64,000 nucleotides of DNA from Anaerolineales bacterium. GTDB lineage: Bacteria; Chloroflexota; Anaerolineae; Anaerolineales; UBA4823. The notes under the pieces were generated by a model, which worked only from the letters and a program-made list of their open reading frames with translations, ran no database searches and was not told the origin of the DNA. The translations under genes were made by a program, and so were the position numbers. The stretch lies in NCBI GenBank assembly GCA_003105035.1, contig PQAL01000043.1, positions 162,014 to 226,013 on the forward strand. Reading direction: 5' to 3'. This document shows, one piece after another, positions 1 through 64,000 of this stretch (positions are counted from its first letter, which is position 1; each line of letters begins with the position of its first letter).

Positions 1-3000
1 TGTGGTGGTCTCGGCGACGGGCACCCCTTCCAACACGGCTTCGACCACCGGCATGGGCATGTGCTCCGCCAGCACACCCCGCTCGATGACGAACCCGCCG
101 GGGGTCAGCTCCATGGCACTCCAGTCATCAGGGTAGAAGTTGTCGGGTGGTTCTGGTGCGCCCCCGTCCTCAGTCTCCTGCGCCTCGCTTCCGGGTTTTG
201 GGCTGGCAGGCTCATCGCTGATTGCTGATCGCTGACTGCTGATTGCTGAATGCTGATCGCTGTTTGCTGATGCCTGATCGCTGGCGGCTGATTGCTCATC
301 GCTGACAGCTGAATGCTGATCGCTGATCGCTGACTGCTGATTACTGACGGCTGAATGCTGACTGCTTATTACTGACGGCTGATTGCTGACGGCTGATTGC
401 TCATCGCTGATTGCTGATCGCTGACCCCTGACTGCTGGCCCCTGTGATACGATTGTCTTCAGGTCAGTGGAAACGCTGTCGACCAGCACCTTGGGGTCAC
501 CGCTCTGGGCGTCCACCTTGCCGTCTACCAGCATCACTTCGTCCACTTCGAAGGTCTGCCAGTTCTTATCCCAGGTCCTGGGAAACACCACCAGCTCGAT
601 CGTTCCTTGCACGTCTTCCAGGGTGACGAAACCCATCGACTTGCCGGTCTTGGTGGTATGCGGGCGCACCCGCGTGACGATGCCCGCCACGCGCACCTTG
701 TCGCCGGCCGATGCCTCGCTCAGCTGGCCCGAGAAATGCGTCACCACCTGGGTCAGGGCGTCCATCACCGGGCTCAGCGGGTGGTCTGAAACGTAAAGGC
801 CGATCAGCTCCCGTTCCCACTCCAGGATCTCGCGGCGGTTGATCTCGGGCGCCGTGCGCGGCAGGATGATCTCATCCGAGAGCGCCGAGCCCAGGCCGAA
901 CATGCTGATCTGTCCGGCGTCGGAGGCGCGGAAGTGCGACGAGCTGATCGACAGGATCTGGTCCATGATGGAAAGCAGGGCCGAGCGTGGGCCGAACAGG
1001 TCGAGGGCGCCCACCTTGATCAGTGCTTCCAGGGCGCGCTTGCCCACGCTGCGCAGGTCCACCCGCCGGGCGAAGTCGTTGATGTCGCTGAACGTGCGTC
1101 CCTTGCGGGCTTCCAGCATGGCGTCCACCGGGCCATGCCCAACGTTCTTCACCGCCCCCAGTCCGAAGCGGATGGTGCTCTTGCCTTCCGGGCTGTCTTC
1201 GATGGTGAAGTCCCAGCCCGAGATGTTCACGCTGGGCGGCTTCACGTCGATGCCCATCCGCCGGCAGTCGGCCACGTACAGGGCCACCTTCTCGGTGTCC
1301 GACTGGGTGACCGAGAGCAGGGCGGTCATGTACTCCTCGGGGTAATGGCACTTCAGGTAGCCGGTCTGCACCGCGATGATGCCATAATCAGCCGCGTGGC
1401 TCTTGTTGAAGCCGTAGCGGGCGAACTCCTCCCAATCGTCAAAGATCTCCTCGGCCGTCTCCCTGGGGATGCCCTTCTCGGTGGCTCCATGCACAAACTT
1501 CTCCTTGTGCTTGAGCAGCTTGTCCTTGATCTTCTTGGAGATGGCTTTTCGCAGGTCGTCGGCTTCCGGGGGCGTGTAGCCGGCGATGTTCATGGCCGCG
1601 TACATCAGCTGCTCCTGGTACACCGGGAAGCCGTAAGTCTCGTGGAAGATCTCCTCGAGAAGCGGGTGCTTGTATTCGATCGCCTCTTCGCCGTGCATGC
1701 GGCGGATGTAGGCGGGGATGAAGTCCATCGGACCGGGGCGGAACAGGGCCACCATGGCGATGACGTGCTCGATGGCGGTCGGCTTCATCTGCATCAGCCA
1801 GCGGCGCATGCCGCTGCCTTCCACCTGGAACACACCGGCTGTCTCACCCCGCCCGAGCATGGCGTAGGTGGTGGGGTCGTCGGTGGGGATGTTGTCGAGC
1901 GTCAGCTGCTCCCCGTGGCGGGTCTTGATCAGGTCACAGGCCCGCGCCATGATGGTCAGCGTGGTCAGGCCCAAAAAGTCTACTTTGAGCAGGCCGAGCG
2001 AGTCGAGCACGCCCATCTCGAACTGGGTGACGGTCTTGATCGGGCTTTCCTCGGCCAGGGCAGCCCCGGTTGGGCGATGCAAGGGAACGTATTCCACCAG
2101 CGGCTGGTCGGCGATCACCACCCCGGCGGCGTGCGTGCCGGCGTTACGCACCACGCCTTCCATGTCGGCCGCGGTGTCAATCAGCTCCTTCAGGTAGTCT
2201 TCCGATTCATACAGCGCCTTGAACTCGGGGAGTGTCTCCAGCGATTCGCGCAAGGTTATTGGCTTACCGGGGATGTTGGGGATCAGCTTGGCCACTCGGT
2301 CCACTTCGCTCAGCGGGATGTCCTTCACCCGCCCCACGTCGCGGATGGCAGCCCGTGCCCCCAGTGTGCCAAAGGTGATGATCTGCGCCACGCGGTCGTC
2401 GCCGAACTTGCGGGCGGCGTAGGTGAGCATCTCCGAGCGGCAGTCGTCCCTGAAGTCCAGGTCGATATCGGGCATGGAGATGCGCCCCGGGTTGAGGAAG
2501 CGCTCGAAGATCAGCCCGTGGTGGATCGGCTCCACCAGGGTGATATCCAGGCAGTAGGCCACGATCGAGCCATTGCCGCTGCCGCGGGCGTTATACCAGA
2601 TGTGCTGCTCTCGGGCATAGCGGCACAGGTCCCACACGATGAGGAAGTAGGTGTCGAAGCCCATCTTGTGGATCACCTGCAGCTCGTAGTCCAGGCGGGT
2701 ACGCACAGTGGGGTCAGTAGCCCGCTCGCCATAGCGGCGCTGCAGGCCGGCCTCGCACAGCTGGCGCAGGTAGGTGTCAGCCGTAAAGCCCTCCGGCACC
2801 TCGAAGTGCGGCAGGTGATAACCCTTGAAACCCAGGTCAAGCCGGCAGCGCTCGTTGATCAGAAGGGTGTTGCTGATGGCCTCGGGTGTCTCGGCGAACA
2901 GGGCTTTCATTTCGTCGGGGCTGCGCAGGTAGTAGCTGTCATCGGTCATGCGCATGCGCCGTGGGTCGGTAAGCAGGCTGCCGGTCTGGATGCACAGCAT

Positions 3001-3657
3001 GATGTCCTGCAAGCGCGCGTCAGAGGGCTCGATATAGTGCACGTCGTTGGTGGCCACGAAGCGGGCGTTATACTTGCGGCCCAGCTCGAGCAGGCTGCGA
3101 TTCACCGCAGGCAGCTCGGGGATGTTGTGCTGCTGCAGTTCGATGAACAGGTTATTAGCCCCGAACACGTCGTAATACCAGGCCAGCTGGCGATCAGCCG
3201 CTTCCTGATTACCCTGAGCCAGCAGTCGCGGCACCTCCCCCGACATGCAGGCGGTGCTGCAGATTAGCCCCTCGGCGTGCTGGGCTAGCAGGTCATGGTC
3301 GATGCGCGGGTAATAGTAGAAGCCTTCCAATTGGGCGGTGCTGGCCAGCTTGAGTAGGTTCTTGTAGCCGTTCTCGTTCTCAGCCAACAGCAGCACATGG
3401 CTGGAGCGTTTGTCTTCCTGCGGGTCATGCCCACGCAGGCTGCGGGCGGCCATGTAGGCCTCCAGCCCGATCACCGGGTTGATGCCAGCCTGTGTGGCCG
3501 CGTTGTAGAACTCGATCACACCGAACATGGTGCCGTGGTCGGTGATGGCGATGCCCGGCATGCCCATGTCGCGGGCGCGCTCCACCAGGCGGCGTATGTT
3601 GCTAAAGCCGTCGAGCAGCGAGTATTCGGTGTGCACGTGTAAATGGACGAAAGACAT
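1..3657 (-). CDS. dnaE: DNA polymerase III alpha subunit (partial, C-terminus off window)
   Basis: Replicative polymerase catalytic subunit. The frame runs from the ATG at 3657 through base 1 with no stop in the parts I translated (1-480 and the first ~270 codons). It starts MSFVHLHVHTEYSLLDG, a PHP-domain opening, and has the polymerase motif PDIDLDF at residues 396-402 with the paired catalytic aspartates. Near residue 1060, VDSVSTDL looks like the end of the OB fold. Then comes a low-complexity heptapeptide stretch (about residues 1074-1148) made by a 7-bp DNA repeat, after which ordinary sequence resumes (NFYPDDW, ELTPGGFVIERG) as expected for the C-terminal domain. 1219 codons are present, close to the usual ~1160-1200 plus the insertion. 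Everything is still in frame across the repeat. No Shine-Dalgarno sequence is visible before the ATG. Confidence 0.96.
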   Translation of the reverse strand, partial: MSFVHLHVHTEYSLLDGFSNIRRLVERARDMGMPGIAITDHGTMFGVIEFYNAATQAGINPVIGLEAYMAARSLRGHDPQEDKRSSHVLLLAENENGYKNLLKLASTAQLEGFYYYPRIDHDLLAQHAEGLICSTACMSGEVPRLLAQGNQEAADRQLAWYYDVFGANNLFIELQQHNIPELPAVNRSLLELGRKYNARFVATNDVHYIEPSDARLQDIMLCIQTGSLLTDPRRMRMTDDSYYLRSPDEMKALFAETPEAISNTLLINERCRLDLGFKGYHLPHFEVPEGFTADTYLRQLCEAGLQRRYGERATDPTVRTRLDYELQVIHKMGFDTYFLIVWDLCRYAREQHIWYNARGSGNGSIVAYCLDITLVEPIHHGLIFERFLNPGRISMPDIDLDFRDDCRSEMLTYAARKFGDDRVAQIITFGTLGARAAIRDVGRVKDIPLSEVDRVAKLIPNIPGKPITLRESLETLPEFKALYESEDYLKELIDTAADMEGVVRNAGTHAAGVVIADQPLVEYVPLHRPTGAALAEESPIKTVTQFEMGVLDSLGLLKVDFLGLTTLTIMARACDLIKTRHGEQLTLDNIPTDDPTTYAMLGRGETAGVFQVEGSGMRRWLMQMKPTAIEHVIAMVALFRPGPMDFIPAYIRRMHGEEAIEYKHPLLEEIFHETYGFPVYQEQLMYAAMNIAGYTPPEADDLRKAISKKIKDKLLKHKEKFVHGATEKGIPRETAEEIFDDWEEFARYGFNKSHAADYGIIAVQTGYLKCHYPEEYMTALLSVTQSDTEKVALYVADCRRMGIDVKPPSVNISGWDFTIEDSPEGKSTIRFGLGAVKNVGHGPVDAMLEARKGRTFSDINDFARRVDLRSVGKRALEALIKVGALDLFGPRSALLSIMDQILSISSSHFRASDAGQISMFGLGSALSDEIILPRTAPEINRREILEWERELIGLYVSDHPLSPVMDALTQVVTHFSGQLSEASAGDKVRVAGIVTRVRPHTTKTGKSMGFVTLEDVQGTIELVVFPRTWDKNWQTFEVDEVMLVDGKVDAQSGDPKVLVDSVSTDLKTIVSQGPAVRGQRSAISDEQSAVSNQPSVISSQHSAVSNQQSAISDQHSAVSDEQSAASDQASANSDQHSAISSQRSAISDEPASPKPGSEAQETEDGGAPEPPDNFYPDDWSAMELTPGGFVIERGVLAEHMPMPVVEAVLEGVPVAETTT
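216..439. repeat. 32 tandem heptanucleotide units inside dnaE
   Basis: On the plus strand the units read NNCTGAN (cgctgat, tgctgat, cgctgac, tgctgaa, ggctgat and similar). All 32 are in unbroken 7-bp register with point variation but no indels. Because 7 is not a multiple of 3, three units make one 21-bp/7-codon period, so dnaE is given a heptapeptide repeat of the type SAISDQQ / SAVSNQQ / SDEQSAV. No in-frame stop occurs on the minus strand. It resembles the short tandem heptanucleotide repeats known from intergenic DNA of filamentous cyanobacteria, but here it is coding. Confidence 0.9.
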
Positions 3658-3673
3658 GGGCTTTGAGAGAGAG

Positions 3674-3682
3674 ATTATAGCA
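3674..3682 (-). promoter_or_regulatory. Extended -10 promoter of dnaE
   Basis: On the minus strand the bases read TGCTATAAT, a perfect -10 with the TGn extension. A start about 7 nt downstream would leave a leader of only ~10 nt before the dnaE ATG at 3657, and no Shine-Dalgarno motif fits in it. A poor -35 (TTGGGA, 15 bp away) is compatible with an extended -10 promoter. The rest of 3683-3969 shows no credible gene. Confidence 0.5.
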
Positions 3683-3969
3683 TGCAGGTCAGAATCCCAA
3701 CCCGACAGTTAGCTTAAAATATTGGCTGTTTTGCCAGCCTTAAGCCTGGCAGTTGGCGGTGTACATAACTAATGAATTGGTTTGAGCACCTGTTAAATAG
3801 GAACAACTCAATTTGGACAATGCTCTGCATAGAAATCGTCCCCGGGCCATGCAACAAGTATAAGGTTGATACGGAAAGTGTATGACCAAATGAGCGAAAA
3901 TGCAATGCCGGTAAGGTGGACTTGCTGAACCTTAATCTTGGGCAGGGGCGGCTGGCGTTGGCCAGGAAG

Positions 3970-3997
3970 TTGACACGGAGAACCTTTAGGGTATAAT
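3970..3997 (+). promoter_or_regulatory. Consensus sigma-70 promoter of tRNA-Lys
   Basis: TTGACA at 3970-3975 and TATAAT at 3992-3997 are both perfect hexamers with a 16-bp spacer. The predicted start lies a few bases before the mature tRNA 5' end at 4011, so almost no leader is transcribed. Confidence 0.85.
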
Positions 3998-4010
3998 TCC
4001 CCTGCCAAAT

Positions 4011-4086
4011 GGCCCAGTAGCTCAATTGGCAGAGCAAGCGACTCTTAATCGTTAGGTTAGGCGTTCGATCCGCCTCTGGGTCACCA
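4011..4086 (+). tRNA. tRNA-Lys (CTT), CCA encoded
   Basis: The 76-nt cloverleaf is complete. The acceptor GGCCCAG pairs with CTGGGTC (one G-T). The D arm is GCTC/GAGC. The anticodon stem AGCGA/TCGTT encloses the loop CTCTTAA with anticodon CTT. The T arm AGGCG/CGCCT has loop TTCGATC. The discriminator A is followed by a genome-encoded CCA. A perfect promoter lies just upstream and a hairpin terminator about 43 nt downstream, so this is a stand-alone transcription unit. Confidence 0.95.
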
Positions 4087-4128
4087 AATATGGTGGTTTC
4101 CACCTTGAATGCCCATATATGTGGGGGT

Positions 4129-4158
4129 AAAATCTGCTGAGCAAGCAGATTTTCGTTT
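4129..4158 (+). terminator. Intrinsic terminator after tRNA-Lys
   Basis: A 10-bp perfect stem (aaaatctgct 4129-4138, agcagatttt 4144-4153) with a 5-nt loop is followed by a T-rich stretch (cgtttt). Confidence 0.75.
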
Positions 4159-4159
4159 T

Positions 4160-4540
4160 AATGGTGCAGTTGTGGTGCAGTTGGTGCAATTGAGAAAAGG
4201 GAGGTCAAGCATCTGAAAGGAATGTTTCAACTCGTAGTGGATTGGGCAAGGTGACCTGTACTGGAGTTAGAGCATTATCCTGGCTCTCGGGTCAGCAAAT
4301 GTATGCGGATCTCACACGGATTATTGGTAATACCTGTGATTGATTGGTTTCGCATCTTCCTAAATGGGCAAGTCGAGAGCATTGAAGATCATGTGGAGCC
4401 ATTAGTCACTTCGGTTTGCCTGTCCATGCACGGTAAATAGACCTGGGCATGCTGCTGCAAGTGATATTGGCATTTCTTCCAGGGGATTCGGTCAAAGACT
4501 GCTAAACAAGTTGTACGCAGACCGGCGTTGTAAGTTGCCG
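4160..4540. other. Gap without a credible gene
   Basis: This stretch lies between the tRNA terminator and the end of the convergent histidine kinase gene. It opens with short direct repeats (ggtgcagttg repeated around 4160-4185). The only plus-strand frame of interest is a 45-codon ATG frame ending in TAG at about 4440, with no ribosome-binding site; I do not call it a gene. Position just 3' of a tRNA gene would suit old integration debris, but no integrase or repeat of the tRNA end is present here. Confidence 0.4.
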
Positions 4541-5986
4541 CTAAGTACTCATAATCGGTAGAGTAAATGTAAAACGAGTGCCGTATCCCGGCTGATCGCC
4601 TTTCGAGAAGATCGGGCTGCTGACGCTAACTTTTCCACCATGCGCTTCCACCAGCTGCTTGACAATGGCCAGACCCAGCCCTGAACCCCCGCTGGCATGC
4701 GCTCGGGATTGGTCAGCACGGTAAAACCGGTCGAAGATGTGCGGCAGATCAGCCGGGTCTATTCCAGAGCCTGTATCGGTGACCGAGACCTTTATGAATC
4801 CTGGTGACTCTGGCGATTTCTGAGCACTGACCATAATCTTGCCGCCCTGCGCTGCATAACGTAGCGCATTACCAAGCAAGTTATTCAATACCTGGGTGAT
4901 ACGGCCCGGGTCAACCATTACTGCAGGCAGATTATCTGCCATATCAAGCTCCAGCAAGACCCCATTTTCATGAACCTGGACATTGATACGGTCGACTAAT
5001 TCGCGGATTAATGCATCGACCTCTATCAACTGCTTCTCCAGTTTGAGCTCACCTGATTCAACCAATGAAAGTAGCCGTAAATCACCCACCAGCCTTTTTA
5101 AGGATAGAGTCTCATTGAGTAACGCAGCTACCTGTTCTTCATCCAGGGGTAGAACACCATCCAGCATTGCTTCCAGGTTTGCCTGCATAACCGCAATAGG
5201 AGTCCGCAGCTCGTGAGCCACATCCGCGATTAGGCGCTTACGTTGGATCTCAGCTCGGTCCAGATTTTCAGCCATCTGGTTGAAGGTCTGACTCAGCTCG
5301 CCCAGCTCATCCTTGGAACGAATATCCACCCGTTGGCTAAGATCACCTCTACTGATTGCCCCGGCAGCTTTATTCAATTGTCGTAGGGGTGCGGTGACAT
5401 AGAAAAACAAGGCTGCTCCCAACACTAAAGAAATGATCCCGGCAATGATCGCAGAGATTATGATCGACTGATTTACTGAAGCTAGGTATTGCCCGGCTGG
5501 GGTGTTGGCGCCAGCTATATTATTAGGGGTGACCAGCACCGTACCAACCAGGGTGCCATCTACCAGCACAGGCGCACCATTGCTCAATTCAGCTGCAGAA
5601 AGTTCATGCCCAAGCAGCTCGTTGGATGAGTCGTTGATCACTATTCCATTTTCATCCGCAAGGATCACCCGCTGATTAGCCATCCATGCACTCCCCTGGC
5701 GCCCCTGTCCGAAACCGCGCCCCTGCCCGGTCCCCATTCCCGTGGAATCCGGCGAGCTCAACCCTGATTGCAAGATGGTTTCAATTCCTTGCCAGCTCAG
5801 GTTTTTAGAATAGTAATCGGCAAGGGTTGGAGCGAGCTGTTCGGCCCAAGCCTGGCTGTTGCGAGTGCTGTACAGGCTGAAGGCATTATCCATTGCCCGG
5901 GAGGTTAGCCACGAATTGACTACCGCACCGACCGCGATGATCAAAATAAATGCCCCTATGAGTTTAAATATCAGGCTGTTGCGCAT
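4541..5986 (-). CDS. Membrane sensor histidine kinase (BaeS-like)
   Basis: 481 aa. An N-terminal membrane segment (~7-28), an extracytoplasmic domain (~30-170), a second membrane segment (~174-198), HAMP (~200-250), HisKA with the phospho-acceptor H258 in IADVAHELRTPI, and a HATPase_c domain with N box LNNLLGNALRYA (~367-378), G1 box DTGSGID and G2 box GGSGLGLAI. The sensor domain carries a Gly/Gln/Arg stretch at ~83-98. The gene overlaps the upstream response-regulator gene by 23 bp, so the pair is translationally coupled. The signal is unknown; BaeS/CpxA-type envelope stress sensing is only an analogy. Confidence 0.93.
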   Translation of the reverse strand: MRNSLIFKLIGAFILIIAVGAVVNSWLTSRAMDNAFSLYSTRNSQAWAEQLAPTLADYYSKNLSWQGIETILQSGLSSPDSTGMGTGQGRGFGQGRQGSAWMANQRVILADENGIVINDSSNELLGHELSAAELSNGAPVLVDGTLVGTVLVTPNNIAGANTPAGQYLASVNQSIIISAIIAGIISLVLGAALFFYVTAPLRQLNKAAGAISRGDLSQRVDIRSKDELGELSQTFNQMAENLDRAEIQRKRLIADVAHELRTPIAVMQANLEAMLDGVLPLDEEQVAALLNETLSLKRLVGDLRLLSLVESGELKLEKQLIEVDALIRELVDRINVQVHENGVLLELDMADNLPAVMVDPGRITQVLNNLLGNALRYAAQGGKIMVSAQKSPESPGFIKVSVTDTGSGIDPADLPHIFDRFYRADQSRAHASGGSGLGLAIVKQLVEAHGGKVSVSSPIFSKGDQPGYGTRFTFTLPIMST

Positions 5987-6680
5987 CAGTCTTAACTTCT
6001 ATCTTATAGCCCACACCAAATACTGTCTGAATAAATGTGGGATTTTTCGGATCTGGCTCAAGTTTAAGGCGAATGTTTTTAATGTGAGCGTCAATTGTTC
6101 GCTCGTAGCCTTCGAAAGCATTTCCCTGCGCTTGTTCCATTATCTGGAGGCGTGTGAATACCCGTTTAGGTTGGCGTGCCAGGACAACCAGGATATCGAA
6201 TTCAGTTGGGGTAAGCTCAACCGTCCTCTCCGAGACCGTCACCGTGTGCTGGTCCAGATCGATTTGCAGTCCTCCCACCCGGATGACTTCCGCTTGTTGA
6301 ATTTCTCCCGAAGCCCGCCGAAATATTGTGCGAACCCGTGCCACCACTTCACGTGGGCTGAAAGGCTTGACAACATAATCGTCCGCGCCAATTTCAAGAC
6401 CCATCAATTTATCAGCTTCTTCGGCACGGGCCGTAAGCATAAGAATTGGAATATTAGACTGGCGGCGTACCACACGGCAAACTTCGAGCCCATCCAAACC
6501 TGGCAAATTTAGGTCGAGGATCATAAAATCTGGTTTTTCGCGCTGGAATATGGCCAACGCAGCTTTACCATCTAATGCAGTTACGACCTGATAGCCAACC
6601 TGCTCAAGATAGGCTTTCAGGACTTTCACAATTTGCGTTTCATCATCAACAACCAGGATTTTCTTTGTCATTTCTAGCAT
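5964..6680 (-). CDS. OmpR/BaeR-type response regulator
   Basis: 238 aa. A receiver domain with acidic pair D12-D13, phospho-acceptor D56 in MILDLNLPG, the conserved T/K (MLTAR, VVKPFSP) and a C-terminal winged helix (~135-230; RTIDAHIKNIRLKLEPDP, VFGVGYKIE). It is the partner of the kinase whose gene starts inside its 3' end. The start could also be the ATG three codons later (6671); neither has a good Shine-Dalgarno. The neighbouring secreted Gly-rich protein upstream is a plausible regulon member, by position only. Confidence 0.95.
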   Translation of the reverse strand: MLEMTKKILVVDDETQIVKVLKAYLEQVGYQVVTALDGKAALAIFQREKPDFMILDLNLPGLDGLEVCRVVRRQSNIPILMLTARAEEADKLMGLEIGADDYVVKPFSPREVVARVRTIFRRASGEIQQAEVIRVGGLQIDLDQHTVTVSERTVELTPTEFDILVVLARQPKRVFTRLQIMEQAQGNAFEGYERTIDAHIKNIRLKLEPDPKNPTFIQTVFGVGYKIEVKTDAQQPDI

Positions 6681-6735
6681 GCTACTATTTTACCGGATAG
6701 TTTTCAGTGGTTAAAGGTTGAATAATGAATAAGTA

Positions 6736-6778
6736 AACTGAGACAAGGGCGCTGGTCTTTAGCGCCCTTGTCTCAGTT
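6736..6778 (-). terminator. Long perfect hairpin behind the secreted protein gene
   Basis: 18-bp perfect arms (6736-6753 and 6761-6778) with a 7-nt loop. It lies directly downstream of the minus-strand gene 6794-7315 and before the response-regulator gene. The following sequence on the minus strand is T-rich but interrupted, so it may also act as a 3' stabiliser or attenuate read-through into the two-component genes. Confidence 0.7.
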
Positions 6779-6793
6779 GATTGTAAACCTGGA

Positions 6794-7315
6794 TTATGGA
6801 TTGGTTGAGTTGAAGTAAGGGCAGTTAGGGTTGGCATTTTGCCCTTGGCCAGCACCGTTCATCCCGAACCCACGCCCCATCTGGCCACCAGCCATCTGAC
6901 CGGCACCACGGAGTTTCAGCCAGTCAGACTGTGCCTGAGTCAGCACACCATCAGCGAGCGCCTGGTCAATGGCCTGGGTGCGCACATCGACCATCAAGGT
7001 GCGGAATTCAGCCAGAGTCAAGCCTGTGGATAATGCAATCTGAGACACGGTTTCACCATTGTCAAGGCGGGCTTCGAGATCAGCTACAGGGAGATTCAAA
7101 GCTTCAGCGTATGCCGCGATCATGTAATCGTGCAAAATGCCATCTTCAGCGACGCCATTTCCAGCGCCATTTCCACCACGGGGACCACGTCCACCCATCG
7201 CAGTAGCACCGCTTCCGGATGCCTGGCCAGGGGTTTGTGCATAAGCAACTCCGGTTGTTCCCATTGCCAGTGCTGCGATTGCAACCAATAACATAATTTT
7301 TACGAACTTGTTCAT
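6794..7315 (-). CDS. Secreted Gly-rich protein of unknown function
   Basis: 173 aa with a cleavable signal peptide (MNKFVKIMLLVAIAALAMG, cut likely after AYAQ, ~27). After it come a Gly/Arg/Asn-rich segment (~38-55) and a helical central domain (~58-128) with the pattern LNLPVADLEARL, GLTLAEFRTLM, ADGVLTQAQSDWL. That pattern resembles small helical repeats in secreted DUF2680-like proteins. The C-terminus is again Gly/Met/Gln-rich and ends PNCPYFNSTNP. Strong ribosome-binding site (AGGAGA). No enzyme motif is seen. The Gly/Arg/Gln composition resembles the loop in the sensor of the adjacent kinase, which may hint at a shared ligand. Confidence 0.8.
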   Translation of the reverse strand: MNKFVKIMLLVAIAALAMGTTGVAYAQTPGQASGSGATAMGGRGPRGGNGAGNGVAEDGILHDYMIAAYAEALNLPVADLEARLDNGETVSQIALSTGLTLAEFRTLMVDVRTQAIDQALADGVLTQAQSDWLKLRGAGQMAGGQMGRGFGMNGAGQGQNANPNCPYFNSTNP

Positions 7316-7437
7316 CTTTTTTCTCCTATCAAATAATATTTGTAAGGTGTTCCTTACTGTTATTCAGGATGATACCTGAAGCGTTTGAAGAACCTGTGAA
7401 TGAGAGACGAATAGCTTGTGAAAATTTGGCAATCTTG

Positions 7438-8082
7438 TTATTTGGCTTTTTCTACTTCAGCCTGAAGCGCAGTTTTTATCGTGGAGAACTGAATTCCTTG
7501 CTGGGTGACATAATCCTTAACCAGTGTATTTAGCGCAGGAAGATCACCACCAATGATTTGCGCGATGATCTCTTCTGGTACGCCCCAATCGAGTAAATCC
7601 TGGAAGGTCGTCTTGCCGGTGACATTTTTTTCCAGAGTGATATGCTCGGTAGACAAAGGGGTGGCTTCAAATTGCGCAGGTGTAGCTGTACTTGTAACAG
7701 CAGGTGTCGGTGAAATTGGCAAAGGAGTTTGAGTTTCTCCGGGTTGCGTGGAAATTCCCAGGCTTTGAAGCCAGTCACGCAGATTTGTCACCGAGAACTC
7801 CTCGCTTTCCAGATCTTTGATTGCCGTGGAAGCGGGCGTGTCGTCAGGAAGGTTAAAATGTGCTAGAAGATCTTCCAGGCTTACATCGTAAACCGCTGTA
7901 ATTTGTTCAAGGGTCATCCAGCCTTTGATCGTGTCAACATCGTTAGGCAAAGGTTGGACAGCTTCACCGCCGCTGGTAACCTTTCCGGAAACAGACCAGA
8001 TACCAGCAAGCTTGAATCCAAAAACTGTTCCCAGATAGATTACCAGTACTAGTGCGCCATAAAGAATGGGAGGAATACGCAT
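7438..8082 (-). CDS. Membrane-anchored repeat protein, partner of Fe-S protein
   Basis: 214 aa. I choose the ATG at 8082 (MRIPPILYGALVLV), with GGAGA 7 nt upstream. The longer frame reaching 8265 only overlaps the upstream gene. There is one N-terminal membrane anchor (~5-25), then two copies of a small helical domain. Copy 1 (~55-110) has GWMTLEQITAVYDVSLEDLL and a later TNLRDWLQSLGI. Copy 2 (~165-210) has TTFQDLLDWGVPEEIIAQII and an IKTALQAEVEK end. A Pro/Thr-rich linker joins them. It starts 11 nt after the polyferredoxin gene, so the two are probably an operon. Function not recognised; a structural or assembly role for the Fe-S membrane protein is inferred. Confidence 0.75.
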   Translation of the reverse strand: MRIPPILYGALVLVIYLGTVFGFKLAGIWSVSGKVTSGGEAVQPLPNDVDTIKGWMTLEQITAVYDVSLEDLLAHFNLPDDTPASTAIKDLESEEFSVTNLRDWLQSLGISTQPGETQTPLPISPTPAVTSTATPAQFEATPLSTEHITLEKNVTGKTTFQDLLDWGVPEEIIAQIIGGDLPALNTLVKDYVTQQGIQFSTIKTALQAEVEKAK

Positions 8083-8093
8083 GGTTGTTTCTC

Positions 8094-9008
8094 CTATTTC
8101 TGACCAAGGATGGGAATGCCAAATTTGACTTCCAAGGCACCCTGGCGTGGACAGGCTCCGACGCATTCCAGGCAGCCTATGCAATCCGCGCTGGTTATGC
8201 TGGATGCAGTGTGCACCTCCAAGCCCATCGGACAGGCTGTCGTGCATACTTTGCATACCTTGCATGCATTTTTTTCGCGTTTAAGATACATGGGGCTGAA
8301 TTTTCCCAGTAGGCTGCTGGCTGCTCCAAGTGGACAGGCATAGCGGCACCATGGTCGTTCAACAAAGAATGAAGCGACCAATGTAATTCCTAAGACCACG
8401 ATGCCTGCTGTAAAGCTGAACTCAGTAATATTGATCAGCGCAGACCAGGGATCGTAATCGCGGAATACCATCACGCCATACACCGCTGTGCCAATAATCG
8501 CCCAGGCCAGGATGAAGTATTTCATTAGCCGGAGGTAACGGTCCAGGAAGGCAAGAGAGGCTCCTCGTTTTTTTAGGTTTCTCATACCCCGGCGTACGCC
8601 AGGGAAACGCTTTTGGAGGAATGCGCTGAACCTGCTGACCAGGTCCTGAATAAAACCCAGCGGGCATATCCAGCCACAAAAGGCGGAACGGGTCAAAAAG
8701 GCATTAACCAGTACTGCGATCAAGATAACCAGGTTGGATAGGTGCGTATGTGGGACGAAACTGCCCCCACTGGTGATGTATTTGAATAATGTTTCCAGAC
8801 CACCGAAGGGGCAATATGCTTCAGCGGAAGCTGTTATATTCTTGGCAGCTTCTCCCGCCAGGGTGTGCTGAAGAATGACTACCAGGATAAATAAAGCAAA
8901 AGCCAATTGTGAGATCCGACGCATTGTTCGATGCGTGAGCAAGGATTTCCACCCACGCAGCCGAGGCTTGACAAGACTCGGACTGACCGGTACAGGTTGC
9001 GATGTCAT
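8094..9008 (-). CDS. NapH/CcoG-like membrane polyferredoxin
   Basis: 304 aa. About four to five membrane segments (~30-50, 90-108, 165-185, 200-222) and several Cys motifs: CPFGG, CGWICPLG and CRYACPLGA (the CxxxCP pairs typical of NapH/NosR/RdxA-type proteins). Near the C-terminus are two classical 4Fe-4S motifs, CKVCKVCTTACP and CIGCLECVGACP. Such proteins pass electrons across or along the membrane to redox partners. No NapG, NosZ or Ccc genes lie nearby, so the partner is unknown. The flanking Crp/Fnr regulator and thioredoxin genes support a redox role. Confidence 0.88.
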   Translation of the reverse strand: MTSQPVPVSPSLVKPRLRGWKSLLTHRTMRRISQLAFALFILVVILQHTLAGEAAKNITASAEAYCPFGGLETLFKYITSGGSFVPHTHLSNLVILIAVLVNAFLTRSAFCGWICPLGFIQDLVSRFSAFLQKRFPGVRRGMRNLKKRGASLAFLDRYLRLMKYFILAWAIIGTAVYGVMVFRDYDPWSALINITEFSFTAGIVVLGITLVASFFVERPWCRYACPLGAASSLLGKFSPMYLKREKNACKVCKVCTTACPMGLEVHTASSITSADCIGCLECVGACPRQGALEVKFGIPILGQK

Positions 9009-9443
9009 TATATTAAGGCTCCAGGAAATAGAATTAGCCCAATATAAAGGAGTGATTTAATTATCTTGTGGATATCTTGTGAATATTCCGTGAATTTTTC
9101 AAAAATATCTTCCGAGGAGATCACACGTGCATGTGCGATTTATCAACGCGTTGATCGACAAATTCCAGCCGTCAGGCAGATGGCTGCAGCCAGTTGTTTG
9201 GAGTTCCTTCGATTAAACTCGAAATCTCAGCTATTGTGTTTGGGTGTGGTAAATTGCATAATGCTCCTCGGGCTACAGTGTTTACTGATCAGGCATGCTT
9301 GATATATAGATTAGGTTGTGGTTTCCTGGTGGAATAATGCAGGACTTGCTCCTGGTTATTGACCCTCTGGAATTACGAAAGCAGACGCATCAAAATTGTG
9401 GAGTATACTCACAAGAGATAGCCGGTTGCCAAAGAACAATAAA
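9009..9443. promoter_or_regulatory. Divergent regulatory region with several palindromes
   Basis: Between the Fe-S gene (minus) and the Crp/Fnr gene (plus). I see a 14-bp perfect palindrome ATCAACGCGTTGAT at 9142-9155 and a 20-bp imperfect palindrome at 9120-9139 (centre TGCA). Two TTGTG(G/A)ATAT-type direct repeats lie at about 9064-9085. At 9396-9414, TTGTG-GAGTATACTC-ACAA is near-symmetric and sits just before the regulator ATG. These are candidate operators for a Crp/Fnr-type protein. A 78-codon TTG frame at 9066-9302 has no support. Confidence 0.45.
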
Positions 9444-10118
9444 ATGATAAGCCCCGAACAATTCAATCACCTTGCTAAGGTTTTGCCCGTTCTCAAAAAT
9501 GCTGGCCCTGATTTATTGCGAGAAATACAGCAAAAAGCATTCTATGCACACATTCCTGCAGGTCGCGATGTGTTTTTGGAGGACGACAGGGCAGATGCGA
9601 TTGCCCTGCTGATCTCTGGCGTTGTTCGCGTGTACAAGATTGGTGAAACGGGGCGTGAGATCACCCTGTATCGTTTTGGGAATGGTGAGTCTTGTATCTT
9701 GACTGCCAATGCCATCCTGAGCCAGAAGAATTTTCCCGCGATTGCCACGGTTGAGAAAGATGCTGAGGCAGTCATGATCCCAGCAGAAACTTTCAGGGAT
9801 TGGGTCAGACGCTATGATTTATGGCGTGAATTTGTCTTTGATCTGCTATCTGAAAGGCTTTCATCGGTTATGGAAATTGTGGAGGAGGTGGCTTTTCATC
9901 GGATGGACGCGAGAGTTGTTGCGTTTCTATCCGAGAGAATGGATCAGTCTGATTCGATCCAAATCACGCACCAGGAGATTGCAGGAGAGTTGGGTAGCTC
10001 GCGGGAAGTGATCAGCCGTATCCTCGAGGATTTTTCTGCTTTAGGAATGATCAGTGTATCCAGAGGGACGATCAAGGTATTGGATCGCAAAGCTTTACAA
10101 GCTCGGTCAATTATGTGA
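9444..10118 (+). CDS. Crp/Fnr-family transcription regulator
   Basis: 224 aa from the ATG at 9444; a TTG 16 codons upstream is less likely. It has a cyclic-nucleotide-like beta-barrel (~20-125; IPAGRDVFLEDDRADAIALL, GESC), a long dimer helix (~130-150) and a C-terminal winged helix with the HTH EIAGELGSSREVISRILEDF. Only one cysteine is seen, so it is not an FNR-type [4Fe-4S] sensor. It is followed by the DUF2892 gene with an intervening palindromic site that overlaps its own stop codon. It probably regulates the DUF2892/thioredoxin genes and perhaps the divergent Fe-S operon. Confidence 0.9.
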   Translation: MISPEQFNHLAKVLPVLKNAGPDLLREIQQKAFYAHIPAGRDVFLEDDRADAIALLISGVVRVYKIGETGREITLYRFGNGESCILTANAILSQKNFPAIATVEKDAEAVMIPAETFRDWVRRYDLWREFVFDLLSERLSSVMEIVEEVAFHRMDARVVAFLSERMDQSDSIQITHQEIAGELGSSREVISRILEDFSALGMISVSRGTIKVLDRKALQARSIM

Positions 10119-10155
10119 CTAAGTCACAGACAATTTTATTCATTTCTCCTATACT
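10114..10155 (+). promoter_or_regulatory. Crp/Fnr-type operator at -41 of DUF2892 promoter
   Basis: TGTGACTAAGTCACA at 10114-10128 is a perfect palindrome (7-bp arms, 1 centre base) of the Crp/Fnr kind. A -10 hexamer TATACT sits at 10150-10155 with no good -35. A start near 10162 would put the site centre at about -41, the class II activation position. The left arm overlaps the TGA stop of the upstream regulator gene. Confidence 0.7.
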
Positions 10156-10202
10156 TGGGGCAGAATTAATTCAAATCAAAAAGATATATAGGAGAGTATA
10201 AA

Positions 10203-10430
10203 ATGAATCCCTTTGTTAAATTTATGTCTTCCCCCACTGGCCGCATTACCCGAATTATCGCTGGTATTGCCCTCCTCGCTCTCGGTTTAACGGTTGTTCA
10301 TGGATTGGGCGGGACCATCCTGGCGATTGTTGGCCTTCTACCTCTGGTTGCCGGATTGTTTGACTTCTGTGTTTTCGCTCCACTGTTTGGTGCACCGTTG
10401 AGTGGCAAACAGGTTCGCTCAGACAGATAA
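10203..10430 (+). CDS. DUF2892 small membrane protein
   Basis: 75 aa, two hydrophobic helices (~18-34 and ~36-58) and the family signature around FDFCVFAPLFG with C56 (compare the membrane part of rhodanese YgaP). Strong ribosome-binding site TAGGAGAG. It lies between the Crp/Fnr regulator and a thioredoxin that carries the same type of membrane domain. In related systems this domain handles persulfide or thiol chemistry at the membrane; here that is an inference. Confidence 0.88.
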   Translation: MNPFVKFMSSPTGRITRIIAGIALLALGLTVVHGLGGTILAIVGLLPLVAGLFDFCVFAPLFGAPLSGKQVRSDR

Positions 10431-10524
10431 TTGATAAATCAATTTCAATCAAACAAAATGTGCCGATACTGGGGAAGTTGGATTGCTTCACTCCAGTTTA
10501 GGCATTTGGTATAAGGAATATCAT

Positions 10525-11064
10525 ATGTCTAAAGTGGATTTTTTTGAAAAACTGAGCAAATCACCTAAACCGGTGATTGTTGATTTCTGGGCACCCTGGT
10601 GCGGTCCCTGCCGGGTAATCGGACCAGCAATTGAACAATTGGCGCGCGAGTACACTGGTCGAGTTGAGGTTTGGAAGGTAAACGCTGATAACGAGCCAGA
10701 TCTCATGCGTTCCTTACGGATTTTCGGAATCCCAACTGTAATTGCTTTTCATGGTGGACAGGAGGTAATACGACGCACTGGGGCAGCACCTGCCAGGGAC
10801 CTTCAAGCACTGTTCGAAGCAGCTCTATCGGGGAATAAACCAGGGCGAATCAGTCCATCACCTTCTCAACGGACATCACGACTAGTAGTTGGACTGGTCT
10901 TGATCATCCTGGCCATAGTGATTGGTTTGTCGGGAATTACCTGGCTGCTGGCAGGATTAGGTGCGTTAATCATGTTTAGTGGTGTCTATGATCGCTGTCC
11001 GATCTACCGCATGCTTTCAACGCGATTAGCAGATATTTTTGTAAAGAAATCAGTCGACATGTAA
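10525..11064 (+). CDS. Thioredoxin fused to a C-terminal DUF2892 membrane domain
   Basis: 179 aa from the ATG at 10525, with AAGGAA upstream; the TTG at 10483 is unlikely. The thioredoxin domain (~5-105) carries FWAPWCGPCR with C26/C29 and the cis-Pro loop FGIPTVIAF. A linker then leads to two membrane helices (~118-137, 139-156) and a YDRCPIYR motif matching the DUF2892 cysteine. The N-terminus has no signal, so the thioredoxin part faces the cytoplasm. The arrangement copies YgaP (rhodanese-DUF2892) with thioredoxin in place of rhodanese. Likely co-transcribed with the DUF2892 gene 94 nt upstream. Confidence 0.9.
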   Translation: MSKVDFFEKLSKSPKPVIVDFWAPWCGPCRVIGPAIEQLAREYTGRVEVWKVNADNEPDLMRSLRIFGIPTVIAFHGGQEVIRRTGAAPARDLQALFEAALSGNKPGRISPSPSQRTSRLVVGLVLIILAIVIGLSGITWLLAGLGALIMFSGVYDRCPIYRMLSTRLADIFVKKSVDM

Positions 11065-11139
11065 AATAAAAATCCTCATTGACTGGGTTGGGTAAGCATC
11101 ACAAATAGGGATGCGAATATCATAGTTTGTTTTCATCTT

Positions 11140-11170
11140 CAGACGGCTAAGAACTGCCGTCTGATTTTTT
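11140..11170 (+). terminator. Intrinsic terminator after thioredoxin gene
   Basis: Perfect 8-bp stem CAGACGGC/GCCGTCTG (11140-11147, 11156-11163) with an 8-nt loop, followed by ATTTTTT. Confidence 0.9.
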
Positions 11171-11220
11171 ACCTTTGAATAGTTTTATCGTAGACACACA
11201 CATTAAAATGGTACATACTA

Positions 11221-11249
11221 TTGAAAAAATTACGAAATTGTACTATAAT
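11221..11249 (+). promoter_or_regulatory. Promoter of the XRE-cupin gene
   Basis: TTGAAA at 11221-11226, 17-bp spacer, TATAAT at 11244-11249. The gene follows at 11285 with AAGGAG as ribosome-binding site. Confidence 0.8.
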
Positions 11250-11284
11250 ATTAGTTGTCACACTTGATTTAAGGAGAAATATTA

Positions 11285-11983
11285 ATGGCAAACCATAGTA
11301 ATACAAATGCGACTCCTTCTATAAGTAATCGGCAAATGCATCAACGTCGAAAAAGGAAAACTCAGCTTCCAGAATTAAATTCTAGCCATTCGACACCTCC
11401 TTTGATTGATGTAGGTCGTAATTTGCACAACCTTCGAAACAATCGTGGTTTGTCGATGCGCACACTGGCAGGGTTGAGTGGGCTAAACGTCAATACGCTA
11501 AGTTTGATTGAAAACGGGAAAACCTCTCCGAGTGTCAGCACGTTGCAACAACTTGCGAGTGCGCTTGCTGTTCCCATCACAGCTTTTTTCGAAACTGTTG
11601 TCACCAAGAATAACATTTCCTATCAGAAAACAGGGCAACGTCCACAAGCAGCATTTACTTATGGGACCGTAGCAGATTTAGGAGCGGGTCTGACACTGCG
11701 TGGTGGGCAGCCGTTGCTAGTCACACTCGAACCAAAGGCAAACAGTGGCTCAACCCCTATCGTTCACACTGGACATGAATTTGTTTTCTGCCTTGAAGGG
11801 AAGCTTGCTTATACCATTGAAGATCATACTTTTATGCTTGATCCAGGCGACAGCTTGCTTTTTGAAGCTCAACTACCTCACCTTTGGCAAAATGTAGGCG
11901 AAACCATCTCTAAATCATTGCTGATCATGTGTCCGGCAGACGAAAGTGATCACCCGGAAGATCGTCATTTTAAAGCTGAGTAA
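11285..11983 (+). CDS. XRE-family regulator with cupin domain
   Basis: 232 aa. A basic N-terminus (RRKRK) precedes an XRE helix-turn-helix (~43-100; LHNLRNNRGLSMRTLAGLSG, LIENGKTSPSVSTLQQLA). The C-terminal cupin (~130-222) has HTGHEFVFCLEGKL and DPGDSLLFEAQLPHLWQN with the expected His/Glu positions. Regulators of this build bind a small ligand in the cupin. The cytochrome and NifX-like genes follow in the same direction (60 nt and 30 nt gaps), so it may govern them. Confidence 0.9.
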   Translation: MANHSNTNATPSISNRQMHQRRKRKTQLPELNSSHSTPPLIDVGRNLHNLRNNRGLSMRTLAGLSGLNVNTLSLIENGKTSPSVSTLQQLASALAVPITAFFETVVTKNNISYQKTGQRPQAAFTYGTVADLGAGLTLRGGQPLLVTLEPKANSGSTPIVHTGHEFVFCLEGKLAYTIEDHTFMLDPGDSLLFEAQLPHLWQNVGETISKSLLIMCPADESDHPEDRHFKAE

Positions 11984-12043
11984 CCTGCCTCATCAGCAAT
12001 CGCTCCAGCCACAGGAAATTACGGCATCGTAAGGAGGTTACCA

Positions 12044-12607
12044 ATGTCTCAGAAAAGTTTTTTTGTAATAATCTGTGTAGGAATGCTTTTTTTAGGAATA
12101 GGCTTTCTTATTTGGGTTATGACACCTTCGCCTGTGTTCGCTCAATGTGGCAGTAACCCACCACCTGACTCATCCTGTTACACCTGTCATGTCCAAGAAG
12201 ACCCAGTTGCAGCGAATGGTGAATGGCATGGCGTTCATGCAAGGAAGGATTGCTGTGCAAAATGTCACGGGGGAAACTGCTCAACCATGGACAAAGACTT
12301 AGCTCATCAGGGTATAGTCGCCAACCCGGTGAGTGATATCTATACCAATTGCCATAGCTGCCATCCGGATGATTACCAAACGAGGGCTGATATTTTTGCA
12401 AATAAACTGGATATCATACCCGGTAGTATTGCGACACCTACGCCTGCCCCATCCGGAAAGGTATTGGCAGCTCCTCTGGTTATCCTTCCATCACCTGTAT
12501 CGACGACATCATTTGCTTTGCCGCTACCGCTTATATTGGGCGGTTCATCAATTATCATTTTATTTATTTTGGGCATCATTATACTAATCACACGTTTACG
12601 TGGTTAA
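12044..12607 (+). CDS. Small membrane-anchored multiheme cytochrome c
   Basis: 187 aa. An N-terminal signal or anchor (~6-33) is followed by three CxxCH heme sites: C45YTCH49, CAKCH ending H75, and CHSCH ending H107. A Pro-rich linker and a C-terminal membrane helix (~158-184) complete it. The extra Cys/His around CCAKCHGGNC could bind or ligate another cofactor. It has a strong ribosome-binding site (AAGGAGG). It resembles small NapC/NirT-like or cytochrome c7-like electron carriers, but with both ends membrane-bound. Its redox partner is not evident. Confidence 0.85.
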   Translation: MSQKSFFVIICVGMLFLGIGFLIWVMTPSPVFAQCGSNPPPDSSCYTCHVQEDPVAANGEWHGVHARKDCCAKCHGGNCSTMDKDLAHQGIVANPVSDIYTNCHSCHPDDYQTRADIFANKLDIIPGSIATPTPAPSGKVLAAPLVILPSPVSTTSFALPLPLILGGSSIIILFILGIIILITRLRG

Positions 12608-12637
12608 TAAAATATATAGATAGACAGGAGTATCCTC

Positions 12638-13033
12638 ATGAAAATTGCTGCAATCACTGATGATGGTCAGACTATCAGCCAGCACTTTGGACGTGCAAAC
12701 TATTATTTAGTTGTAACGGTTGAAAATGGTCAGCTCGTAACTCGCGAAATGCGTGACAAATTGAGTCACACCCATTTTGCGAATGAGCCTCATACTTCAT
12801 CACCAAGCCACGCGCATGGATTTGGTGCAGAGGAGCAAGGCCGCCATGCTCGTATGGCACAGGCTATTACCGACTGCCAAGTCTTGTTATGCCGTGGGAT
12901 GGGCATGGGCGCTTACGAGAGCATGAAGGAGTATGGTATCAAGCCCATTGTCACCAGTATTGTAACCATTGACGAAGCAATAAAGGCTTACCTTGATGGT
13001 AGCATTGTAGATCACGTCGATCGCTTGCACTAA
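12638..13033 (+). CDS. NifX/NifB-C-terminal-like (dinitrogenase iron-molybdenum cofactor) protein
   Basis: 131 aa. The MKIAAITDDGQTISQHFGRANYYLVV start and the LCRGMGMGAYESMKEYGIKP and TIDEAIKAYLDGSI ends are typical of the NifX/NafY-like metallocluster-binding domain. A His-rich insert (SHTHF...EPHTSSPSHAHG) lies at ~43-60. There are no nif genes here, so the role is generic metal or cluster binding. Ribosome-binding site ACAGGAGT. It is the third gene of the XRE-cytochrome group. Confidence 0.88.
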   Translation: MKIAAITDDGQTISQHFGRANYYLVVTVENGQLVTREMRDKLSHTHFANEPHTSSPSHAHGFGAEEQGRHARMAQAITDCQVLLCRGMGMGAYESMKEYGIKPIVTSIVTIDEAIKAYLDGSIVDHVDRLH

Positions 13034-13087
13034 ATGATTGGTGATTCAACAATCACTATTCAATCATCATGTCTCGCAATTGTTTGT

Positions 13088-13116
13088 TGGGCGTTCGATT
13101 CACCCTTGGACCACCA
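13088..13116 (+). pseudogene. 3' remnant of a tRNA gene
   Basis: The bases read as a tRNA 3' end. T arm GGGCG / CACCC (one mismatch) encloses the loop TTCGATT. Then comes a 3' acceptor strand TTGGACC, discriminator A and CCA. No matching 5' half (GGTCCAA) or anticodon arm lies upstream. Aligned to tRNA-Lys at 4011 the last ~34 nt share about three quarters of bases. A hairpin terminator follows 12 nt later, as behind a real tRNA. Confidence 0.55.
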
Positions 13117-13127
13117 AAATGGCCTTG

Positions 13128-13165
13128 AGAAGCTTGACCGGACTGCTGTCAAGCTTCTTGTGTTT
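13128..13165 (+). terminator. Terminator behind the tRNA remnant
   Basis: 11-bp perfect stem (13128-13138 with 13148-13158), 9-nt loop, then TGTGTTTAAT. A weaker hairpin lies just after the NifX-like stop codon (about 13034-13068). The rest of the 13034-13377 gap holds no gene. Confidence 0.65.
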
Positions 13166-13305
13166 AATAGAGGATGAGGACAAATAAGCCCTTGACGCTC
13201 TCCAGCTGAGCAATATAAGGGCGGACACGTCAGTAATGGGAACTATCCACCCACACAGAACGCTGTTTATCAGGAAATTCTACGTTTCAATCTGAAATAA
13301 TGCAA

Positions 13306-13338
13306 TGGGGCTGCCCCAATTCCTATAGGACAGCCCCA
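13306..13338 (-). terminator. Terminator of the GntR-to-kinase operon
   Basis: TGGGGCTG (13306-13313) pairs with CAGCCCCA (13331-13338). It lies 40 nt past the GntR stop codon on the minus strand. The T-tract is weak. Confidence 0.55.
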
Positions 13339-13377
13339 AACATTTCAGGCTTATTTGCCTTGTTAACCCACGGTTGG

Positions 13378-14127
13378 TTATCCTTCCGTGCGGTGCATGC
13401 GTGCCACCAGTTGGTAGCGCCCCGCATGGAACACGATGCGGGTATATTCCACAGGTTGGCCCTCCCGGTCAGTTGAGGTGCGCACCACGCGCATCACCGG
13501 GGCAGCGGTGTTGATACCCAGCAGGCGGGCTTCATCTCTGGAAGCCGAATCGGCTGAGATCAGATCGAGGGATTCCTGCGGGTAGGCATGATAGTCCTTT
13601 TCAAGGACGGTATATAAGGAGTGGTTATTCATATTTAAGCTCGCCAGGGCAGGGAAGCGGTCGTGCGACAGATAAATTTCCTCGATGGCGAAGGGCAGAC
13701 CTTTAGCCAGGCGCAGGTTCTTCAAGTGGATCACCGTCGCCGCGGGGGGCAAGTGAAGCCCTTGCCTGACCTCCTCGCTTGTAGGGATCACTTCTTGAAG
13801 CAGGACCTGGTTCGTAGGCTCAAGGGCTTCAATGGACAAGTCTTCGGTAGTGCTGAACAGCGGCCCGGTGACCATGAAGCGGTGTTTCATCACTGGCGCA
13901 ACAAAGGTACCCTTGGCGCGCATACGGATCAACAGGCCTTCGGTAACAAGCTCGCGCATTGCGCGGTGCACCACCAGCCGGCTGATCCCCAATTGCTCGC
14001 TCAGGCTATACTCGCCGGGCAGACAATCGCCTGGCTTCAGCTCACCTGAGGCGATCAGGGCTTTCACCTTTTCCTTGAGCTGGTGATAATATGGAACCGC
14101 GGATTGCTTGTCTATGGTGATGTTCAC
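13378..14127 (-). CDS. GntR/HutC-family regulator with UTRA domain
   Basis: 249 aa from a GTG start at 14127 with GAGG upstream. N-terminal winged helix (~10-76; LPGEYSLSEQLGISRLVVHRA and the wing LIRMRAKGTFV) and C-terminal UTRA ligand domain (~95-243; VIHLKNLRLAKGLPFAIEEIY, FPAL, VVRTSTDREGQPVEYTR). It is the last gene of the minus-strand catabolic operon. A HutC-like box TGTATATACA sits upstream of the first gene (19548-19557), which suggests feedback control of the whole unit by its own substrate. Confidence 0.93.
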   Translation of the reverse strand: MNITIDKQSAVPYYHQLKEKVKALIASGELKPGDCLPGEYSLSEQLGISRLVVHRAMRELVTEGLLIRMRAKGTFVAPVMKHRFMVTGPLFSTTEDLSIEALEPTNQVLLQEVIPTSEEVRQGLHLPPAATVIHLKNLRLAKGLPFAIEEIYLSHDRFPALASLNMNNHSLYTVLEKDYHAYPQESLDLISADSASRDEARLLGINTAAPVMRVVRTSTDREGQPVEYTRIVFHAGRYQLVARMHRTEG

Positions 14128-14167
14128 CTTTTACCTCACCTGATGATCATTACTACCAATAATCGGG

Positions 14168-15967
14168 CTAGAGAACTTCGCCAAGCGGACGCCCGGTAAG
14201 TGGGTCCCAGCCCAGCTCTTCATAGGCACCAGCCAGCAGGGTGGGCATGTCTGGGACAATGCCTTGTGTGCCACCTTCATTGAGCGGCTGTAGAAGAAGC
14301 TCCGGCAGGCGGTCATTGGCTTTGGTCAACCCCAGCTTAAAATTCAGCAGGCGTTTGATATTGACGATGCGCTTGCCGAGGGGGATCAAATCCAACAAAT
14401 CCAGGTTCCAACCCGTAGCAGCGTTGATAAGCTCAGTGAGCAGGCTGGCTGGTGGGTTTTCAAACTGGCACAGGATGAGTGAATTGTACAGGTTGCGCCA
14501 GGCCTGGGTACGGGCAGCCATGCGCCCCTTTTCAACCGAATTCTCCTGGCGGTCCCCGGGAGGCAAGCCGATTTCAATGCCTCCCTCTTGGCCCAGGTCG
14601 AGGGTGAACATGTCGCCTTCCATATGGCAGGCGCCTCGGGGCGAGAGGGCATAAGTGACGGCCATGCCCACATAGGCGCGCGGGTCGTGCATGGGCACCT
14701 CAAGCCGGTTGACGGTGGCCGAAAGCTCCGGAACACCTACCCAGTCTGCCAGGGCGGCATTGCCATCTGCCAGCACATCACCAAAACCCTCCCGGCGGGC
14801 AGTCATCTCGATCAGGCGGAAGACCAGCTCGGGGTCACCATAATGGATTTCCAGTCCTTCCGTGTCTTTGGCAGTCAGCAGGCCACGGGTAAATAGCTCG
14901 CAAGCCAGGCCAATCGTTACACCCATGCTGATGACATCCAACCCGTAGCGATTACACAGGTGACCGGCATGGATGACCGCCGGCAAATCGAAGATCATGA
15001 GCAATGAGCCAAGCGCTGCTACGGTTTCGTATTCGGGCCCATCCACCTTTGGGTCATTATAGAGGTCTGTGTGAGTCTCCCGGCCGCAAGCGATGACACA
15101 CTTGTGGCAGGCAGTATTGCGGTTAAGGTACTTATCGGCTAGATCTACCCCGGAGAGATCATCGGCTTGAGAGTATTCTCCCAGCTGGAAATACAGAATG
15201 GGCATATCACCCAACATATGGCTCAGGTTTACACCACCGGCAGTGCCATACTGGCGCAGCGATTGGGCAAAGAAATCGTCTTTATATAACCCAAGGATGC
15301 GCTGGGTGAGGGCCTTGTAGTCCTTGGGTGCATAAAGCGGCACTTCCTCATGGCCACGTACTGCGATGGCTTTCAGGTTCTTGGAGCCCATCACCGCACC
15401 CAATCCGGTACGGGCGGCAAAACGACCGTGATCATTCGCAATCCCGGCCAGCCTGACCCGATTTTCACCTGCCAGGCCGATACAGCTCACCCGCACTCGC
15501 TCATCACCGAGCTCTTGACGTAGGTTTGCCTGGGTGGTGTACGGATCACTGCCCCATAAGTCGTTCGCCGGGTGCAAAGTTGCCTGGCCATCGATGATCG
15601 CCAGCCAGACAGGTTGATCGGCCCGGCCAGTGATGAGCACCCCATCGTAGCCAGCATAACGCAGCTCGGGTCCAAAAAAGCCGCCGCTATTGGCTTCTCC
15701 CCAAATACCCGTCAGTGGTGAGCGGGCACAAGCGCAATAACGACCGGCGGAAGTCAGGGAAGTGCCCACCAGAGGACCAGTAAGGAAGAGCAGGGGATTC
15801 TCAGAGCCAAGTGGATCGATGGTAACATCTAGGCGATCATAGAGATAGCGCGCCCCCAGGCCACTCCCGCCTACGAATCCACGGGTGTAGCCTTCGTCAA
15901 GAGCTTCATCCCACAGCCTGGAGTCTGTAAGATCCACCCGCAGGATCCTACCCATAAAACCGTTCAT
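14168..15967 (-). CDS. Aldehyde ferredoxin oxidoreductase (tungsten AOR family)
   Basis: 599 aa, full length for the AOR family. Visible landmarks are the N-terminal MNGFMGRILRVDLT and YTRGFVGGSGLGARYLYD, the pterin-binding region LTGP...TSAGRYCACARSPLTG and GEANSGGFFGPELRYAGYDG, AARTGLGAVMGSKNLKAIAV, and the 4Fe-4S motif CHKCVIACGR with a distal Cys (LILCQF). It oxidises aldehydes to acids with ferredoxin as acceptor, in the cytoplasm. It starts 6 nt after the SCP2 gene ends. In the context of an S1P-lyase-like enzyme its likely substrate is the aldehyde that enzyme releases; that is an inference. Confidence 0.95.
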   Translation of the reverse strand: MNGFMGRILRVDLTDSRLWDEALDEGYTRGFVGGSGLGARYLYDRLDVTIDPLGSENPLLFLTGPLVGTSLTSAGRYCACARSPLTGIWGEANSGGFFGPELRYAGYDGVLITGRADQPVWLAIIDGQATLHPANDLWGSDPYTTQANLRQELGDERVRVSCIGLAGENRVRLAGIANDHGRFAARTGLGAVMGSKNLKAIAVRGHEEVPLYAPKDYKALTQRILGLYKDDFFAQSLRQYGTAGGVNLSHMLGDMPILYFQLGEYSQADDLSGVDLADKYLNRNTACHKCVIACGRETHTDLYNDPKVDGPEYETVAALGSLLMIFDLPAVIHAGHLCNRYGLDVISMGVTIGLACELFTRGLLTAKDTEGLEIHYGDPELVFRLIEMTARREGFGDVLADGNAALADWVGVPELSATVNRLEVPMHDPRAYVGMAVTYALSPRGACHMEGDMFTLDLGQEGGIEIGLPPGDRQENSVEKGRMAARTQAWRNLYNSLILCQFENPPASLLTELINAATGWNLDLLDLIPLGKRIVNIKRLLNFKLGLTKANDRLPELLLQPLNEGGTQGIVPDMPTLLAGAYEELGWDPLTGRPLGEVL

Positions 15968-15973
15968 AAGTGA

Positions 15974-16384
15974 TCAGGATCCAAAATCCGTATCGATCTG
16001 CGAGGCGATCTTGGTCAGCATGTAAGTGGCCTTGGGATTGCGCTGGACCTGGGCCATGCTGCCAACCAGCTTGAGCTTACCCGAGAATATCCCTTGTAAG
16101 GGGTCGAGCCTGCCTTCCATTACCTTCCGCCAGGTGCCAAACGGCGCAGAGGTGGTAAACAGGGCTTTTTTCTCGTCAGGGCTCTTGAGTAAGCGAGGAT
16201 CTGAAGCCTTACCGTGTTGGAGGTTGATGTAAAAGTAGGTTGTAGCCTGATAATCCGCGTCGGGAAGGATAACGAAGATGTTATCACCCTCCCAGTTGGC
16301 AGCAGCCTGTGCATATTCTTGGCTGGCATTGAGTCGGTCGCATAATTCTTTGATCCATTCTTCTGTAGCAAATTTGATGGGCAT
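15974..16384 (-). CDS. SCP2 sterol-carrier-like protein
   Basis: 136 aa from the ATG at 16384, which has AAAGGA upstream; a start 9 codons earlier is less likely. The fold signature is FATEEWIKELCDRLN, then YFYINLQHGKA, and GKLKLVGSMAQVQRNPKATYML near the C-terminus, which matches the SCP2 lipid-binding domain. It probably holds a hydrophobic or amphipathic substrate. It sits between the PLP enzyme and AOR, so it could present the long-chain aldehyde or its precursor. Confidence 0.85.
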   Translation of the reverse strand: MPIKFATEEWIKELCDRLNASQEYAQAAANWEGDNIFVILPDADYQATTYFYINLQHGKASDPRLLKSPDEKKALFTTSAPFGTWRKVMEGRLDPLQGIFSGKLKLVGSMAQVQRNPKATYMLTKIASQIDTDFGS

Positions 16385-16437
16385 CAGAGTTGATCCTTTC
16401 TGTTTATTCACCAGTGATTAGCTGTAATCTCGGCAAG

Positions 16438-17853
16438 TTATTCGATTTCATAACTGGCATCCAGGTATCCACTTAAGCCCAGGCGCATCATTTCGCGTCC
16501 ATCGGGTGAGGCACCCATGCCGTATAGGAAGCCTGTTTTGGAAACCTCATAAGGTGGGTGCTTGGCAAACTCGACTCCGTTTTTGAGGTCATGGATGAAC
16601 TTTTCGGCGATCCCAGGTTGAGTCTGCGGCAGCGTGATGCAAAAATGGAAACCGAGTGGGTCCTGACAGCCATTCATCCGCCAGCCTTTTTTGTACAGGT
16701 AGTCGTTCACAAAGTACGGATCGACCACATCGGAGGTTAATGCTATGAGGAAGGTCGACTTACCCATAATACGCATCTCGGGGATATCGGCAATTCCTTC
16801 GCGGATACGCATGGATGTGTCCATGATGGCTTTGGCGGCTTTCAGGTAGCCTTCTTCGCCCATGCACACCATGGCCGCCCACATCGCTGCTGCCAGACCT
16901 CCCGACCGGCTGCCCTGGTTGGTGGGGGAACAGTAAGCACCGCCCGGCCAGTCTTCCTGGGCAAAGTAAATATAGCGGCGGAGGTCCTTATTCCTGAAGT
17001 TGATGGTGGATGTGCCTTTAAGCGAATAGCCGTATTTATGTGTGTCGCAGGATATCGAGGTGACACCCGGCAGGCGGAAATCGAAGACCGGCACATCGTA
17101 ACCGAGTTTTTCGATCCAGGGCAGGAGGAAGCCACCCAGGCAGCCGTCCACGTGCAAACCCAGACCATATTCCAACGCCAGGTCAGACATCCTGCTGATC
17201 GGATCAACTACCCCGTGCGGATACGTGCCAGCTGTTCCAGCCAGGGCAACCGTGTTGGCATTGATCTTGGCGTGCATTGCATCGACATCCGCTTCAAAGT
17301 CCGAGGTAACCGGCACGTGTACGATCTTCATCCCCAGGTAGTGAGCTGCTTTAACATGGGCGGGGTGAATGCTTGTCGGCGCGATGACCTCCGGTGAGCT
17401 GATCCCCTTGGTGTCCCTCCCCCATTCACGGTACGCGTATATGGCATTGAAGATGCTTTCCGTACCACCTGAAGTCACTGCGCCTGCTTCTTCATCCATC
17501 GGGTTGACCTTTGTCACCTCATCAGCATGCAGCATTTTCCCGACCATCGACAGCACTTCGGCTTCAAACTTGGTCATGCTGGGGCACAGGTCGCGCTGAA
17601 GCATGTTTACATAAGAGAACATGCTGAAGACTTTGTTCAGGAATTCATAATGCTCCATACCTCCGTGATACATCGTCCCAGAGCACTGCCCGGTTTGCCA
17701 CTTCTTGTTTTCTTCGGTAGACATATACGCCAGCTCTTCCAAGACTTCCTCCTCGCTTGAGCCCTTCTCAGGGAGCCGGGAGTAAACCTCGAAAAGCTTG
17801 TTGTAAGGGTGCATCTCACCGAATAAGTCGAATGAATCTTGTTCGTCAGACAC
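16438..17853 (-). CDS. PLP-dependent group II decarboxylase / S1P-lyase-like enzyme
   Basis: 471 aa from a GTG start with AAAGGA upstream. Group II decarboxylase fold with TSGGTES (127-133), HVDGC (D236) and the PLP lysine K273 in CDTHKYGYSLKG. The wording TSGGTESI, IAPTSIHPAHVKAAHYLG, GTAGTYPHGVVDPI and SYEIE-type C-terminus point to the sphingosine-1-phosphate lyase branch rather than glutamate decarboxylase. It would cleave a phosphorylated amino-alcohol to an aldehyde and an amine phosphate, or decarboxylate an amino acid. The upstream kinase and downstream AOR favour the lyase reading. Confidence 0.88.
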   Translation of the reverse strand: MSDEQDSFDLFGEMHPYNKLFEVYSRLPEKGSSEEEVLEELAYMSTEENKKWQTGQCSGTMYHGGMEHYEFLNKVFSMFSYVNMLQRDLCPSMTKFEAEVLSMVGKMLHADEVTKVNPMDEEAGAVTSGGTESIFNAIYAYREWGRDTKGISSPEVIAPTSIHPAHVKAAHYLGMKIVHVPVTSDFEADVDAMHAKINANTVALAGTAGTYPHGVVDPISRMSDLALEYGLGLHVDGCLGGFLLPWIEKLGYDVPVFDFRLPGVTSISCDTHKYGYSLKGTSTINFRNKDLRRYIYFAQEDWPGGAYCSPTNQGSRSGGLAAAMWAAMVCMGEEGYLKAAKAIMDTSMRIREGIADIPEMRIMGKSTFLIALTSDVVDPYFVNDYLYKKGWRMNGCQDPLGFHFCITLPQTQPGIAEKFIHDLKNGVEFAKHPPYEVSKTGFLYGMGASPDGREMMRLGLSGYLDASYEIE

Positions 17854-17882
17854 GGTATCTATCCTTTTAAATGGTCGTTAGT

Positions 17883-19469
17883 TTACAGATTATTGTTCAG
17901 CTTATGGTAGACCGGTTTCAAGCGATCCTTGGCTTCCAGTAACCGGTCGAATAAGTCGTCGTAAAGAGCTATTGTCTTGGTGTTTGGCTCGAAGATGCGG
18001 TCGAATTTGACCATGGCGGGGATGTCCTCCAGTTTCACCAGCCCCAGACGGTTGTAGGCTAGCAACCCCATCCCAAGCACATTGTGCAGGCGGGGATTGG
18101 CCTGGCGGTGCATGGGGATGCCCACCACATCTGCCATGACTTGCGCCCATACGTCAGATAGTGCCCCACCGCCGGTGAGCCGCCAGTATCTGAAGGTACG
18201 GCCAGAGAGTTTTTCTGCTGGCCCACGCAGCCAGCGCCAGTTCATGGACAGGCCTTCATACACAGCCCGCATGAGGTGACTGCGGGTGGTGCTGTGCGAG
18301 ATGTTCAAGAAGCCGCCGCGGACAGCGACGTCTTCGCCGGGTGACAGGATGCCGTTGAACCAGGGCATAAAGAGCACACCTCCACTGCCAGGAGGAGCTT
18401 GCAAGGCTGCCTGGTCGGCGTGGGCGAACACTTCAGCGGGAACTGCGCCTGGGTTTAGCGTGTCCTGCGTGCAGAACAAGTTCTTTAAGCTGGTCTCAAG
18501 CACCTTGCCGTTATTCCCCAGGTCGGCCCAGAACAGGTAGCTGTCTTTGATCCCGGATGGTATGGTGCAAATGGTGTGGGTCAAATCACCTTTTTTGAAG
18601 GGTAAATGGAAGGCCATGTGCCCCGAATTTCCCATGCAGGCGGCTGGTTCGGCATCACCGATCGAACCGGCACCCACAGCCGAGGTGCTGTTGTCATTTA
18701 CACCGCACACAACTACCGTCTCTGGGGAGAGGCCAAGCTCTGCCGCGGCTGCTGGGGTAAGATTTCCCAGGATGCCATCAATGGGGTGCAGGTCGGGAAG
18801 TTTCTCACGGTCGATGGTGCTCATCTTGATTAGCCAGGGGTCGTAATCCTGCTGATCGAGACGACGATTGTCGACGACCAGCATGGGCAGCACGGTATTC
18901 TGGGTGGCGGCAAACTTACCAGTCAGGCGCATGTTGATGTAATCGGTGGGTTCAAAGAACTTATAGGTGCGCTGGTAAATCTCTGGCCGCTCGTGCTTGA
19001 TATATAGCATGTGGCCCAGCGCATCGGTAGGCGAGGGAGGAAAGCCGTGTTTATCAAGGTATTTAAGCAGGGTGGTCAGCTTGTATCCTTGAATGCTCGG
19101 GAAGCCTTTCACCAGCTCGTGGTTATGAGGCGCACCCCGTAGATCCATCCAAGACATAACATTCATCAGGGGTTGCCCCTGCTCGTCCACCGGCAGGGTG
19201 ACAGACCACATACTGGTAACTGCCACGGCGATGATAGATTTCGGCGATACTCCCGAGGATTGCATCACCTTCTTCACACAGGTGGTGATGCTCGTCCACC
19301 ACTCGGCCGGGTCATGCTCGGCGCCCCCACCTGGGAGAAAAAACAGCTGCACAGGGGCCGAGGTCCAGGCAGCGACACCACCTTCCCGGTCGACCAGACC
19401 AACTTTCGGGCCACCTGTCCCCAGGTCGATAACGAGGACAACCTCATCTGGATGTTTGCCTTCCATCAT
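17883..19469 (-). CDS. FGGY-family carbohydrate kinase
   Basis: 528 aa. N-terminal phosphate-binding loop VLVIDLGTGGPKVGLVD, then the FGGY signature region (DYINMRLTGKFAATQNT) and the C-terminal ATP site (GGGALSDVWAQVMADVVGIP, 460s region). Closest in style to xylulokinase-like members, but with DLGTGGPK instead of DLGTSS, so the sugar is not clear. Excellent ribosome-binding site AGGAGG before ATG ATG. First gene of the operon; upstream lie a TGTATATACA box and direct repeats. Confidence 0.9.
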   Translation of the reverse strand: MMEGKHPDEVVLVIDLGTGGPKVGLVDREGGVAAWTSAPVQLFFLPGGGAEHDPAEWWTSITTCVKKVMQSSGVSPKSIIAVAVTSMWSVTLPVDEQGQPLMNVMSWMDLRGAPHNHELVKGFPSIQGYKLTTLLKYLDKHGFPPSPTDALGHMLYIKHERPEIYQRTYKFFEPTDYINMRLTGKFAATQNTVLPMLVVDNRRLDQQDYDPWLIKMSTIDREKLPDLHPIDGILGNLTPAAAAELGLSPETVVVCGVNDNSTSAVGAGSIGDAEPAACMGNSGHMAFHLPFKKGDLTHTICTIPSGIKDSYLFWADLGNNGKVLETSLKNLFCTQDTLNPGAVPAEVFAHADQAALQAPPGSGGVLFMPWFNGILSPGEDVAVRGGFLNISHSTTRSHLMRAVYEGLSMNWRWLRGPAEKLSGRTFRYWRLTGGGALSDVWAQVMADVVGIPMHRQANPRLHNVLGMGLLAYNRLGLVKLEDIPAMVKFDRIFEPNTKTIALYDDLFDRLLEAKDRLKPVYHKLNNNL

Positions 19470-19533
19470 CGTTGAATCCTCCTGTCTGGTTATGTTAAAC
19501 GGCTGGACGAACCTGTCTCTGGCGATTATATAT

Positions 19534-19557
19534 CATATATGTATAAATGTATATACA
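19534..19557 (-). promoter_or_regulatory. HutC/GntR operator candidate
   Basis: TGTATATACA at 19548-19557 matches the TGTA-N2-TACA box known for HutC. A CATATATG palindrome lies at 19534-19541, and two ATGTATA units are spaced 8 bp apart. It lies 79 nt upstream of the kinase start. The rest of 19470-19820 contains no supported gene; the DUF47 gene starts at 19821 on the other strand. Confidence 0.6.
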
Positions 19558-19820
19558 AAGCACAGGGAACTGACTAATCAAGCGTATCCTGTCGTCAACA
19601 TTGCCATCCTTCCTTGTGTGCTCATGAAGAATCTGACCGACGATTTGATAGGCTTTCCCACAAGTTTGTTCATGCCAACGATCTGGTCTGCGTCACCGAC
19701 GCGCTAATGGAAAATCAAGGCAAGTTTGGAGCCTTCCTGTGCTATACTCTTTGAAATCTCATTTCAGCCGTTACATCAGGGTTACTCAAGCTAGTGCACC
19801 CCCGTTATTTGGAGAAAGTC

Positions 19821-20441
19821 ATGAAACGATTTTTCAAGAAACGCCCGAACTTATTTATTGAGCACATCAGTAACCAGGCAAAGCTCACCCTGGAGGGACT
19901 GGATGCCCTGAAGGCTTACATGGAAACCCAGGATACAGCCGCGGCAGAATTATTGAAGGTGAAGGAGAAAGCTGCTGATGAAGCCCGGCGTATCTTGATC
20001 GACGACCTGAATAGGACCTTCGTCACACCCTTCGACCGGGAGGATATCTTTGCTCTCTCGCGAACCATTGACGATGTATTGGATTATGCCTACAGCACCG
20101 TGAGCGAGATGGAGATATTGAAGGTGGCGCCGACAGAGTATATGATAACCATTGCCTCACTGCTACGCGATGCCGCCAACGAGCTATACCTGGCGGTGTG
20201 CTGCCTGGAAGAGCACCCCGCAGTGGCCAACAACCATGCCCAGGGTGCCAAAGCCATGGAGAACCGGGTGGAGGGGGTGTACCGGGAAGCCCTGGCTGAT
20301 TTGTTCAGGGGAGCCGAGGATATCAAGCATGTGGTCAAGATGATGAAATCGCGCGAGGTGTATCGCCACCTCAGCAACGCAGCCGACCGAGGCGATGAGG
20401 CTGCCAACGTGATCGCGGATATTGTAGTAAAGATCGCCTAA
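19821..20441 (+). CDS. DUF47 (PhoU-like) protein partner of Pit
   Basis: 206 aa from the ATG at 19821, which has GGAGA 5 nt upstream; a GTG 9 codons earlier has no signal. All-helical, with DREDIFALSRTIDDVLDY and AMENRVEGVYREALADLF, matching DUF47/PhoU-like Pit accessory proteins. It probably gates the phosphate permease encoded 21 bp downstream. The two genes form a pair on the plus strand next to the kinase operon. Confidence 0.92.
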   Translation: MKRFFKKRPNLFIEHISNQAKLTLEGLDALKAYMETQDTAAAELLKVKEKAADEARRILIDDLNRTFVTPFDREDIFALSRTIDDVLDYAYSTVSEMEILKVAPTEYMITIASLLRDAANELYLAVCCLEEHPAVANNHAQGAKAMENRVEGVYREALADLFRGAEDIKHVVKMMKSREVYRHLSNAADRGDEAANVIADIVVKIA

Positions 20442-20462
20442 AAATACATATTCCAACTAATA

Positions 20463-21446
20463 ATGTCTCCTATCCTCCTGGCTGTCATTGGGCTGGCGCT
20501 GGTGGCTAGCTTCATAACAGGCATTCACGATTCAAGCAACATTGCAACGATGATCTCATCCCGGGCGTATCCTCCTCGGCTTGCTTTATTCATTACGGCT
20601 GTGGCGGAGTTCCTGGGGCCGTTGGTGTTTGGCGTGCAAGTGGCTAAAACCATTGGTCGGAATATCGTCACACCCAATTCGATCACCATTCAGGTCATCC
20701 TGGCTGCTTTGACTAGTGCCATCCTGTGGATCTTGTTGACCTGGTTCCTGCGCCTACCGAGCAGTTATTCGCATGCCCTGGTGGGAGGCTTTGTGGGAGC
20801 GGTGCTGGTGGAGGCAGGCTGGCAGGCGATTCAGATGAATGGCCTGGTGACAGTCCTGATCAGCTTGTTTGTGTCTCCGATGATTGGATTCGCCATGGGC
20901 TGGTTGCTGCTCACCCTGTTGCTGCGGCTGAGCTGGAATGCCTCCCCCAAGGTTAATAACCTGTTCAAACGCAGCCAGCTGGTGAGCGTGATCGCCCTGG
21001 CACTTGGCCAGGGAGCCAATGATAGTGCCAAATCGATGGGCATGATCACGCTGGCCTTCATGATCGAAGGCTATTTGCACGTCTTCTTGGTCCTGCCGTG
21101 GGTACAGGTAATTTGCGCCCTGGCCTTGGCCCTTGGCACAGCGTTTGGGGGTATGCGCCTGATCCGCACTGTGGGAGGTAAGTTTTATAAGATCCGGCCT
21201 GTGGATGGTTTTGCCAGCCAGCTGGCATCAGCAGGGGTGATCATCGGTGCCTCGCTGCTGGGGGGGCCAGTCAGCACCACTCAAGTCGTCAGTTCAAGCA
21301 TCATGGGCGCGGGAGCTTCGGAACGGATCAACAAGGTCCGCTGGGGGATCGGACGAAATATCGCCACTGCCTGGTTGCTTACTATCCCATCGTCTGCATT
21401 ACTGTCGGCTGGTCTCTATTCGCTCTTTTCCCGCCTGATTCAGTAA
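20463..21446 (+). CDS. pit: Low-affinity inorganic phosphate transporter (PiT family)
   Basis: 327 aa, roughly 10 membrane segments. Duplicated PiT signatures: TGIHDSSNIATMISSRA near the N-terminus and LALGQGANDSAKSMGMI in the middle, plus a C-terminal GPVSTTQVVSSSIMGAG. Takes up phosphate (as metal-phosphate) with protons. It follows the DUF47 gene, its usual partner. It could also carry sulfate-like anions in some family members, but PiT is the simpler reading. Confidence 0.93.
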   Translation: MSPILLAVIGLALVASFITGIHDSSNIATMISSRAYPPRLALFITAVAEFLGPLVFGVQVAKTIGRNIVTPNSITIQVILAALTSAILWILLTWFLRLPSSYSHALVGGFVGAVLVEAGWQAIQMNGLVTVLISLFVSPMIGFAMGWLLLTLLLRLSWNASPKVNNLFKRSQLVSVIALALGQGANDSAKSMGMITLAFMIEGYLHVFLVLPWVQVICALALALGTAFGGMRLIRTVGGKFYKIRPVDGFASQLASAGVIIGASLLGGPVSTTQVVSSSIMGAGASERINKVRWGIGRNIATAWLLTIPSSALLSAGLYSLFSRLIQ

Positions 21447-21465
21447 ACCGTCCTTCACTTCAAAC

Positions 21466-22041
21466 CTATTGCCCAAGCCATGTATTCAGGGCGAGGCGAT
21501 ACCTGGGAGAATAAGCTTTTATCTGCTGCATGTCATTTGGGCGGCTCTGGAGCCAGGCAATGATGTGGATGAACCAGCTGCTTGATGGAATCTCGTGGCG
21601 TGAAATTAACCCATCAAGTTCTGCCAGCCGATAGTAAGCAATCCGCTCCACTTCCCCACGATCGAAATTCACCGTAGCCGGATTCACCTTGCCCCAGTAA
21701 AGCGAACAAATCTCAAGGTCGTTAATGCCGTACTGCATCGAGAACTTGACCATGGGATACAGACGTATGCGCTGAAGACCTAACTCCTCCCACAAGCCAC
21801 GCCGAGCAGCCTGGAGGTAACTCTCACCAGCTTTTACATGCTCAGATACAGAACAATCCAAGGCCAAGGGGAACGCTTGCTGGAGCCTGCCACGCACCTG
21901 CACCAATAGTTCACCGTCGGGGGTGAAGAGTAAAACGTGGATACCCCGGTGGCGAAGACCCTGGCGGTGAACAACCGAACGCGTCTCCTGGGTAATTACC
22001 TGATCATTATTATTGACTACATCAAGCAGCTCATCAGACAT
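21466..22041 (-). CDS. NUDIX hydrolase (isopentenyl-diphosphate isomerase-like)
   Basis: 191 aa. Opening SDELLDVVNNNDQVI and the CSVSEHVKAGESYLQAARRG type box resemble the IDI-like NUDIX group. The box deviates: the first Gly is Glu (SEHVKAGE) and one Glu is Gly (RRGLWEEL), but the metal-binding EE pair (WEELGL) is present. C-terminal half has YGINDLEICSLYWGKV. Function not fixed; could act on a nucleoside diphosphate or prenyl-type substrate. No good ribosome-binding site. It stands alone, convergent with pit. Confidence 0.82.
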   Translation of the reverse strand: MSDELLDVVNNNDQVITQETRSVVHRQGLRHRGIHVLLFTPDGELLVQVRGRLQQAFPLALDCSVSEHVKAGESYLQAARRGLWEELGLQRIRLYPMVKFSMQYGINDLEICSLYWGKVNPATVNFDRGEVERIAYYRLAELDGLISRHEIPSSSWFIHIIAWLQSRPNDMQQIKAYSPRYRLALNTWLGQ

Positions 22042-22065
22042 AAGGATATTGTATTCGTTAAATAC

Positions 22066-22104
22066 AAGGGCGCAAAATGAACTTTTGCGCCCTTTAGTTT
22101 TTTT
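22066..22104. terminator. Bidirectional terminator between HAD and NUDIX genes
   Basis: 12-bp stem AAGGGCGCAAAA / TTTTGCGCCCTT with a 5-nt loop. The plus side has TTAGTTTTTTT behind it; the minus side (following the HAD gene) ends in TGTATTT. Confidence 0.8.
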
Positions 22105-22113
22105 AGGTCCTGA

Positions 22114-22878
22114 CTACTTTGAGAAGTAATCCACCACCTGGCTCACATGCAAGACACCATCAAAGTTCAGAGTCTTGTCACCCTTGCTCAGCTTGCCTTT
22201 CTCACCATCGGGGTCACCCAGGCAGGTGACGATGATATCTCCAGAAGAGACATCCTCCTTCTCCGTGTAAGAATTGGTGGTCACCAGTACTTTTGCACCG
22301 GCAGCTTTGCCTGCCAGAACGCCATTCTTCGAATCTTCAACGATAAAAATCTCTTCCGGCTTCAATCCCAGGCGGCTGAGGGCCAGGTTGTAGATCTCAG
22401 GATCGGGCTTCTTCTTGCTGACCACATCTCCAGCCAGCACGATATCGAACTTGATATCTGAAAGAATCTTCTCAGTGACGGCTTTTGCGGCTTGCTCGTT
22501 GGAGGTGGTGCAAACGCCGATCTTCAAACCAGCTGCCATGGCTTCCTTCATGAAGCGATGGATGCCCGGGCGTAAAGGGAGCTTCTCCGATTCGATCAGC
22601 TCAACGAAAATGGCGGTCTTGCGCTTGTGCATCGCCTTGATCAGGTCATCCACCTGTTCAGGCGGAATGGGCTTACTGAAACCCTTGGTCTGCAGGTGAT
22701 GCTTCATGCGTTCCTTACCACCCGCAACCTGCAGCAGCTCGTGGTAGTACTCCACCGACCACTCGTCGGTAAAACCAAACTCATTGAAGGTCATATTGAA
22801 GGACACCCGGTGACCATCACGCTCGGTGTCGATGATCACTCCGTCCTGGTCGAAGAACACAGCTTTAATCTTTCCCAT
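22114..22878 (-). CDS. HAD-family phosphatase, CbbY-like
   Basis: 254 aa from the ATG at 22878 with GAGGAGA upstream. HAD motif I FFDQDGVIIDTERDG with the two Asp. Motif II is CTTSNEQ and motif III/IV KKKPDPEIYNLALSRLGLKPEEIFIVEDSKNG, split by normal spacing. DTERDGHRVSFNMTF is the CbbY wording (xylulose-1,5-bisphosphate phosphatase) rather than beta-phosphoglucomutase. No Rubisco genes are seen. It closes the minus arm with the aldolase and aminotransferase, so a phosphorylated sugar or amino-sugar intermediate is the likely substrate. Confidence 0.88.
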   Translation of the reverse strand: MGKIKAVFFDQDGVIIDTERDGHRVSFNMTFNEFGFTDEWSVEYYHELLQVAGGKERMKHHLQTKGFSKPIPPEQVDDLIKAMHKRKTAIFVELIESEKLPLRPGIHRFMKEAMAAGLKIGVCTTSNEQAAKAVTEKILSDIKFDIVLAGDVVSKKKPDPEIYNLALSRLGLKPEEIFIVEDSKNGVLAGKAAGAKVLVTTNSYTEKEDVSSGDIIVTCLGDPDGEKGKLSKGDKTLNFDGVLHVSQVVDYFSK

Positions 22879-22938
22879 AATCGCTCTCCTCATTTGTGTT
22901 GACCTGCAGGTTGGGGACTCTGCCGGTTTGTATAACAC

Positions 22939-24039
22939 CTAGCTGGTCAAAAATTCGCGGACGACCTCGACAGCCATGCGGTTCTCTTCCTTGGTGCCAA
23001 TGGTGATGCGGAACCAGCCGTCTGAGCCGTATTTTTCGGTTTCGGGGCGGAAGATGAGACCCTTCGATTCAGCAAAAGCCACCATATCTTTCCCCTTCTT
23101 GCCAGTTGCCCCACAGTCAAACAGGATGTAGTTGGCCTTGGACGGGAAGATGACCAGGTTGGGGACTTCACTGAGAGCTTCGGTGATGTAATCCACCTCG
23201 GCGTTGTTGAACTTCACGCGGAAAGCCAGCGCTTCTGTATCTTCCAGGGCAGCCAGGGCAGCCCACATGGGGATGGTGCCCACATTCCACGGGAGCAAGG
23301 CAGCTGAAATCTGACCGATCACATCCTTGTCACCCATGGCATAGCCAAAGCGCAAGCCTGCCAGGCCGTAAGCCTTGGAAAGCGTGCGGGTGACAAGCAC
23401 GTTCTTATACTTCTTGGTCAACTCCACCTGTGACAGCTTCAACCCGGCATACTCGACATAAGCTTCGTCGACGATGAAGGGGATACCGGTCTCGGCAATG
23501 CGCACGAAGTCCTTGGCATCCATGAAATTCCCGGTGGGATTGTTAGGATTGGCGATCACGATGATCTTGGTTTTATCGGTGATAGCCTTGAGGATCCCAT
23601 CGGCATCGTAGTGCATGTATTTATCCTTGTAAACCATGGGGACACTGACCATCTTGCCACCCAGGATGGTGCCGCGCAGCTTGTAAATGCCGAAGCAGGG
23701 TGTGTGCTGGATGACCTCTTCCCCAGGTGCCAGGAAACAGCGGAAGATATTGTCATAAACCTCGCTGGAGCCATTGCCAAGCATCACATTTTCGGGGCCA
23801 GCCAGGTTGTTGATCTCGGCAATCTTACCGCGCACCACCAAGCCCTGGTCAGGATAGCGGTTGGCCATCTTGGCATACTTGATCAGCGTCTCCAAAACTT
23901 TCTCGGACGGTGGGTTAGGGTTCTCATTGGACATCATGCGGTGTAGCTCGGGTTTTCGCCAGGCCAGCTCAATGTGACCTGAGACGTACATGGGGATGCC
24001 TTTCACCCAGGGAACATAATATTCGTCGATATTCTTCAT
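22939..24039 (-). CDS. Class I/II PLP aminotransferase, HisC/CobD-like
   Basis: 366 aa. Typical HisC landmarks: NENPNPPSEKVLE, LGNGSSEVYDNIFRCFL, IANPNNPTGNF, FIVDEAYVEYAG, and the PLP-lysine region TRTLSKAYGLAGLRFGYAMG, then FRITIGTKEENRMAV. It uses an amino-phosphate or phospho-keto substrate in close relatives (histidinol-phosphate, threonine-phosphate). No other his or cob genes are present. A strong ribosome-binding site (TAGGAG) is upstream. Context with aldolase and HAD suggests a sugar-phosphate amine route. Confidence 0.85.
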   Translation of the reverse strand: MKNIDEYYVPWVKGIPMYVSGHIELAWRKPELHRMMSNENPNPPSEKVLETLIKYAKMANRYPDQGLVVRGKIAEINNLAGPENVMLGNGSSEVYDNIFRCFLAPGEEVIQHTPCFGIYKLRGTILGGKMVSVPMVYKDKYMHYDADGILKAITDKTKIIVIANPNNPTGNFMDAKDFVRIAETGIPFIVDEAYVEYAGLKLSQVELTKKYKNVLVTRTLSKAYGLAGLRFGYAMGDKDVIGQISAALLPWNVGTIPMWAALAALEDTEALAFRVKFNNAEVDYITEALSEVPNLVIFPSKANYILFDCGATGKKGKDMVAFAESKGLIFRPETEKYGSDGWFRITIGTKEENRMAVEVVREFLTS

Positions 24040-24130
24040 TGCTATCTTTATACTCCTAGATAATTTTAATTTAAACTATCAAGCGTGGGTCGCTGTTGAT
24101 CCATGCCTTATGTTCATTATTTTTGAATGG

Positions 24131-25006
24131 TTAAGCTTTACCCGCACTGCCAAGCATGTCAATCCAGTGGCTGACTGCCCCACGGATCGCATTCCTGACG
24201 GCTGCATCGACCTTGCCGGGATCGTATTCCTCGCGGTGCGTGTTGATGTAATCATACTGGGCATCGATCATGGTGCGTTTCAGTTCGGTCGACACATTGA
24301 ATTTCGCCCCACCCATCTCGATCAGCTTCTTGATGTAATCTTCGGGTAAACCCGTACCTCCGTGCACCACCAGGGGGGTCTTGATCGTCTTGCCGTTGAG
24401 TAGCTGGTTGATCTCGCCCAGGCGCTCAAAATCGACCTTGGGGTTCTTGGTCTTGTATACACCATGGGCGGTGCCAATGGCAGGGGCAAAGATATCCAAC
24501 CCGGTGCGCTCGACGAACTCAACTGCCTGGATGGGATTAGCCAGCTGGGTCTCATCTTCAGCTACCTTGATCTGGTCTTCAACACCGCTGACGGTGCCCA
24601 GCTCGCCCTCGACAGAAATGTTCCCAAGCTTGTGGCAATAATCGACCACCTCCTTGGTCTGCTGGATGTTCTCGTCAAAGGATTTCTTGGAAGCATCGAT
24701 CATGATATTCGTATAGCCGGCATCCGCGCATATCTTGCAGTGTTCGACTTCCGTACAGTGGTCGAGGTGCAGGCAAATGGGGATCGGCGCAGATGAAGCG
24801 ATGGTCTTATAGACTGCCACCAGCACATCAACCCCCAAGAACTTGGAAGGCTTGACCGAAGTCTGGATGATGAGTGGCGCTTTTTTGGCAACAGCTGCCT
24901 CGATCACCCCTTCCATCTGGTTGATATCGGTGATATTGAAGGCGCCAACGGCGTATTTCCCCTTGGCAGCTTCCACCATGATTTCTTTCGCGTTGACAAT
25001 CGACAT
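24131..25006 (-). CDS. Class II ketose-bisphosphate aldolase
   Basis: 291 aa. N-terminal KEIMVEAAKGKYAVGAFNI, the Asp/His metal and substrate motif LHLDHCTEVEHC, GTVSGVED, GTAHGVY and HGGTGLPEDYIKKLIEMGGAKFNVSTEL, all of the FbaA/GatY/KbaY family. It splits or forms a ketose-1,6-bisphosphate to DHAP plus an aldehyde, with Zn. Strong AAGGAGG ribosome-binding site. It lies in the minus arm with the DMGDH fusion upstream and the aminotransferase downstream, so it may not act in glycolysis. Confidence 0.93.
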   Translation of the reverse strand: MSIVNAKEIMVEAAKGKYAVGAFNITDINQMEGVIEAAVAKKAPLIIQTSVKPSKFLGVDVLVAVYKTIASSAPIPICLHLDHCTEVEHCKICADAGYTNIMIDASKKSFDENIQQTKEVVDYCHKLGNISVEGELGTVSGVEDQIKVAEDETQLANPIQAVEFVERTGLDIFAPAIGTAHGVYKTKNPKVDFERLGEINQLLNGKTIKTPLVVHGGTGLPEDYIKKLIEMGGAKFNVSTELKRTMIDAQYDYINTHREEYDPGKVDAAVRNAIRGAVSHWIDMLGSAGKA

Positions 25007-25220
25007 ATTTACCTCCTTAGTAAATGGATGTCATGGATATTGGATAATAATGATTCCTACCTTATTGGCGCAGGTTCATTCTATCATGAATAAATCCTTC
25101 AAGACCAGTGAAACCCTTGGGGAAGGTTTCCACAGTGCTGAGCGTAGAAGGATGGTCGTTAAACTGCTCCACTGGGCTACTGGTGCGTCGAGACGTAGTG
25201 TTGAGCCCACCACTAACTGA

Positions 25221-27656
25221 TTACGCTTTGATTCTTTCTCCCTTTGGATCCCACAAGGGTGACTGGACAACAACTGCACCCACCTGTTCTCCAAAGAATT
25301 CAACCTTAAATTCAGTGCGTGCTTTGGCATACTCAACGGGCAAGTAGGCATAGATGATGCTTTTTTCTACTGAATAGCCATATCCACCGGCAGCTACCCA
25401 GCTGATAGCCTTACCCTCCTTGGTGCGGATGGGTTCCTTACCAAGGGCAATGGTGCGGCTGTCATCGAGTGTCAGACAGCACAATTTACGAGTGACCCCG
25501 CTTTTCTTCTGGTCCAGCAGGGCTTCCTTGCCAATGAACTCCGCTTTGTCCAGCTTGACAGCAAAACCCAGGCCGGCTTCCAGGGGAGTGTAATCGGGGC
25601 TGATCTCGCTGCTCCAATATCGATAACCTTTTTCCAGCCTGAGTGTGTCGATGGCTTTGTATCCGGCAGCCACCAGTCCTTCGGGTTGGCCGGCTTCCCA
25701 TAGAGTATCCCATAGGCGCAAGCCGAATTCCATGGGGCCGTAAAACTCCCAGCCGAGCTCACCCACATAGGTCACGCGGCTGGCCAGCACGGGTACATCC
25801 CCGACCATGATGTGTTTGGCGGTCATATAGGGGAAACCCTCGTTGGAGACGTCTGCGCTGGTCACCTTCTCGAGGATCTTGCGTGCCTTGGGCCCCCACA
25901 AACCGAGGCAGACGTAAGACGAGCTGACATCTTCAATGGATACTGATCCATCCTCGGGCATGTTCAAGCGTAGCCAGGAAAGGTCGTGTTGACCGAAGGC
26001 GGTGCCGGTGATGATGAAGAAGCGATCCTCAGCCAGGCGGGTAACAGTGAAGTCGCACTCGATGCCGCCGCGTTTGTTCAGGCACTGGGTATAGACGATG
26101 GTACCCACCGGTTGGTCAATATCGTTGGCGCACAGGTGGTTGAGGAAAGCCAGGGCACCTGGACCGCGCACCTCAAATTTGTTGAAGGATGTCTCGTCGA
26201 ATAAGCCGGCATTTGCACGAGTCATCAGGTGCTCATAGCCGATGGCACGCGACCAGTTGTGGTGTGACCAGCCTTTCGGCTCGTGCCCATGGCGAGCCTT
26301 TTCTTCATAGGGCTTGAACCAGTTGGGTCGCTCCCAGCCGGTCTTCTCACCGAAATGGCAACCCAGGGCCTGCAGGCGGGTGTAGGTCGGCGATAAGCGC
26401 AAGCCACGCCTGGACAAGCGTTCTTCGCTAGGGTAATGGATGTCGTAATATTGGGTGTAGGTCTCGATCGTACGCGCCACCGTGTAATCCTGGCTGTTGT
26501 AGTTGGAACCGAAACGGCGGACATCCAGGCGCCAGACATCCCACTCGGGGTGGCCGTCGATGATCCACTCAGCCATGGTCTTTCCAATTCCGCCCGCGCC
26601 AGCCAGCCCATGGGCACAAAAGGCGCAAGCCACCCAGAAGCCTTTGACAGAGGTTGGACCCAGTAAGAATTCGCCATCAGGGGTGAAGCCTTCCGGCCCG
26701 TTTAACAGCTGGATTACCTCAGCCGTCTCAACGGCGGGGACGCGTTTAATGGAGTTTTCCATGAGTGGGGTGAAACGCTCCCAATCGGGGGGGAGCAGCT
26801 TGTATTTAAAATCACGCGGGATACCTTTCAAGCCAAAGGGAGCCGGGTTGCGTTCGTAACCGCCGGTCACCAAACCGCCCACCTCCTCACGCCAGTAAAC
26901 GAGCAAATCGGGGTCACGCAGGGTGGGAAAATCATGCCCCACGCCCTCGATCGGGCGCGTGATGATATACAGATGGGCCATGGGGACCACGGGCAGATTG
27001 AGGCCGACCATTTTCCCGACCTCACCACCCCACTGACCTGCCGCATTCACCACGACTTCGGTCTGGATGGTTCCCTGATCGGTTACCACGGCGTTGACCC
27101 GTCCGTTCTTCAGGGTGATCTTTTCTACGTTGGTATCGGTGAAGAATCGTGCCCCGCGCTTCTTTGCACCCATGGCTAGGGCATTGGTGAGCCCGGTCGG
27201 ATCAATCACCCCATCATTGGGGGTATAGGCGGCGCCGACCACGCCTTCCATATTCATGAGAGGGAACAGGTCATATGCTTCCTTGGGGGAGACGAGCTGC
27301 ATGGGGACGCCAAAGGATTGGGCCATGCCCACCAGCCGCTTGATATCCTCTAATCGTTCGGGAGACGAGGCCAGGCGTAGGCCACCCACCTCACGCCAGC
27401 CGGTATCCTGCTCAGTTTCCTGTTTCAGGCGCCTGTACAGGTCGGTGCTGTAGTGCATCATGCGGGTCAGGTTGGCATCCGAGCGCATCTGACCAACCAG
27501 ACCAGCTGAATGCCAGGTGGAACCGCTGGTGAGCTCGTGCCGTTCGAGGACGACGACATCCTTCCAGCCCATCAAGGTGAGATGGTAAGCGATACTGCAG
27601 CCGCCGACACCACCACCGATGATGACGACCTGGGCATGAGTGGGAAGATTAGACAT
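25221..27656 (-). CDS. FAD-dependent dimethylglycine/sarcosine dehydrogenase-GcvT fusion (copy 1)
   Basis: 811 aa from the ATG at 27656 with GGAGG 9 nt upstream. N-terminal FAD fold VVIIGGGVGGCSIAYHL and H49 in SGSTWHSAGL, the covalent FAD site of DMGDH/SDH. The DAO domain ends near residue ~400. Then a GcvT-like tetrahydrofolate domain with ETSFNKFEVRGPGALAFL, SYVCLGLWGPKARKIL, EISPDYTPLEAGLGFAVKLD and GKEALLDQK. It oxidises an N-methyl amine and passes the formaldehyde unit to tetrahydrofolate. The paralog at 30395 lies in the divergent arm. Confidence 0.95.
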   Translation of the reverse strand: MSNLPTHAQVVIIGGGVGGCSIAYHLTLMGWKDVVVLERHELTSGSTWHSAGLVGQMRSDANLTRMMHYSTDLYRRLKQETEQDTGWREVGGLRLASSPERLEDIKRLVGMAQSFGVPMQLVSPKEAYDLFPLMNMEGVVGAAYTPNDGVIDPTGLTNALAMGAKKRGARFFTDTNVEKITLKNGRVNAVVTDQGTIQTEVVVNAAGQWGGEVGKMVGLNLPVVPMAHLYIITRPIEGVGHDFPTLRDPDLLVYWREEVGGLVTGGYERNPAPFGLKGIPRDFKYKLLPPDWERFTPLMENSIKRVPAVETAEVIQLLNGPEGFTPDGEFLLGPTSVKGFWVACAFCAHGLAGAGGIGKTMAEWIIDGHPEWDVWRLDVRRFGSNYNSQDYTVARTIETYTQYYDIHYPSEERLSRRGLRLSPTYTRLQALGCHFGEKTGWERPNWFKPYEEKARHGHEPKGWSHHNWSRAIGYEHLMTRANAGLFDETSFNKFEVRGPGALAFLNHLCANDIDQPVGTIVYTQCLNKRGGIECDFTVTRLAEDRFFIITGTAFGQHDLSWLRLNMPEDGSVSIEDVSSSYVCLGLWGPKARKILEKVTSADVSNEGFPYMTAKHIMVGDVPVLASRVTYVGELGWEFYGPMEFGLRLWDTLWEAGQPEGLVAAGYKAIDTLRLEKGYRYWSSEISPDYTPLEAGLGFAVKLDKAEFIGKEALLDQKKSGVTRKLCCLTLDDSRTIALGKEPIRTKEGKAISWVAAGGYGYSVEKSIIYAYLPVEYAKARTEFKVEFFGEQVGAVVVQSPLWDPKGERIKA

Positions 27657-27771
27657 AATCAACTACCTCCTTGAAGAAATAAGTGCAGATTGGATTGGAT
27701 AAGCAGAAATTTCATTAATGTTCATCAAGGTCATGTTCACTATGACGGATTTCCGACAATGATCAATGTTT

Positions 27772-28581
27772 CTATTTCTGCCAGATTGAATCGGGTTTGG
27801 CCATTTCGGCCACAATATCGAAAGACGAGATGATACCCAATGGAAAAGCCTGCGGATTCTCTCTGTCGATCACCACCAGACGGTGGTAGTGTTTCTGGAT
27901 CATCAAGCTGGCTGCTTCCTGCAAGGGAGCATGCATATCTATGGTGAGGGGCGGGTGCATAATGTCGCGCACGGTCAGGTGCTCATCGACACCGCTCACC
28001 ACATAGGGCAGCAAATCCTTTCCGCTGACCACACCCTCCGGTTTGCCCTGAGCATTCACCACCAGCACGGAACGCCATCCCGCCTGGGTCATGGTGCGCG
28101 CCGCCGAGATAATTGGAGTCTTATCCCGGCAGACCAGGATGGAATCGGACATTACATCCGCCACGATCTCGCGGCGGTGTTTTTCTTCCTGGGCAATGCT
28201 GGCCACGAAGTCTGATAATGAAACGACTCCTACCGGCACAGAATCCTCGGTGACTAACAGGCGCTGGATGTCCTTATCGACCAGCATACGGGCAGCGTCG
28301 TCCACAGGCACGTCAGCATCGACGGTTTCAATGGGGGTTGACATCAGCTCACCGGCGGTCAGCTTACGCATGGTCTTTAACCCTTGGGCATCGGTTGCCA
28401 GCCATTCGCCGGCCAGTAAGTCATAATCGGATATGATGCCCTGGGGGATGTTGACCAGATCGACCACGATCAGGGCATGGATATGCTCCTGGGTAAGCAA
28501 CACTGCCACCTGGCCAAGGGTTGCATCAGGCCGGCAGGTGTGCAACCCGCGGTGCATGAGATCACGGACACGTTTTTTCAT
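27772..28581 (-). CDS. Protein of four CBS domains
   Basis: 269 aa, wholly composed of two CBS pairs (~1-125 and ~135-265): MKKRVRDLMHRGLHTCRPDATLGQVA, GELMSTPIETVDADVPVDDAARM, IVADVMSDSILVCRDKTPIISAA and TVRDIMHPPLTIDMHAPLQEAA. CBS pairs bind adenine nucleotides. Ribosome-binding site AGGAG. It starts 3 nt after the upstream nucleotidyltransferase-like gene stops, so the pair is coupled, recalling the CBS-nucleotidyltransferase fusions (DUF294). Likely an energy-sensing regulator of that enzyme. Confidence 0.92.
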   Translation of the reverse strand: MKKRVRDLMHRGLHTCRPDATLGQVAVLLTQEHIHALIVVDLVNIPQGIISDYDLLAGEWLATDAQGLKTMRKLTAGELMSTPIETVDADVPVDDAARMLVDKDIQRLLVTEDSVPVGVVSLSDFVASIAQEEKHRREIVADVMSDSILVCRDKTPIISAARTMTQAGWRSVLVVNAQGKPEGVVSGKDLLPYVVSGVDEHLTVRDIMHPPLTIDMHAPLQEAASLMIQKHYHRLVVIDRENPQAFPLGIISSFDIVAEMAKPDSIWQK

Positions 28582-28584
28582 GGC

Positions 28585-29385
28585 TTACTCCTGCGTATGA
28601 ACTTCATCAACGTCTTTGTACCACTTCACCCGATCGCCAACCCTGGCGCGTAAGCGCCAGGCCATGGATTTAGGTTCCTTTTCAATGCGGGCCAGGGCGC
28701 TACTAACCTGTGAAGCGACCTTCTCTTTTTGGTCTGGCATGAGCTGGTCGTACCCCTGGGCTAATTTAGATACTTTCTCAAGGTTCATGGTAGTGGTTCG
28801 CCACAACCCCCAGTCGTTACTGCACAGGCTGGCAATGTGTTTAATGTTGATCGTCTCTTTATCCTGATCACCAAAGGGATGCTCAAGTAACAGCATGATG
28901 GTATCGATCACATCTTTTTCGTTAATCTGCACGATCTGCATTTTTTCGAGCAGCATCTCTGCCAGGGGTATGCTCGGGTTATCAACTTCCAGGCGGTTGT
29001 TCCAATAGATCACATGGCTGAAAGACAGCTTATCAAAGAACACATCGATGTGGATGCCGATTTCTGGCCGCTCAAAGATAGCTCGATCGCCTGTTGAGAC
29101 GATGAACACCTCGCGGTTCTCCTGGTAACCCAGGCCGGCCATTAACACGCGGGTTTCCTTGGTCTGCTTGCGATACGCCGCAAAATCAATATCAGTATAG
29201 CGGCGACCCATGGCAGCCTGAAGATAACCGAACTGTGGGCAGTGCATCTGGAAGGCCAGGGAGCCGATCACGCGCATGACAATGCCGGCCGCACTGCTGG
29301 CGGTGAGAATGCGTTTTAACTCATTCTCGAACTTTTCCCGTTCTGCACGATCCTGCTCACCCATCCCGACAGAACTGTTTAACAT
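28585..29385 (-). CDS. Nucleotidyltransferase-fold protein
   Basis: 266 aa. The core GSLAFQMHCP followed by RRYTDIDFAAYRK and later IHIDVFFDKL reproduces the GS...DxD...D pattern of the pol-beta-like nucleotidyltransferase superfamily. The C-terminal half is helical with no known domain. It could be a sugar or protein nucleotidyltransferase, or an AbiEii-like toxin fold. Ribosome-binding site GGAGC/AAGGT. First gene of the minus arm, directly downstream of the shared divergent promoter, and coupled to the CBS gene. Function unknown. Confidence 0.75.
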   Translation of the reverse strand: MLNSSVGMGEQDRAEREKFENELKRILTASSAAGIVMRVIGSLAFQMHCPQFGYLQAAMGRRYTDIDFAAYRKQTKETRVLMAGLGYQENREVFIVSTGDRAIFERPEIGIHIDVFFDKLSFSHVIYWNNRLEVDNPSIPLAEMLLEKMQIVQINEKDVIDTIMLLLEHPFGDQDKETINIKHIASLCSNDWGLWRTTTMNLEKVSKLAQGYDQLMPDQKEKVASQVSSALARIEKEPKSMAWRLRARVGDRVKWYKDVDEVHTQE

Positions 29386-29410
29386 ACCTTGCTCCTATGC
29401 TGAGAAACTG

Positions 29411-29432
29411 GCGTTGAGCTTGCGTTGAACTT
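29411..29432. promoter_or_regulatory. Tandem 11-bp direct repeat, DeoR operator candidate
   Basis: GCGTTGAGCTT and GCGTTGAACTT (29411-29421, 29422-29432) are head-to-tail, one helical turn apart. They lie in the leader of the minus arm, just before the nucleotidyltransferase start. DeoR-type proteins often bind short direct repeats; the gene for one starts 150 bp away. Candidate only. Confidence 0.5.
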
Positions 29433-29470
29433 GGTGGTAAATTGCTGTACGATGGGAAAATATGATAGCT

Positions 29471-29522
29471 ATTATAATAAAAAAGCCAAAATCTTGCAAA
29501 TTTCTTCAGATTCTAATATAAT
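29471..29522. promoter_or_regulatory. Divergent promoters sharing one palindromic -35
   Basis: TTGCAA at 29494-29499 is its own reverse complement. On the plus strand it is followed after 17 bp by TATAAT (29517-29522). On the minus strand it is followed after 17 bp by TATAAT (plus-strand attata at 29471-29476). Both genes therefore have a near-consensus promoter, but polymerase cannot occupy the single -35 in both directions at once. The plus promoter serves deoR and the amine cluster; the minus promoter serves the nucleotidyltransferase-CBS-DMGDH arm. Confidence 0.75.
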
Positions 29523-29578
29523 CTACCATGCGAAATTTCAATTCCCTTCACAGAACAACCGAATGAATATGTAACACA

Positions 29579-30391
29579 ATGAGTAAATCTCTCATTCCAG
29601 CTCAGCGGCGAGAGCGTATCCAGGGGTATCTAGCTATCCACAAGATCGTCCGGATGGACGAATTGTCTCGGATGCTGAAGGCCTCCGAAGCGACGGTGCG
29701 GCGCGATCTGGAATGGTTGGAGCGTGAAGGTGTGCTGGAGAGAACCCATGGGGGAGCCATCCTCAGCCAGCGCATGACCTTGGAGCCTGAATATCTCCAA
29801 CGGGCATCCATTAATCCAGACGAAAAACGGCAAATCGGTGAGCTGGCAGCCTCGCTCATTAATGATGGTGAAATGGTATTTATCAATAGCGGGACGACCA
29901 CCGCCCAGGTGATTCGTAATATCCGCGCGAATGGCGGAATCAGTGTGTTCACCAATAATCTGGTGGCGGTGCTGGAGGGTGGCGGGACGGGCTGCAAGCC
30001 GTATTTGCTGGGAGGCGAATTCCAGCCGCATTCCAACTCGGTGGCGGGGCGATTCGCCCTGGAGAATCTGCGCCAGGTGTATGCCGACAAGGCGTTCCTG
30101 GGGGTGGATGGGATCAGCCTGATCCACGGCTGCACTGTGCCATCCAGCGCGGAAGCAGAGATCATCCGGCTGATGATCGAGCGGACCAAGGGGGAGATCT
30201 TTATCGTGGCTGACCATACCAAGTGGGGCGTCGTGTCAAATTTCCAGATCGCCACCATCGATGAGGTTGATCATCTTGTCACCGATGCCGAGATCGATCC
30301 TACCACGCTTGAATCGTTGGATGCACATTTAGTTAAAATTCACATTGCGAATGGGAAGGACAACCATAATTCCATGGAAAGGCGGAAGTAG
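29579..30391 (+). CDS. DeoR-family transcriptional repressor
   Basis: 270 aa. N-terminal winged HTH (~7-62; QGYLAIHKIVRMDELSRMLK, EATVRRDLEWLEREGVLERTHGGA) and a C-terminal sugar-phosphate sensor domain (~75-255; FINSGTTTAQVIRNI, DKAFLGVDGISLIHGCTVPSSAEAE, DHTKWGVVSNF). The effector in this family is usually a phosphorylated sugar. No Shine-Dalgarno before the ATG; the leader is ~50 nt. It heads the plus arm and ends 3 nt before the DMGDH copy 2 gene, so it is autoregulated with the pathway. Confidence 0.95.
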   Translation: MSKSLIPAQRRERIQGYLAIHKIVRMDELSRMLKASEATVRRDLEWLEREGVLERTHGGAILSQRMTLEPEYLQRASINPDEKRQIGELAASLINDGEMVFINSGTTTAQVIRNIRANGGISVFTNNLVAVLEGGGTGCKPYLLGGEFQPHSNSVAGRFALENLRQVYADKAFLGVDGISLIHGCTVPSSAEAEIIRLMIERTKGEIFIVADHTKWGVVSNFQIATIDEVDHLVTDAEIDPTTLESLDAHLVKIHIANGKDNHNSMERRK

Positions 30392-30394
30392 TAG

Positions 30395-32821
30395 ATGAAA
30401 GATCAAGCACGTGTCGTCGTTATCGGTGGGGGGATCGTGGGAGCAAATATTGCCTATCACCTGGCGAAAATGGGCTGGACAGACCTGGTGTTATTGGACA
30501 AGGGCGAGATTGCCAGTGGGGAATCCTCGCACGCCGCAGGGCTGGTGACCCAATTTGCCACATCGCAGACCCTGATGCAGTTCCGTAAATACAGCATCGA
30601 GCTCTACAGCGGGCTGAAGCTGTTTGACCACGTCGGCAGCCTGCGGGTGGCTTCCTCGCCCGACCAGCTGGTTGAGTTGCGCCGTAGTGTGAGCCGCGCC
30701 AAGGCAATCGGCATGGATGTGGAGATCATCTCACCTGAAGAGGCGCTTAAGATCATGCCCCAGCTGAGCAGGGAAAACCTGTATGGGGCGATCTATTTGC
30801 CCAGGGATGGCCAGCTCGACCCCTACATCACGACGACCACCATGGTGCGGTTGGCGCGCGAGATGGGCGTGGAGGTAAAAACCTGTACGCGTGTGACCGG
30901 GTTTGAGCTCTCACCTAAAGGCGAGATCCAACGTGTGCTCACCACCCAGGGAGCCATTCGCACGGAGATTGTGGTCAACGCCGCGGGCATGTGGGCACCC
31001 CAGGTAGCTGCTATGGCGGGGTTGCACATCCCCACCACCCCGGTTGACCACCAGCACATTGCACTGAAGGCAGTCAGTGGTCATGAATTTGCAGCCAGCA
31101 CACCCTGCCTGAGGGATCCGGATAACCTGGTCTACATGCGCCAGGAAGCAGGAGGCCTGGTGATCGGAGGCTACGAACCCGACCCACTGGCACGCTGGAT
31201 CGATGGGGTGCCCTGGGAGCATGGCGATGCAACCCTGCCGGCCGATTACAACCGCTTTGAGCAACTACTGGAAGGCGCCATCCGGCGTATCCCCTTCCTG
31301 GAGCAAGCGGGCATCATCACCCTGGTGTGCCATCCTGGTGCCTACACCCCCGATTGCCAGCCCATGCTTGGCCCGATGGCTGGGGTACGCGGCATGTGGA
31401 TCGCAGCGGGCATGTCACTTAATGGTTACGGTGGGGCTGGTGGGATTGGCAAGCTGATAGCGGAATGGATCATAGGTGGCGAAGCGACCCAGGATGTGTA
31501 TGCCTACCGGGCAACGCGCTTTGCCAATTATTATTCAGACCCCGAATATGCCTGCGAGCGAACGCGGGAGTGCGTAAAATATTACTACCGCCTGAGATTT
31601 CCAAATGATGAATATGAGTGGGTACGCCCGCACCGGGTGAGCCCCGTCCATTACCGCCTGCAGGAGATGGGAGCAGTCTTCGGCGAAAAATTTGGTTGGG
31701 AACGCGTGAATTACTTTGAATCAGATAAACCCTGGCGACGGATGGGTGAAGATCAGCGCAAGTGGGGTTGGAAGCAGCCGCCGTATTTTGAGTGGGTTGG
31801 TAAAGAGCATCAAGCGGCGCGTGAAGGGGTTGCCTTGTTCGACCTGACCTCCTTCGGCAAGATCGAGGTAAGCGGTGCCGGTGCGCTGAGCCTACTGCAG
31901 CGGGTGGCAGATAGCAACATTGACAAACCTGTGGGCTCAGCGATCTATACCCAATTCCTGAATTCACGCGGTGGGGTCGAAGCGGATGTCACCATCTCAC
32001 GCCTGGCGGAGGATTGCTTCTGGGTCATCACGGGCTCGGCTTTCATCGGGAATGACCTGGCCTGGCTGCAGATGTACCAGCAGGAAGGTGATGGACCAAT
32101 TAGCATTCGCGACATCACCCAGGAGTACGCCTGCTTGGCATTATGGGGGCCTAATGCACGCTTGGTCTTACAAAATCTCACCAGCGACGACATCTCTAAC
32201 GAGGGGATGCCCTACCTGCACGCCGGCATGATCCAGATCAATGGGGTCAGCATCTGGGCACAGCGGGTGAGCTATATCGGCGAATTGGGCTGGGAGCTGT
32301 ACATCCCCAATAACCGGGCCACGCCGGTGTGGGATGCTTTAATGAGCGTCGGTCAGGAATACGGCATACAACCAGGTGGTTATAAGGTGCTCGACACTCT
32401 CAGGCTGGAAAAGGGTTATCGTTATTACACCGCCGATGTGACCCAGCTTGAAACACCGTTTGAGGCAGGATTGGGCTTCTGTGTCGATCTCTCCAAGGAA
32501 AGCTTTATCGGCAAGGATGCACTGGTCAGGCAAAAACTGGCTGGCCTGCAACGCAAGCTGTGCACCCTGGTGCTAGATGCGAATACATATACCCAGATTT
32601 ATGGAGGGGAGGCGGTATATTACCAGGGTAAGGTCATTGCCCGGGTACGCAGCGGTGGGTATGGGTATACACTTAAGCAGAATATCCTGTATGCTTACCT
32701 GCCCGTGGAGCTAGCTAAAACCGGCACCGCCTTGGAGCTTGACCTGGTCGAAGGCCGCTACCCGGGAAAGGTGACCCCCATGGTGCTATTCGATCCCAAG
32801 GGAGAGCGCGTAAGGGCTTGA
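30395..32821 (+). CDS. FAD-dependent dimethylglycine/sarcosine dehydrogenase-GcvT fusion (copy 2)
   Basis: 808 aa. Same build as the copy at 25221: FAD fold VVVIGGGIVGANIAYHL, H46 in SGESSHAAGL at the flavinylation position (the preceding Trp of copy 1 is replaced by Ser), and a C-terminal GcvT domain with LTSFGKIEVSGAGALSLL, EYACLALWGPNARLVL and TQLETPFEAGLGFCVDL. The two paralogs are diverged enough that they probably act on different N-methyl amines. Directly behind deoR and 44 nt before the Rieske gene. Confidence 0.95.
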   Translation: MKDQARVVVIGGGIVGANIAYHLAKMGWTDLVLLDKGEIASGESSHAAGLVTQFATSQTLMQFRKYSIELYSGLKLFDHVGSLRVASSPDQLVELRRSVSRAKAIGMDVEIISPEEALKIMPQLSRENLYGAIYLPRDGQLDPYITTTTMVRLAREMGVEVKTCTRVTGFELSPKGEIQRVLTTQGAIRTEIVVNAAGMWAPQVAAMAGLHIPTTPVDHQHIALKAVSGHEFAASTPCLRDPDNLVYMRQEAGGLVIGGYEPDPLARWIDGVPWEHGDATLPADYNRFEQLLEGAIRRIPFLEQAGIITLVCHPGAYTPDCQPMLGPMAGVRGMWIAAGMSLNGYGGAGGIGKLIAEWIIGGEATQDVYAYRATRFANYYSDPEYACERTRECVKYYYRLRFPNDEYEWVRPHRVSPVHYRLQEMGAVFGEKFGWERVNYFESDKPWRRMGEDQRKWGWKQPPYFEWVGKEHQAAREGVALFDLTSFGKIEVSGAGALSLLQRVADSNIDKPVGSAIYTQFLNSRGGVEADVTISRLAEDCFWVITGSAFIGNDLAWLQMYQQEGDGPISIRDITQEYACLALWGPNARLVLQNLTSDDISNEGMPYLHAGMIQINGVSIWAQRVSYIGELGWELYIPNNRATPVWDALMSVGQEYGIQPGGYKVLDTLRLEKGYRYYTADVTQLETPFEAGLGFCVDLSKESFIGKDALVRQKLAGLQRKLCTLVLDANTYTQIYGGEAVYYQGKVIARVRSGGYGYTLKQNILYAYLPVELAKTGTALELDLVEGRYPGKVTPMVLFDPKGERVRA

Positions 32822-32865
32822 TCCATTCTTAATAATTAGTATCTGTACCCGTGCGAGGTGTTCCT

Positions 32866-34116
32866 ATGGAGACACAAGAAGCACAGAAAATAAAAGCACT
32901 GTTGGAAAGCCGCCAGCCAAACCATGGCCTGCCAAGACCGTTCTACCACGATGAGCTGCTTTACCAGGCGGAAATGGAAGCGATTTGGCGGCAAGGCTGG
33001 CTCTTCGCCGGGCATTCCTGCCAGATCCCCAACCCGGGTGATTATTTCCTTTACAACGTGGAAGGCGATTCGGTCATCGTCGTACGGGGGAATGACGGGC
33101 AGGTTAACGCCCTCTACAATGTATGCCGTCATCGTGGCAGCGTGATCTGCCAGGAAGCTGAAGGAAGTCTCAAGCGCTTCATCTGCCCTTACCACCAGTG
33201 GACCTACGACCTCAGCGGAAACCTGCTGCTCCAACGCGGCATGCAGGAGGACCTGGATAAATCGCAGCTTGGCCTGCACCAGGCCTATGCCAGGGAAGTG
33301 GAAGGGATGATCTTCATCAGCCTGGCTGAGACTCCGGTTGATTTCAACCCAGTAGAAAAGGCCATTGGCCCGGTTGCCAAACCTCAAGGTTTGGCACGTG
33401 GGAAAGTAGCTAAGATCATGGATTTTGATGTGAAGGCTAATTGGAAGCTGGTGTGGGAAAACAACCGCGAGTGCTATCACTGCAATGTAAACCACCCCCA
33501 GTACATCAAAGCCAACTTTGACCACTATAACGCCGATAATGCCATCCCACGCGTGGTTGAGCACCTGAAAAGGGTTACCACCCGCCTTGAATTCAAGCTG
33601 GCCGCCCAGGGCATGTCTCTTCGGGAGGAGACAGGGATGACTGAGTTCCCTGACCCCGAGCGTGGAATCTGGTATGCTGCCAACCGCACGCCATTAGTGG
33701 AAGGCTACGTCAGCGAATCGATGGATGGCAAGCAGGTTGCGCCCCTGATGGGTGATTACACCGATCCGGAGGTAGGCACCCTGCGCATCCGCTCCTTGCC
33801 GAATTTCTGGATTCACGCCAGCTGTGACCATAGCGTGGCGGTGCGCCTCACCCCGCGCGGCCTTGCCAATACCGATATCCGCATGATCTGGCTGGTGGAC
33901 GGAAAAGCTCAGGAAGGCAAGGATTACGAGCTGGATAAACTATTGCCCTTCTGGTTATTAACTGCTCAGCAGGATTGGCACATCTGCACCAACCAGCAGG
34001 CGGGCGTCAACTCGCATGCCTATTCGCCTGGACCGCTCTCGAAGTATAAAGAGTACAACCTCGACCGGTTTCTCCGCTGGTATCTTCAGGAGATGAGGAA
34101 TCACATCGAGAAATGA
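32866..34116 (+). CDS. Rieske non-heme iron oxygenase, GbcA-like
   Basis: 416 aa from the ATG at 32866 with GAGGTG upstream. Rieske 2Fe-2S motif CRHRG (C87, H89) and CPYHQW (C107, H110). Mononuclear iron site ENNRECYHCNVNHPQ (H205, H210) and a carboxylate further on. Close in style to oxygenases that demethylate glycine betaine, stachydrine or carnitine. It needs O2 and a reductase; no GbcB-type ferredoxin reductase is in the window. Its last bases overlap the PfkB gene start (ATGA). Confidence 0.93.
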   Translation: METQEAQKIKALLESRQPNHGLPRPFYHDELLYQAEMEAIWRQGWLFAGHSCQIPNPGDYFLYNVEGDSVIVVRGNDGQVNALYNVCRHRGSVICQEAEGSLKRFICPYHQWTYDLSGNLLLQRGMQEDLDKSQLGLHQAYAREVEGMIFISLAETPVDFNPVEKAIGPVAKPQGLARGKVAKIMDFDVKANWKLVWENNRECYHCNVNHPQYIKANFDHYNADNAIPRVVEHLKRVTTRLEFKLAAQGMSLREETGMTEFPDPERGIWYAANRTPLVEGYVSESMDGKQVAPLMGDYTDPEVGTLRIRSLPNFWIHASCDHSVAVRLTPRGLANTDIRMIWLVDGKAQEGKDYELDKLLPFWLLTAQQDWHICTNQQAGVNSHAYSPGPLSKYKEYNLDRFLRWYLQEMRNHIEK

Positions 34117-35066
34117 GTGAGCAAAAGCCCGTTTACGTCGGTTTTGGTATGCTTACCCCGGTGGCTATCATGGTGGTGGAGCAGCTGCCAGCACACAATT
34201 GCGGGGCGCTGGTCAAAGAGGTCAGCGAGTTCGTCTTTGATGATGCTGCCATTGTGGCCTGCCTGCTGCGCCAGTGGGATCTGCCGACCGCCATGATTGG
34301 GACCACCGTCGGCGACGACCCGCGTGGTCACCTGCTGGCGAAGCAACTCCATGACTGGGGCGTAAGCGGGGAAGTGCGTTTCTCCACCGAGATCAGCACC
34401 CCATGGGAAGTGGATGTCTCGGATGAGACTGGGGCACGAACCTACTTCTGGCAGCGGCCTGAAAAAGTACTGGATACACTGGATAGCGCAGACCTGTCGT
34501 TGATCGAAGGGGCGCGCATGCTGTATGTGGACTGGTACGATGGAGAGCACATCGTGCGCGCTATGGATGAAGCCAGACGGGTAAACGTGCCGGTGTTTTT
34601 AAATTTTGAGTACGGCCATTTTGACCTTGATCTTCTGAAGCGCTACGCGGGGCGAGCTACGATCTGCCAGGCGGTGACCGATGAAGCCCAACACGGCAAC
34701 GTGCCTGCCATGGAAATTGCCCACAAGCTGCTGGCAGCCGGCGTGCAGACGGTGCTGATCACCATGGCCGAGGAAGGCTGCCTGGGCGTTCAGGGGGAGC
34801 AGGCGGCACGCATTTATGCCCCCAAGATGCATGTGGTGGATGGCTGCGGGGCCGGAGCGACTTTCTCTGCTGGGTATATTTTTGGTTATTTACGGGGGTG
34901 GAGCCTGTTGGAGTCTTTGCGCTTTGCCACCGCAGCTGCCTCCCTGAAAGTCACTCGCCCTGGGCTGAAGATGTTCCCCGTAGCACAAATTCAAGAATTG
35001 GCTGCCCAGCTGCGCGCCGAGCAGACGGTACCCACTGACGATGCACCCAAAAGGAGCGACGATTGA
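34113..35066 (+). CDS. PfkB-family carbohydrate kinase
   Basis: 317 aa, overlapping the Rieske gene by 4 bp (ATGA) and the next gene by 4 bp. Substrate and ATP regions: AMIGTTVGDDPRGHLLAKQL in the N-terminal half, and near the C-terminus VVDGCGAGATFSAGYIFGYL, the PfkB signature 2 with the anion-hole G-A-G and catalytic position D/C (DGCGAGATF, where most members have DTxGAGD). The final D is T, so the catalytic Asp of GAGD is missing and the activity may be altered. The sugar is unknown. Confidence 0.85.
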   Translation: MSEQKPVYVGFGMLTPVAIMVVEQLPAHNCGALVKEVSEFVFDDAAIVACLLRQWDLPTAMIGTTVGDDPRGHLLAKQLHDWGVSGEVRFSTEISTPWEVDVSDETGARTYFWQRPEKVLDTLDSADLSLIEGARMLYVDWYDGEHIVRAMDEARRVNVPVFLNFEYGHFDLDLLKRYAGRATICQAVTDEAQHGNVPAMEIAHKLLAAGVQTVLITMAEEGCLGVQGEQAARIYAPKMHVVDGCGAGATFSAGYIFGYLRGWSLLESLRFATAAASLKVTRPGLKMFPVAQIQELAAQLRAEQTVPTDDAPKRSDD

Positions 35067-36520
35067 TCAATTTTGCCACCCTACTTACCCCGGAACAAGT
35101 TAAGCGTACCCACACCGCCTCACTGGAGATCCTTGAGAATGTTGGTCTGCTGGTGCGGAACGAGGAGGCGCGCGCAATCTTCAAACGCTGCGGCTGCCAG
35201 GTGGATGGGGAGAGCCAAATCGTGCGCTTCTCACCGGCAGTGGTTGAGAAGTTTGTGCGTATGCTGCCACCTACCTTCACTTTTTACGGCCGCGATCCGC
35301 AGTTTGACCGCACTTTGCCTCAAGACGGACCGGTGATTGTCACCGGTAGCTCAGCACCCGAAGTGATTGACCCGCTGAGCGGAAAAGCCCGCCGGGCGCG
35401 TTCGGATGATATTGCCCGTATCGCTCACCTGATCAACGCTTTACCCGCCTACGATGTATTCTCAGTCTCAACCCTGGCCGATGATGCTCCACCGGGTCAA
35501 TTTACCCTGGCCCGCCTGTACCCGGCCTTGAAGTACTGCACCAAGCCGGTACGCAGTACCACCAAGGATATGGAGGATATCCAGGCAATTATGCGCCTGC
35601 TGTATGCCATCGCGGGGAGCGAAGCTGCCTACCGTGAGCATCCCTTTGTGACCCATCATTACTGCCCGGTGGTGTCACCCCTGACGATGGACCACTTATC
35701 CACGCAGGCGATGATTTACTTTTGCAGGCAGGGCCTGCCGGTTTATCCAAGTATCGTGCCCAATGCCGGTCTCACTTCACCGATGTCAATGGCGGGTACT
35801 CTGGCCCAGGGCAACGCAGAATTCCTGGCAATTTCAGTGTTGTTGCAGATGGTGAAGGAAGGCAGCCCGACGATCTACGCCACCCTGCCGACGGTTGCCG
35901 ACATGCGCACCGGAGCCTACGCTTCGGGCGGGATTGAATGCGGCATGCTGCACATAGCATTTGCCCAGATGGCCCGCTTTTACAACGTGCCCTGCGGAGG
36001 GTATATTGGCCTGTCCAATTCCAAGATCAACGATGCCCAGTCGGGTTATGAGACCGGCATGTCGACCGTGGCAGGTGTGTTAGGAGGGGCTGATATGCTC
36101 AATATGGGCGGCCTGTTGGATGCCCTCAAGGCCTTCGATTTCGCCAAAGCGGTCATCGACGATGAGATCGCCCAGATGCTCAAACGCCTGAAGCGGGGCA
36201 TCCAGTTTGACGAGGAGGAGCTGGGGCTGGAGGTGATTGCCCAGGTGAAACCGAGCGGGTCGTTCATGCTCAGCCAGCACACCAAAAAACGCATGAAAAC
36301 CGAAGCCCTGCTTACCAAACTAGCCGATCGAGATGCGCGCGAAACCTGGGAGAAGAAAGGCTCACTCGATACGCATGCACATGCCATGGGGCGTATGCGC
36401 GAAATCCTGACCACTGGAAGTACGGTGGTATTTCCCGAAGATGTCGAGCGGCGTATCCGCTTCGAGTTCAGAGACCTAGTCTCGGGAAACCTGGAGATGC
36501 CCATGGGGTTTCAGGATTAA
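35063..36520 (+). CDS. MttB-superfamily methyltransferase (no pyrrolysine)
   Basis: 485 aa from a TTG start (35063) with AAGGAG 6 nt upstream, overlapping the PfkB stop. Shows MttB landmarks: LTPEQVKRTHTASLEILENVGLLV, TGSSAPEVIDPLSGKARRA, YGIGLSNSK-like GYIGLSNSKINDAQSGYETG, and MGRMREILTTGSTVVFP. There is no in-frame amber, so it belongs with the non-pyrrolysine (MtgB/MtxB-like) members that demethylate glycine betaine, proline betaine or carnitine. The partner corrinoid protein (MtgC-like) is not in this window. Confidence 0.9.
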   Translation: MINFATLLTPEQVKRTHTASLEILENVGLLVRNEEARAIFKRCGCQVDGESQIVRFSPAVVEKFVRMLPPTFTFYGRDPQFDRTLPQDGPVIVTGSSAPEVIDPLSGKARRARSDDIARIAHLINALPAYDVFSVSTLADDAPPGQFTLARLYPALKYCTKPVRSTTKDMEDIQAIMRLLYAIAGSEAAYREHPFVTHHYCPVVSPLTMDHLSTQAMIYFCRQGLPVYPSIVPNAGLTSPMSMAGTLAQGNAEFLAISVLLQMVKEGSPTIYATLPTVADMRTGAYASGGIECGMLHIAFAQMARFYNVPCGGYIGLSNSKINDAQSGYETGMSTVAGVLGGADMLNMGGLLDALKAFDFAKAVIDDEIAQMLKRLKRGIQFDEEELGLEVIAQVKPSGSFMLSQHTKKRMKTEALLTKLADRDARETWEKKGSLDTHAHAMGRMREILTTGSTVVFPEDVERRIRFEFRDLVSGNLEMPMGFQD

Positions 36521-36565
36521 AATATGTGCAGTACAACCTGCACACTGGCAGGAGAGGAATAACCG

Positions 36566-37504
36566 ATGAAATTATATTTCGCTACCGACGTACACGGCTC
36601 GGAGGTTTGTTGGAAGAAATTCCTGGCCGCCAGTAAATTTTATGAGGTGGACACCCTGGTGTTGGGGGGTGACATGACCGGGAAAGCCATCATCCCGATT
36701 ATCTCCCAGGGCGGTGACGATTATAAGGTAACCCTGCTGGAGCAGGTGACGATCCTGCACGGGAAAGAAGAAGTAGATCGGATGGTGCAAACCATCCAGA
36801 ACCGGGGTTACTACCCGTATGTGACCGATCCCGACGAAGTTCAGGCGCTCGTATCCACCCCTGGCAGGCAGGATGCACTGTTCATGGAGCAGGTGCTCAA
36901 AACCATCCAGCGCTGGATGGACTATGCTGACGCCAAACTTGCTGGAACGGGCATCCAATGTTTCGTCTGCCCGGGCAACGACGATGTGTTTGAGATTGAC
37001 CCTGTCATTGCAGCTTCAAAGTACGTGCGCAGCCTGGAGGGCGAGGTGGTGACGTTGGATGAGCACCACGAAATGGCCAATTCGGGCTGGTCAAACCCAA
37101 CCCCGTGGAACACACACCGAGAAGAACCTGAGGAAGCCTTACTTAAACGGCTGGAAGACATCATCAGCAAGGTTAAGAATCCTTCCCAGGCAATCTTCAA
37201 CTTTCATGCTCCCCCTTTCGGCAGTGGATTGGATGAAGCCCCTGAGCTTACCAAGGATCTCCGCCCGGCCTATGCAGGCCGTTCAATGATCCCGGTTGGA
37301 AGCCATGCGGTGATGAAAATGATCGACAAATATCAACCACTATTGGGTTTGCATGGCCATATCCACGAGGGCAAGGGTACACGAAAATACAAGAAGACCC
37401 TGTGTGTCAACCCTGGCAGCATGTATGAACAGGGTATGTTGAATGGTTTAGTCATCGAATTAAAACCCCAAAAGGTGGGTAACTATTTACTTACCACGGG
37501 ATAG
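36566..37504 (+). CDS. Metallophosphoesterase
   Basis: 312 aa. Metal-binding motifs in family order: D-x-H at MKLYFATDVHGSE, GGDM at VLGGDMTGK, GNDD at CPGNDDVFE, a His in NFHAPPFG and GLHGHIHEG with C-terminal VNPGSMYE. That is the calcineurin-like fold. Ribosome-binding site AGGAGAGG, start 46 nt after the MttB gene. The substrate is unknown; in this cluster it could hydrolyse a phosphorylated intermediate or cyclic nucleotide. Confidence 0.9.
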   Translation: MKLYFATDVHGSEVCWKKFLAASKFYEVDTLVLGGDMTGKAIIPIISQGGDDYKVTLLEQVTILHGKEEVDRMVQTIQNRGYYPYVTDPDEVQALVSTPGRQDALFMEQVLKTIQRWMDYADAKLAGTGIQCFVCPGNDDVFEIDPVIAASKYVRSLEGEVVTLDEHHEMANSGWSNPTPWNTHREEPEEALLKRLEDIISKVKNPSQAIFNFHAPPFGSGLDEAPELTKDLRPAYAGRSMIPVGSHAVMKMIDKYQPLLGLHGHIHEGKGTRKYKKTLCVNPGSMYEQGMLNGLVIELKPQKVGNYLLTTG

Positions 37505-37640
37505 GTTCGTGGAGGGTGCTTGGAAAGGAGGCAATTATCCGGGATTGATGTTTGTATAAGCAGAAGGTCAGGTCCGAAGGTTTTTCTCGTCCAAAGCTTC
37601 CAGGTAGTTCGGAAGCTACATAACCAAAAAGGAGAATGCA

Positions 37641-39512
37641 ATGAGTGACGTTTCTCTATTCGTTCGCAAAGCAAGCGGCCTGGTAAGGGCCTGGTCGGTG
37701 TTTGATGCGTTCATTTACTCCACTTTCTCTATCAATCTGATCACTCTCGGGCTTTTTATCTTCTCTTATTGTTATTATTTTGGGGGCAGTTTGATCAGTG
37801 GGGTGGTGATTGGAGCCATCTTCACCATATTTGAAGTGATTGTATATGCCAGCCTGATCTCAGCCATGCCGCGTGCTGGTGGTGATTACGTTTGGCAGAG
37901 CCGTATCCTGAACCGGGCGATCGGCTTCATCCTGGCTGTCACAGGTTGGTGGTTCATCCTGTGGCTGTGGACCCCTCTCTATGGCCAGATGCTGACCTAC
38001 GAGGTTTATACACCGCTGCTTGCCATTGCAGGTTTCAAGGATGCTGCCCTCTGGTTCTTAACAAACACAGGGCAGTTTGTCGGCATGGCTTCCGTATGCT
38101 TGATCGTGTTTATTTATATTGCCATAGGTATGAAATGGTATGCCCGTATCCAGAAGTTCTGCTTCTGGGGTGGGCTGGTCGGCCTGGCGATCGTTTTCGG
38201 TCTGCTACTGTTTGGCAACCATGACACTTTCGTGGCTAATTACAATTCCATGGCCCCCATGTTCGGTGCGCAAGGTGGAGATGTGTACGCAGCCACCATG
38301 CAGGCGGGTGCAGACGCAGGGACGGTCGCTGGACCTTTATTCCCACTCGCTATCGGTGCCAGCATGTTGTTAGTGCCCATGCTCACTTTCTTCAACCTGT
38401 GGCCAAACTGGGGTTCCACCCTATATGGTGAGGTGCGCGGCGCTTCAGATTACAAGCGTAATTTTATGGGCATGTTCATGGCCATTGTGGTCACTACGGT
38501 AGGTGCGGTTATCTTCTTCCTGCTGATCGGCAAGACCATCGGCTGGGATTTCTATAACAATTCCAATGGCGCCTTCTGGAATTGGGGTTTTGGCTACACC
38601 ACTACCCCACCACCATTACCCATCTGGCCTTACCCGGCTCTGTTTGCCACCTTCCTGGTCAAGAGCCCGGCGATCATGTTCATCGTGGTGCTATTGATGA
38701 GCCTGTGGTGGTTCGGCTGGTCCGGAACACTCTTTCTGAGCTCAACCAGGGTGATCTTTGCGGCTGCCATCGACCGCATGCTACCTGAGTGGGTCTCAAA
38801 AATTGAACCTCGCACCAAGACACCCCTCTTTGCCTTGCTGCTCATGGTGATCCCAGCGCTGATCATCTCATACTTGTATGCCTTTAAGATATTTAATTTC
38901 AATACCCTGGCGCTGGACGCCACGGTGGTCATCGCCATCACCTTCTTCGGTTCAACAGTTGCCGGGATCATCATGCCCTGGAGAGCCAAGGATGTGTTTG
39001 ACGGATCTCCTATCGCTAAGTATAAGGTACCCATCTGGCTAGGTTGGATCGTAACGATCGCTTATGGATTGTTCTCGATCTACCTCATTTATATTTCGTT
39101 CAAGTACGGTTGGTCGGTGCTAAGTGGCTTAAGCGCGGTTGCTGCAGGTGGCACCACCTGGTTTGTGGTGCTTATGCTGGCGATACTTACCATTATCAAC
39201 GCGGTAATATTGATATGGATCTTCTTCCACGTAGTCAAGGGCATCACCGCGAGTCAAGCCATGCCTGTTATTACCCTGGCAGGTTTGATCTTCCTGGGCT
39301 TTCTCGACTGGTTGCTGGTTATGTGGTTTTGGGATCCACAGACTGCAGATGGAATAGCAAGTTATGCCATTGGTTGGTCAAACGTTAATTCGATGATCTT
39401 CATGCTGATAAACTACATCGTTGCGGCTGCGATCTATTTCGGCTTCAGCGCTTACCGGCGGAGACAGGGTATTCAGATCGAGAAAGTTTACAAGGAAATC
39501 CCGGTTGAGTAG
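37641..39512 (+). CDS. APC-family amino acid permease
   Basis: 623 aa, about 12-14 membrane helices spread over the whole length. APC hallmarks: AFIYSTFSINLITLGLFIF, SAMPRAGGDYVWQSRILN, and a large loop near ~210-240. It brings in the amino acid or betaine-like substrate for the amine-degrading genes of this operon; that assignment is from position. Ribosome-binding site AAGGAG. Long C-terminus extends to ~620. Preceded by a small hairpin (AGCTTCC/GGAAGCT, ~37597-37619). Confidence 0.9.
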   Translation: MSDVSLFVRKASGLVRAWSVFDAFIYSTFSINLITLGLFIFSYCYYFGGSLISGVVIGAIFTIFEVIVYASLISAMPRAGGDYVWQSRILNRAIGFILAVTGWWFILWLWTPLYGQMLTYEVYTPLLAIAGFKDAALWFLTNTGQFVGMASVCLIVFIYIAIGMKWYARIQKFCFWGGLVGLAIVFGLLLFGNHDTFVANYNSMAPMFGAQGGDVYAATMQAGADAGTVAGPLFPLAIGASMLLVPMLTFFNLWPNWGSTLYGEVRGASDYKRNFMGMFMAIVVTTVGAVIFFLLIGKTIGWDFYNNSNGAFWNWGFGYTTTPPPLPIWPYPALFATFLVKSPAIMFIVVLLMSLWWFGWSGTLFLSSTRVIFAAAIDRMLPEWVSKIEPRTKTPLFALLLMVIPALIISYLYAFKIFNFNTLALDATVVIAITFFGSTVAGIIMPWRAKDVFDGSPIAKYKVPIWLGWIVTIAYGLFSIYLIYISFKYGWSVLSGLSAVAAGGTTWFVVLMLAILTIINAVILIWIFFHVVKGITASQAMPVITLAGLIFLGFLDWLLVMWFWDPQTADGIASYAIGWSNVNSMIFMLINYIVAAAIYFGFSAYRRRQGIQIEKVYKEIPVE

Positions 39513-39518
39513 AAAACA

Positions 39519-39632
39519 GGTAAGAGGCGTTGTGGAGAAATATGAGAAACAGGCAATTCGCTGTAAAAACACTCTCCAAACTAGATTAATTGTGGTTTAA
39601 TTATGGAATTCACAATTAGAACGCCTCTTACC
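39519..39632. other. Three-way-junction structured element
   Basis: Between the permease and the solute-binding gene. Outer 13-bp perfect stem GGTAAGAGGCGTT (39519-39531) / AACGCCTCTTACC (39620-39632). Inside are TGGAGA/TCTCCA (39533-39538, 39573-39578) with a small ACAG/CTGT hairpin, and TAATTGTG/CACAATTA (39587-39594, 39611-39618) with inner AATT/AATT. Three helices meet with little unpaired sequence. No poly-T follows; it is not a normal terminator. The remaining stretch to 39790 holds no gene. Confidence 0.65.
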
Positions 39633-39790
39633 CAAAAAAGCATCACCTGTCTCTATCTCGTTGCTTAATAAAAATATGTTTGAAAATAAAGGCAAGATGG
39701 GAGGTGGATCCGACAAATATTGCCCATGTTCCTGTTCAACCATAGATGTTTGATCTATTCATAACAATATTACGAGGAGAGAATAAGAAT

Positions 39791-40975
39791 ATGCTACACA
39801 GAAAGCTCGCATTATCAGTAATTTCGATTCTTTTAATTATCACCTTTGTGCTGTCCGGATGCGGTGGTGCTGCAGCCCCAGATGTCGCTGAAGGATATAC
39901 TGGCACTGTGGTAAAAAGTGTTCCACAGGACCTGGTGGATGCCTGCAAAAAAGAAGGCGGGATGACCATCATCGCCACCCCTCCCGACTGGGCGAACTAT
40001 GGCGAGATTTTTGCTGACTTCCAGACTACTACCGGTGTCAAGATTAACTCCCTCGACCCGAATGCCGGCTCGGCCGATGAATTAGCCGCCATCGAAGCCA
40101 ACAAGAACAACAAAGGTCCACAGGCTCCGGATATCGTCGATGTCGGTTACGCCTATGGGGCGACCGGTATGGCATCAGGCTATTACATGCCATATAGGGT
40201 TACCACCTGGGACAAAATCCCCGACACTTTGCTAGGCATTCCTGCAAAGGACCCCAATGGTTTCTGGACCGGTGGCTACTATGGCGTGATGGTCTTCTTG
40301 GTGAACACTGCAGTCGTGCAGAACGTCCCCCAAAATTGGGCAGACCTGCTTAAACCCGAGTATAAAGGACAGGTTGCATTATCCGGCCCTGCCACCACCT
40401 CCAACCAAGCGATCCAGATCATTTATGCTGCTGGCTTGGCCAACGGCGGTACGCTGGATAACGCTCAGCCCGGTCTCGATTTCTTCAACGAATTAAACAA
40501 GGTTGGTAACTTTGTTCCGGTGGTTGCTAAGGTAGGAACTGTTGCCCAAGGCGCCACTCCCATCACTCCATTCTGGGACTATCTGGCCTTTGGTTACCGC
40601 GATTCATTCGCTGGTAATCCTCCAGTGCAGGTTGTTTATCCCTCCCCAACCATTGCCAGTATGTACGTGCAGGCCATCAGCGCCTATGCGCCCCACCCCA
40701 ACTGTGCTAAAGTCTGGATGGAGATCCTCCACTCTGATGAGGGTCAGCTGGCCTGGATGAAGGGCTATGCTCATGGCGTGCAGCAGGCGGATCTGGAAGC
40801 CCGCGGAGTGATCCCAGCTGACTTAGCAGCCAAATTACCCGCTTCAAGTTCTTATGCCTCAGCAGTAGCTCCCAGCCCTGCCCAGCTTGAAGCAGCCACT
40901 ACGCTGATCAAATCAGGCTGGATGACAACCGTTGGTGTGGCTCAATCCACTGCCACGCCCGAACCAACTCCGTAA
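39791..40975 (+). CDS. ABC transporter substrate-binding lipoprotein
   Basis: 394 aa from the ATG at 39791 (GAGGAGA upstream). Lipoprotein signal MLHRKLALSVISIL with lipobox LSGC ~25. The mature protein (DACKKEGGMTIIATPPDW, NAGSADELAAIEANKNN, TWDKIPDTLLG, LVNTAVVQNVPQNWADLLKPEY, SYASAVAPSPAQLEAATTL) fits the ABC type that serves Fe3+, thiamine, polyamines or aminoethylphosphonate. Its ligand is not clear. The gene opens a four-gene importer operon. Confidence 0.9.
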   Translation: MLHRKLALSVISILLIITFVLSGCGGAAAPDVAEGYTGTVVKSVPQDLVDACKKEGGMTIIATPPDWANYGEIFADFQTTTGVKINSLDPNAGSADELAAIEANKNNKGPQAPDIVDVGYAYGATGMASGYYMPYRVTTWDKIPDTLLGIPAKDPNGFWTGGYYGVMVFLVNTAVVQNVPQNWADLLKPEYKGQVALSGPATTSNQAIQIIYAAGLANGGTLDNAQPGLDFFNELNKVGNFVPVVAKVGTVAQGATPITPFWDYLAFGYRDSFAGNPPVQVVYPSPTIASMYVQAISAYAPHPNCAKVWMEILHSDEGQLAWMKGYAHGVQQADLEARGVIPADLAAKLPASSSYASAVAPSPAQLEAATTLIKSGWMTTVGVAQSTATPEPTP

Positions 40976-40982
40976 ATCGGTC

Positions 40983-41885
40983 ATGACCGTTTCAGATGCA
41001 GTAAAGCGGGACGCGCCACAGGCGCGTCCCGCTCGAACCAAAGTATCCTGGGCGTGGCTGGGAGTCCTGCCTTTCTTCATATTTACCTTCCTTTTCCTTA
41101 TCTATCCATCTTCGACCATCGTTATCCGAAGTTTTCAAGATTCGGTCACCAAAGCCTTTACCTTTGAAAATATCAATAAATTACTCCATTCTCAGTATTT
41201 GATCCAATCGTATTGGATTAGCATCAAGCTGAGTCTGATTACAGCTCTGGGCGGCGGTTTTTTTGGCTTCCTGCTGGCCTATGCAGCCATCCGGGGTGGG
41301 CTGCCAAAATCGATGTATGCGGCATTGATGACATTTTCAGGGGTGGCCTCCAACTTTGCCGGTGTGCCCCTGGCATTCGCCTTCATTGCCCTGTTGAGCC
41401 CTACCGGGTTATTAATTGGCTGGATGAGGGCACTTGGGTATAACCCTTATTTCCATGGTTTCACCCTGTACACATTCACCGGATTAGCCATTGTCTATAT
41501 GTATTTCCAATTCCCCCTGATGGTGCTGGTGATTGCCCCTGCCATAGAAGGCATGCGCCGTGAGTGGCTGGAAGCTTCCGAAAACCTGGGAGCCAGTTCA
41601 TTTCAATACTGGCGTTATGTGGCTTTACCCATTTTAGGGCCAGCTCTTTTAGGAACCATGATCTTGCTGTTTGGAAATGCCTTTGGGGCATATGCCACCG
41701 CCCAGGCCCTTACCGGTGGGCAGATCAACCTGGTAACGATTGTGATCGGCTCGGAGCTGCGTGGGGATGTATTGGGCAATGCCGGAGTAGGCTATGCCTT
41801 ATCCCTGGGAATGGTGGTTATCATGGCTTTAGCAATTGTTGGGTATACCGCCCTGCAGAGGCGGACAGAGAGGTGGCTGCGATGA
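40983..41885 (+). CDS. ABC transporter permease (subunit 1)
   Basis: 300 aa from the ATG at 40983, 7 nt after the lipoprotein stop and with no Shine-Dalgarno, so probably coupled. About six membrane segments with the binding-protein-dependent permease EAA loop EGMRREWLEASENLGASSFQYW. Typical of PotB/CysU-like two-permease importers. Confidence 0.9.
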   Translation: MTVSDAVKRDAPQARPARTKVSWAWLGVLPFFIFTFLFLIYPSSTIVIRSFQDSVTKAFTFENINKLLHSQYLIQSYWISIKLSLITALGGGFFGFLLAYAAIRGGLPKSMYAALMTFSGVASNFAGVPLAFAFIALLSPTGLLIGWMRALGYNPYFHGFTLYTFTGLAIVYMYFQFPLMVLVIAPAIEGMRREWLEASENLGASSFQYWRYVALPILGPALLGTMILLFGNAFGAYATAQALTGGQINLVTIVIGSELRGDVLGNAGVGYALSLGMVVIMALAIVGYTALQRRTERWLR

Positions 41886-42658
41886 AGCGGGGCAAATTCT
41901 GGGCCTGGTTCATCATGTTCCTGGGTATCCTTTATTTCTTCCTGCCCCTGGTTGCAACCTTTATCTTTTCATTGAAAGCCAGGTTGGGTGAGCTGAGTTT
42001 TCAAGCTTATTTCAATATCTTCAAAAGCCCTCAGTTTTTATACAATTTTGGAGCATCAGTAGTTTGGGCAACTTTTACGATCATCGTTGGGATCTTGATA
42101 TTCGTTCCAACTGCGTTCGTAATCCGCCTCCGGGTGCCAAAAGCGCGTAGTCCGGTTGAGTTTATCACCTTGCTGCCCTTCGTAATTCCTCCAATTGTGT
42201 ATGTCTTCGGTCTCGTGCGGACTTACAGCCAACCGCCACTCTTGATTGTGGATAATCCCGCGTTGCTTGTTGCAGCATACACGATACTGTCCATGCCCTA
42301 CATGTATCGCTCTGTGGATACGGGAATACGAGCAATCGATGTACGTACATTGACTGAAGCAGCCCAAAGCCTTGGTGCCAGTTGGCCCACGATAATATTG
42401 CGAGTGATTCTGCCGAATATCCGCACCGCCATCTTGAGTGGAGCTTTTCTTAGTTTTGCCATTGTAATCGGTGAGTTAATTCTCGCCGGTTACCTTGTCA
42501 AACCTGCCTTTGCCCCGTACATGGCTTATGTGATGCAGCAAAAGGCCTTTGAGCCAGCCGCCATGGCTATCGTCAGCTTTGCCCTCACCTGGATTGCCAT
42601 GGGCATCATCCAGCTTATTGGCCGTGGTCGAGGTGTTCAGGTTGGTGCTGGACATTAA
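41882..42658 (+). CDS. ABC transporter permease (subunit 2)
   Basis: 258 aa from the ATG at 41882; overlaps the stop of the previous gene (ATGA). About six membrane segments; EAA motif RTLTEAAQSLGASWPTIIL. PotC-like second permease of the importer. Confidence 0.9.
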   Translation: MKRGKFWAWFIMFLGILYFFLPLVATFIFSLKARLGELSFQAYFNIFKSPQFLYNFGASVVWATFTIIVGILIFVPTAFVIRLRVPKARSPVEFITLLPFVIPPIVYVFGLVRTYSQPPLLIVDNPALLVAAYTILSMPYMYRSVDTGIRAIDVRTLTEAAQSLGASWPTIILRVILPNIRTAILSGAFLSFAIVIGELILAGYLVKPAFAPYMAYVMQQKAFEPAAMAIVSFALTWIAMGIIQLIGRGRGVQVGAGH

Positions 42659-42679
42659 ATCTACAAAGAATGGTATCGA

Positions 42680-43741
42680 ATGACACACTTATCACTTCAC
42701 AACATTTCTAAGCAATTTGCCACGACCACTGTGGTTCAAGACTTCAACCTCGATGTGGATAAAGGGGAGTTTGTCTCCTTCCTGGGTCCTTCAGGCTGCG
42801 GTAAGACCACCACCTTGCGTATGATCGCTGGTTTCGAAATTCCCACCACAGGCACGGTGATGGTGGAGGGTAATGACATCACCCATAAAGCTCCCAACCA
42901 GCGGGATGTTGGCATGGTCTTCCAGGCTTACGCCTTGTTCCCCAACATGACTGTTGCCGGGAACATCGGCTTTGGTCTAAAGATACGTGGAGAAAAGAAA
43001 GAAAAAATCGCTGCTACTGTAAAGGAAATGTTGGCTTTGATCCACCTTGAGCAGCGCGGTGATAGTTATCCCAACCAGCTCTCTGGTGGGCAGCAGCAGC
43101 GCGTGGCCCTGGCGCGTGCCCTGGCCATTCACCCCGAGGTGCTGTTGCTGGATGAGCCGCTCTCCGCCCTGGATGCCAAAATCCGCGTCCAGCTGCGCGC
43201 CGAGATCCGTGCCATTCAGCGCAAATTGGGCATCACAACCGTCTATGTTACCCATGACCAGGAAGAGGCTCTGTCGATTTCCGACCGCATCGTGGTGATG
43301 TATGAGGGGAAGATCGAACAGGTCGGGTCGCCCTTCCAGATCTATAACTTCCCGCAAACGGCTTTCGTGGCTGGCTTCGTAGGCACGTTGAACACCACCT
43401 CAGCAGAAGTGGTCGACCCCGCTGCTCACTTGCTAAGGATCGATGGAGTTCAGCTTGAGACCTCTGATGACCTGGAAGGTAAGCAGAGAGGCGACAAGGT
43501 TACGATTGCCATCCGCCCCGAGCGCTTTAATTTCCTGGCAGTGGAAAAGAAAGCCAACATCCTGGACTGCACGATCGAGAACATCACCTTCCTCGGTTCA
43601 GTCGTCCGCATCCAGGTGGCAGTCGGCAGCAATCGTTTCTATATGGATACGTTCAACAACCCGTTCCTTGAGCTACCGAAGATTGGCGATAAAGACCAGG
43701 TGACCTGCTCGCGTGAAGCCGTCTTGGTACTCAGGCAGTGA
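42680..43741 (+). CDS. ABC transporter ATPase (PotA/FbpC-like)
   Basis: 353 aa. Walker A GPSGCGKTTTL, Q-loop VFQAYALFP, signature LSGGQQQRVALARA, Walker B LLLDEPLSALD, H-loop VTHDQEEAL, then a C-terminal TOBE-like regulatory domain (~240-350). Last gene of the importer; a terminator follows. Substrate as for the lipoprotein. Confidence 0.95.
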   Translation: MTHLSLHNISKQFATTTVVQDFNLDVDKGEFVSFLGPSGCGKTTTLRMIAGFEIPTTGTVMVEGNDITHKAPNQRDVGMVFQAYALFPNMTVAGNIGFGLKIRGEKKEKIAATVKEMLALIHLEQRGDSYPNQLSGGQQQRVALARALAIHPEVLLLDEPLSALDAKIRVQLRAEIRAIQRKLGITTVYVTHDQEEALSISDRIVVMYEGKIEQVGSPFQIYNFPQTAFVAGFVGTLNTTSAEVVDPAAHLLRIDGVQLETSDDLEGKQRGDKVTIAIRPERFNFLAVEKKANILDCTIENITFLGSVVRIQVAVGSNRFYMDTFNNPFLELPKIGDKDQVTCSREAVLVLRQ

Positions 43742-43788
43742 AAACTTCTCGCTGACAACAGTTATTACTTTTCGTTGTACTGAATCAA

Positions 43789-43826
43789 ACTCCTCGACGC
43801 ACCAATTGGCCGGGGAGTTTTTGTTA
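43789..43826. terminator. Terminator at end of ABC operon
   Basis: AACTCCTCG / CGGGGAGTT (one G-T pair) with a 14-nt loop, then TTTGTT. It also lies at the 3' end of the convergent EamA gene, 4-10 bp past its stop. Confidence 0.75.
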
Positions 43827-43829
43827 AGA

Positions 43830-44684
43830 TTAACCAAACAGTGCGATGAGGACGATCCCAGCGAAGATCACTGCAGCACCCAGGATGCGGATCTTGCCCA
43901 TTTGCTCGCCTAAAAAGTACCAGCCTGCAAATGCGCCCAGCACCACACTGACCTCGCGGATGGCTTCTGAATAATTCACCGGGGCGATCGAATAGGCAAA
44001 CAGGGCTGATAAATAGGCGACCACCGCCAGGACTCCCACCATGATCAGCCTGCCTGGCTGGGCGGTGAATGCTTTTATGCTTTCCTGCCAGCCATAGTGG
44101 CGTACGATCAGCGGGGAGGTAAACAGCGGCATCAGGATGAACAGGCTCAACCCATAGGGCAGAGCTGGGCCGTGCTTGACTGCAAAGCCATCCACCAGGG
44201 TGTAGATCGATATGACCAGAGCCACCGAAAGCGCCAGGGCAATGCCTCGCAGGTGAGGCTTGCCAGTGTGCTCCTGCATCAAGCTCGTGGTACCGATGAT
44301 CACCAGGCCACCCACGATCATCAGAATGCCCACCAATCCCCCGAGGCTGGGAATTTCGTTGAGGAATAATGCGCTCCAGATCAGCACCAGTGCCGGAGCT
44401 GTCCCGCGTGCTACCGGGTAAACCAATGAGAAATCATGGTCGTTGTAGGCAAAGGTGAGGATGGCAAAATAGATAGATTCCAGGATAGTGCTGATTAGCA
44501 CGAAGAGCCACATGCTGCGCGCAGGCAGACCAGTAAAGAGGATGGCAACAATCGAAACGATACTGCCAATCACCACTTGCCAGCCCATGGCCAGGTATTT
44601 TTGCTCAGATTTTTTAAGAAGCAGATTCCACAGGGCATGCAAGACAGCGGAAGTGAGCAACAAGGCAATGGCTAGGGCAGGCAT
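43830..44684 (-). CDS. EamA/DMT-family transporter
   Basis: 284 aa, about ten membrane helices in two EamA repeats (N-terminal LHALWNLLLKKSEQKYLAMGWQ; second half LSALFAYSIAPVNYSEAIREVSVVLGA). Members export amino acids, nucleosides or similar metabolites. Convergent with the ABC operon and divergent from the DPD-like gene; no clear link to either. Confidence 0.9.
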   Translation of the reverse strand: MPALAIALLLTSAVLHALWNLLLKKSEQKYLAMGWQVVIGSIVSIVAILFTGLPARSMWLFVLISTILESIYFAILTFAYNDHDFSLVYPVARGTAPALVLIWSALFLNEIPSLGGLVGILMIVGGLVIIGTTSLMQEHTGKPHLRGIALALSVALVISIYTLVDGFAVKHGPALPYGLSLFILMPLFTSPLIVRHYGWQESIKAFTAQPGRLIMVGVLAVVAYLSALFAYSIAPVNYSEAIREVSVVLGAFAGWYFLGEQMGKIRILGAAVIFAGIVLIALFG

Positions 44685-44852
44685 GGCTTGTATTAAATCA
44701 TAAACCTCCCTTGTATGCCAGTGAAACGCTCCCCTTTTGATAAAATTCTCTTATCTTCAGCGTGGATATATATCAACAGCCGGCGGAGCAGTAAGATAGC
44801 AAGACCGGGTATAATTATTTTTAAATGATAGTCTTTTTCTGCGAGGTGCTCC

Positions 44853-47351
44853 ATGTTCACTGAAAAAACCGATCCACGCGTGATGACCAAAGCCCAGCTC
44901 CAGGCAGAGCTGCTGCGCTGTGAGTTTTGCGAGGAAAAGCCCTGCCGGGAGGCTTGCCCGGCGCATTGCTCACCGGCTGATTTCATCATGGCAGCTCGCC
45001 TGGTTCATCCATCGGATATCCGGCGTTCAGCAGCCGAGATCATGCATGCCAACCCACTGGGTGGTGTGTGCGGGATGGTCTGCCCCGATACATTATGTAT
45101 GGCAGCCTGTACCCGGAAGAAATTTGATGGGGCCATAAATATCCCGCTGGTCCAAGCGACCATTGTTGAAACAGCCAAACACCTGGGAGGCATCCCAGAG
45201 TTCTCAAAACCGAGGTTGAACGGGAAGAAAGTAGCTGTCATTGGCGGGGGCCCGGCAGGCTTGGGAGCTGCGGCAGTCCTGGCTCAGCTGGGTTATGCGG
45301 TTGATATCTTCGAGAGCCGCAACCGCTTGGGGGGGATGATGGGATTAATCCCGCATCAACGGCTGGATAAAAAAGTTGTCGAAAGCGATATTCAATTTCT
45401 CTTATCTCTGGGTAACATCACTGCCAAGACCGGAAGCAAGATAGAAGATCCTGTCAAACTGCTGAGAAGCGGCTATCAGGCTGTATGCGTCACTGCAGGG
45501 TTATGGAAACCGATCGAGTTGGGGATACCCAATGAAGAGCTGGCCACCCGGATGGTTGATTTACTGGCCAAACCATATGCGCATCATTTTCAAGGTAGGG
45601 TGGCGGTCATCGGTGGTGGGGCAACAGCCCTGGATTGCGCAGTTACCGCCAAGGAGTTAGGTGCTGAGCATGTGGAATTCTTCATGCTGGAAAAATATTC
45701 GGAGATGCCCCTGACTGCCAGGGAACGTAAGGAATTAATCGAATATGACCTTGAAGTGAATGGCCGTATTCGTGTGAGCAAGCTTATCAAGGAGGGGAAA
45801 CGCCTCACCGGTCTCGAGATGATCAAGGTTGAGCTTCCGGAAGGGAAGCCCTTCAGCCCGGCCAACATGCGTGAGGTACCCGGCTCTGAGGGCGTTCGCA
45901 CTGGCTTTAGCGCGGTGATCATTGCCATCGGAATGCGCCCTACCTTGCCTCGCCAGCAGGAAGAAGGACTGTTTTACGCGGGCGACCTGCTCACCGGGCC
46001 AAAAACCGTCGTCCAGGCAGTGGCTTCGGGGAAGAACACCGCCCTGGAGATCGATGCGTATCTGACTGGAAAAAAGAAACCTGAGATTGAGAAACCAGTC
46101 AAGTCTTACTACCTGCTGCCTGGTTACCGCCCGCTTCCCGTACCACTCAGCACTGAGTTTTTCGGCAAGCCGATCCGCTCACCATTTTTGATCTCGGCTT
46201 CACCATCTACCGATGGACTGGAGCAAATGAATCGCGCTTATCAGGCGGGCTGGGCAGGCGGGATCATGAAGACTGCCTTTGATAATGTCCCCATCCACAT
46301 CCCAGGCGAGTACATGGTAACATACACTCCCTATACCTACGGCAACGCCGATAACGTCTCCGGTCACCCATTGGACCGGGTGTGCCGGGAAGTCGAACAG
46401 CTCGTAAAGCAATGGCCTGACCGGCTGACCATGGCTTCCACTGGGGGGCCGGTCTCCGGCAACGATGAATGCGATGCGGCTGGATGGCAATCCAACACTA
46501 AAAAACTGGAATCAGCTGGTGCCATGGGGATCGAATATTCTCTCTCATGCCCGCAGGGCGGTGACGGTACGGAGGGTGCCATCGTTTCACAAAATGCTGC
46601 CCTGACGGCCCGCATCATTGATTGGATCATGCAAGTCAGCGACCCCGGGATTCCCAAGCTGTTCAAGCTGAGCGCGGCTGTCACCTCCATCGTGCCCATC
46701 TTGAGGGCAATCCGAAAGGTGCTCGACCGCTACCCCGATAAAAAAGCCGGTATCACCTTGGCAAATTCCTTCCCCACTCTGGCATTTCGCCCGGCAGATG
46801 GTCGCTCCTGGGAGGAAGGGGTGGTCGTAGGGATGAGCGGTGAAGGCGTTACCCCCATTTCCTACCTGACCTTAGCCCAGGCAGTACCGGAAGGGATCGA
46901 AATCTCAGGCAATGGTGGCCCGATGAATTACAAGGCTGCCATGGATTTCCTTGCCCTGGGTGTCAAGACGGTCCAGTTCTGCACGATCGTCATGAAGGAA
47001 GGTTACGGGATCATCAGCGATCTTGAGTCAGGCACCTCTCACATGATGCTGCAACGGGGCATACGCTCCATGCAGGAGTTGATCGGGATCGCACAGCCAA
47101 ATCCCATCACCGATTTCATGGCACTCAGCCCGGTGAAAAAGATTTCTGAAGCAAATTATGATTACTGCGTCTCCTGTGGAAATTGCGCTCGCTGCCCATA
47201 CCTGGCAATAACGCTGGACGAGCAGGGGCACCCCCACACGGATGCCACCCTGTGCATCGGCTGCTCAATCTGTGCTAAGAAGTGCTTCGTGGGTGCCATT
47301 AACATGCGCACGCGCACGCCTGAAGAGCTGGCTGTCTTGAGAGAGAATTAG
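44853..47351 (+). CDS. Dihydropyrimidine-dehydrogenase-like fused oxidoreductase
   Basis: 832 aa with the full DPD order in one chain. N-terminal Fe-S domain (Cys 23, 26, 31, 35, 39 and 73, 77, 82, 86), an FAD site (VIGGGPAGLGA at ~129), an NAD(P)H site (VIGGGATALDC), an FMN TIM barrel (SGNGGPMNY, GYGIISDLESG), and a C-terminal ferredoxin pair: CVSCGNCARCP (spacing shorter than usual) and CIGCSICAKKC. Where DPD has its catalytic Cys (ACGQ after the SCP...G stretch) I read IVSQ. Neighbour of an SsnA-like amidohydrolase. May act on a purine or related heterocycle rather than uracil. Confidence 0.9.
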   Translation: MFTEKTDPRVMTKAQLQAELLRCEFCEEKPCREACPAHCSPADFIMAARLVHPSDIRRSAAEIMHANPLGGVCGMVCPDTLCMAACTRKKFDGAINIPLVQATIVETAKHLGGIPEFSKPRLNGKKVAVIGGGPAGLGAAAVLAQLGYAVDIFESRNRLGGMMGLIPHQRLDKKVVESDIQFLLSLGNITAKTGSKIEDPVKLLRSGYQAVCVTAGLWKPIELGIPNEELATRMVDLLAKPYAHHFQGRVAVIGGGATALDCAVTAKELGAEHVEFFMLEKYSEMPLTARERKELIEYDLEVNGRIRVSKLIKEGKRLTGLEMIKVELPEGKPFSPANMREVPGSEGVRTGFSAVIIAIGMRPTLPRQQEEGLFYAGDLLTGPKTVVQAVASGKNTALEIDAYLTGKKKPEIEKPVKSYYLLPGYRPLPVPLSTEFFGKPIRSPFLISASPSTDGLEQMNRAYQAGWAGGIMKTAFDNVPIHIPGEYMVTYTPYTYGNADNVSGHPLDRVCREVEQLVKQWPDRLTMASTGGPVSGNDECDAAGWQSNTKKLESAGAMGIEYSLSCPQGGDGTEGAIVSQNAALTARIIDWIMQVSDPGIPKLFKLSAAVTSIVPILRAIRKVLDRYPDKKAGITLANSFPTLAFRPADGRSWEEGVVVGMSGEGVTPISYLTLAQAVPEGIEISGNGGPMNYKAAMDFLALGVKTVQFCTIVMKEGYGIISDLESGTSHMMLQRGIRSMQELIGIAQPNPITDFMALSPVKKISEANYDYCVSCGNCARCPYLAITLDEQGHPHTDATLCIGCSICAKKCFVGAINMRTRTPEELAVLREN

Positions 47352-47367
47352 ATACGAAAGGACCCCT

Positions 47368-48696
47368 ATGGCTACTCGCTTTGAAAACGGAATCGTGGTG
47401 ACTTTAGGAGCGGTGAATCGCGTGATATGGAACGGCGCGGTGGTGACAGAAGGCGAAACCATCGCCGCAGTGGGAGATGCAGCCATCCTGAAAAAACAGT
47501 TTCCCGATGCACAGGCGGTGGATTGCTCCGGAAAGCTCATCCTGCCAGGTTTCATCTGCACGCACCATCACTTTTATTCCACCATGGCGCGCGGCATGGG
47601 CATCCCCGGGGAACCGGCGGCGAACTTCGTTGAGATCCTGGAGCGCCTGTGGTGGAAAGTTGACCGAGCACTCAGCGAGGAGGATATCCTCCTTTCAGCC
47701 CAGATGCCCCTGATCGATTGTATTCGCAATGGAACAACTACAGTCATCGACCATCATGCTTCACCAGCGATGAGGGAGGGTTCGCTGGACTTGATAGAGC
47801 AAGCTGTGAGGCAGGCGGGCTTGCGCGCCTCGTTGTGCTATGAGGTATCCGACCGCAACGTCTCCCAGGGTGGGGTCGAGGAAAATCATCGCTTTATCAA
47901 GAAGGTAGGCAAGGGTGATGGTCAGATTGCCGCTATGATGGGTATGCATGCCTCGTTTACTCTCTCAGATGCGACGATTGAAGAGTGTGTATCCATCGCA
48001 AATGAAGCAGGGGTGGGCTGCCATATCCATGTCGCGGAAGATGCTGCCGACCGAGACGATGCACTCGCCAAGTATAAAGTACCCACGGTGAAACGCCTGC
48101 AGAAACTGGGCGTGACCGGCAAGCAGTCCATTTTCGTGCATTGTGTGCATGTGGATGAAGCGGAGATGGACATTTTGGCGGCATCAGGAACAAGCGTGGT
48201 GCACAACCCCGAATCAAACATGAACAATGCCGTGGGGGTCACACCACTGCTCGCACTGTTGAAGAAAGGTGTGCTGGTTGGGCTGGGAACCGATGGGATG
48301 GGTTCCGACATGCTGGCACAAATGCGTTGTGCTTACCTGCTGCACAGGCTGGCTAACCACGACCCGCGGGTGGCCTTTATGGAAGCTCCCCAGCTTTTGC
48401 TGGGGAATAATGCTGACATTGCAGAACGGCAATTTGGTCTCAAGCTGGGTGAGCTGGCCGAGGGCCGTCCAGCCGACCTGGCTATCATCGATTACCAACC
48501 ACCGACACCGCTCAGTGAGGCGAATTTCCTAGGGCATCTCATCTTCGGACTGGTGGATGCCACCGTTGATACCACGGTTTGCAAGGGGAAAATATTGATG
48601 AGAGACAAGCAAATCCTGAGCATGGATGAGGAACGACTAGCAGCCCGTTCGCGCCAGCTGGCTCCAGAGATGTGGGCACGACTGAACGCTTTATAA
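47368..48696 (+). CDS. ssnA: SsnA-like amidohydrolase
   Basis: 442 aa. Amidohydrolase landmarks: HxH metal site THHHFYSTMARGM, HIHVAED, HCVHVDEAEMD, GLGTDGMGSDM. These match SsnA (the E. coli gene of the purine-use/selenium-linked ygf-ssn cluster, next to ygfK, itself related to the DPD Fe-S/FAD part). Ribosome-binding site AAAGGA, 16 nt after the DPD-like gene. It likely deaminates or hydrolyses a ring amide of a nitrogen heterocycle. Confidence 0.85.
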   Translation: MATRFENGIVVTLGAVNRVIWNGAVVTEGETIAAVGDAAILKKQFPDAQAVDCSGKLILPGFICTHHHFYSTMARGMGIPGEPAANFVEILERLWWKVDRALSEEDILLSAQMPLIDCIRNGTTTVIDHHASPAMREGSLDLIEQAVRQAGLRASLCYEVSDRNVSQGGVEENHRFIKKVGKGDGQIAAMMGMHASFTLSDATIEECVSIANEAGVGCHIHVAEDAADRDDALAKYKVPTVKRLQKLGVTGKQSIFVHCVHVDEAEMDILAASGTSVVHNPESNMNNAVGVTPLLALLKKGVLVGLGTDGMGSDMLAQMRCAYLLHRLANHDPRVAFMEAPQLLLGNNADIAERQFGLKLGELAEGRPADLAIIDYQPPTPLSEANFLGHLIFGLVDATVDTTVCKGKILMRDKQILSMDEERLAARSRQLAPEMWARLNAL

Positions 48697-48747
48697 GAAC
48701 TCAATAATCAATAAGGATATGAATTTGGGGGGAGAGAGGTAAATATA

Positions 48748-49740
48748 ATGGAACGTATCGCGTTATACCTGCAGGATGCGCATGACTTGCGCGATGGCCT
48801 GGATTATGTCCGTTATGCGGAGAGCAAGGGTTTTGAAGCCGTCTGGCAGGCTGAAAGCCGCCTGGTGAGGGATGCCATCGTACCCATGGCTGCCTACGCC
48901 GCCGTGACTGAGCGCATTAAGATCGGCTCAGGGGTGATCAACAACTGGTCGCGCAACATCGGGCTTCTGGCAGCTACCTTTCTCACCCTGGATGACCTGG
49001 CTCCTGGGCGGATCATCTGCGGGATCGGGGCCTGGTGGGATCCATTGGCGCGGAATGTGGGCATCGAGCGCAAGAAGCCCTTGACGGCTATGCGGGAGAC
49101 TGTTGATGTCCTGCGTCGCCTGTTGAGCATGGAACGGGTCTCCTATGATGGGGAATTCATTCACGTGAATGGGATTGAGTTGGATGTGGTACATGGGCGA
49201 CGTGAGCCGCGCAAGGTGCCGATCATGATTGGCGCCACCGGTGACCAGATGATGGAGCTGGCAGGTGAGATCGCCGACGGGGTTGTGTTGAATTATTGCG
49301 CACCCCCAGAGCACAACGACCAGGCCCTGGAGCTGCTCGAGAAGGGTGCCAAAAAGCGTGGCCGAGGCCTGGAGGATATCGACCGCCCACAGCTGGTGGT
49401 GTGCTCGGTCGACCTTGACCACGATAAGGCTTTCGATTCTGCCAGGGGATTATTGTGCCAGTACCTGGCCCAACAACCGCATATTGCCAGGTCATCGGGC
49501 GTCTCAGAGGAAGTCGTCAGGCAGATTCAATCCATTCTGGGCTGGCCTGCCACCGAGGAGCAGATCGAGCAAGCCAAGCACCTCGTGCCGGACGAATTGA
49601 TAGATCGCATCACTGCCTCTGGTACACCCGATGAAGCCCGCTGCTGCGTCAATGAATACCGAAAACACGGCTGTACCTGCCCGATCCTCTACCCGGTCTG
49701 TGGGGATGTGAAACTGCTGGTAGATACTTTTGCCCAATGA
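48748..49740 (+). CDS. LLM-class (luciferase-like) flavin/F420 oxidoreductase
   Basis: 330 aa, bacterial luciferase-like barrel: [32 protein letters not shown]-type [33 protein letters not shown], and [27 protein letters not shown], which resembles the Mer/F420-dependent methylene-H4MPT reductase branch. Cofactor (F420 or FMN) cannot be fixed. Strong ribosome-binding site (GGGGAG). Third gene of the DPD-SsnA group. Might reduce a ring or imine intermediate. Confidence 0.88.
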
Positions 49741-49790
49741 GGGATTTCACCAGATCAATTAGTGCTCGACGGATTGATACTTAAAGTACC

Positions 49791-49825
49791 ACCATCCCCT
49801 GGATATGTAGCCTCCGGGGGATGGT
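49791..49825. terminator. Hairpin between convergent genes
   Basis: ACCATCCCC (49791-49799) / GGGGATGGT (49817-49825), 9 bp with a 17-nt loop, between the LLM and the minus-strand membrane protein. No T-run follows. Confidence 0.45.
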
Positions 49826-49860
49826 TGGATGGATAGACAAGAGAAATCGCGGATAGTGCT

Positions 49861-50748
49861 TTATTTATTATCTTGATTTTCAAGAGGCGCACTACCAGAA
49901 TCAATTGCCGGGGGCTGCTGGAAGGCAGCTTCTTGTGGCGAGGTGGTTTCTGCCAGGGCGACTACCCGGGTTGCCTTCCAACGCAAGGCATACACCCGGA
50001 TCACTTCTATCTGGGTGTAGCTCACCCAGACCAGGAACAGCGTGCCAAACAAGGCCGACATAAACAAGGCCACCACAGCAATTTGCTTTAATTGCAAGAG
50101 CAGCTCCTGGATATTTGCCAGGCGGGTATCCAAGCCTGCCAGGTTGCTACGCGATTCACCCAAGCGATTGGTGAACTGGTCAGCTGCCAGCTTCACTCTG
50201 CCGATTTGCTCGCTGGCACCGGCCCGAAAAGCGGTGATAGCGGTGGTTACTTCATCCAAAGCAGTTTGGACCGTATTGACCGACCCAGTGAATTTATCAA
50301 TCTGGTCCTGGCTCAGGGCCGGCAGATTGACAAATGGCAATGAGTCGATGGTCTGATAAATGGTCTTCACCGAGGTCAGCATGTCTCGTAAAGTGCTGAC
50401 GGCTTCTTTTACTGAAGCGAAAGTACTGGTTAGCTTTTGCACCTGCTCCTCGGGCAGCAGCAGCTTGATCAAGCCTTCGTCAGCCACTTGCTGGCTAAGT
50501 GTGGTTGAAGCTGAGGCTATCGAGCTGGAAATATCCTGCAAGTCAGACAGCTTTTGATCGACTGCCTGGGCAGTCGACCGCATGTTTCCGGTGATATTGC
50601 TCAGCGAGTCCAGCAGCTGGACAGCGGAGTTCGACACGGCGCTTTGCGTGAGCCAGACGCCAACGATGCCGGCCAGGCTCATCAGGATCGCCAAACCGCT
50701 CAGGAATATCGCGATGCCATACCAAATTCTTCGACCAGTTTTTCCCAT
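49861..50748 (-). CDS. Two-helix membrane protein with extracytoplasmic coiled coil
   Basis: 295 aa. A membrane segment (~10-34), a ~190-residue segment rich in S/T/Q/A with strong coiled-coil character (LSQQVADEGLIKLLLPEEQV, VKEAVSTLRDMLTSVKTIYQ), a second membrane helix (~220-244) and a short acidic cytoplasmic tail. Resembles the ligand/coil part of a chemoreceptor or sensor without any signalling domain. GGAGAGG ribosome-binding site. Not recognised beyond this. Confidence 0.65.
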   Translation of the reverse strand: MGKTGRRIWYGIAIFLSGLAILMSLAGIVGVWLTQSAVSNSAVQLLDSLSNITGNMRSTAQAVDQKLSDLQDISSSIASASTTLSQQVADEGLIKLLLPEEQVQKLTSTFASVKEAVSTLRDMLTSVKTIYQTIDSLPFVNLPALSQDQIDKFTGSVNTVQTALDEVTTAITAFRAGASEQIGRVKLAADQFTNRLGESRSNLAGLDTRLANIQELLLQLKQIAVVALFMSALFGTLFLVWVSYTQIEVIRVYALRWKATRVVALAETTSPQEAAFQQPPAIDSGSAPLENQDNK

Positions 50749-50839
50749 CTCTCACCCTCTCCTTCTCACATTTTGATTAAGATAGTTAATATTTTATGCA
50801 TGGTTTATAAGAGCTTCCCGTAGGCAGTAATCATACCTT

Positions 50840-51769
50840 TTACAAATTCCGGTCTATACTGGTGTCTTTCATAGATAATGGATCTTCGATTGGCTCGACA
50901 TGCGTGACGATATTAGCATTTTCGACGGCCGTCATGACCTGATTTTCGATCTTTTCAGCCAGGGAGTGGGCCCTGGTTACTGACCAATTACCGGGCACGA
51001 GCAGATGGACCACCATAAATTTACGCGCCGCAGCTTGCCTTGAGCGTAAAGCGTGGTAGGCCACTCCCTGTTCCTTGTACGAATCCAGGATCGATTTTAC
51101 CGAGCCAATCTCTTCCTGCGGTATGGAAACATCCAATAGACCACGCCCGGAACGGACGAGTAAGCGGTAACCTGTAAAAATAATATTAGCTGCCACGATC
51201 AAGGCGATGATTGGATCCAGGCGTACAAAGCCAGTTAGCCATACCAGGGCGATTCCCACCAACACTCCCCCGGTAGTCCACACGTCGGTCATCAAATGCT
51301 TGGCATCTGCCTCCAGGGTGATGGAATTATGGCGCCGTGCCGCGCGCATCAGGATCAGAGAGACTGCCAGGTTTATCAGCGAGGCAGTGACTGAGACCAA
51401 CAAACCCCAGCCAAGATTCTCCAGAGGTACCGGGTTGATCAGGCGCGGGATAGCGGTGATAATGATGCCTACTGCTGCCACAAGGATCATGCCGCCTTCG
51501 AAGCCGCTGGCAAAATATTCTGCTTTCGAAAAACCGAAAGTGAATTCGTCATTGGCCGGGTGGCTTACAAGCCTGAGGACCAGCAAAGCAACGATCGCAG
51601 CGGCAAGATTGACCACTGATTCAAGTGCGTCAGACAGCAGCCCAACCGAGCCTGTCAGATAATAAGCGGTGGCTTTCATCGTGATGGTCACTACGGCAGC
51701 GGCGATCGATAACCAGGCATAGCGGGTGAGGGGGACGGAGTGATCAGTGTTATTGTTAGTAGTCTTCAT
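50840..51769 (-). CDS. Cation diffusion facilitator metal exporter
   Basis: 309 aa. Six membrane helices with the CDF metal site LLSDALESVVNLAAAI in TM2, a TM5 motif HLMTDVWTTGGVLVG, and a C-terminal cytoplasmic domain (~215-300) with MVVHLLVPGNWSV and HVEPIED. It exports Zn2+, Mn2+ or related metals by proton antiport. AAGGAA ribosome-binding site. Lies alone on the minus strand. Confidence 0.93.
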   Translation of the reverse strand: MKTTNNNTDHSVPLTRYAWLSIAAAVVTITMKATAYYLTGSVGLLSDALESVVNLAAAIVALLVLRLVSHPANDEFTFGFSKAEYFASGFEGGMILVAAVGIIITAIPRLINPVPLENLGWGLLVSVTASLINLAVSLILMRAARRHNSITLEADAKHLMTDVWTTGGVLVGIALVWLTGFVRLDPIIALIVAANIIFTGYRLLVRSGRGLLDVSIPQEEIGSVKSILDSYKEQGVAYHALRSRQAAARKFMVVHLLVPGNWSVTRAHSLAEKIENQVMTAVENANIVTHVEPIEDPLSMKDTSIDRNL

Positions 51770-51824
51770 ATATTTCCTTGGTCACAATGAGCGATTATCG
51801 ATGTGAATCCTTTACCCGGCATGG

Positions 51825-54446
51825 CTAGCGCCAATCGGACACCTGATCTGGGTTGGGGTTATTGGTCAGGTTGTACAGCTCGGGATTGCCAGATTTGGTA
51901 ATGTACACTTCATTGTTCCCATCCCGGTCTGTTGTGAAAGCCACCCAGGCCTGGCTTGGTGCCCAACACGGTCCATAGTCGTTTGCAGGATTATTGGTCA
52001 GGTTGGTTGCCCCTTTTCCATCGATCCTCATCGAGTAAATATCCTGGTTACCATCGCGATTGGATGTAAAGACCACCAGAGCTCCATCCGGCGAACCCTT
52101 AGCCATCTGGTCGTTGGCTGGGTTGGCAGTCAGGTTAACCTGTTCCGAGCGATCCGTCTTTATGCGGTAGATTTCCTGGTTCCCATCCCGATCGGAAGTG
52201 AACAGGATCGATTCACCTTCCAGGTCGAACGTGGTGCTGTTCACCCAATCTGGCTGGGTATCATTGGCAGGGTTGTTGGTCAGGTTTTGAGTTTCAAATG
52301 TGTTCACATTGAGCAGGTAGATCTCGTAGTTGCCATCCCGGTTACTTGAAAATGCGATCCAGTTCCCGTCGACCGACCAGGTTGGGTATTGATCATCGGC
52401 TGGGTTGGTAGTCAGGTTGACCAGGCCTGTTCCATCGGCATTCATCAGATAAATTTCATTCTGACCGTCACGATTGGAGGTGAAAGCGAAGCGCTGTAGA
52501 TTAGGTGCCCATACAGCTTGGATATCTGCAGCCTGGTTATCGGTCATCCTGCGAATATGACCGGCATCATCCAGGGTATAGACTTCGGGGTTGCCATCTC
52601 GGCTCGAGACGAACAGGATCACCCCGCCAAATTTCGGCAACGGGACAGAAGTGGGGATGGGCGTGGACGTTGGGGAAACTGTCGCGGTGGGTAACAGGCT
52701 GGCAGCCGTGGCGGTCAACGCGGGGTTGTTCGGATCGCACGGATTTAGATCTTTGCCGTCGATAATTCCATCTCCATCTGTATCGGGGTTCAGGAAATTA
52801 GGGCAATTTTGATTTTCAGCACCGTCGACCAGTCCATCACTATCCGTGTCAGGCTTGAGTGGATCGGTGCCAAGGCTGAGCTCATCCCCATCCCTGAGCC
52901 CATCCCCGTCGGTATCTGGGTTAAGTGGGTTTAGCTTTAGCTGGACTTCCTTTCCATCGATTAGCGCGTCACCGTCGGAATCAGGGTTAAGCGGGTTGGT
53001 GCCCAGTTGGTACACTTCTATTCCATCCAGCAGCCCGTCGTTGTCGCTATCGGCATTCTTGGGATCGGTACCCAGCTCAAGCTCGCGCTGGTTGATGAGG
53101 CCATCCCCATCGGTGTCCTGCTGGCCAGCGATGGCTGCGGCTGTCTGGTTGGCTACAATGGTTTGAGTTGCACCGGCCACCATGGCGGTCCCGGCGGCTG
53201 CCGAGGTCTGAGTAGCGCTGCCAGCCCTCGAGCCAGTCCGGTTGCCGAGGATAATTGCCCCCAAGAAGACGATTGCACAGAGTGCCATGGCGACAGGCAG
53301 GATCCAGATCGGGATCATCCCATGACCAACCACCTGACCTTGTAGCAGGGGGCCCTCCTTCTGCTGGGTTTTAACGGAAGCTGCGTAAGCGTAGGAAACA
53401 GTCCCCGTGCTTATAAGCGGCTGTTGGCGAGGCCGGGCAGAAAATCTAAATGAGGCAGTTTCACCTGCGGCTATTGTGAGCGCTGCGGGGTTGCCTCCAG
53501 GGACCTGTGGGGTTGATCCAGGCGCATGCAGCTGGGTGACCGCAGTTGACAAGGGTTGTGGGGAGGTTTCAGGCGGTAGGTGCTCGAACAGTAACCGGTC
53601 ATCCAGGCTGTGTAACTTCAGCTGGAAGACCTGGGGGAAATTGCCCTCATTTTTCACGCTCACCGTCACCGGTTGCCCAGCATTGATCTGCTTCGGCTGC
53701 AGGGTTGCGCTGAAGCGGGTGACGGCTGCCAGGGTCAGTATACAATCCACCTTCACCAGCTGGTCGGGGGCACTCTGGCTGGTAACGCTGAGGCTGAATT
53801 TATTACGCCCAGCCTGGCTGGTTGGTGAATGGACAGGTTGGATCAGCAGGCTGATCTCTTTTTGTTCGCCAGGCTCAAGCGAGGTCAGTGGGGCGGCGGT
53901 GGATACCCAGCTCAAGGGTATGCCTTCCACTCCTAGGCGAAACGTATCTTTTTGCAGCCCGCGGTTAACCAGAATTATCGGGATTGTGACCGTATCACCG
54001 GGTGCAGCCGAAAACTGGATCGAGCTCAAACTCACCCCGATGCGTCCCTGCGATTCAAAAGCACTACTGGCTGCCTTGATATTTCCAGCTGGCTGGAAGG
54101 TCAGCTTCACTTCCAGGTCTTGAGAAATGTCGGGTGCGTTTTGTCTGGCGACGTGCACGCGCCCGGTGTAAGTCTGCGCGGCTTCCCCCTGCGGGACCGG
54201 TGGTGTGATGGTGAAGAGCACCTTTTCCTGGGCTCCTGGGGCTAACCAAATGCTCGATGGGCCAGAAGGGGAGAGCCAGCCAGTTGGAAGATCCAGGATG
54301 CTGACCAGGTAGTACTCTCCCGTGGTACCTGTGTTCGAGAGCGAGACCACAATCTGGGTGCTTTTACCAGTTGTCAACGTGAACTCGGAAGCCTGTAAAT
54401 TAATCGCTACCGGATTGGGTAGCTTGCTATTCGAAGAACTATCCAT
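51825..54446 (-). CDS. Surface protein: NEW3 domains, TM, TSP3 repeats, TolB-like propeller
   Basis: ~873 aa from the ATG at 54446 with AAAGG upstream. Order: two or three NEW3/Ig-like domains with no N-terminal signal (~1-375), a hydrophobic helix (~385-408; WILPVAMALCAIVFLGAI), six thrombospondin type-3 Ca-binding repeats of the DTDGDGL kind (~440-565), a Pro/Thr linker, and six propeller blades of the SNRDGN-EIY kind (~600-873). The single helix is a signal anchor that would put the first 375 residues inside the cell. The repeats suggest Ca-dependent binding or a sensor of envelope state. Confidence 0.8.
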   Translation of the reverse strand: MDSSSNSKLPNPVAINLQASEFTLTTGKSTQIVVSLSNTGTTGEYYLVSILDLPTGWLSPSGPSSIWLAPGAQEKVLFTITPPVPQGEAAQTYTGRVHVARQNAPDISQDLEVKLTFQPAGNIKAASSAFESQGRIGVSLSSIQFSAAPGDTVTIPIILVNRGLQKDTFRLGVEGIPLSWVSTAAPLTSLEPGEQKEISLLIQPVHSPTSQAGRNKFSLSVTSQSAPDQLVKVDCILTLAAVTRFSATLQPKQINAGQPVTVSVKNEGNFPQVFQLKLHSLDDRLLFEHLPPETSPQPLSTAVTQLHAPGSTPQVPGGNPAALTIAAGETASFRFSARPRQQPLISTGTVSYAYAASVKTQQKEGPLLQGQVVGHGMIPIWILPVAMALCAIVFLGAIILGNRTGSRAGSATQTSAAAGTAMVAGATQTIVANQTAAAIAGQQDTDGDGLINQRELELGTDPKNADSDNDGLLDGIEVYQLGTNPLNPDSDGDALIDGKEVQLKLNPLNPDTDGDGLRDGDELSLGTDPLKPDTDSDGLVDGAENQNCPNFLNPDTDGDGIIDGKDLNPCDPNNPALTATAASLLPTATVSPTSTPIPTSVPLPKFGGVILFVSSRDGNPEVYTLDDAGHIRRMTDNQAADIQAVWAPNLQRFAFTSNRDGQNEIYLMNADGTGLVNLTTNPADDQYPTWSVDGNWIAFSSNRDGNYEIYLLNVNTFETQNLTNNPANDTQPDWVNSTTFDLEGESILFTSDRDGNQEIYRIKTDRSEQVNLTANPANDQMAKGSPDGALVVFTSNRDGNQDIYSMRIDGKGATNLTNNPANDYGPCWAPSQAWVAFTTDRDGNNEVYITKSGNPELYNLTNNPNPDQVSDWR

Positions 54447-54686
54447 AAACATCAACCTTTATCCACGAGAAATTTAAGATCAGATGAACCGGGAAATCTG
54501 AAAATAATGATTTCAATGATACCAAGATACATGCCAGAATTCAAATTGTAATCCGTTAATTGTTGATTCTTCCATCAACAATGCAATCATGTCGGCATTC
54601 TGAACATTCACACCGACGGATGCTTGACCCAAATCTTAATTGGGGAGCCGATCGCTTCCCATGCTATCGTCCTGCACCAGGTATAT

Positions 54687-54725
54687 AAAAAGGCTGGTCG
54701 GAATTATTATCCAGCCAGCCTTTTT
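54687..54725. terminator. Bidirectional terminator beyond the SH3 lipoprotein
   Basis: AAAAAGGCTGG (54687-54697) / CCAGCCTTTTT (54715-54725), an 11-bp stem with T-runs both ways. It ends the minus-strand lipoprotein transcript. The rest of 54456-54747 includes a hairpin TTGTTGAT/ATCAACAA (~54559-54580) but no gene. Confidence 0.85.
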
Positions 54726-54747
54726 CCGTGAAAATTATCCTTTTATA

Positions 54748-56181
54748 TTATTTGACGTCAACGATGATCCAGAAGGTGCACACGGTCGCGCCGTTACTCA
54801 CCAATGACCAGGCCTCCCCGTATTGTCCAGGAGTGGCTGGGGTGATTAGCGAGCCGCTAACCGTGTAGTTGGCACCAGCCTGTACGGTTTCGGTAATGTC
54901 ATACAGGTCGTAGTTCTGGTGTAGACGCTGTCCATTCATTGCTCCTAGATATACCAGGTCGGTAGAATCCTGGTTCCAGGGCTGGTTACTGGTGTTCTGC
55001 AGCACCCAGGTCATTCCGAAGCCAGTGCTGGTCGGGAAGGTCGTATAATCAGCCGGATTCTGCGATACCAAGACGCACTGGTTGGCAGGGGGTGGGGTCG
55101 TAGAGACATCACTTGGAGGCGGGGGAGGAGCGTCAACCACAGGCACACTACCAGTATTGGCGGTAGTGACCCAGTCTGCCGATACCCAGGCTGCGCCAGG
55201 GGTATAAAAGCTGGTAGGTACCTTCACCTGCCACCATAGCCCATCCTGGCTTTTGCCGGTCACTTCACCGGTTGCACCTGGGGCAACGGTTCCGAGAAGC
55301 AGGTAATTGGTCCCCGGACCACTGCGCAGGTTGACAAAATCGATGGCGGTAGCTGTTGCCGCGCCAGCTGGTGGAGTTGCTACAACCACAGGTGGCGATT
55401 GAGTCGGGGCTGCAATCACAGGTACATTATCGATGTTGGCTGGCTGGGTGAAAGCAGTTTCAATCCAACCATAACCAACCCCAACTCTTTGAGGGTCGAG
55501 CCGAATTGTTAGCCACGCGCCGTCCTGACTCTTACCGATCACACGTGCTGTTCTACCCGTTTGAGCAATACCATAAGCGGGATATGAAGCTCCAGGTCCT
55601 GTGCGTACAAAAGTTTGAGCTAAAGTGGTCGCCTGGGGATCGCCAGCAGCAGGTGAAACCAGCGCAACAGTAGGCGGTACAGGTGGTGTTGGGAGTACGG
55701 GTAATCCGGAAGTCCCGGTCGCAATGACATAAATACCGGAAACCCAGCCAATGCCATTTGGGGCAACTGGTACACTGATTGCGAACCAATTTCCATTCTG
55801 GCTCACTCCGGTAGCGATGGCTGTATTACCACCCAGGAAGGCCCCATAGGTCACATAGTTGGTTCCAGGGCCACCCATGATGACAGTGTTGACAGCAGCT
55901 TCAACCATGGGTAGACCTGCTTGCCCGGCCGGCACGACTGCAACCGGCTCATTCGCATAATACATCGGGTCAGGAGCCACGGTAGGTGCCACAGTCGGTG
56001 GAACCTCGGTGGGAACCGCTGTGGGTGGGACTGCTGTGGGTGGGACAGAGGTCGGCGGTACCTGGGTTGGCGCCTCTGGGGTAGCTGCCGGAGCACAGCT
56101 GCTCAAAACGAGCGCGATCATCATGGTGATCACAACTACTTTGAAAAGCTGCATCTGAAATTTCTTGGGTTTTTTTTTCAT
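54748..56181 (-). CDS. Lipoprotein with three SH3 repeats and a C-terminal NBR1-like domain
   Basis: 477 aa. Lipoprotein signal (KVVVITMMIALVLSSC, lipobox LSSC), then a Pro/Thr/Val linker (TQVPPTSVPPTAVPP and onward). Three SH3b-like domains follow, each with GPGTNYxxYG or GPGASYPAYG, Nxx-SQNG/SQDG-W and a final V or W. The C-terminal ~100 residues (TWVLQNTSNQPW, GQYGEAWSLVSNGATVCTFW) match the NBR1-type Ig-like domain. A typical surface anchoring or peptidoglycan-associated layout in these organisms. No enzymatic motif. Confidence 0.88.
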   Translation of the reverse strand: MKKKPKKFQMQLFKVVVITMMIALVLSSCAPAATPEAPTQVPPTSVPPTAVPPTAVPTEVPPTVAPTVAPDPMYYANEPVAVVPAGQAGLPMVEAAVNTVIMGGPGTNYVTYGAFLGGNTAIATGVSQNGNWFAISVPVAPNGIGWVSGIYVIATGTSGLPVLPTPPVPPTVALVSPAAGDPQATTLAQTFVRTGPGASYPAYGIAQTGRTARVIGKSQDGAWLTIRLDPQRVGVGYGWIETAFTQPANIDNVPVIAAPTQSPPVVVATPPAGAATATAIDFVNLRSGPGTNYLLLGTVAPGATGEVTGKSQDGLWWQVKVPTSFYTPGAAWVSADWVTTANTGSVPVVDAPPPPPSDVSTTPPPANQCVLVSQNPADYTTFPTSTGFGMTWVLQNTSNQPWNQDSTDLVYLGAMNGQRLHQNYDLYDITETVQAGANYTVSGSLITPATPGQYGEAWSLVSNGATVCTFWIIVDVK

Positions 56182-56268
56182 AACGATTGTTAAATTCTCC
56201 TTTTCCTATATTTGATTGAACCAATAACTAACGTTAACTTTATTTTGTTTCGTTTTGGGCCTGGCCAG

Positions 56269-56718
56269 TTATTTAAATAGCTTTTGTTTATTCTGCAGGC
56301 TGATGACATAACCCAGGATACCTACCGGGATGAATTGGTACAAGCTGGCCCACACGTTGCCTGTAACAACAATCGATAGTGTAGCTACCGCCACAGTGGC
56401 GAGGATATACACATAGATTCCCCATTGTTTCCAATACCATATTGCAATTGCCGCTACGATGTTCGCAACTGCAACTGCGATTAAAACTGCCAGAATACCG
56501 GGTCGCTGCGAAATGTATGCCTGTTTGATACTGGAATAAATTAGATAGATACCTGCAAGACCGTGCAAGCCGATCAGGGCAATCAGGATGGTCAGTAGCG
56601 TGCCATGGGTCTTTTTAACCGGTTTTTTTACAGGTGCTTTACTTTTCGATGATGACTTTACTTGTTGCTTGTTTTTATTAGCTTTTTTTGAGGTTGCCAC
56701 GTCTTCTCTCTCGCTCAA
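56269..56718 (-). CDS. Small basic-tailed integral membrane protein
   Basis: 149 aa if started at the TTG at 56718; a GTG at 56700 is an alternative. Lys-rich N-terminus (SKKANKNKQQVKSSSKSKAPVKKPVKK) followed by four membrane helices (~41-60, 67-88, 90-110, 115-138). Cytoplasmic basic tail first. Not recognised. Confidence 0.55.
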   Translation of the reverse strand: MSEREDVATSKKANKNKQQVKSSSKSKAPVKKPVKKTHGTLLTILIALIGLHGLAGIYLIYSSIKQAYISQRPGILAVLIAVAVANIVAAIAIWYWKQWGIYVYILATVAVATLSIVVTGNVWASLYQFIPVGILGYVISLQNKQKLFK

Positions 56719-56748
56719 TGATGTATTTTGTTTATATATACTTTAGCG

Positions 56749-57603
56749 TTATTTGCTTTTCTCTTTAAGGGTTTCAGCTATTTCGTCCATGGCAAGGGCT
56801 GCACCCATGACAGCTGCTCCAGAGCTGATTTCCGAAGCGCCTTCAACCGCCGTAAGCTTTGCAGTTTCGCGAACTTCATTGCCAATCACCAGCTCAGTGA
56901 TACCCTGCACCGCCAGCTCATCGCTGGCTTCTGACAGCCTGGCACTCTCAACGGAGACTGCCTCTGACGTGGACATTCGCAAGATGCCTTCCTCGACCTC
57001 ATTCTGGCCCAGAGCGTTGATTTTTTGACCGGTAGCTGCTAGAGCTTTCGATATCCCATCGGTGCTCATGGCAATACGGATCTGTTCCACCGACATCTCA
57101 TGCAGACGGGCAGCCCGGTTGCCCAGGAATAGTGACAGGACGGGCATCTTCAAAGCCTCGATGATTTCCCCGGCGGTGTAAAGTTCGCCGGATAAGCGGG
57201 CGAGTTCCATGCCATGCTCAAGATCACCCAGGCTCATCATACCCACCAGGGCACTGACCACACCCACATCTTCCGAGGCAGCCAGCATTTCGGCACCTTC
57301 GGCGACATCCACCACACCTGCCGTGGCAACTACTTCACTGAGCACAGCCATGCGTTCAGACATGATCCTTTCATAGGCTGCCCGGGTAAGATCACTGGCA
57401 CCCTGGGCAATAAAATCTGTCCCGACAGCCCCGATCTGGGCGGCCTCTTTTAACTTGTTTGCACCCTGGATGGCTTCTTGCTCACCTGAAATTGCTGCAG
57501 CGATCGCTGCATCTTCAATGTCGTTTGCTGTGGCAGCCAGCTTGTTCTTGCTGACTGTGACACGCTGACGCTTGGTACTCTTGATTGCTTTCTTTTCGAC
57601 CAT
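56749..57603 (-). CDS. All-helical soluble protein of unknown function
   Basis: 284 aa, no signal or membrane segment. Highly Ala/Glu-rich amphipathic helices throughout (ANDIEDAAIAAAISGEQEAI, AAIGAASDLTRAAYERIMSE-like run, VSVESARLSEASDELAVQGI). No catalytic motif. AAGGAG ribosome-binding site. Could be a scaffolding or DNA-protecting protein, but that is only shape. Stands alone; downstream genes are membrane proteins. Confidence 0.65.
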   Translation of the reverse strand: MVEKKAIKSTKRQRVTVSKNKLAATANDIEDAAIAAAISGEQEAIQGANKLKEAAQIGAVGTDFIAQGASDLTRAAYERIMSERMAVLSEVVATAGVVDVAEGAEMLAASEDVGVVSALVGMMSLGDLEHGMELARLSGELYTAGEIIEALKMPVLSLFLGNRAARLHEMSVEQIRIAMSTDGISKALAATGQKINALGQNEVEEGILRMSTSEAVSVESARLSEASDELAVQGITELVIGNEVRETAKLTAVEGASEISSGAAVMGAALAMDEIAETLKEKSK

Positions 57604-57888
57604 ATTTGTACTCCTTATTTGATCATTTATGTATCGGATGGTTTACACAGCCGGTGGAATTTCCCAGAAAAATGGCCTGGTCTATTCTAACTTCCGACTC
57701 GCCGTGCAATAAATTCCCGTGATGAATTGTATGTGGCAATAAATTTCTCGCAATGCACAAAAAACACGTATACAATACCCTCAATTAAGCAGCCTGTCTA
57801 CATACCCATGTGGAAATTGTGGTCAACAAAAACATCGGCCGCGTTGAGCATCATTCAACATAAGTTGAGACACATCCTGCAAGGCTGG

Positions 57889-58386
57889 TTACAGCTCCTG
57901 ATCAGATGCCGCAAATGTTTCCCTTAATGCACATTCATCAGTGTCGCTTAGGTTTCTTCGCAGCAGAGTAGCCTTGTGTCGCGATAAGATATTAATTAAT
58001 TTTCCTTCTATCAGGTCTGCCACAATCAGGAAAAGCGCTGAATACCCAGGCATGATCGCCGCCCCAACTTCCTTGGCAAAACTGCTGCTGATTCCAAAAC
58101 CGGTAAATTTTCCTTGCAGTGCATGGGTTACGATATTTACATCAACCCCAAGCCAGGGCAGGTACAATAATTGGCCAATCAATGCCCCCCAAAACGGTCC
58201 ACCTAAAGCACCTGCGCAAGCCAGGCAACTAACCTGATTGATTTTAAGCCTATCGTTTGTTTTGCGAATGACCGTGGCTGCATCGATGATGGTGATGGAT
58301 TTTTGCTCTTGTAATGACTGGATCTCTCCAACAACCTGGTCGGCGCCACTTTCATTGGTGAAAACAAATACCAAAAAACTACTCAT
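57889..58386 (-). CDS. DUF1269 membrane protein
   Basis: 165 aa. N-terminal ferredoxin-like part (MSSFLVFVFTNESGADQVVGEI), a central hydrophobic hairpin (ACAGALGGPFWGALIGQLLY, then GAAIMPGYSALFLIV), and a short C-terminal tail: DUF1269 architecture. Two membrane segments. GGAGAA ribosome-binding site. Role unknown. Confidence 0.8.
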   Translation of the reverse strand: MSSFLVFVFTNESGADQVVGEIQSLQEQKSITIIDAATVIRKTNDRLKINQVSCLACAGALGGPFWGALIGQLLYLPWLGVDVNIVTHALQGKFTGFGISSSFAKEVGAAIMPGYSALFLIVADLIEGKLINILSRHKATLLRRNLSDTDECALRETFAASDQEL

Positions 58387-58517
58387 TAATATTCTCCAGC
58401 AACTGAACAGGATTTACCAACCAGTCACTCAGTGGCTGGCTCAATCATTGGGCACACCTGGCAACCTCGTTTGTATATTTACTTAAGTTGTTTATGTGTT
58501 AAGTCCAGCGTGGAATA

Positions 58518-58558
58518 TCCAGGGGTTTCACCAAATAAATTTTGATGAAACCCCTGGA
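58518..58558. terminator. 13-bp hairpin between DUF1269 and PAS genes
   Basis: CCAGGGGTTTCA (58519-58530) / TGAAACCCCTGG (58546-58557), plus one more T-A pair, 15-nt loop. It follows the PAS gene on the minus strand; no T-run, so perhaps a 3' stabiliser. Confidence 0.55.
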
Positions 58559-58596
58559 AAAATATCTTTCCGGTAATCACCGCCGGTGCGAGCGCT

Positions 58597-60309
58597 TTAA
58601 TAGGACATGAGCGGCTCTGATTCCTGGGCTTCTTTAACCCAGCTTTCAACATCAGCTAAAGTCGGCGGCCGCCTAACCAGCTTATGCGTTTCGTTGTATT
58701 GCATCATGGCATCGTGCAGGTTTTTCGGATTACGGTTGCGCAGCTCTTTGATCGTGTCCACACCCGTGCGTTCGAGCAGCTCACTATATTCTTCCCCGAC
58801 GCCCTTGATGCGCATCAGGTCAGCCATATTTACCCATTTTAAAATCAGTAATGAGGATATACCAGTCTGTTCAACCAGATCTTCACGCCCTTTGCGGCTT
58901 TTACCGTGCTCTAGCAGATCATCTGTGGTTTTGATGCCCACATCCAGCAATTTGAGGGCGTAGACCGGCCCAATTCCTTCAATGTCTTCTACAGGGATTA
59001 ACCGCCTGCTTGCAGCAGGGGTGGGGGAAGGTTCTTCAACAACCGGTTCCGGCTCAGGTAGGGGTTGTTCTTCCTCCACGGCTGGCTCCGGCTCAGGTAG
59101 GGTTTGCTCTTCCTCCACGGGCTCTTCAACAGGTGTCTCGGGTTCGACGATTTCTTCCTCAACCGGCTCTTCGACGGGTACTGCAACGCGGGTGCGGACA
59201 AGATTTGATATATCGTGGTACAAGCCCAGAGAACCAACCTGCTTACCACCCAATACAACTGGGATCCCATATACTTCCACATCAACTAGCGAGCCATCCT
59301 TCCGGCCCCGCTGCGTGATGCTTTGAACCTTAATGCCTTTCCGGACTGCATCAGTTAACCCATTGGCTTCGACAACCAGGTCTTGGGGTATGATGAGCTC
59401 ATCCACTTTGGAGCCAATCACCTCGCGCTTGTCAAATTGGAATAGGTGCTCGAAGGCCGGGTTACAATCAATGATGCGATCTTCCTGATTGAGGGTCACA
59501 ATCGCCACCGGGCTGTTGTTCACCAATAGTTCGTAATACTGGGTCAAGCGCTGCTGGTCACGGTAGGCCTGTTTGAGCGGTGTGACATTGCGGAAGATAT
59601 AAACCCATCCCTCTTGTTTACCGTCAAGCAGAAGGTAATTCTTGGAGATCTGGTACCAAACATCCGCTCTGGGCAGCTTAAGGTCCTTTTTCTCTCCTGG
59701 GTTCATCCCCATGATGCTGACCGTATCATTGGCGAATAATTCATCAATCCCCCGGCCAATGATCTGGTTATATCCAAGTTGGAAGATTTCCGCTGTGGCC
59801 CGGTTGCAGCGGATGATGCTGCCATTCTCATCGGTTAGCACGATCAAGTCATCTACAGCATCGAAGGTGGCTTCCCATTGCTGCTTACCTCGCTGGATGA
59901 TCACTTCCAGGTCCTGGAAACTGGTCTTCTGGTTGGTCAGCTGCTCATTGAGACGGGCGATCTCAACCTGGTGTTTTTTATCGAGCTGAGTTTGGTTTTC
60001 CTGAGCCTGCACCATGTCGCGCTGCTTGTTCAGCTCGACCCACTCTGAATAACGGCGAGAGTCCTCAGCTTTATCCTTCTGATATCCGACCAGGCCCCAG
60101 ATGATCGCACTGTAAAACGCAAGGACATCGATGTATCGGAACAAGAGATTTGTGGTTGTCAGTTTGAGAATACTCTCAAGCGTAACTGCCTGACCCTGGA
60201 AAACCAGGAAGAGGACAGCAAGCAAAGCAATCACGATTACCGCTATCAGGATTCCCAGGAAGAAATAGGGAAACGCATAGTGTTTTCTGTTTTTCGGTTT
60301 TTGTTCCAT
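58597..60309 (-). CDS. Membrane PAS-PAS protein with C-terminal HhH (DUF4332) domain
   Basis: 570 aa. Two membrane helices (~15-38, 55-76), a coiled coil (~85-135), two PAS domains (~140-260, ~262-385; EATFDAVDDLIVLTDENGSI, NSPVAIVTLNQEDRIIDCNPAFEHLF), a Glu/Pro linker with repeats of LPEPEP, then helix-hairpin-helix modules (~445-560; IEGIGPVYALKLLDVGI, MRIKGVGEEYSELL, NPKNLHDAM) matching DUF4332. No kinase or GGDEF. AAGGAAGG ribosome-binding site. It may couple a redox or small-ligand signal to a nucleic-acid or protein partner. Confidence 0.85.
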   Translation of the reverse strand: MEQKPKNRKHYAFPYFFLGILIAVIVIALLAVLFLVFQGQAVTLESILKLTTTNLLFRYIDVLAFYSAIIWGLVGYQKDKAEDSRRYSEWVELNKQRDMVQAQENQTQLDKKHQVEIARLNEQLTNQKTSFQDLEVIIQRGKQQWEATFDAVDDLIVLTDENGSIIRCNRATAEIFQLGYNQIIGRGIDELFANDTVSIMGMNPGEKKDLKLPRADVWYQISKNYLLLDGKQEGWVYIFRNVTPLKQAYRDQQRLTQYYELLVNNSPVAIVTLNQEDRIIDCNPAFEHLFQFDKREVIGSKVDELIIPQDLVVEANGLTDAVRKGIKVQSITQRGRKDGSLVDVEVYGIPVVLGGKQVGSLGLYHDISNLVRTRVAVPVEEPVEEEIVEPETPVEEPVEEEQTLPEPEPAVEEEQPLPEPEPVVEEPSPTPAASRRLIPVEDIEGIGPVYALKLLDVGIKTTDDLLEHGKSRKGREDLVEQTGISSLLILKWVNMADLMRIKGVGEEYSELLERTGVDTIKELRNRNPKNLHDAMMQYNETHKLVRRPPTLADVESWVKEAQESEPLMSY

Positions 60310-60349
60310 GTGAGACCTTCCTTTCGGATATCGGTTCGATATAAGTTAA

Positions 60350-61684
60350 TTAACCTTCTTCTGCAGGGACTACTTCCGGATTTATGTCCTCTGGTTCCGC
60401 CTGGGTAACTTCTTCAATTTCAGGTAAGCGGTTTTTCGTCAAGAACATCCACAGCCCACCCAGTCCAATCAATGTAGCAACAGCGGAGATCAACACACCC
60501 AGATACGGAATGGATGCCAGCAATGCATACAGGATTACTCCAATCACTAGCGGTAAAATCCGATTCTGGGCTAAAGAAGGGATCCAGCGTTTGAACACCA
60601 ACACAACAACGAGGTAGGCAACAATGATCTTGCTGAAATAGGCGATGGACAACCAGAAGATTGTCAGTGCCAGGCCTAACGATATCAGGCCGAGTGATCC
60701 GGTGAGAAATCCTAAATTGGGGAGGGAAGCCCAATAGAAGAAAAAGGCGAGGGCCAGTACCAGAACAAGTATTAGCACTGCTGCCAGCCAGCCAATCACA
60801 AATACCAGCAGCCCGTACAATAAGGAGCGCCATGGTTGTAGGTGAACATGCTCGCTGGCGACATGCAGCTGGGCAGGGACCAGCCAGACAAGCAATAATC
60901 CAATCAGCAGCAAGCCAACCAGAGTTCTGAGCATGGGCACCGCCCATGATTTCAAACGCTCGGTATCGATTGCATTGGCCGGCTGTAGGGATTGCACGCG
61001 GTTAAGCGAGTTCGTGGTTATTCTATTGTCGCTTGTCAATGAAGCAGGGATAAGCGGTTGGAAGGTGGTCAGTCCGAATGCGACCGGATGTACAGCCAAA
61101 TCGATTTGCCTGGCTTGTGGAGTACCTGGTGCCTTCTGCCAGGTTTGTGGCAACCAGCCCTGGCTGATCATAAACTCATATATCTTTTGGGCCAGGACGA
61201 CCGGACCAACCAGGCTATTTACTTTACGATTCACTTCACCAGCCAGATTGCTTTCAAGCCCGACGATGTTTAGATCGCGGTCGATTTTTGAGCCTGCTTC
61301 GGTGGTACCCCGACCACCCAGGAAATACACGTCGCGCCCAACGCTGGCTTGCGGACCCAGCACCAATAACCCGGCACCAATATAGGCACTACCGGATACT
61401 GGGCCATTAAGCACCACGTTTCCACCCATGACAACCAGGTCTCCATTCACTTCACCGTTGATCTTGATATTATTGCCCACTGCCAGCAGGTCACCATTGA
61501 TCACACCGTCCATGACTACACTGGTGCCGTTAAGAAAGGCATTGTGATCCAAGACCTCCCCCTCGTTGACTGTATCACCTGCAATAATCCCTTGGGCTGA
61601 GGCTTTGGTGGGAAACATCAAGGCCAGTGCCATGAACAAGGTTATGAACAGCATCGTTTTTTTCCAGCTTTGACCGATCTTCAT
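60350..61684 (-). CDS. Bactofilin-like polymer-forming membrane protein
   Basis: 444 aa from the ATG at 61684 with GGAGG 9 nt upstream. Signal peptide (MKIGQSWKKTMLFITLFMA... KASAQ) then a beta-helix-like repeat (VINGDLLAVGNNIKINGEVN, GDLVVMGGNVVLNGP) like bactofilin/DUF583, a linker, and four or five C-terminal membrane helices (~245-430). Polymer-forming domain outside, membrane domain behind. Role in cell shape or envelope is inferred. Confidence 0.8.
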   Translation of the reverse strand: MKIGQSWKKTMLFITLFMALALMFPTKASAQGIIAGDTVNEGEVLDHNAFLNGTSVVMDGVINGDLLAVGNNIKINGEVNGDLVVMGGNVVLNGPVSGSAYIGAGLLVLGPQASVGRDVYFLGGRGTTEAGSKIDRDLNIVGLESNLAGEVNRKVNSLVGPVVLAQKIYEFMISQGWLPQTWQKAPGTPQARQIDLAVHPVAFGLTTFQPLIPASLTSDNRITTNSLNRVQSLQPANAIDTERLKSWAVPMLRTLVGLLLIGLLLVWLVPAQLHVASEHVHLQPWRSLLYGLLVFVIGWLAAVLILVLVLALAFFFYWASLPNLGFLTGSLGLISLGLALTIFWLSIAYFSKIIVAYLVVVLVFKRWIPSLAQNRILPLVIGVILYALLASIPYLGVLISAVATLIGLGGLWMFLTKNRLPEIEEVTQAEPEDINPEVVPAEEG

Positions 61685-61855
61685 ATCCACCATCCTCCGT
61701 TGTGGGTTTAATCTCATCATAAAGATACCGGCAAGTGCTTCTCTTGTCTACATTATGATGTTGGTTTTTAAAGACCAATTCTTGTTAGAACGAAAGGCGT
61801 AGCTCAACAATTGCTTCTTGACACTTCAACAAAAAACGATTAAGGTCACAACAAA

Positions 61856-61884
61856 TTTACATACCTCGAGCGATTTGTTATAAT
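61856..61884 (+). promoter_or_regulatory. Promoter upstream of the sensor gene
   Basis: TTTACA at 61856-61861, 17-bp spacer, TATAAT at 61879-61884. The next supported gene on this strand starts at 62173, so the leader is about 280 nt. A 63-codon frame at 61906-62097 has no clear signal. A possible small RNA or leader peptide is not excluded. Confidence 0.65.
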
Positions 61885-62172
61885 GCCTGAGCGTGCGTAA
61901 AAACATTGGTGAGTAGTAGCGGAATTAACCAGCCTGGTCACGGGAGGTCTGCTATAACTTCTCCCTGGAAGATCTACGATCAAATTGCTAGAAACCCTAC
62001 CACTCGCTGCCTGATTTTACCTGGAAATTATGGAACTCCCTATTATTATATATCGTCTTTGTTCAAGCAATCATCAAAGAATAGATGGATGCAGTGAATA
62101 TCGCGGCGCTAGATTATATAAATGCCAGGCGTCCTTTACTGCATTGGTAGCAAGCATGAGCAGCGATTCTTT

Positions 62173-64000
62173 ATGAGCAATAAGATTAGCTCGAAAAAAC
62201 TGGCTTATCTGCGGCTGGTTATTCTTATCATACTTGTTGCAGCGGTTTGTCAGGCGGTGGAGGTATTGGCAAAACCGTTAGCAGGACTACAGTCAGCATC
62301 CGCAACTCGACCTCTCATATTAACGGATGAGGTACAAAAATATCCCCTTGGACTGAATCTGGATATCCTTGAGGATCCGACGGGCGACCTTAATATTGGA
62401 GAGGTCAGTTCGCCAGCATATGATTCTCAGTTTGTCCCAAACGAGGCAAGTGTGCCGAATTACGGTTTTACACACAGTGCCTATTGGATACGCTTTAGCC
62501 TGGATAACCAAACCACTCAGATTACAGAATGGCTGCTGGAACAAGGCTTTGCCAACACGCAGTATATTGACCTTTACTTGCCCAGATCCGATGGCCAAGG
62601 TTTTGATGTAAAACAAACAGGTGCGCTTCGTCCAGTTTCTACCCGTGATATCCTTTATCCAAAAATTGTTTTTTCCATAGATCTTTCTCCTCAGAGTAGC
62701 CAAACCTACTACCTGCGAATATCCGGTGGCGCATCGATGACCATCCCGCTAACCCTGTGGACGAAAGATGCGTTTATCGTTTCATCTGGTCGGATCCTGA
62801 TACTGCAGGGGTTGTTTTTTGGTGCTTTGCTTGCTCTGCTGGGATACCATCTGTTTTTTTTAATCACCTTGAGAGAAACAGTCTATCTTTATTTTATGCT
62901 GCTGGTTGTCAGCACACTAGCCGTCTTACTGGAATATACAGGTTATCTAGGAGCATATGTTTTTCCTAACCTGTATTTCATAAAACCATATTCTTTTCCC
63001 GTTTTTTATGTTGCTTTCGGAATATCGATCGCCCTTTTCTCTGATAATTTTTTACAATTAAAAGCACGCCATCCGAAACTTCACCAAATTAACCTATCCA
63101 TTGCGATTATCTGGGGTGTAGGTTTATTGATAATACCCTTTGCCCATTATTTGACACTGGCTCGTTTGATGAACCCTGTTCTGGTCATTACGTTCGCTAC
63201 CACCTTTATGATTGGTTTGTACTCCTGGCAGAAGGGCTTCAGGCCAATGGGATTCTTCTTGCTTGCCTGGCTAGGAATGAGTGCCAGCTTCATCGTGGTG
63301 TTATTAGTTCGGCTTACTATCCTACCCAGTACCTACTTCACTGAAAATCTTTATGAGCTTGGCTTTATTTTCATGGCGGTAAGCTGGTCCATCGCCCTTG
63401 CTGATCGCATAAACCTGTTCAAAACACAGACGGACCAGGCAAACCGCAATTTACTTCAGAGCGAAAGCAGGTTGAGCCAAATCCTGGAGGGTTTACCCCT
63501 TGGTGTGGTAGTGTATGGTAAAGATCAAAAAGCCCAATACATCAATAAACGCACCGCCGAGATTCTCACCAATCCTGATAAAGGCATCCATCCAGATGTT
63601 GATGCAGGTCGCACATTAGCCCAGTCCATCGAGCATTTTTCGTTTCACGTAGCTGGGACAGAGCGAATTTATCCGGTTGAAAAATTCCCGGTTTTTCAAG
63701 CATTGAAAGGTGCCCCAGTCTTTGCAGATGATATTGAAATTAATGATGGTGAGCGCAATATTCCCCTGGAGATGTGGGCTAGCCCAGTCAGGGATGATCT
63801 AGGGAATGTGGAATCTGCCATCGCGGCATTTCAGGATATCACCACCCGTAAGGAGGCCGATAACGAGCTCGATCGATATCGGAAAAACCTTGAGGAGCTG
63901 GTGAGAAAGCGGACTGCTGAGCTTCGTGCTATAAATACCCAACTCGACCGAGAGGTTGAAGAACGCAAGAATCTTGAACAATCGATGCTCCAGCGGATTG
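62173..64000 (+). CDS. 7TM-DISM receptor with PAS domain (partial, C-terminus off window)
   Basis: 609 codons open to the window end, from the ATG at 62173. Order: N-terminal membrane signal (~12-35), a periplasmic 7TMR-DISMED2-type beta domain (~40-190; FVPNEASVPNYGFTHSAYWI), seven membrane helices (~200-405), PAS (~430-550; LEGLPLGVVVYGKDQKAQYI, IAAFQDITTRKEA), then a coiled coil (~555-609; VRKRTAELRAINTQLDREVE) of the kind that precedes a histidine kinase or cyclase. The output domain lies beyond the window. Confidence 0.85.
   Translation, partial: MSNKISSKKLAYLRLVILIILVAAVCQAVEVLAKPLAGLQSASATRPLILTDEVQKYPLGLNLDILEDPTGDLNIGEVSSPAYDSQFVPNEASVPNYGFTHSAYWIRFSLDNQTTQITEWLLEQGFANTQYIDLYLPRSDGQGFDVKQTGALRPVSTRDILYPKIVFSIDLSPQSSQTYYLRISGGASMTIPLTLWTKDAFIVSSGRILILQGLFFGALLALLGYHLFFLITLRETVYLYFMLLVVSTLAVLLEYTGYLGAYVFPNLYFIKPYSFPVFYVAFGISIALFSDNFLQLKARHPKLHQINLSIAIIWGVGLLIIPFAHYLTLARLMNPVLVITFATTFMIGLYSWQKGFRPMGFFLLAWLGMSASFIVVLLVRLTILPSTYFTENLYELGFIFMAVSWSIALADRINLFKTQTDQANRNLLQSESRLSQILEGLPLGVVVYGKDQKAQYINKRTAEILTNPDKGIHPDVDAGRTLAQSIEHFSFHVAGTERIYPVEKFPVFQALKGAPVFADDIEINDGERNIPLEMWASPVRDDLGNVESAIAAFQDITTRKEADNELDRYRKNLEELVRKRTAELRAINTQLDREVEERKNLEQSMLQRI

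Follow-up and report, generated by a model that had tools for sequence, protein, structure and literature searches.

A GbcA-like Rieske oxygenase and an MttB-family methyltransferase in one run of putative betaine-type catabolic genes of an Anaerolineales bacterium

A run of putative betaine-type catabolic genes from an uncultured Anaerolineales bacterium contains a Rieske oxygenase and an MttB-family methyltransferase in a single operon, which confirms an observation made previously by a sequence-only reading of the window (the whole analysed stretch of 64,000 nucleotides). With a probability of roughly one half (about 0.48) it is a catabolic operon for one betaine-type quaternary amine, with MttB and the Rieske enzyme as alternative first demethylases and the DMGDH-GcvT flavoprotein acting next. 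The substrate, the flow and the sharing of one substrate by both enzymes are what we infer from gene content, conservation, residue tests and trees.

Operon layout

All genes of the run lie on the plus strand. It is opened by a DeoR-family regulator (29579..30391; Pfam DeoRC, 142.5 bits) with orthologues in 12 of the 21 mapped MttB loci, the present one included in this and the following counts. A tight series comes next: a DMGDH-GcvT fusion (30395..32821; Pfam DAO, FAO_M, GCV_T and GCV_T_C; such a gene is found in 16/21 loci), the GbcA-like Rieske oxygenase (32851..34116; Pfam Rieske and Ring_hydroxyl_A), a PfkB-fold protein (34113..35066; Pfam PfkB) and MttB (35063..36520; Pfam MTTB). The series is followed by a metallophosphoesterase (36566..37504; weak Pfam Metallophos match; a conserved neighbour, 12/21 loci), an APC-type amino acid/amine permease (37641..39512; Pfam AA_permease_2; 13/21 loci) and an ABC transporter formed by a solute-binding protein (39746..40975; SBP_bac_6), two permeases (40932..41885 and 41708..42658, the listed ORF of the latter starting at 41564; both BPD_transp_1) and an ATPase (42680..43741; ABC_tran and TOBE_2). 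The previously claimed gene positions, tight operon and leading DMGDH-GcvT are thus all borne out by ORFs and Pfam, and the Rieske stop codon and the start of MttB are indeed about 0.95 kb apart.

The PfkB-fold ORF overlaps the Rieske ORF by ATGA and is itself overlapped by the MttB ORF by TTGA. The proposed link of the pair through a PfkB kinase gene therefore holds in the window but is not conserved, as there is no PfkB gene between the pair in four other loci (G065, G028, G074 and L049). By eye, the likelier start of the Rieske protein is an in-frame ATG at 32866 behind GAGG, and AAGGAG is seen upstream of the TTG start of MttB. The six-frame PF06253 match extends 45 bases upstream of this TTG, through an in-frame TGA; the TTG is taken as the start because the frame is open and the starts of orthologues agree with it.

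The second DMGDH-GcvT (25221..27662, minus strand; identified by Pfam and identities) belongs to a divergent transcript and, being on the opposite strand, is not part of the operon. Over 800 aligned residues it shares 44% identity with the operon copy, and the two fall into separate orthologue groups (69-76% and 79-80% identity). The divergence of the two copies had been put forward in support of an unusual route; the second copy is an old separate paralogue, and the argument is not supported in the form given.

The Rieske oxygenase and the MttB subfamily

Judged by its aligned positions, the Rieske protein carries intact group Vb (betaine demethylase) residues. The cluster ligands C92, H94, C112 and H115 are present in 11/11 Chloroflexota rows and in 71 of the 72 others, the remaining row being gapped at this point. 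Asn205 occupies the position of CntA Y203, where Asn is described as the group Vb criterion (PMC7948474); it is Asn in 83/83 rows, and the position is absent from the search patterns. The bridging Glu207 and the Cys208-X-X-Cys211 pair beside the iron are also found in 83/83 rows; the Cys pair is given as a mark of certain group V members in PMC10952381. This agreement is partly by construction, since part of the rows had been retrieved by searching for NWKLVWE and ECYHCNV; the window and five genome rows entered the set independently of these patterns. With GbcAB and the stachydrine demethylase Stc2 the protein shares the Cys2His2 set, the Asn at CntA 203, the bridging Glu, Cys-X2-Cys and the 2-His-carboxylate, and its best solved relatives (3n0q, 4qup and 3vca) align nearly over the full length. 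It differs from them in the NCBIfam GbcA score (NF058607; 375.6 bits, below the curated cut-off of 670) and in the second clade without an adjacent GbcB reductase.

This second clade spans Anaerolineales, Planctomycetota, Verrucomicrobiota, Rokubacteria and some Burkholderiales. GbcB stands beside the Rieske gene in 0/43 of its loci (some on short contigs) versus 32/36 in the other clade, and mostly a DMGDH-type flavoprotein is located where GbcB would be expected. Genome-wide, no GbcB above 33% identity was found in 18 clade-2 genomes, and 6 of the 18 gave no match at E<=1e-10.

MttB matches PF06253 with 311.9 bits (gathering cut-off 25). Its identity as pyrrolysine trimethylamine methyltransferase is ruled out by an open 485-aa frame without in-frame amber and by a TIGR02369 score of 370.8 bits, under the required 525. 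As in MtgB, the MTTB domain covers an open frame, here from TTG, and 132 of 400 aligned residues are identical to structure 9yce; it differs from MtgB in that no corrinoid gene adjoins it in the window and in its pocket. The betaine contacts of MtgB (Y94, N199, R309, H345 and F353/Y353) are docking predictions (PMC6855144). At these positions, of which 345 and 353 are close to an alignment gap, our protein has S96, P202, G312, N347 and L355, identically in 21/21 aligned rows including the window. On these residues and the tree, the window MttB is assigned to a subfamily separate from the MtgB glycine-betaine type, and since all five predicted contacts are replaced it may take a substrate other than glycine betaine.

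It is accordingly necessary to weigh two substrates under one regulon: the Rieske enzyme would take a carboxylated betaine (glycine betaine, proline betaine) and MttB another quaternary amine, with DMGDH-GcvT and the transporters serving both. Besides the pocket residues, this reading is favored by a branch of 1.58 between the MttB clade and the 9 further MttB proteins that this genome encodes, and by the fact that related MttB members are described as taking proline betaine, gamma-butyrobetaine, carnitine and phosphocholine (PMC12478193). However, both genes keep their adjacency and share a DMGDH-GcvT partner and a transporter family, and the contacts come from docking only and would be altered for other betaines as well. 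The solute-binding protein/ABC importer family occurs both beside MttB without GbcA (L036, L040) and about 6 kb or less from GbcA-like genes in loci that lack the MttB clade (G199, G509), which fits a single transported substrate class. The claim that the two enzymes act on the same kind of substrate is supported at the level of families, both belonging to quaternary-amine demethylases and neither being unrelated to methylamines, but it lacks support beyond this level, MttB having lost all five predicted contacts. Both enzymes may work on one substrate in dual mode, and a pair of distinct substrates is almost equally likely.

A corrinoid role of MttB is likely because MtgC, RACo and homocysteine methyltransferase are frequent neighbours of its orthologues. 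In an all-frame profile search of the fetched neighbourhoods, one or more of these genes were found near MttB in 10/23 loci without GbcA; five of these loci (L030, L032, L145, L146 and L149) have the complete trio. Such loci resemble MtgBCDE of aerobic marine bacteria as outlined in PMC12478193, whereas the operon of the window includes a Rieske gene and lacks nearby genes for MtgC, RACo and homocysteine methyltransferase. None of the three was seen beside MttB in the 9 GbcA-carrying loci with readable MttB, so that a corrinoid partner is assumed there. TIGR02370 (corrinoid protein) gives matches in 26/26 MttB-carrying genomes searched (27 minus G067), above the family cut-off in 18; this model also matches MetH, and 9 of 14 control genomes give matches. 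The genome of the window has 8 strong corrinoid-protein matches outside the operon. Replacement of the local MtgC/RACo set by GbcA is not claimed: the first, ORF-based count (0/9 loci with GbcA versus 9/22 without, Fisher p = 0.03) loses its effect on independent tree pairs. The all-frame search raised 9/22 to 10/23 by adding RACo in L151 and MttB in L150, and the loci without GbcA include short contigs (L039, L043, L150 and L151).

The PfkB-fold protein and phosphate activation

The Asp of the GAGD motif, which we take to be the catalytic residue of PfkB sugar kinases, is seen at this position in the aligned solved kinases. The window protein has GAGA, and Ala replaces the Asp in 13/13 copies, in 18 loci (an overlapping set) and in 6/6 distant homologues. 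The structure model (mean pLDDT 78.8) indicates a ribokinase fold and nothing further. From the motif and the fold, the protein is a predicted pseudokinase. Kinase-activated demethylation through it was set aside on account of the Ala in every copy read and of four GbcA-carrying operons without the gene. Near distant PfkB homologues (family f16) no MttB, DMGDH or GbcA was found in four fetched regions, where crude ORF picking missed PfkB itself in L182 and L184.

Phosphate could enter the pathway otherwise, in the manner of MthK/MthB of Eubacterium limosum: an APH/choline-kinase-like enzyme would phosphorylate an amino alcohol, MttB would demethylate the phospho-compound, and the metallophosphoesterase and a phosphate transporter would handle the phosphate. 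The combination of a kinase with MttB-type demethylation of phosphocholine is shown in PMC12155760, and the MthBCAK choline system likewise links an MttB member to a kinase gene; MthK is choline-kinase-like, in contrast to the PfkB-fold protein here. A choline-kinase-like gene is present in 21/26 MttB-carrying genomes (within the operon or close to it at 7 loci and at L051), the metallophosphoesterase accompanies MttB, and PHO4 with DUF47 occurs in five loci. Yet no choline-kinase-like gene reaches E<=1e-20 in the genome of the window, the PfkB-fold protein of the operon lacks its catalytic Asp, and carboxylated amines are given as the substrates of group Vb Rieske enzymes (PMC7948474). Such a route is therefore improbable.

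Recurrence of the pair and the proposed route

Among the 151 genomes of the order sample, 6 carry the GbcA clade, and in every one of them a match to the MttB clade follows 83-1174 bp downstream; hence the pairing is not due to chance. Overall, the two clades adjoin in 9 of 11 non-redundant carriers, the remaining two contigs stopping too early. The pair recurs in related genomes from independent assemblies, which refutes its occurrence only here; in the examined flanks of 72 loci outside Chloroflexota it was not seen. In the cultured Roseibium polysiphoniae (L090), GbcAB is located next to a corrinoid module. The Chloroflexota GbcA rows form a single clade (11 rows, 100*), and the GbcA and MttB trees have groupings in common, as compared by eye without a formal congruence test (G028/G065/G074/L049; the window with L046). 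GbcA was probably inserted once into an older MttB/DMGDH operon. No paper on the GbcA-MttB pair in Chloroflexota or on the Rieske clade lacking GbcB was found in the open-licence PMC literature; corrinoid methyltransferase genes, mttB above all, are reported to be common in metagenome-assembled genomes including Anaerolineae (PMC11264602).

The MttB and GbcA of the window's genome group with family-f12 and Chersky rows and not with the remaining f1 genomes. That the contig is foreign to its bin (contamination 4.08%), or that either gene of the pair is a degenerate remnant, is very improbable even with this grouping, which horizontal transfer accounts for equally well, as the pair recurs in independent assemblies, neither reading frame is interrupted and the Rieske protein retains its active-site residues.

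The contrast drawn between an anaerobic MttB and an aerobic Rieske enzyme is too sharp, because MttB systems also operate in aerobes: MtgBCD is described in aerobic marine bacteria (PMC12478193). A terminal oxidase gene (COX1 or cydA) is present in 6/6 genomes with GbcA and in 18/20 examined genomes without it (Fisher p = 1), the genome of the window having cydA only; these genes fail to discriminate the two sets, and aerobic respiration was rejected as an explanation of GbcA presence. The previous interpretation is thus supported in part: demethylase families, recurrence and the DMGDH-GcvT neighbour stand, and the oxygen contrast, the same substrate and the second copy lack support in the form given.

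In the preferred reading, that of one shared amine, the older core would consist of transport (APC permease and ABC importer), the MttB corrinoid methyltransferase and the DMGDH-GcvT flavoprotein. The imported compound would give its first methyl group through MttB to a corrinoid protein whose gene lies outside the operon, with no O2 needed. Alternatively, the GbcA-like Rieske enzyme would take this step with O2 and two electrons, releasing formaldehyde. The tertiary amine from either enzyme would be demethylated by DMGDH-GcvT, its carbon passing to tetrahydrofolate. A subset of the order would have gained the Rieske gene in a single event, at the site between DMGDH-GcvT and MttB.

A bolder and rather unlikely extension is that clade-2 Rieske enzymes gave up the NADH reductase GbcB and draw their two electrons from the adjacent DMGDH-type flavoprotein, directly or via an electron-transfer flavoprotein or ferredoxin. 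Oxidation of the dimethylated product would then fund oxygenation of the trimethylated substrate, the Anaerolineales operon retaining the O2-independent MttB corrinoid route for the same first step. If this is true, the demethylations constitute a redox-balanced pair. The existence of a large betaine-type Rieske clade without the expected reductase alongside makes the electron source a directly testable question. The operon links two chemistries usually treated as alternatives, in a group represented here by metagenome-assembled genomes only; the Rieske-MttB gene order is itself testable, and the operon marks an MttB subfamily with a conserved, predicted pseudokinase partner.

Operon layout and recurrence of the pair

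The Rieske oxygenase gene (32851–34116) and the MttB gene (35063–36520) lie in a plus-strand run at 29579–43741. Its upstream part encodes DeoR, a DMGDH-GcvT, the GbcA-like Rieske oxygenase, a PfkB-fold protein (34113–35066) and the MttB-family methyltransferase, and the part 3' of MttB a metallophosphoesterase, an APC permease, a solute-binding protein, two ABC permeases and an ABC ATPase. The 4-bp overlaps claimed in the sequence-only reading are indeed present (ATGA at 34113, TTGA at 35063), and AAGGAG is seen by eye just 5' of the TTG start of MttB. In a consensus scan promoter-like sites were not enriched (13 vs 14.6, sd 4.1, in shuffles) and terminator-like sites were slightly above shuffles (21 vs 16.6, sd 4.4); 29494–29522, 5' of DeoR, is among the best promoter-like matches. 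The second DMGDH-GcvT (25221–27662) lies on the opposite strand and is 44% identical to the operon copy. Beyond the operon, a run at 44853–49740 holds an 832-aa Fe-S/flavin oxidoreductase with dihydropyrimidine dehydrogenase-like domains, an amidohydrolase and a luciferase-like monooxygenase. A DUF47/PhoU-like protein and a PHO4 phosphate transporter are encoded at 19794–21446, ~14 kb upstream of MttB; in five related loci (L034, L036, L038, L040 and L041) they stand immediately 3' of MttB.

The pairing noticed in the sequence-only reading recurs in other genomes: MttB is visible at 9 of 11 non-redundant Rieske carriers. Relatives of the window Rieske protein (67–100% identity) were found in 6 of 151 genomes of the order, this one among them, a count leaving out 14 genomes with weaker, mostly partial matches; MttB-clade genes were found in 27 (58–100%, E<=1e-90; the match in genome G067 is partial). 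In all 6 Rieske carriers MttB lies 83–1174 bp downstream, as measured between match ends. The phylum sample of 400 genomes has 3 Rieske and 17 MttB carriers, and all 3 of the former possess the MttB clade. Two further genomes of this sample, G199 and G509, have Rieske relatives at 52% and 43% identity, with the MttB clade unmatched at E<=1e-150. Among the best 80 of at least 574 named relatives, eight are from Chloroflexota, with MttB seen at six and the contig ending first at two; three of these eight contigs are, judging by length, the same as those of sampled genomes G095, G118 and G074, which leaves the 11 carriers. No MttB was found with a sensitive profile (E<=1e-3) in the flanks read, many of them short, of the other 72 loci. 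PfkB stands between the two genes, or right behind the Rieske gene at a contig end (locus L045), in 6 of 10 readable carriers. Literature searches found no report of the Rieske/MttB pair in Chloroflexota; the accessible portions of PMC12478193 already describe MttB-type systems used aerobically, and those of PMC11264602 report mttB genes from Anaerolineae MAGs.

Proteins of the operon and the proposed pathway

The Rieske ligands, the Asn at the position of CntA Y203, the bridging Glu, the Cys-X2-Cys and the iron histidines are identical in the 11 Chloroflexota proteins. Agreement around ECYHC in 83 aligned proteins is partly built in, since NWKLVWE and ECYHCNV served as scan patterns; the Asn and the Rieske ligands fell outside them. 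Judged by its sequence, the window protein is assigned to group Vb, whose members N-demethylate glycine betaine and stachydrine oxidatively, by criteria from the consulted sections of PMC7948474 and PMC10952381, and does not reach the NCBIfam GbcA cut-off.

The PfkB-fold protein has a ribokinase fold in its predicted structure model. Where the GAGD motif has Asp, Ala is found in all 13 aligned copies, in 18 further-read loci (a set overlapping the 13 and without L174, a fragment ending before the motif) and in 6 of 6 homologues (35–39% identity) from another family of the class. A pseudokinase family is predicted from this GAGA motif, which every subfamily member read shares with the distant family; one may guess at a regulatory or scaffolding role.

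In MttB, the positions of the MtgB glycine-betaine contacts, predicted by docking in the part of PMC6855144 consulted, are occupied by Ser, Pro, Gly, Asn and Leu, identically in 21 of 21 proteins, the window's included. MtgC, RACo and/or homocysteine methyltransferase accompany MttB orthologues at 10 of 23 loci without GbcA; all three lie between PfkB and MttB in L030 and L032 and close to MttB in L145, L146 and L149. The altered contacts together with these neighbours make it likely that the MttB subfamily partners a corrinoid protein and has a substrate, or a binding mode, other than that of MtgB.

From the protein families, a substrate would be imported, either MttB/corrinoid or the Rieske enzyme would take off a first methyl, and DMGDH-GcvT would pass a second onto tetrahydrofolate. 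MttB and the Rieske enzyme may or may not act on one common substrate: the adjoining genes, the shared DMGDH-GcvT and the shared transporter family favour it, and the altered MttB pocket counts against it.

History of the two genes and the host genome

The 31 operon MttB proteins form one clade (support 99/100), which a branch of length 1.58 separates from this genome's 9 other MttB proteins; L150 is absent from the tree, as ORF picking missed its MttB. At least five changes of GbcA presence are required on this tree. The 11 Chloroflexota GbcA proteins are one clade in a quick tree (support 100), nested in a larger one with Planctomycetota, Verrucomicrobiota, Rokubacteria and betaproteobacterial members. 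Both trees group G028, G065, G074 and L049, as well as the window with L046; other groupings, such as the placement of L025, are not directly comparable because MttB proteins without GbcA intervene. We infer that GbcA was acquired once, and then lost repeatedly or transferred jointly with the operon. The MttB and GbcA of this genome cluster with those of genome family f12 and of Chersky, not with other genomes of family f1, a grouping that may mean either that the operon was transferred horizontally or that the contig is misplaced.

The assembly comprises 4.45 Mb in 43 contigs (completeness 97.1%, contamination 4.1%). Among the matches listed, the named genomes whose Rieske gene is 66–79% identical are MAGs assigned to Anaerolineales, Anaerolineae or Chloroflexi. 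The genome has cydA (E 3.5e-165); a search for full COX1 gave two partially matching ORFs instead (141 and 134 aa), which are consecutive on contig C13 (L154, 5365–6192). There are 10 PF06253 matches and 10 TIGR02370 matches, 8 of the latter at 162–237 bits (one above the family cut-off) and two weak. MttB paralogues are clustered on contigs C24 (L142, with a corrinoid protein), C38 (L143, with an oligopeptide-type ABC transporter) and C18 (L144, with corrinoid proteins and an MtmB homologue whose frame is open).

Reductase and possible electron partners

Two GbcA-like clades are seen among the best 80 of at least 574 relatives, a first at L088–L124 and a second at L045–L087, the fragment L100 being excluded from the counts. 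With the Roseibium GbcB of L090 as query, this reductase adjoins GbcA at 32 of 36 loci of the first, proteobacterial clade vs 0 of 43 of the second, to which the window belongs. Genome-wide, the five first-clade genomes searched in parallel gave matches at 52–100%; in 18 second-clade genomes, many of them possibly incomplete MAGs, the best match was 33% identical, and 6 had none at E<=1e-10. No report of a GbcB-less Rieske clade was found in the literature searches. The best match in the window's genome, 257 aa long, has FAD and NAD domains but no Fer2, and its gene adjoins one for a molybdopterin-type oxidoreductase.

At 29 of 43 second-clade vs 0 of 36 first-clade loci, a DMGDH-type flavoprotein is encoded on the same strand no more than 300 bp away, and at 35 vs 1 no more than 2.5 kb away, although the Anaerolineales-derived profile may overlook other first-clade enzymes. 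ETF subunits occur in the flanks read at 12 of 43 vs 1 of 36 loci, none of the 12 being from Anaerolineales. Since ETF genes of the dgcAB_fixAB type serve DMG dehydrogenase, according to the passages available from PMC12093977, their presence alone is no proof that ETF feeds the Rieske enzyme.

At L090 (168–14013, Roseibium polysiphoniae KACC 19711), divergent GbcA/GbcB genes lie beside MtgC, DUF1638, a pterin-binding methyltransferase and RACo, with homocysteine methyltransferase and FTHFS close by; MttB was not found in the flank read. This strain is a cultured organism with adjoining Rieske and corrinoid modules.
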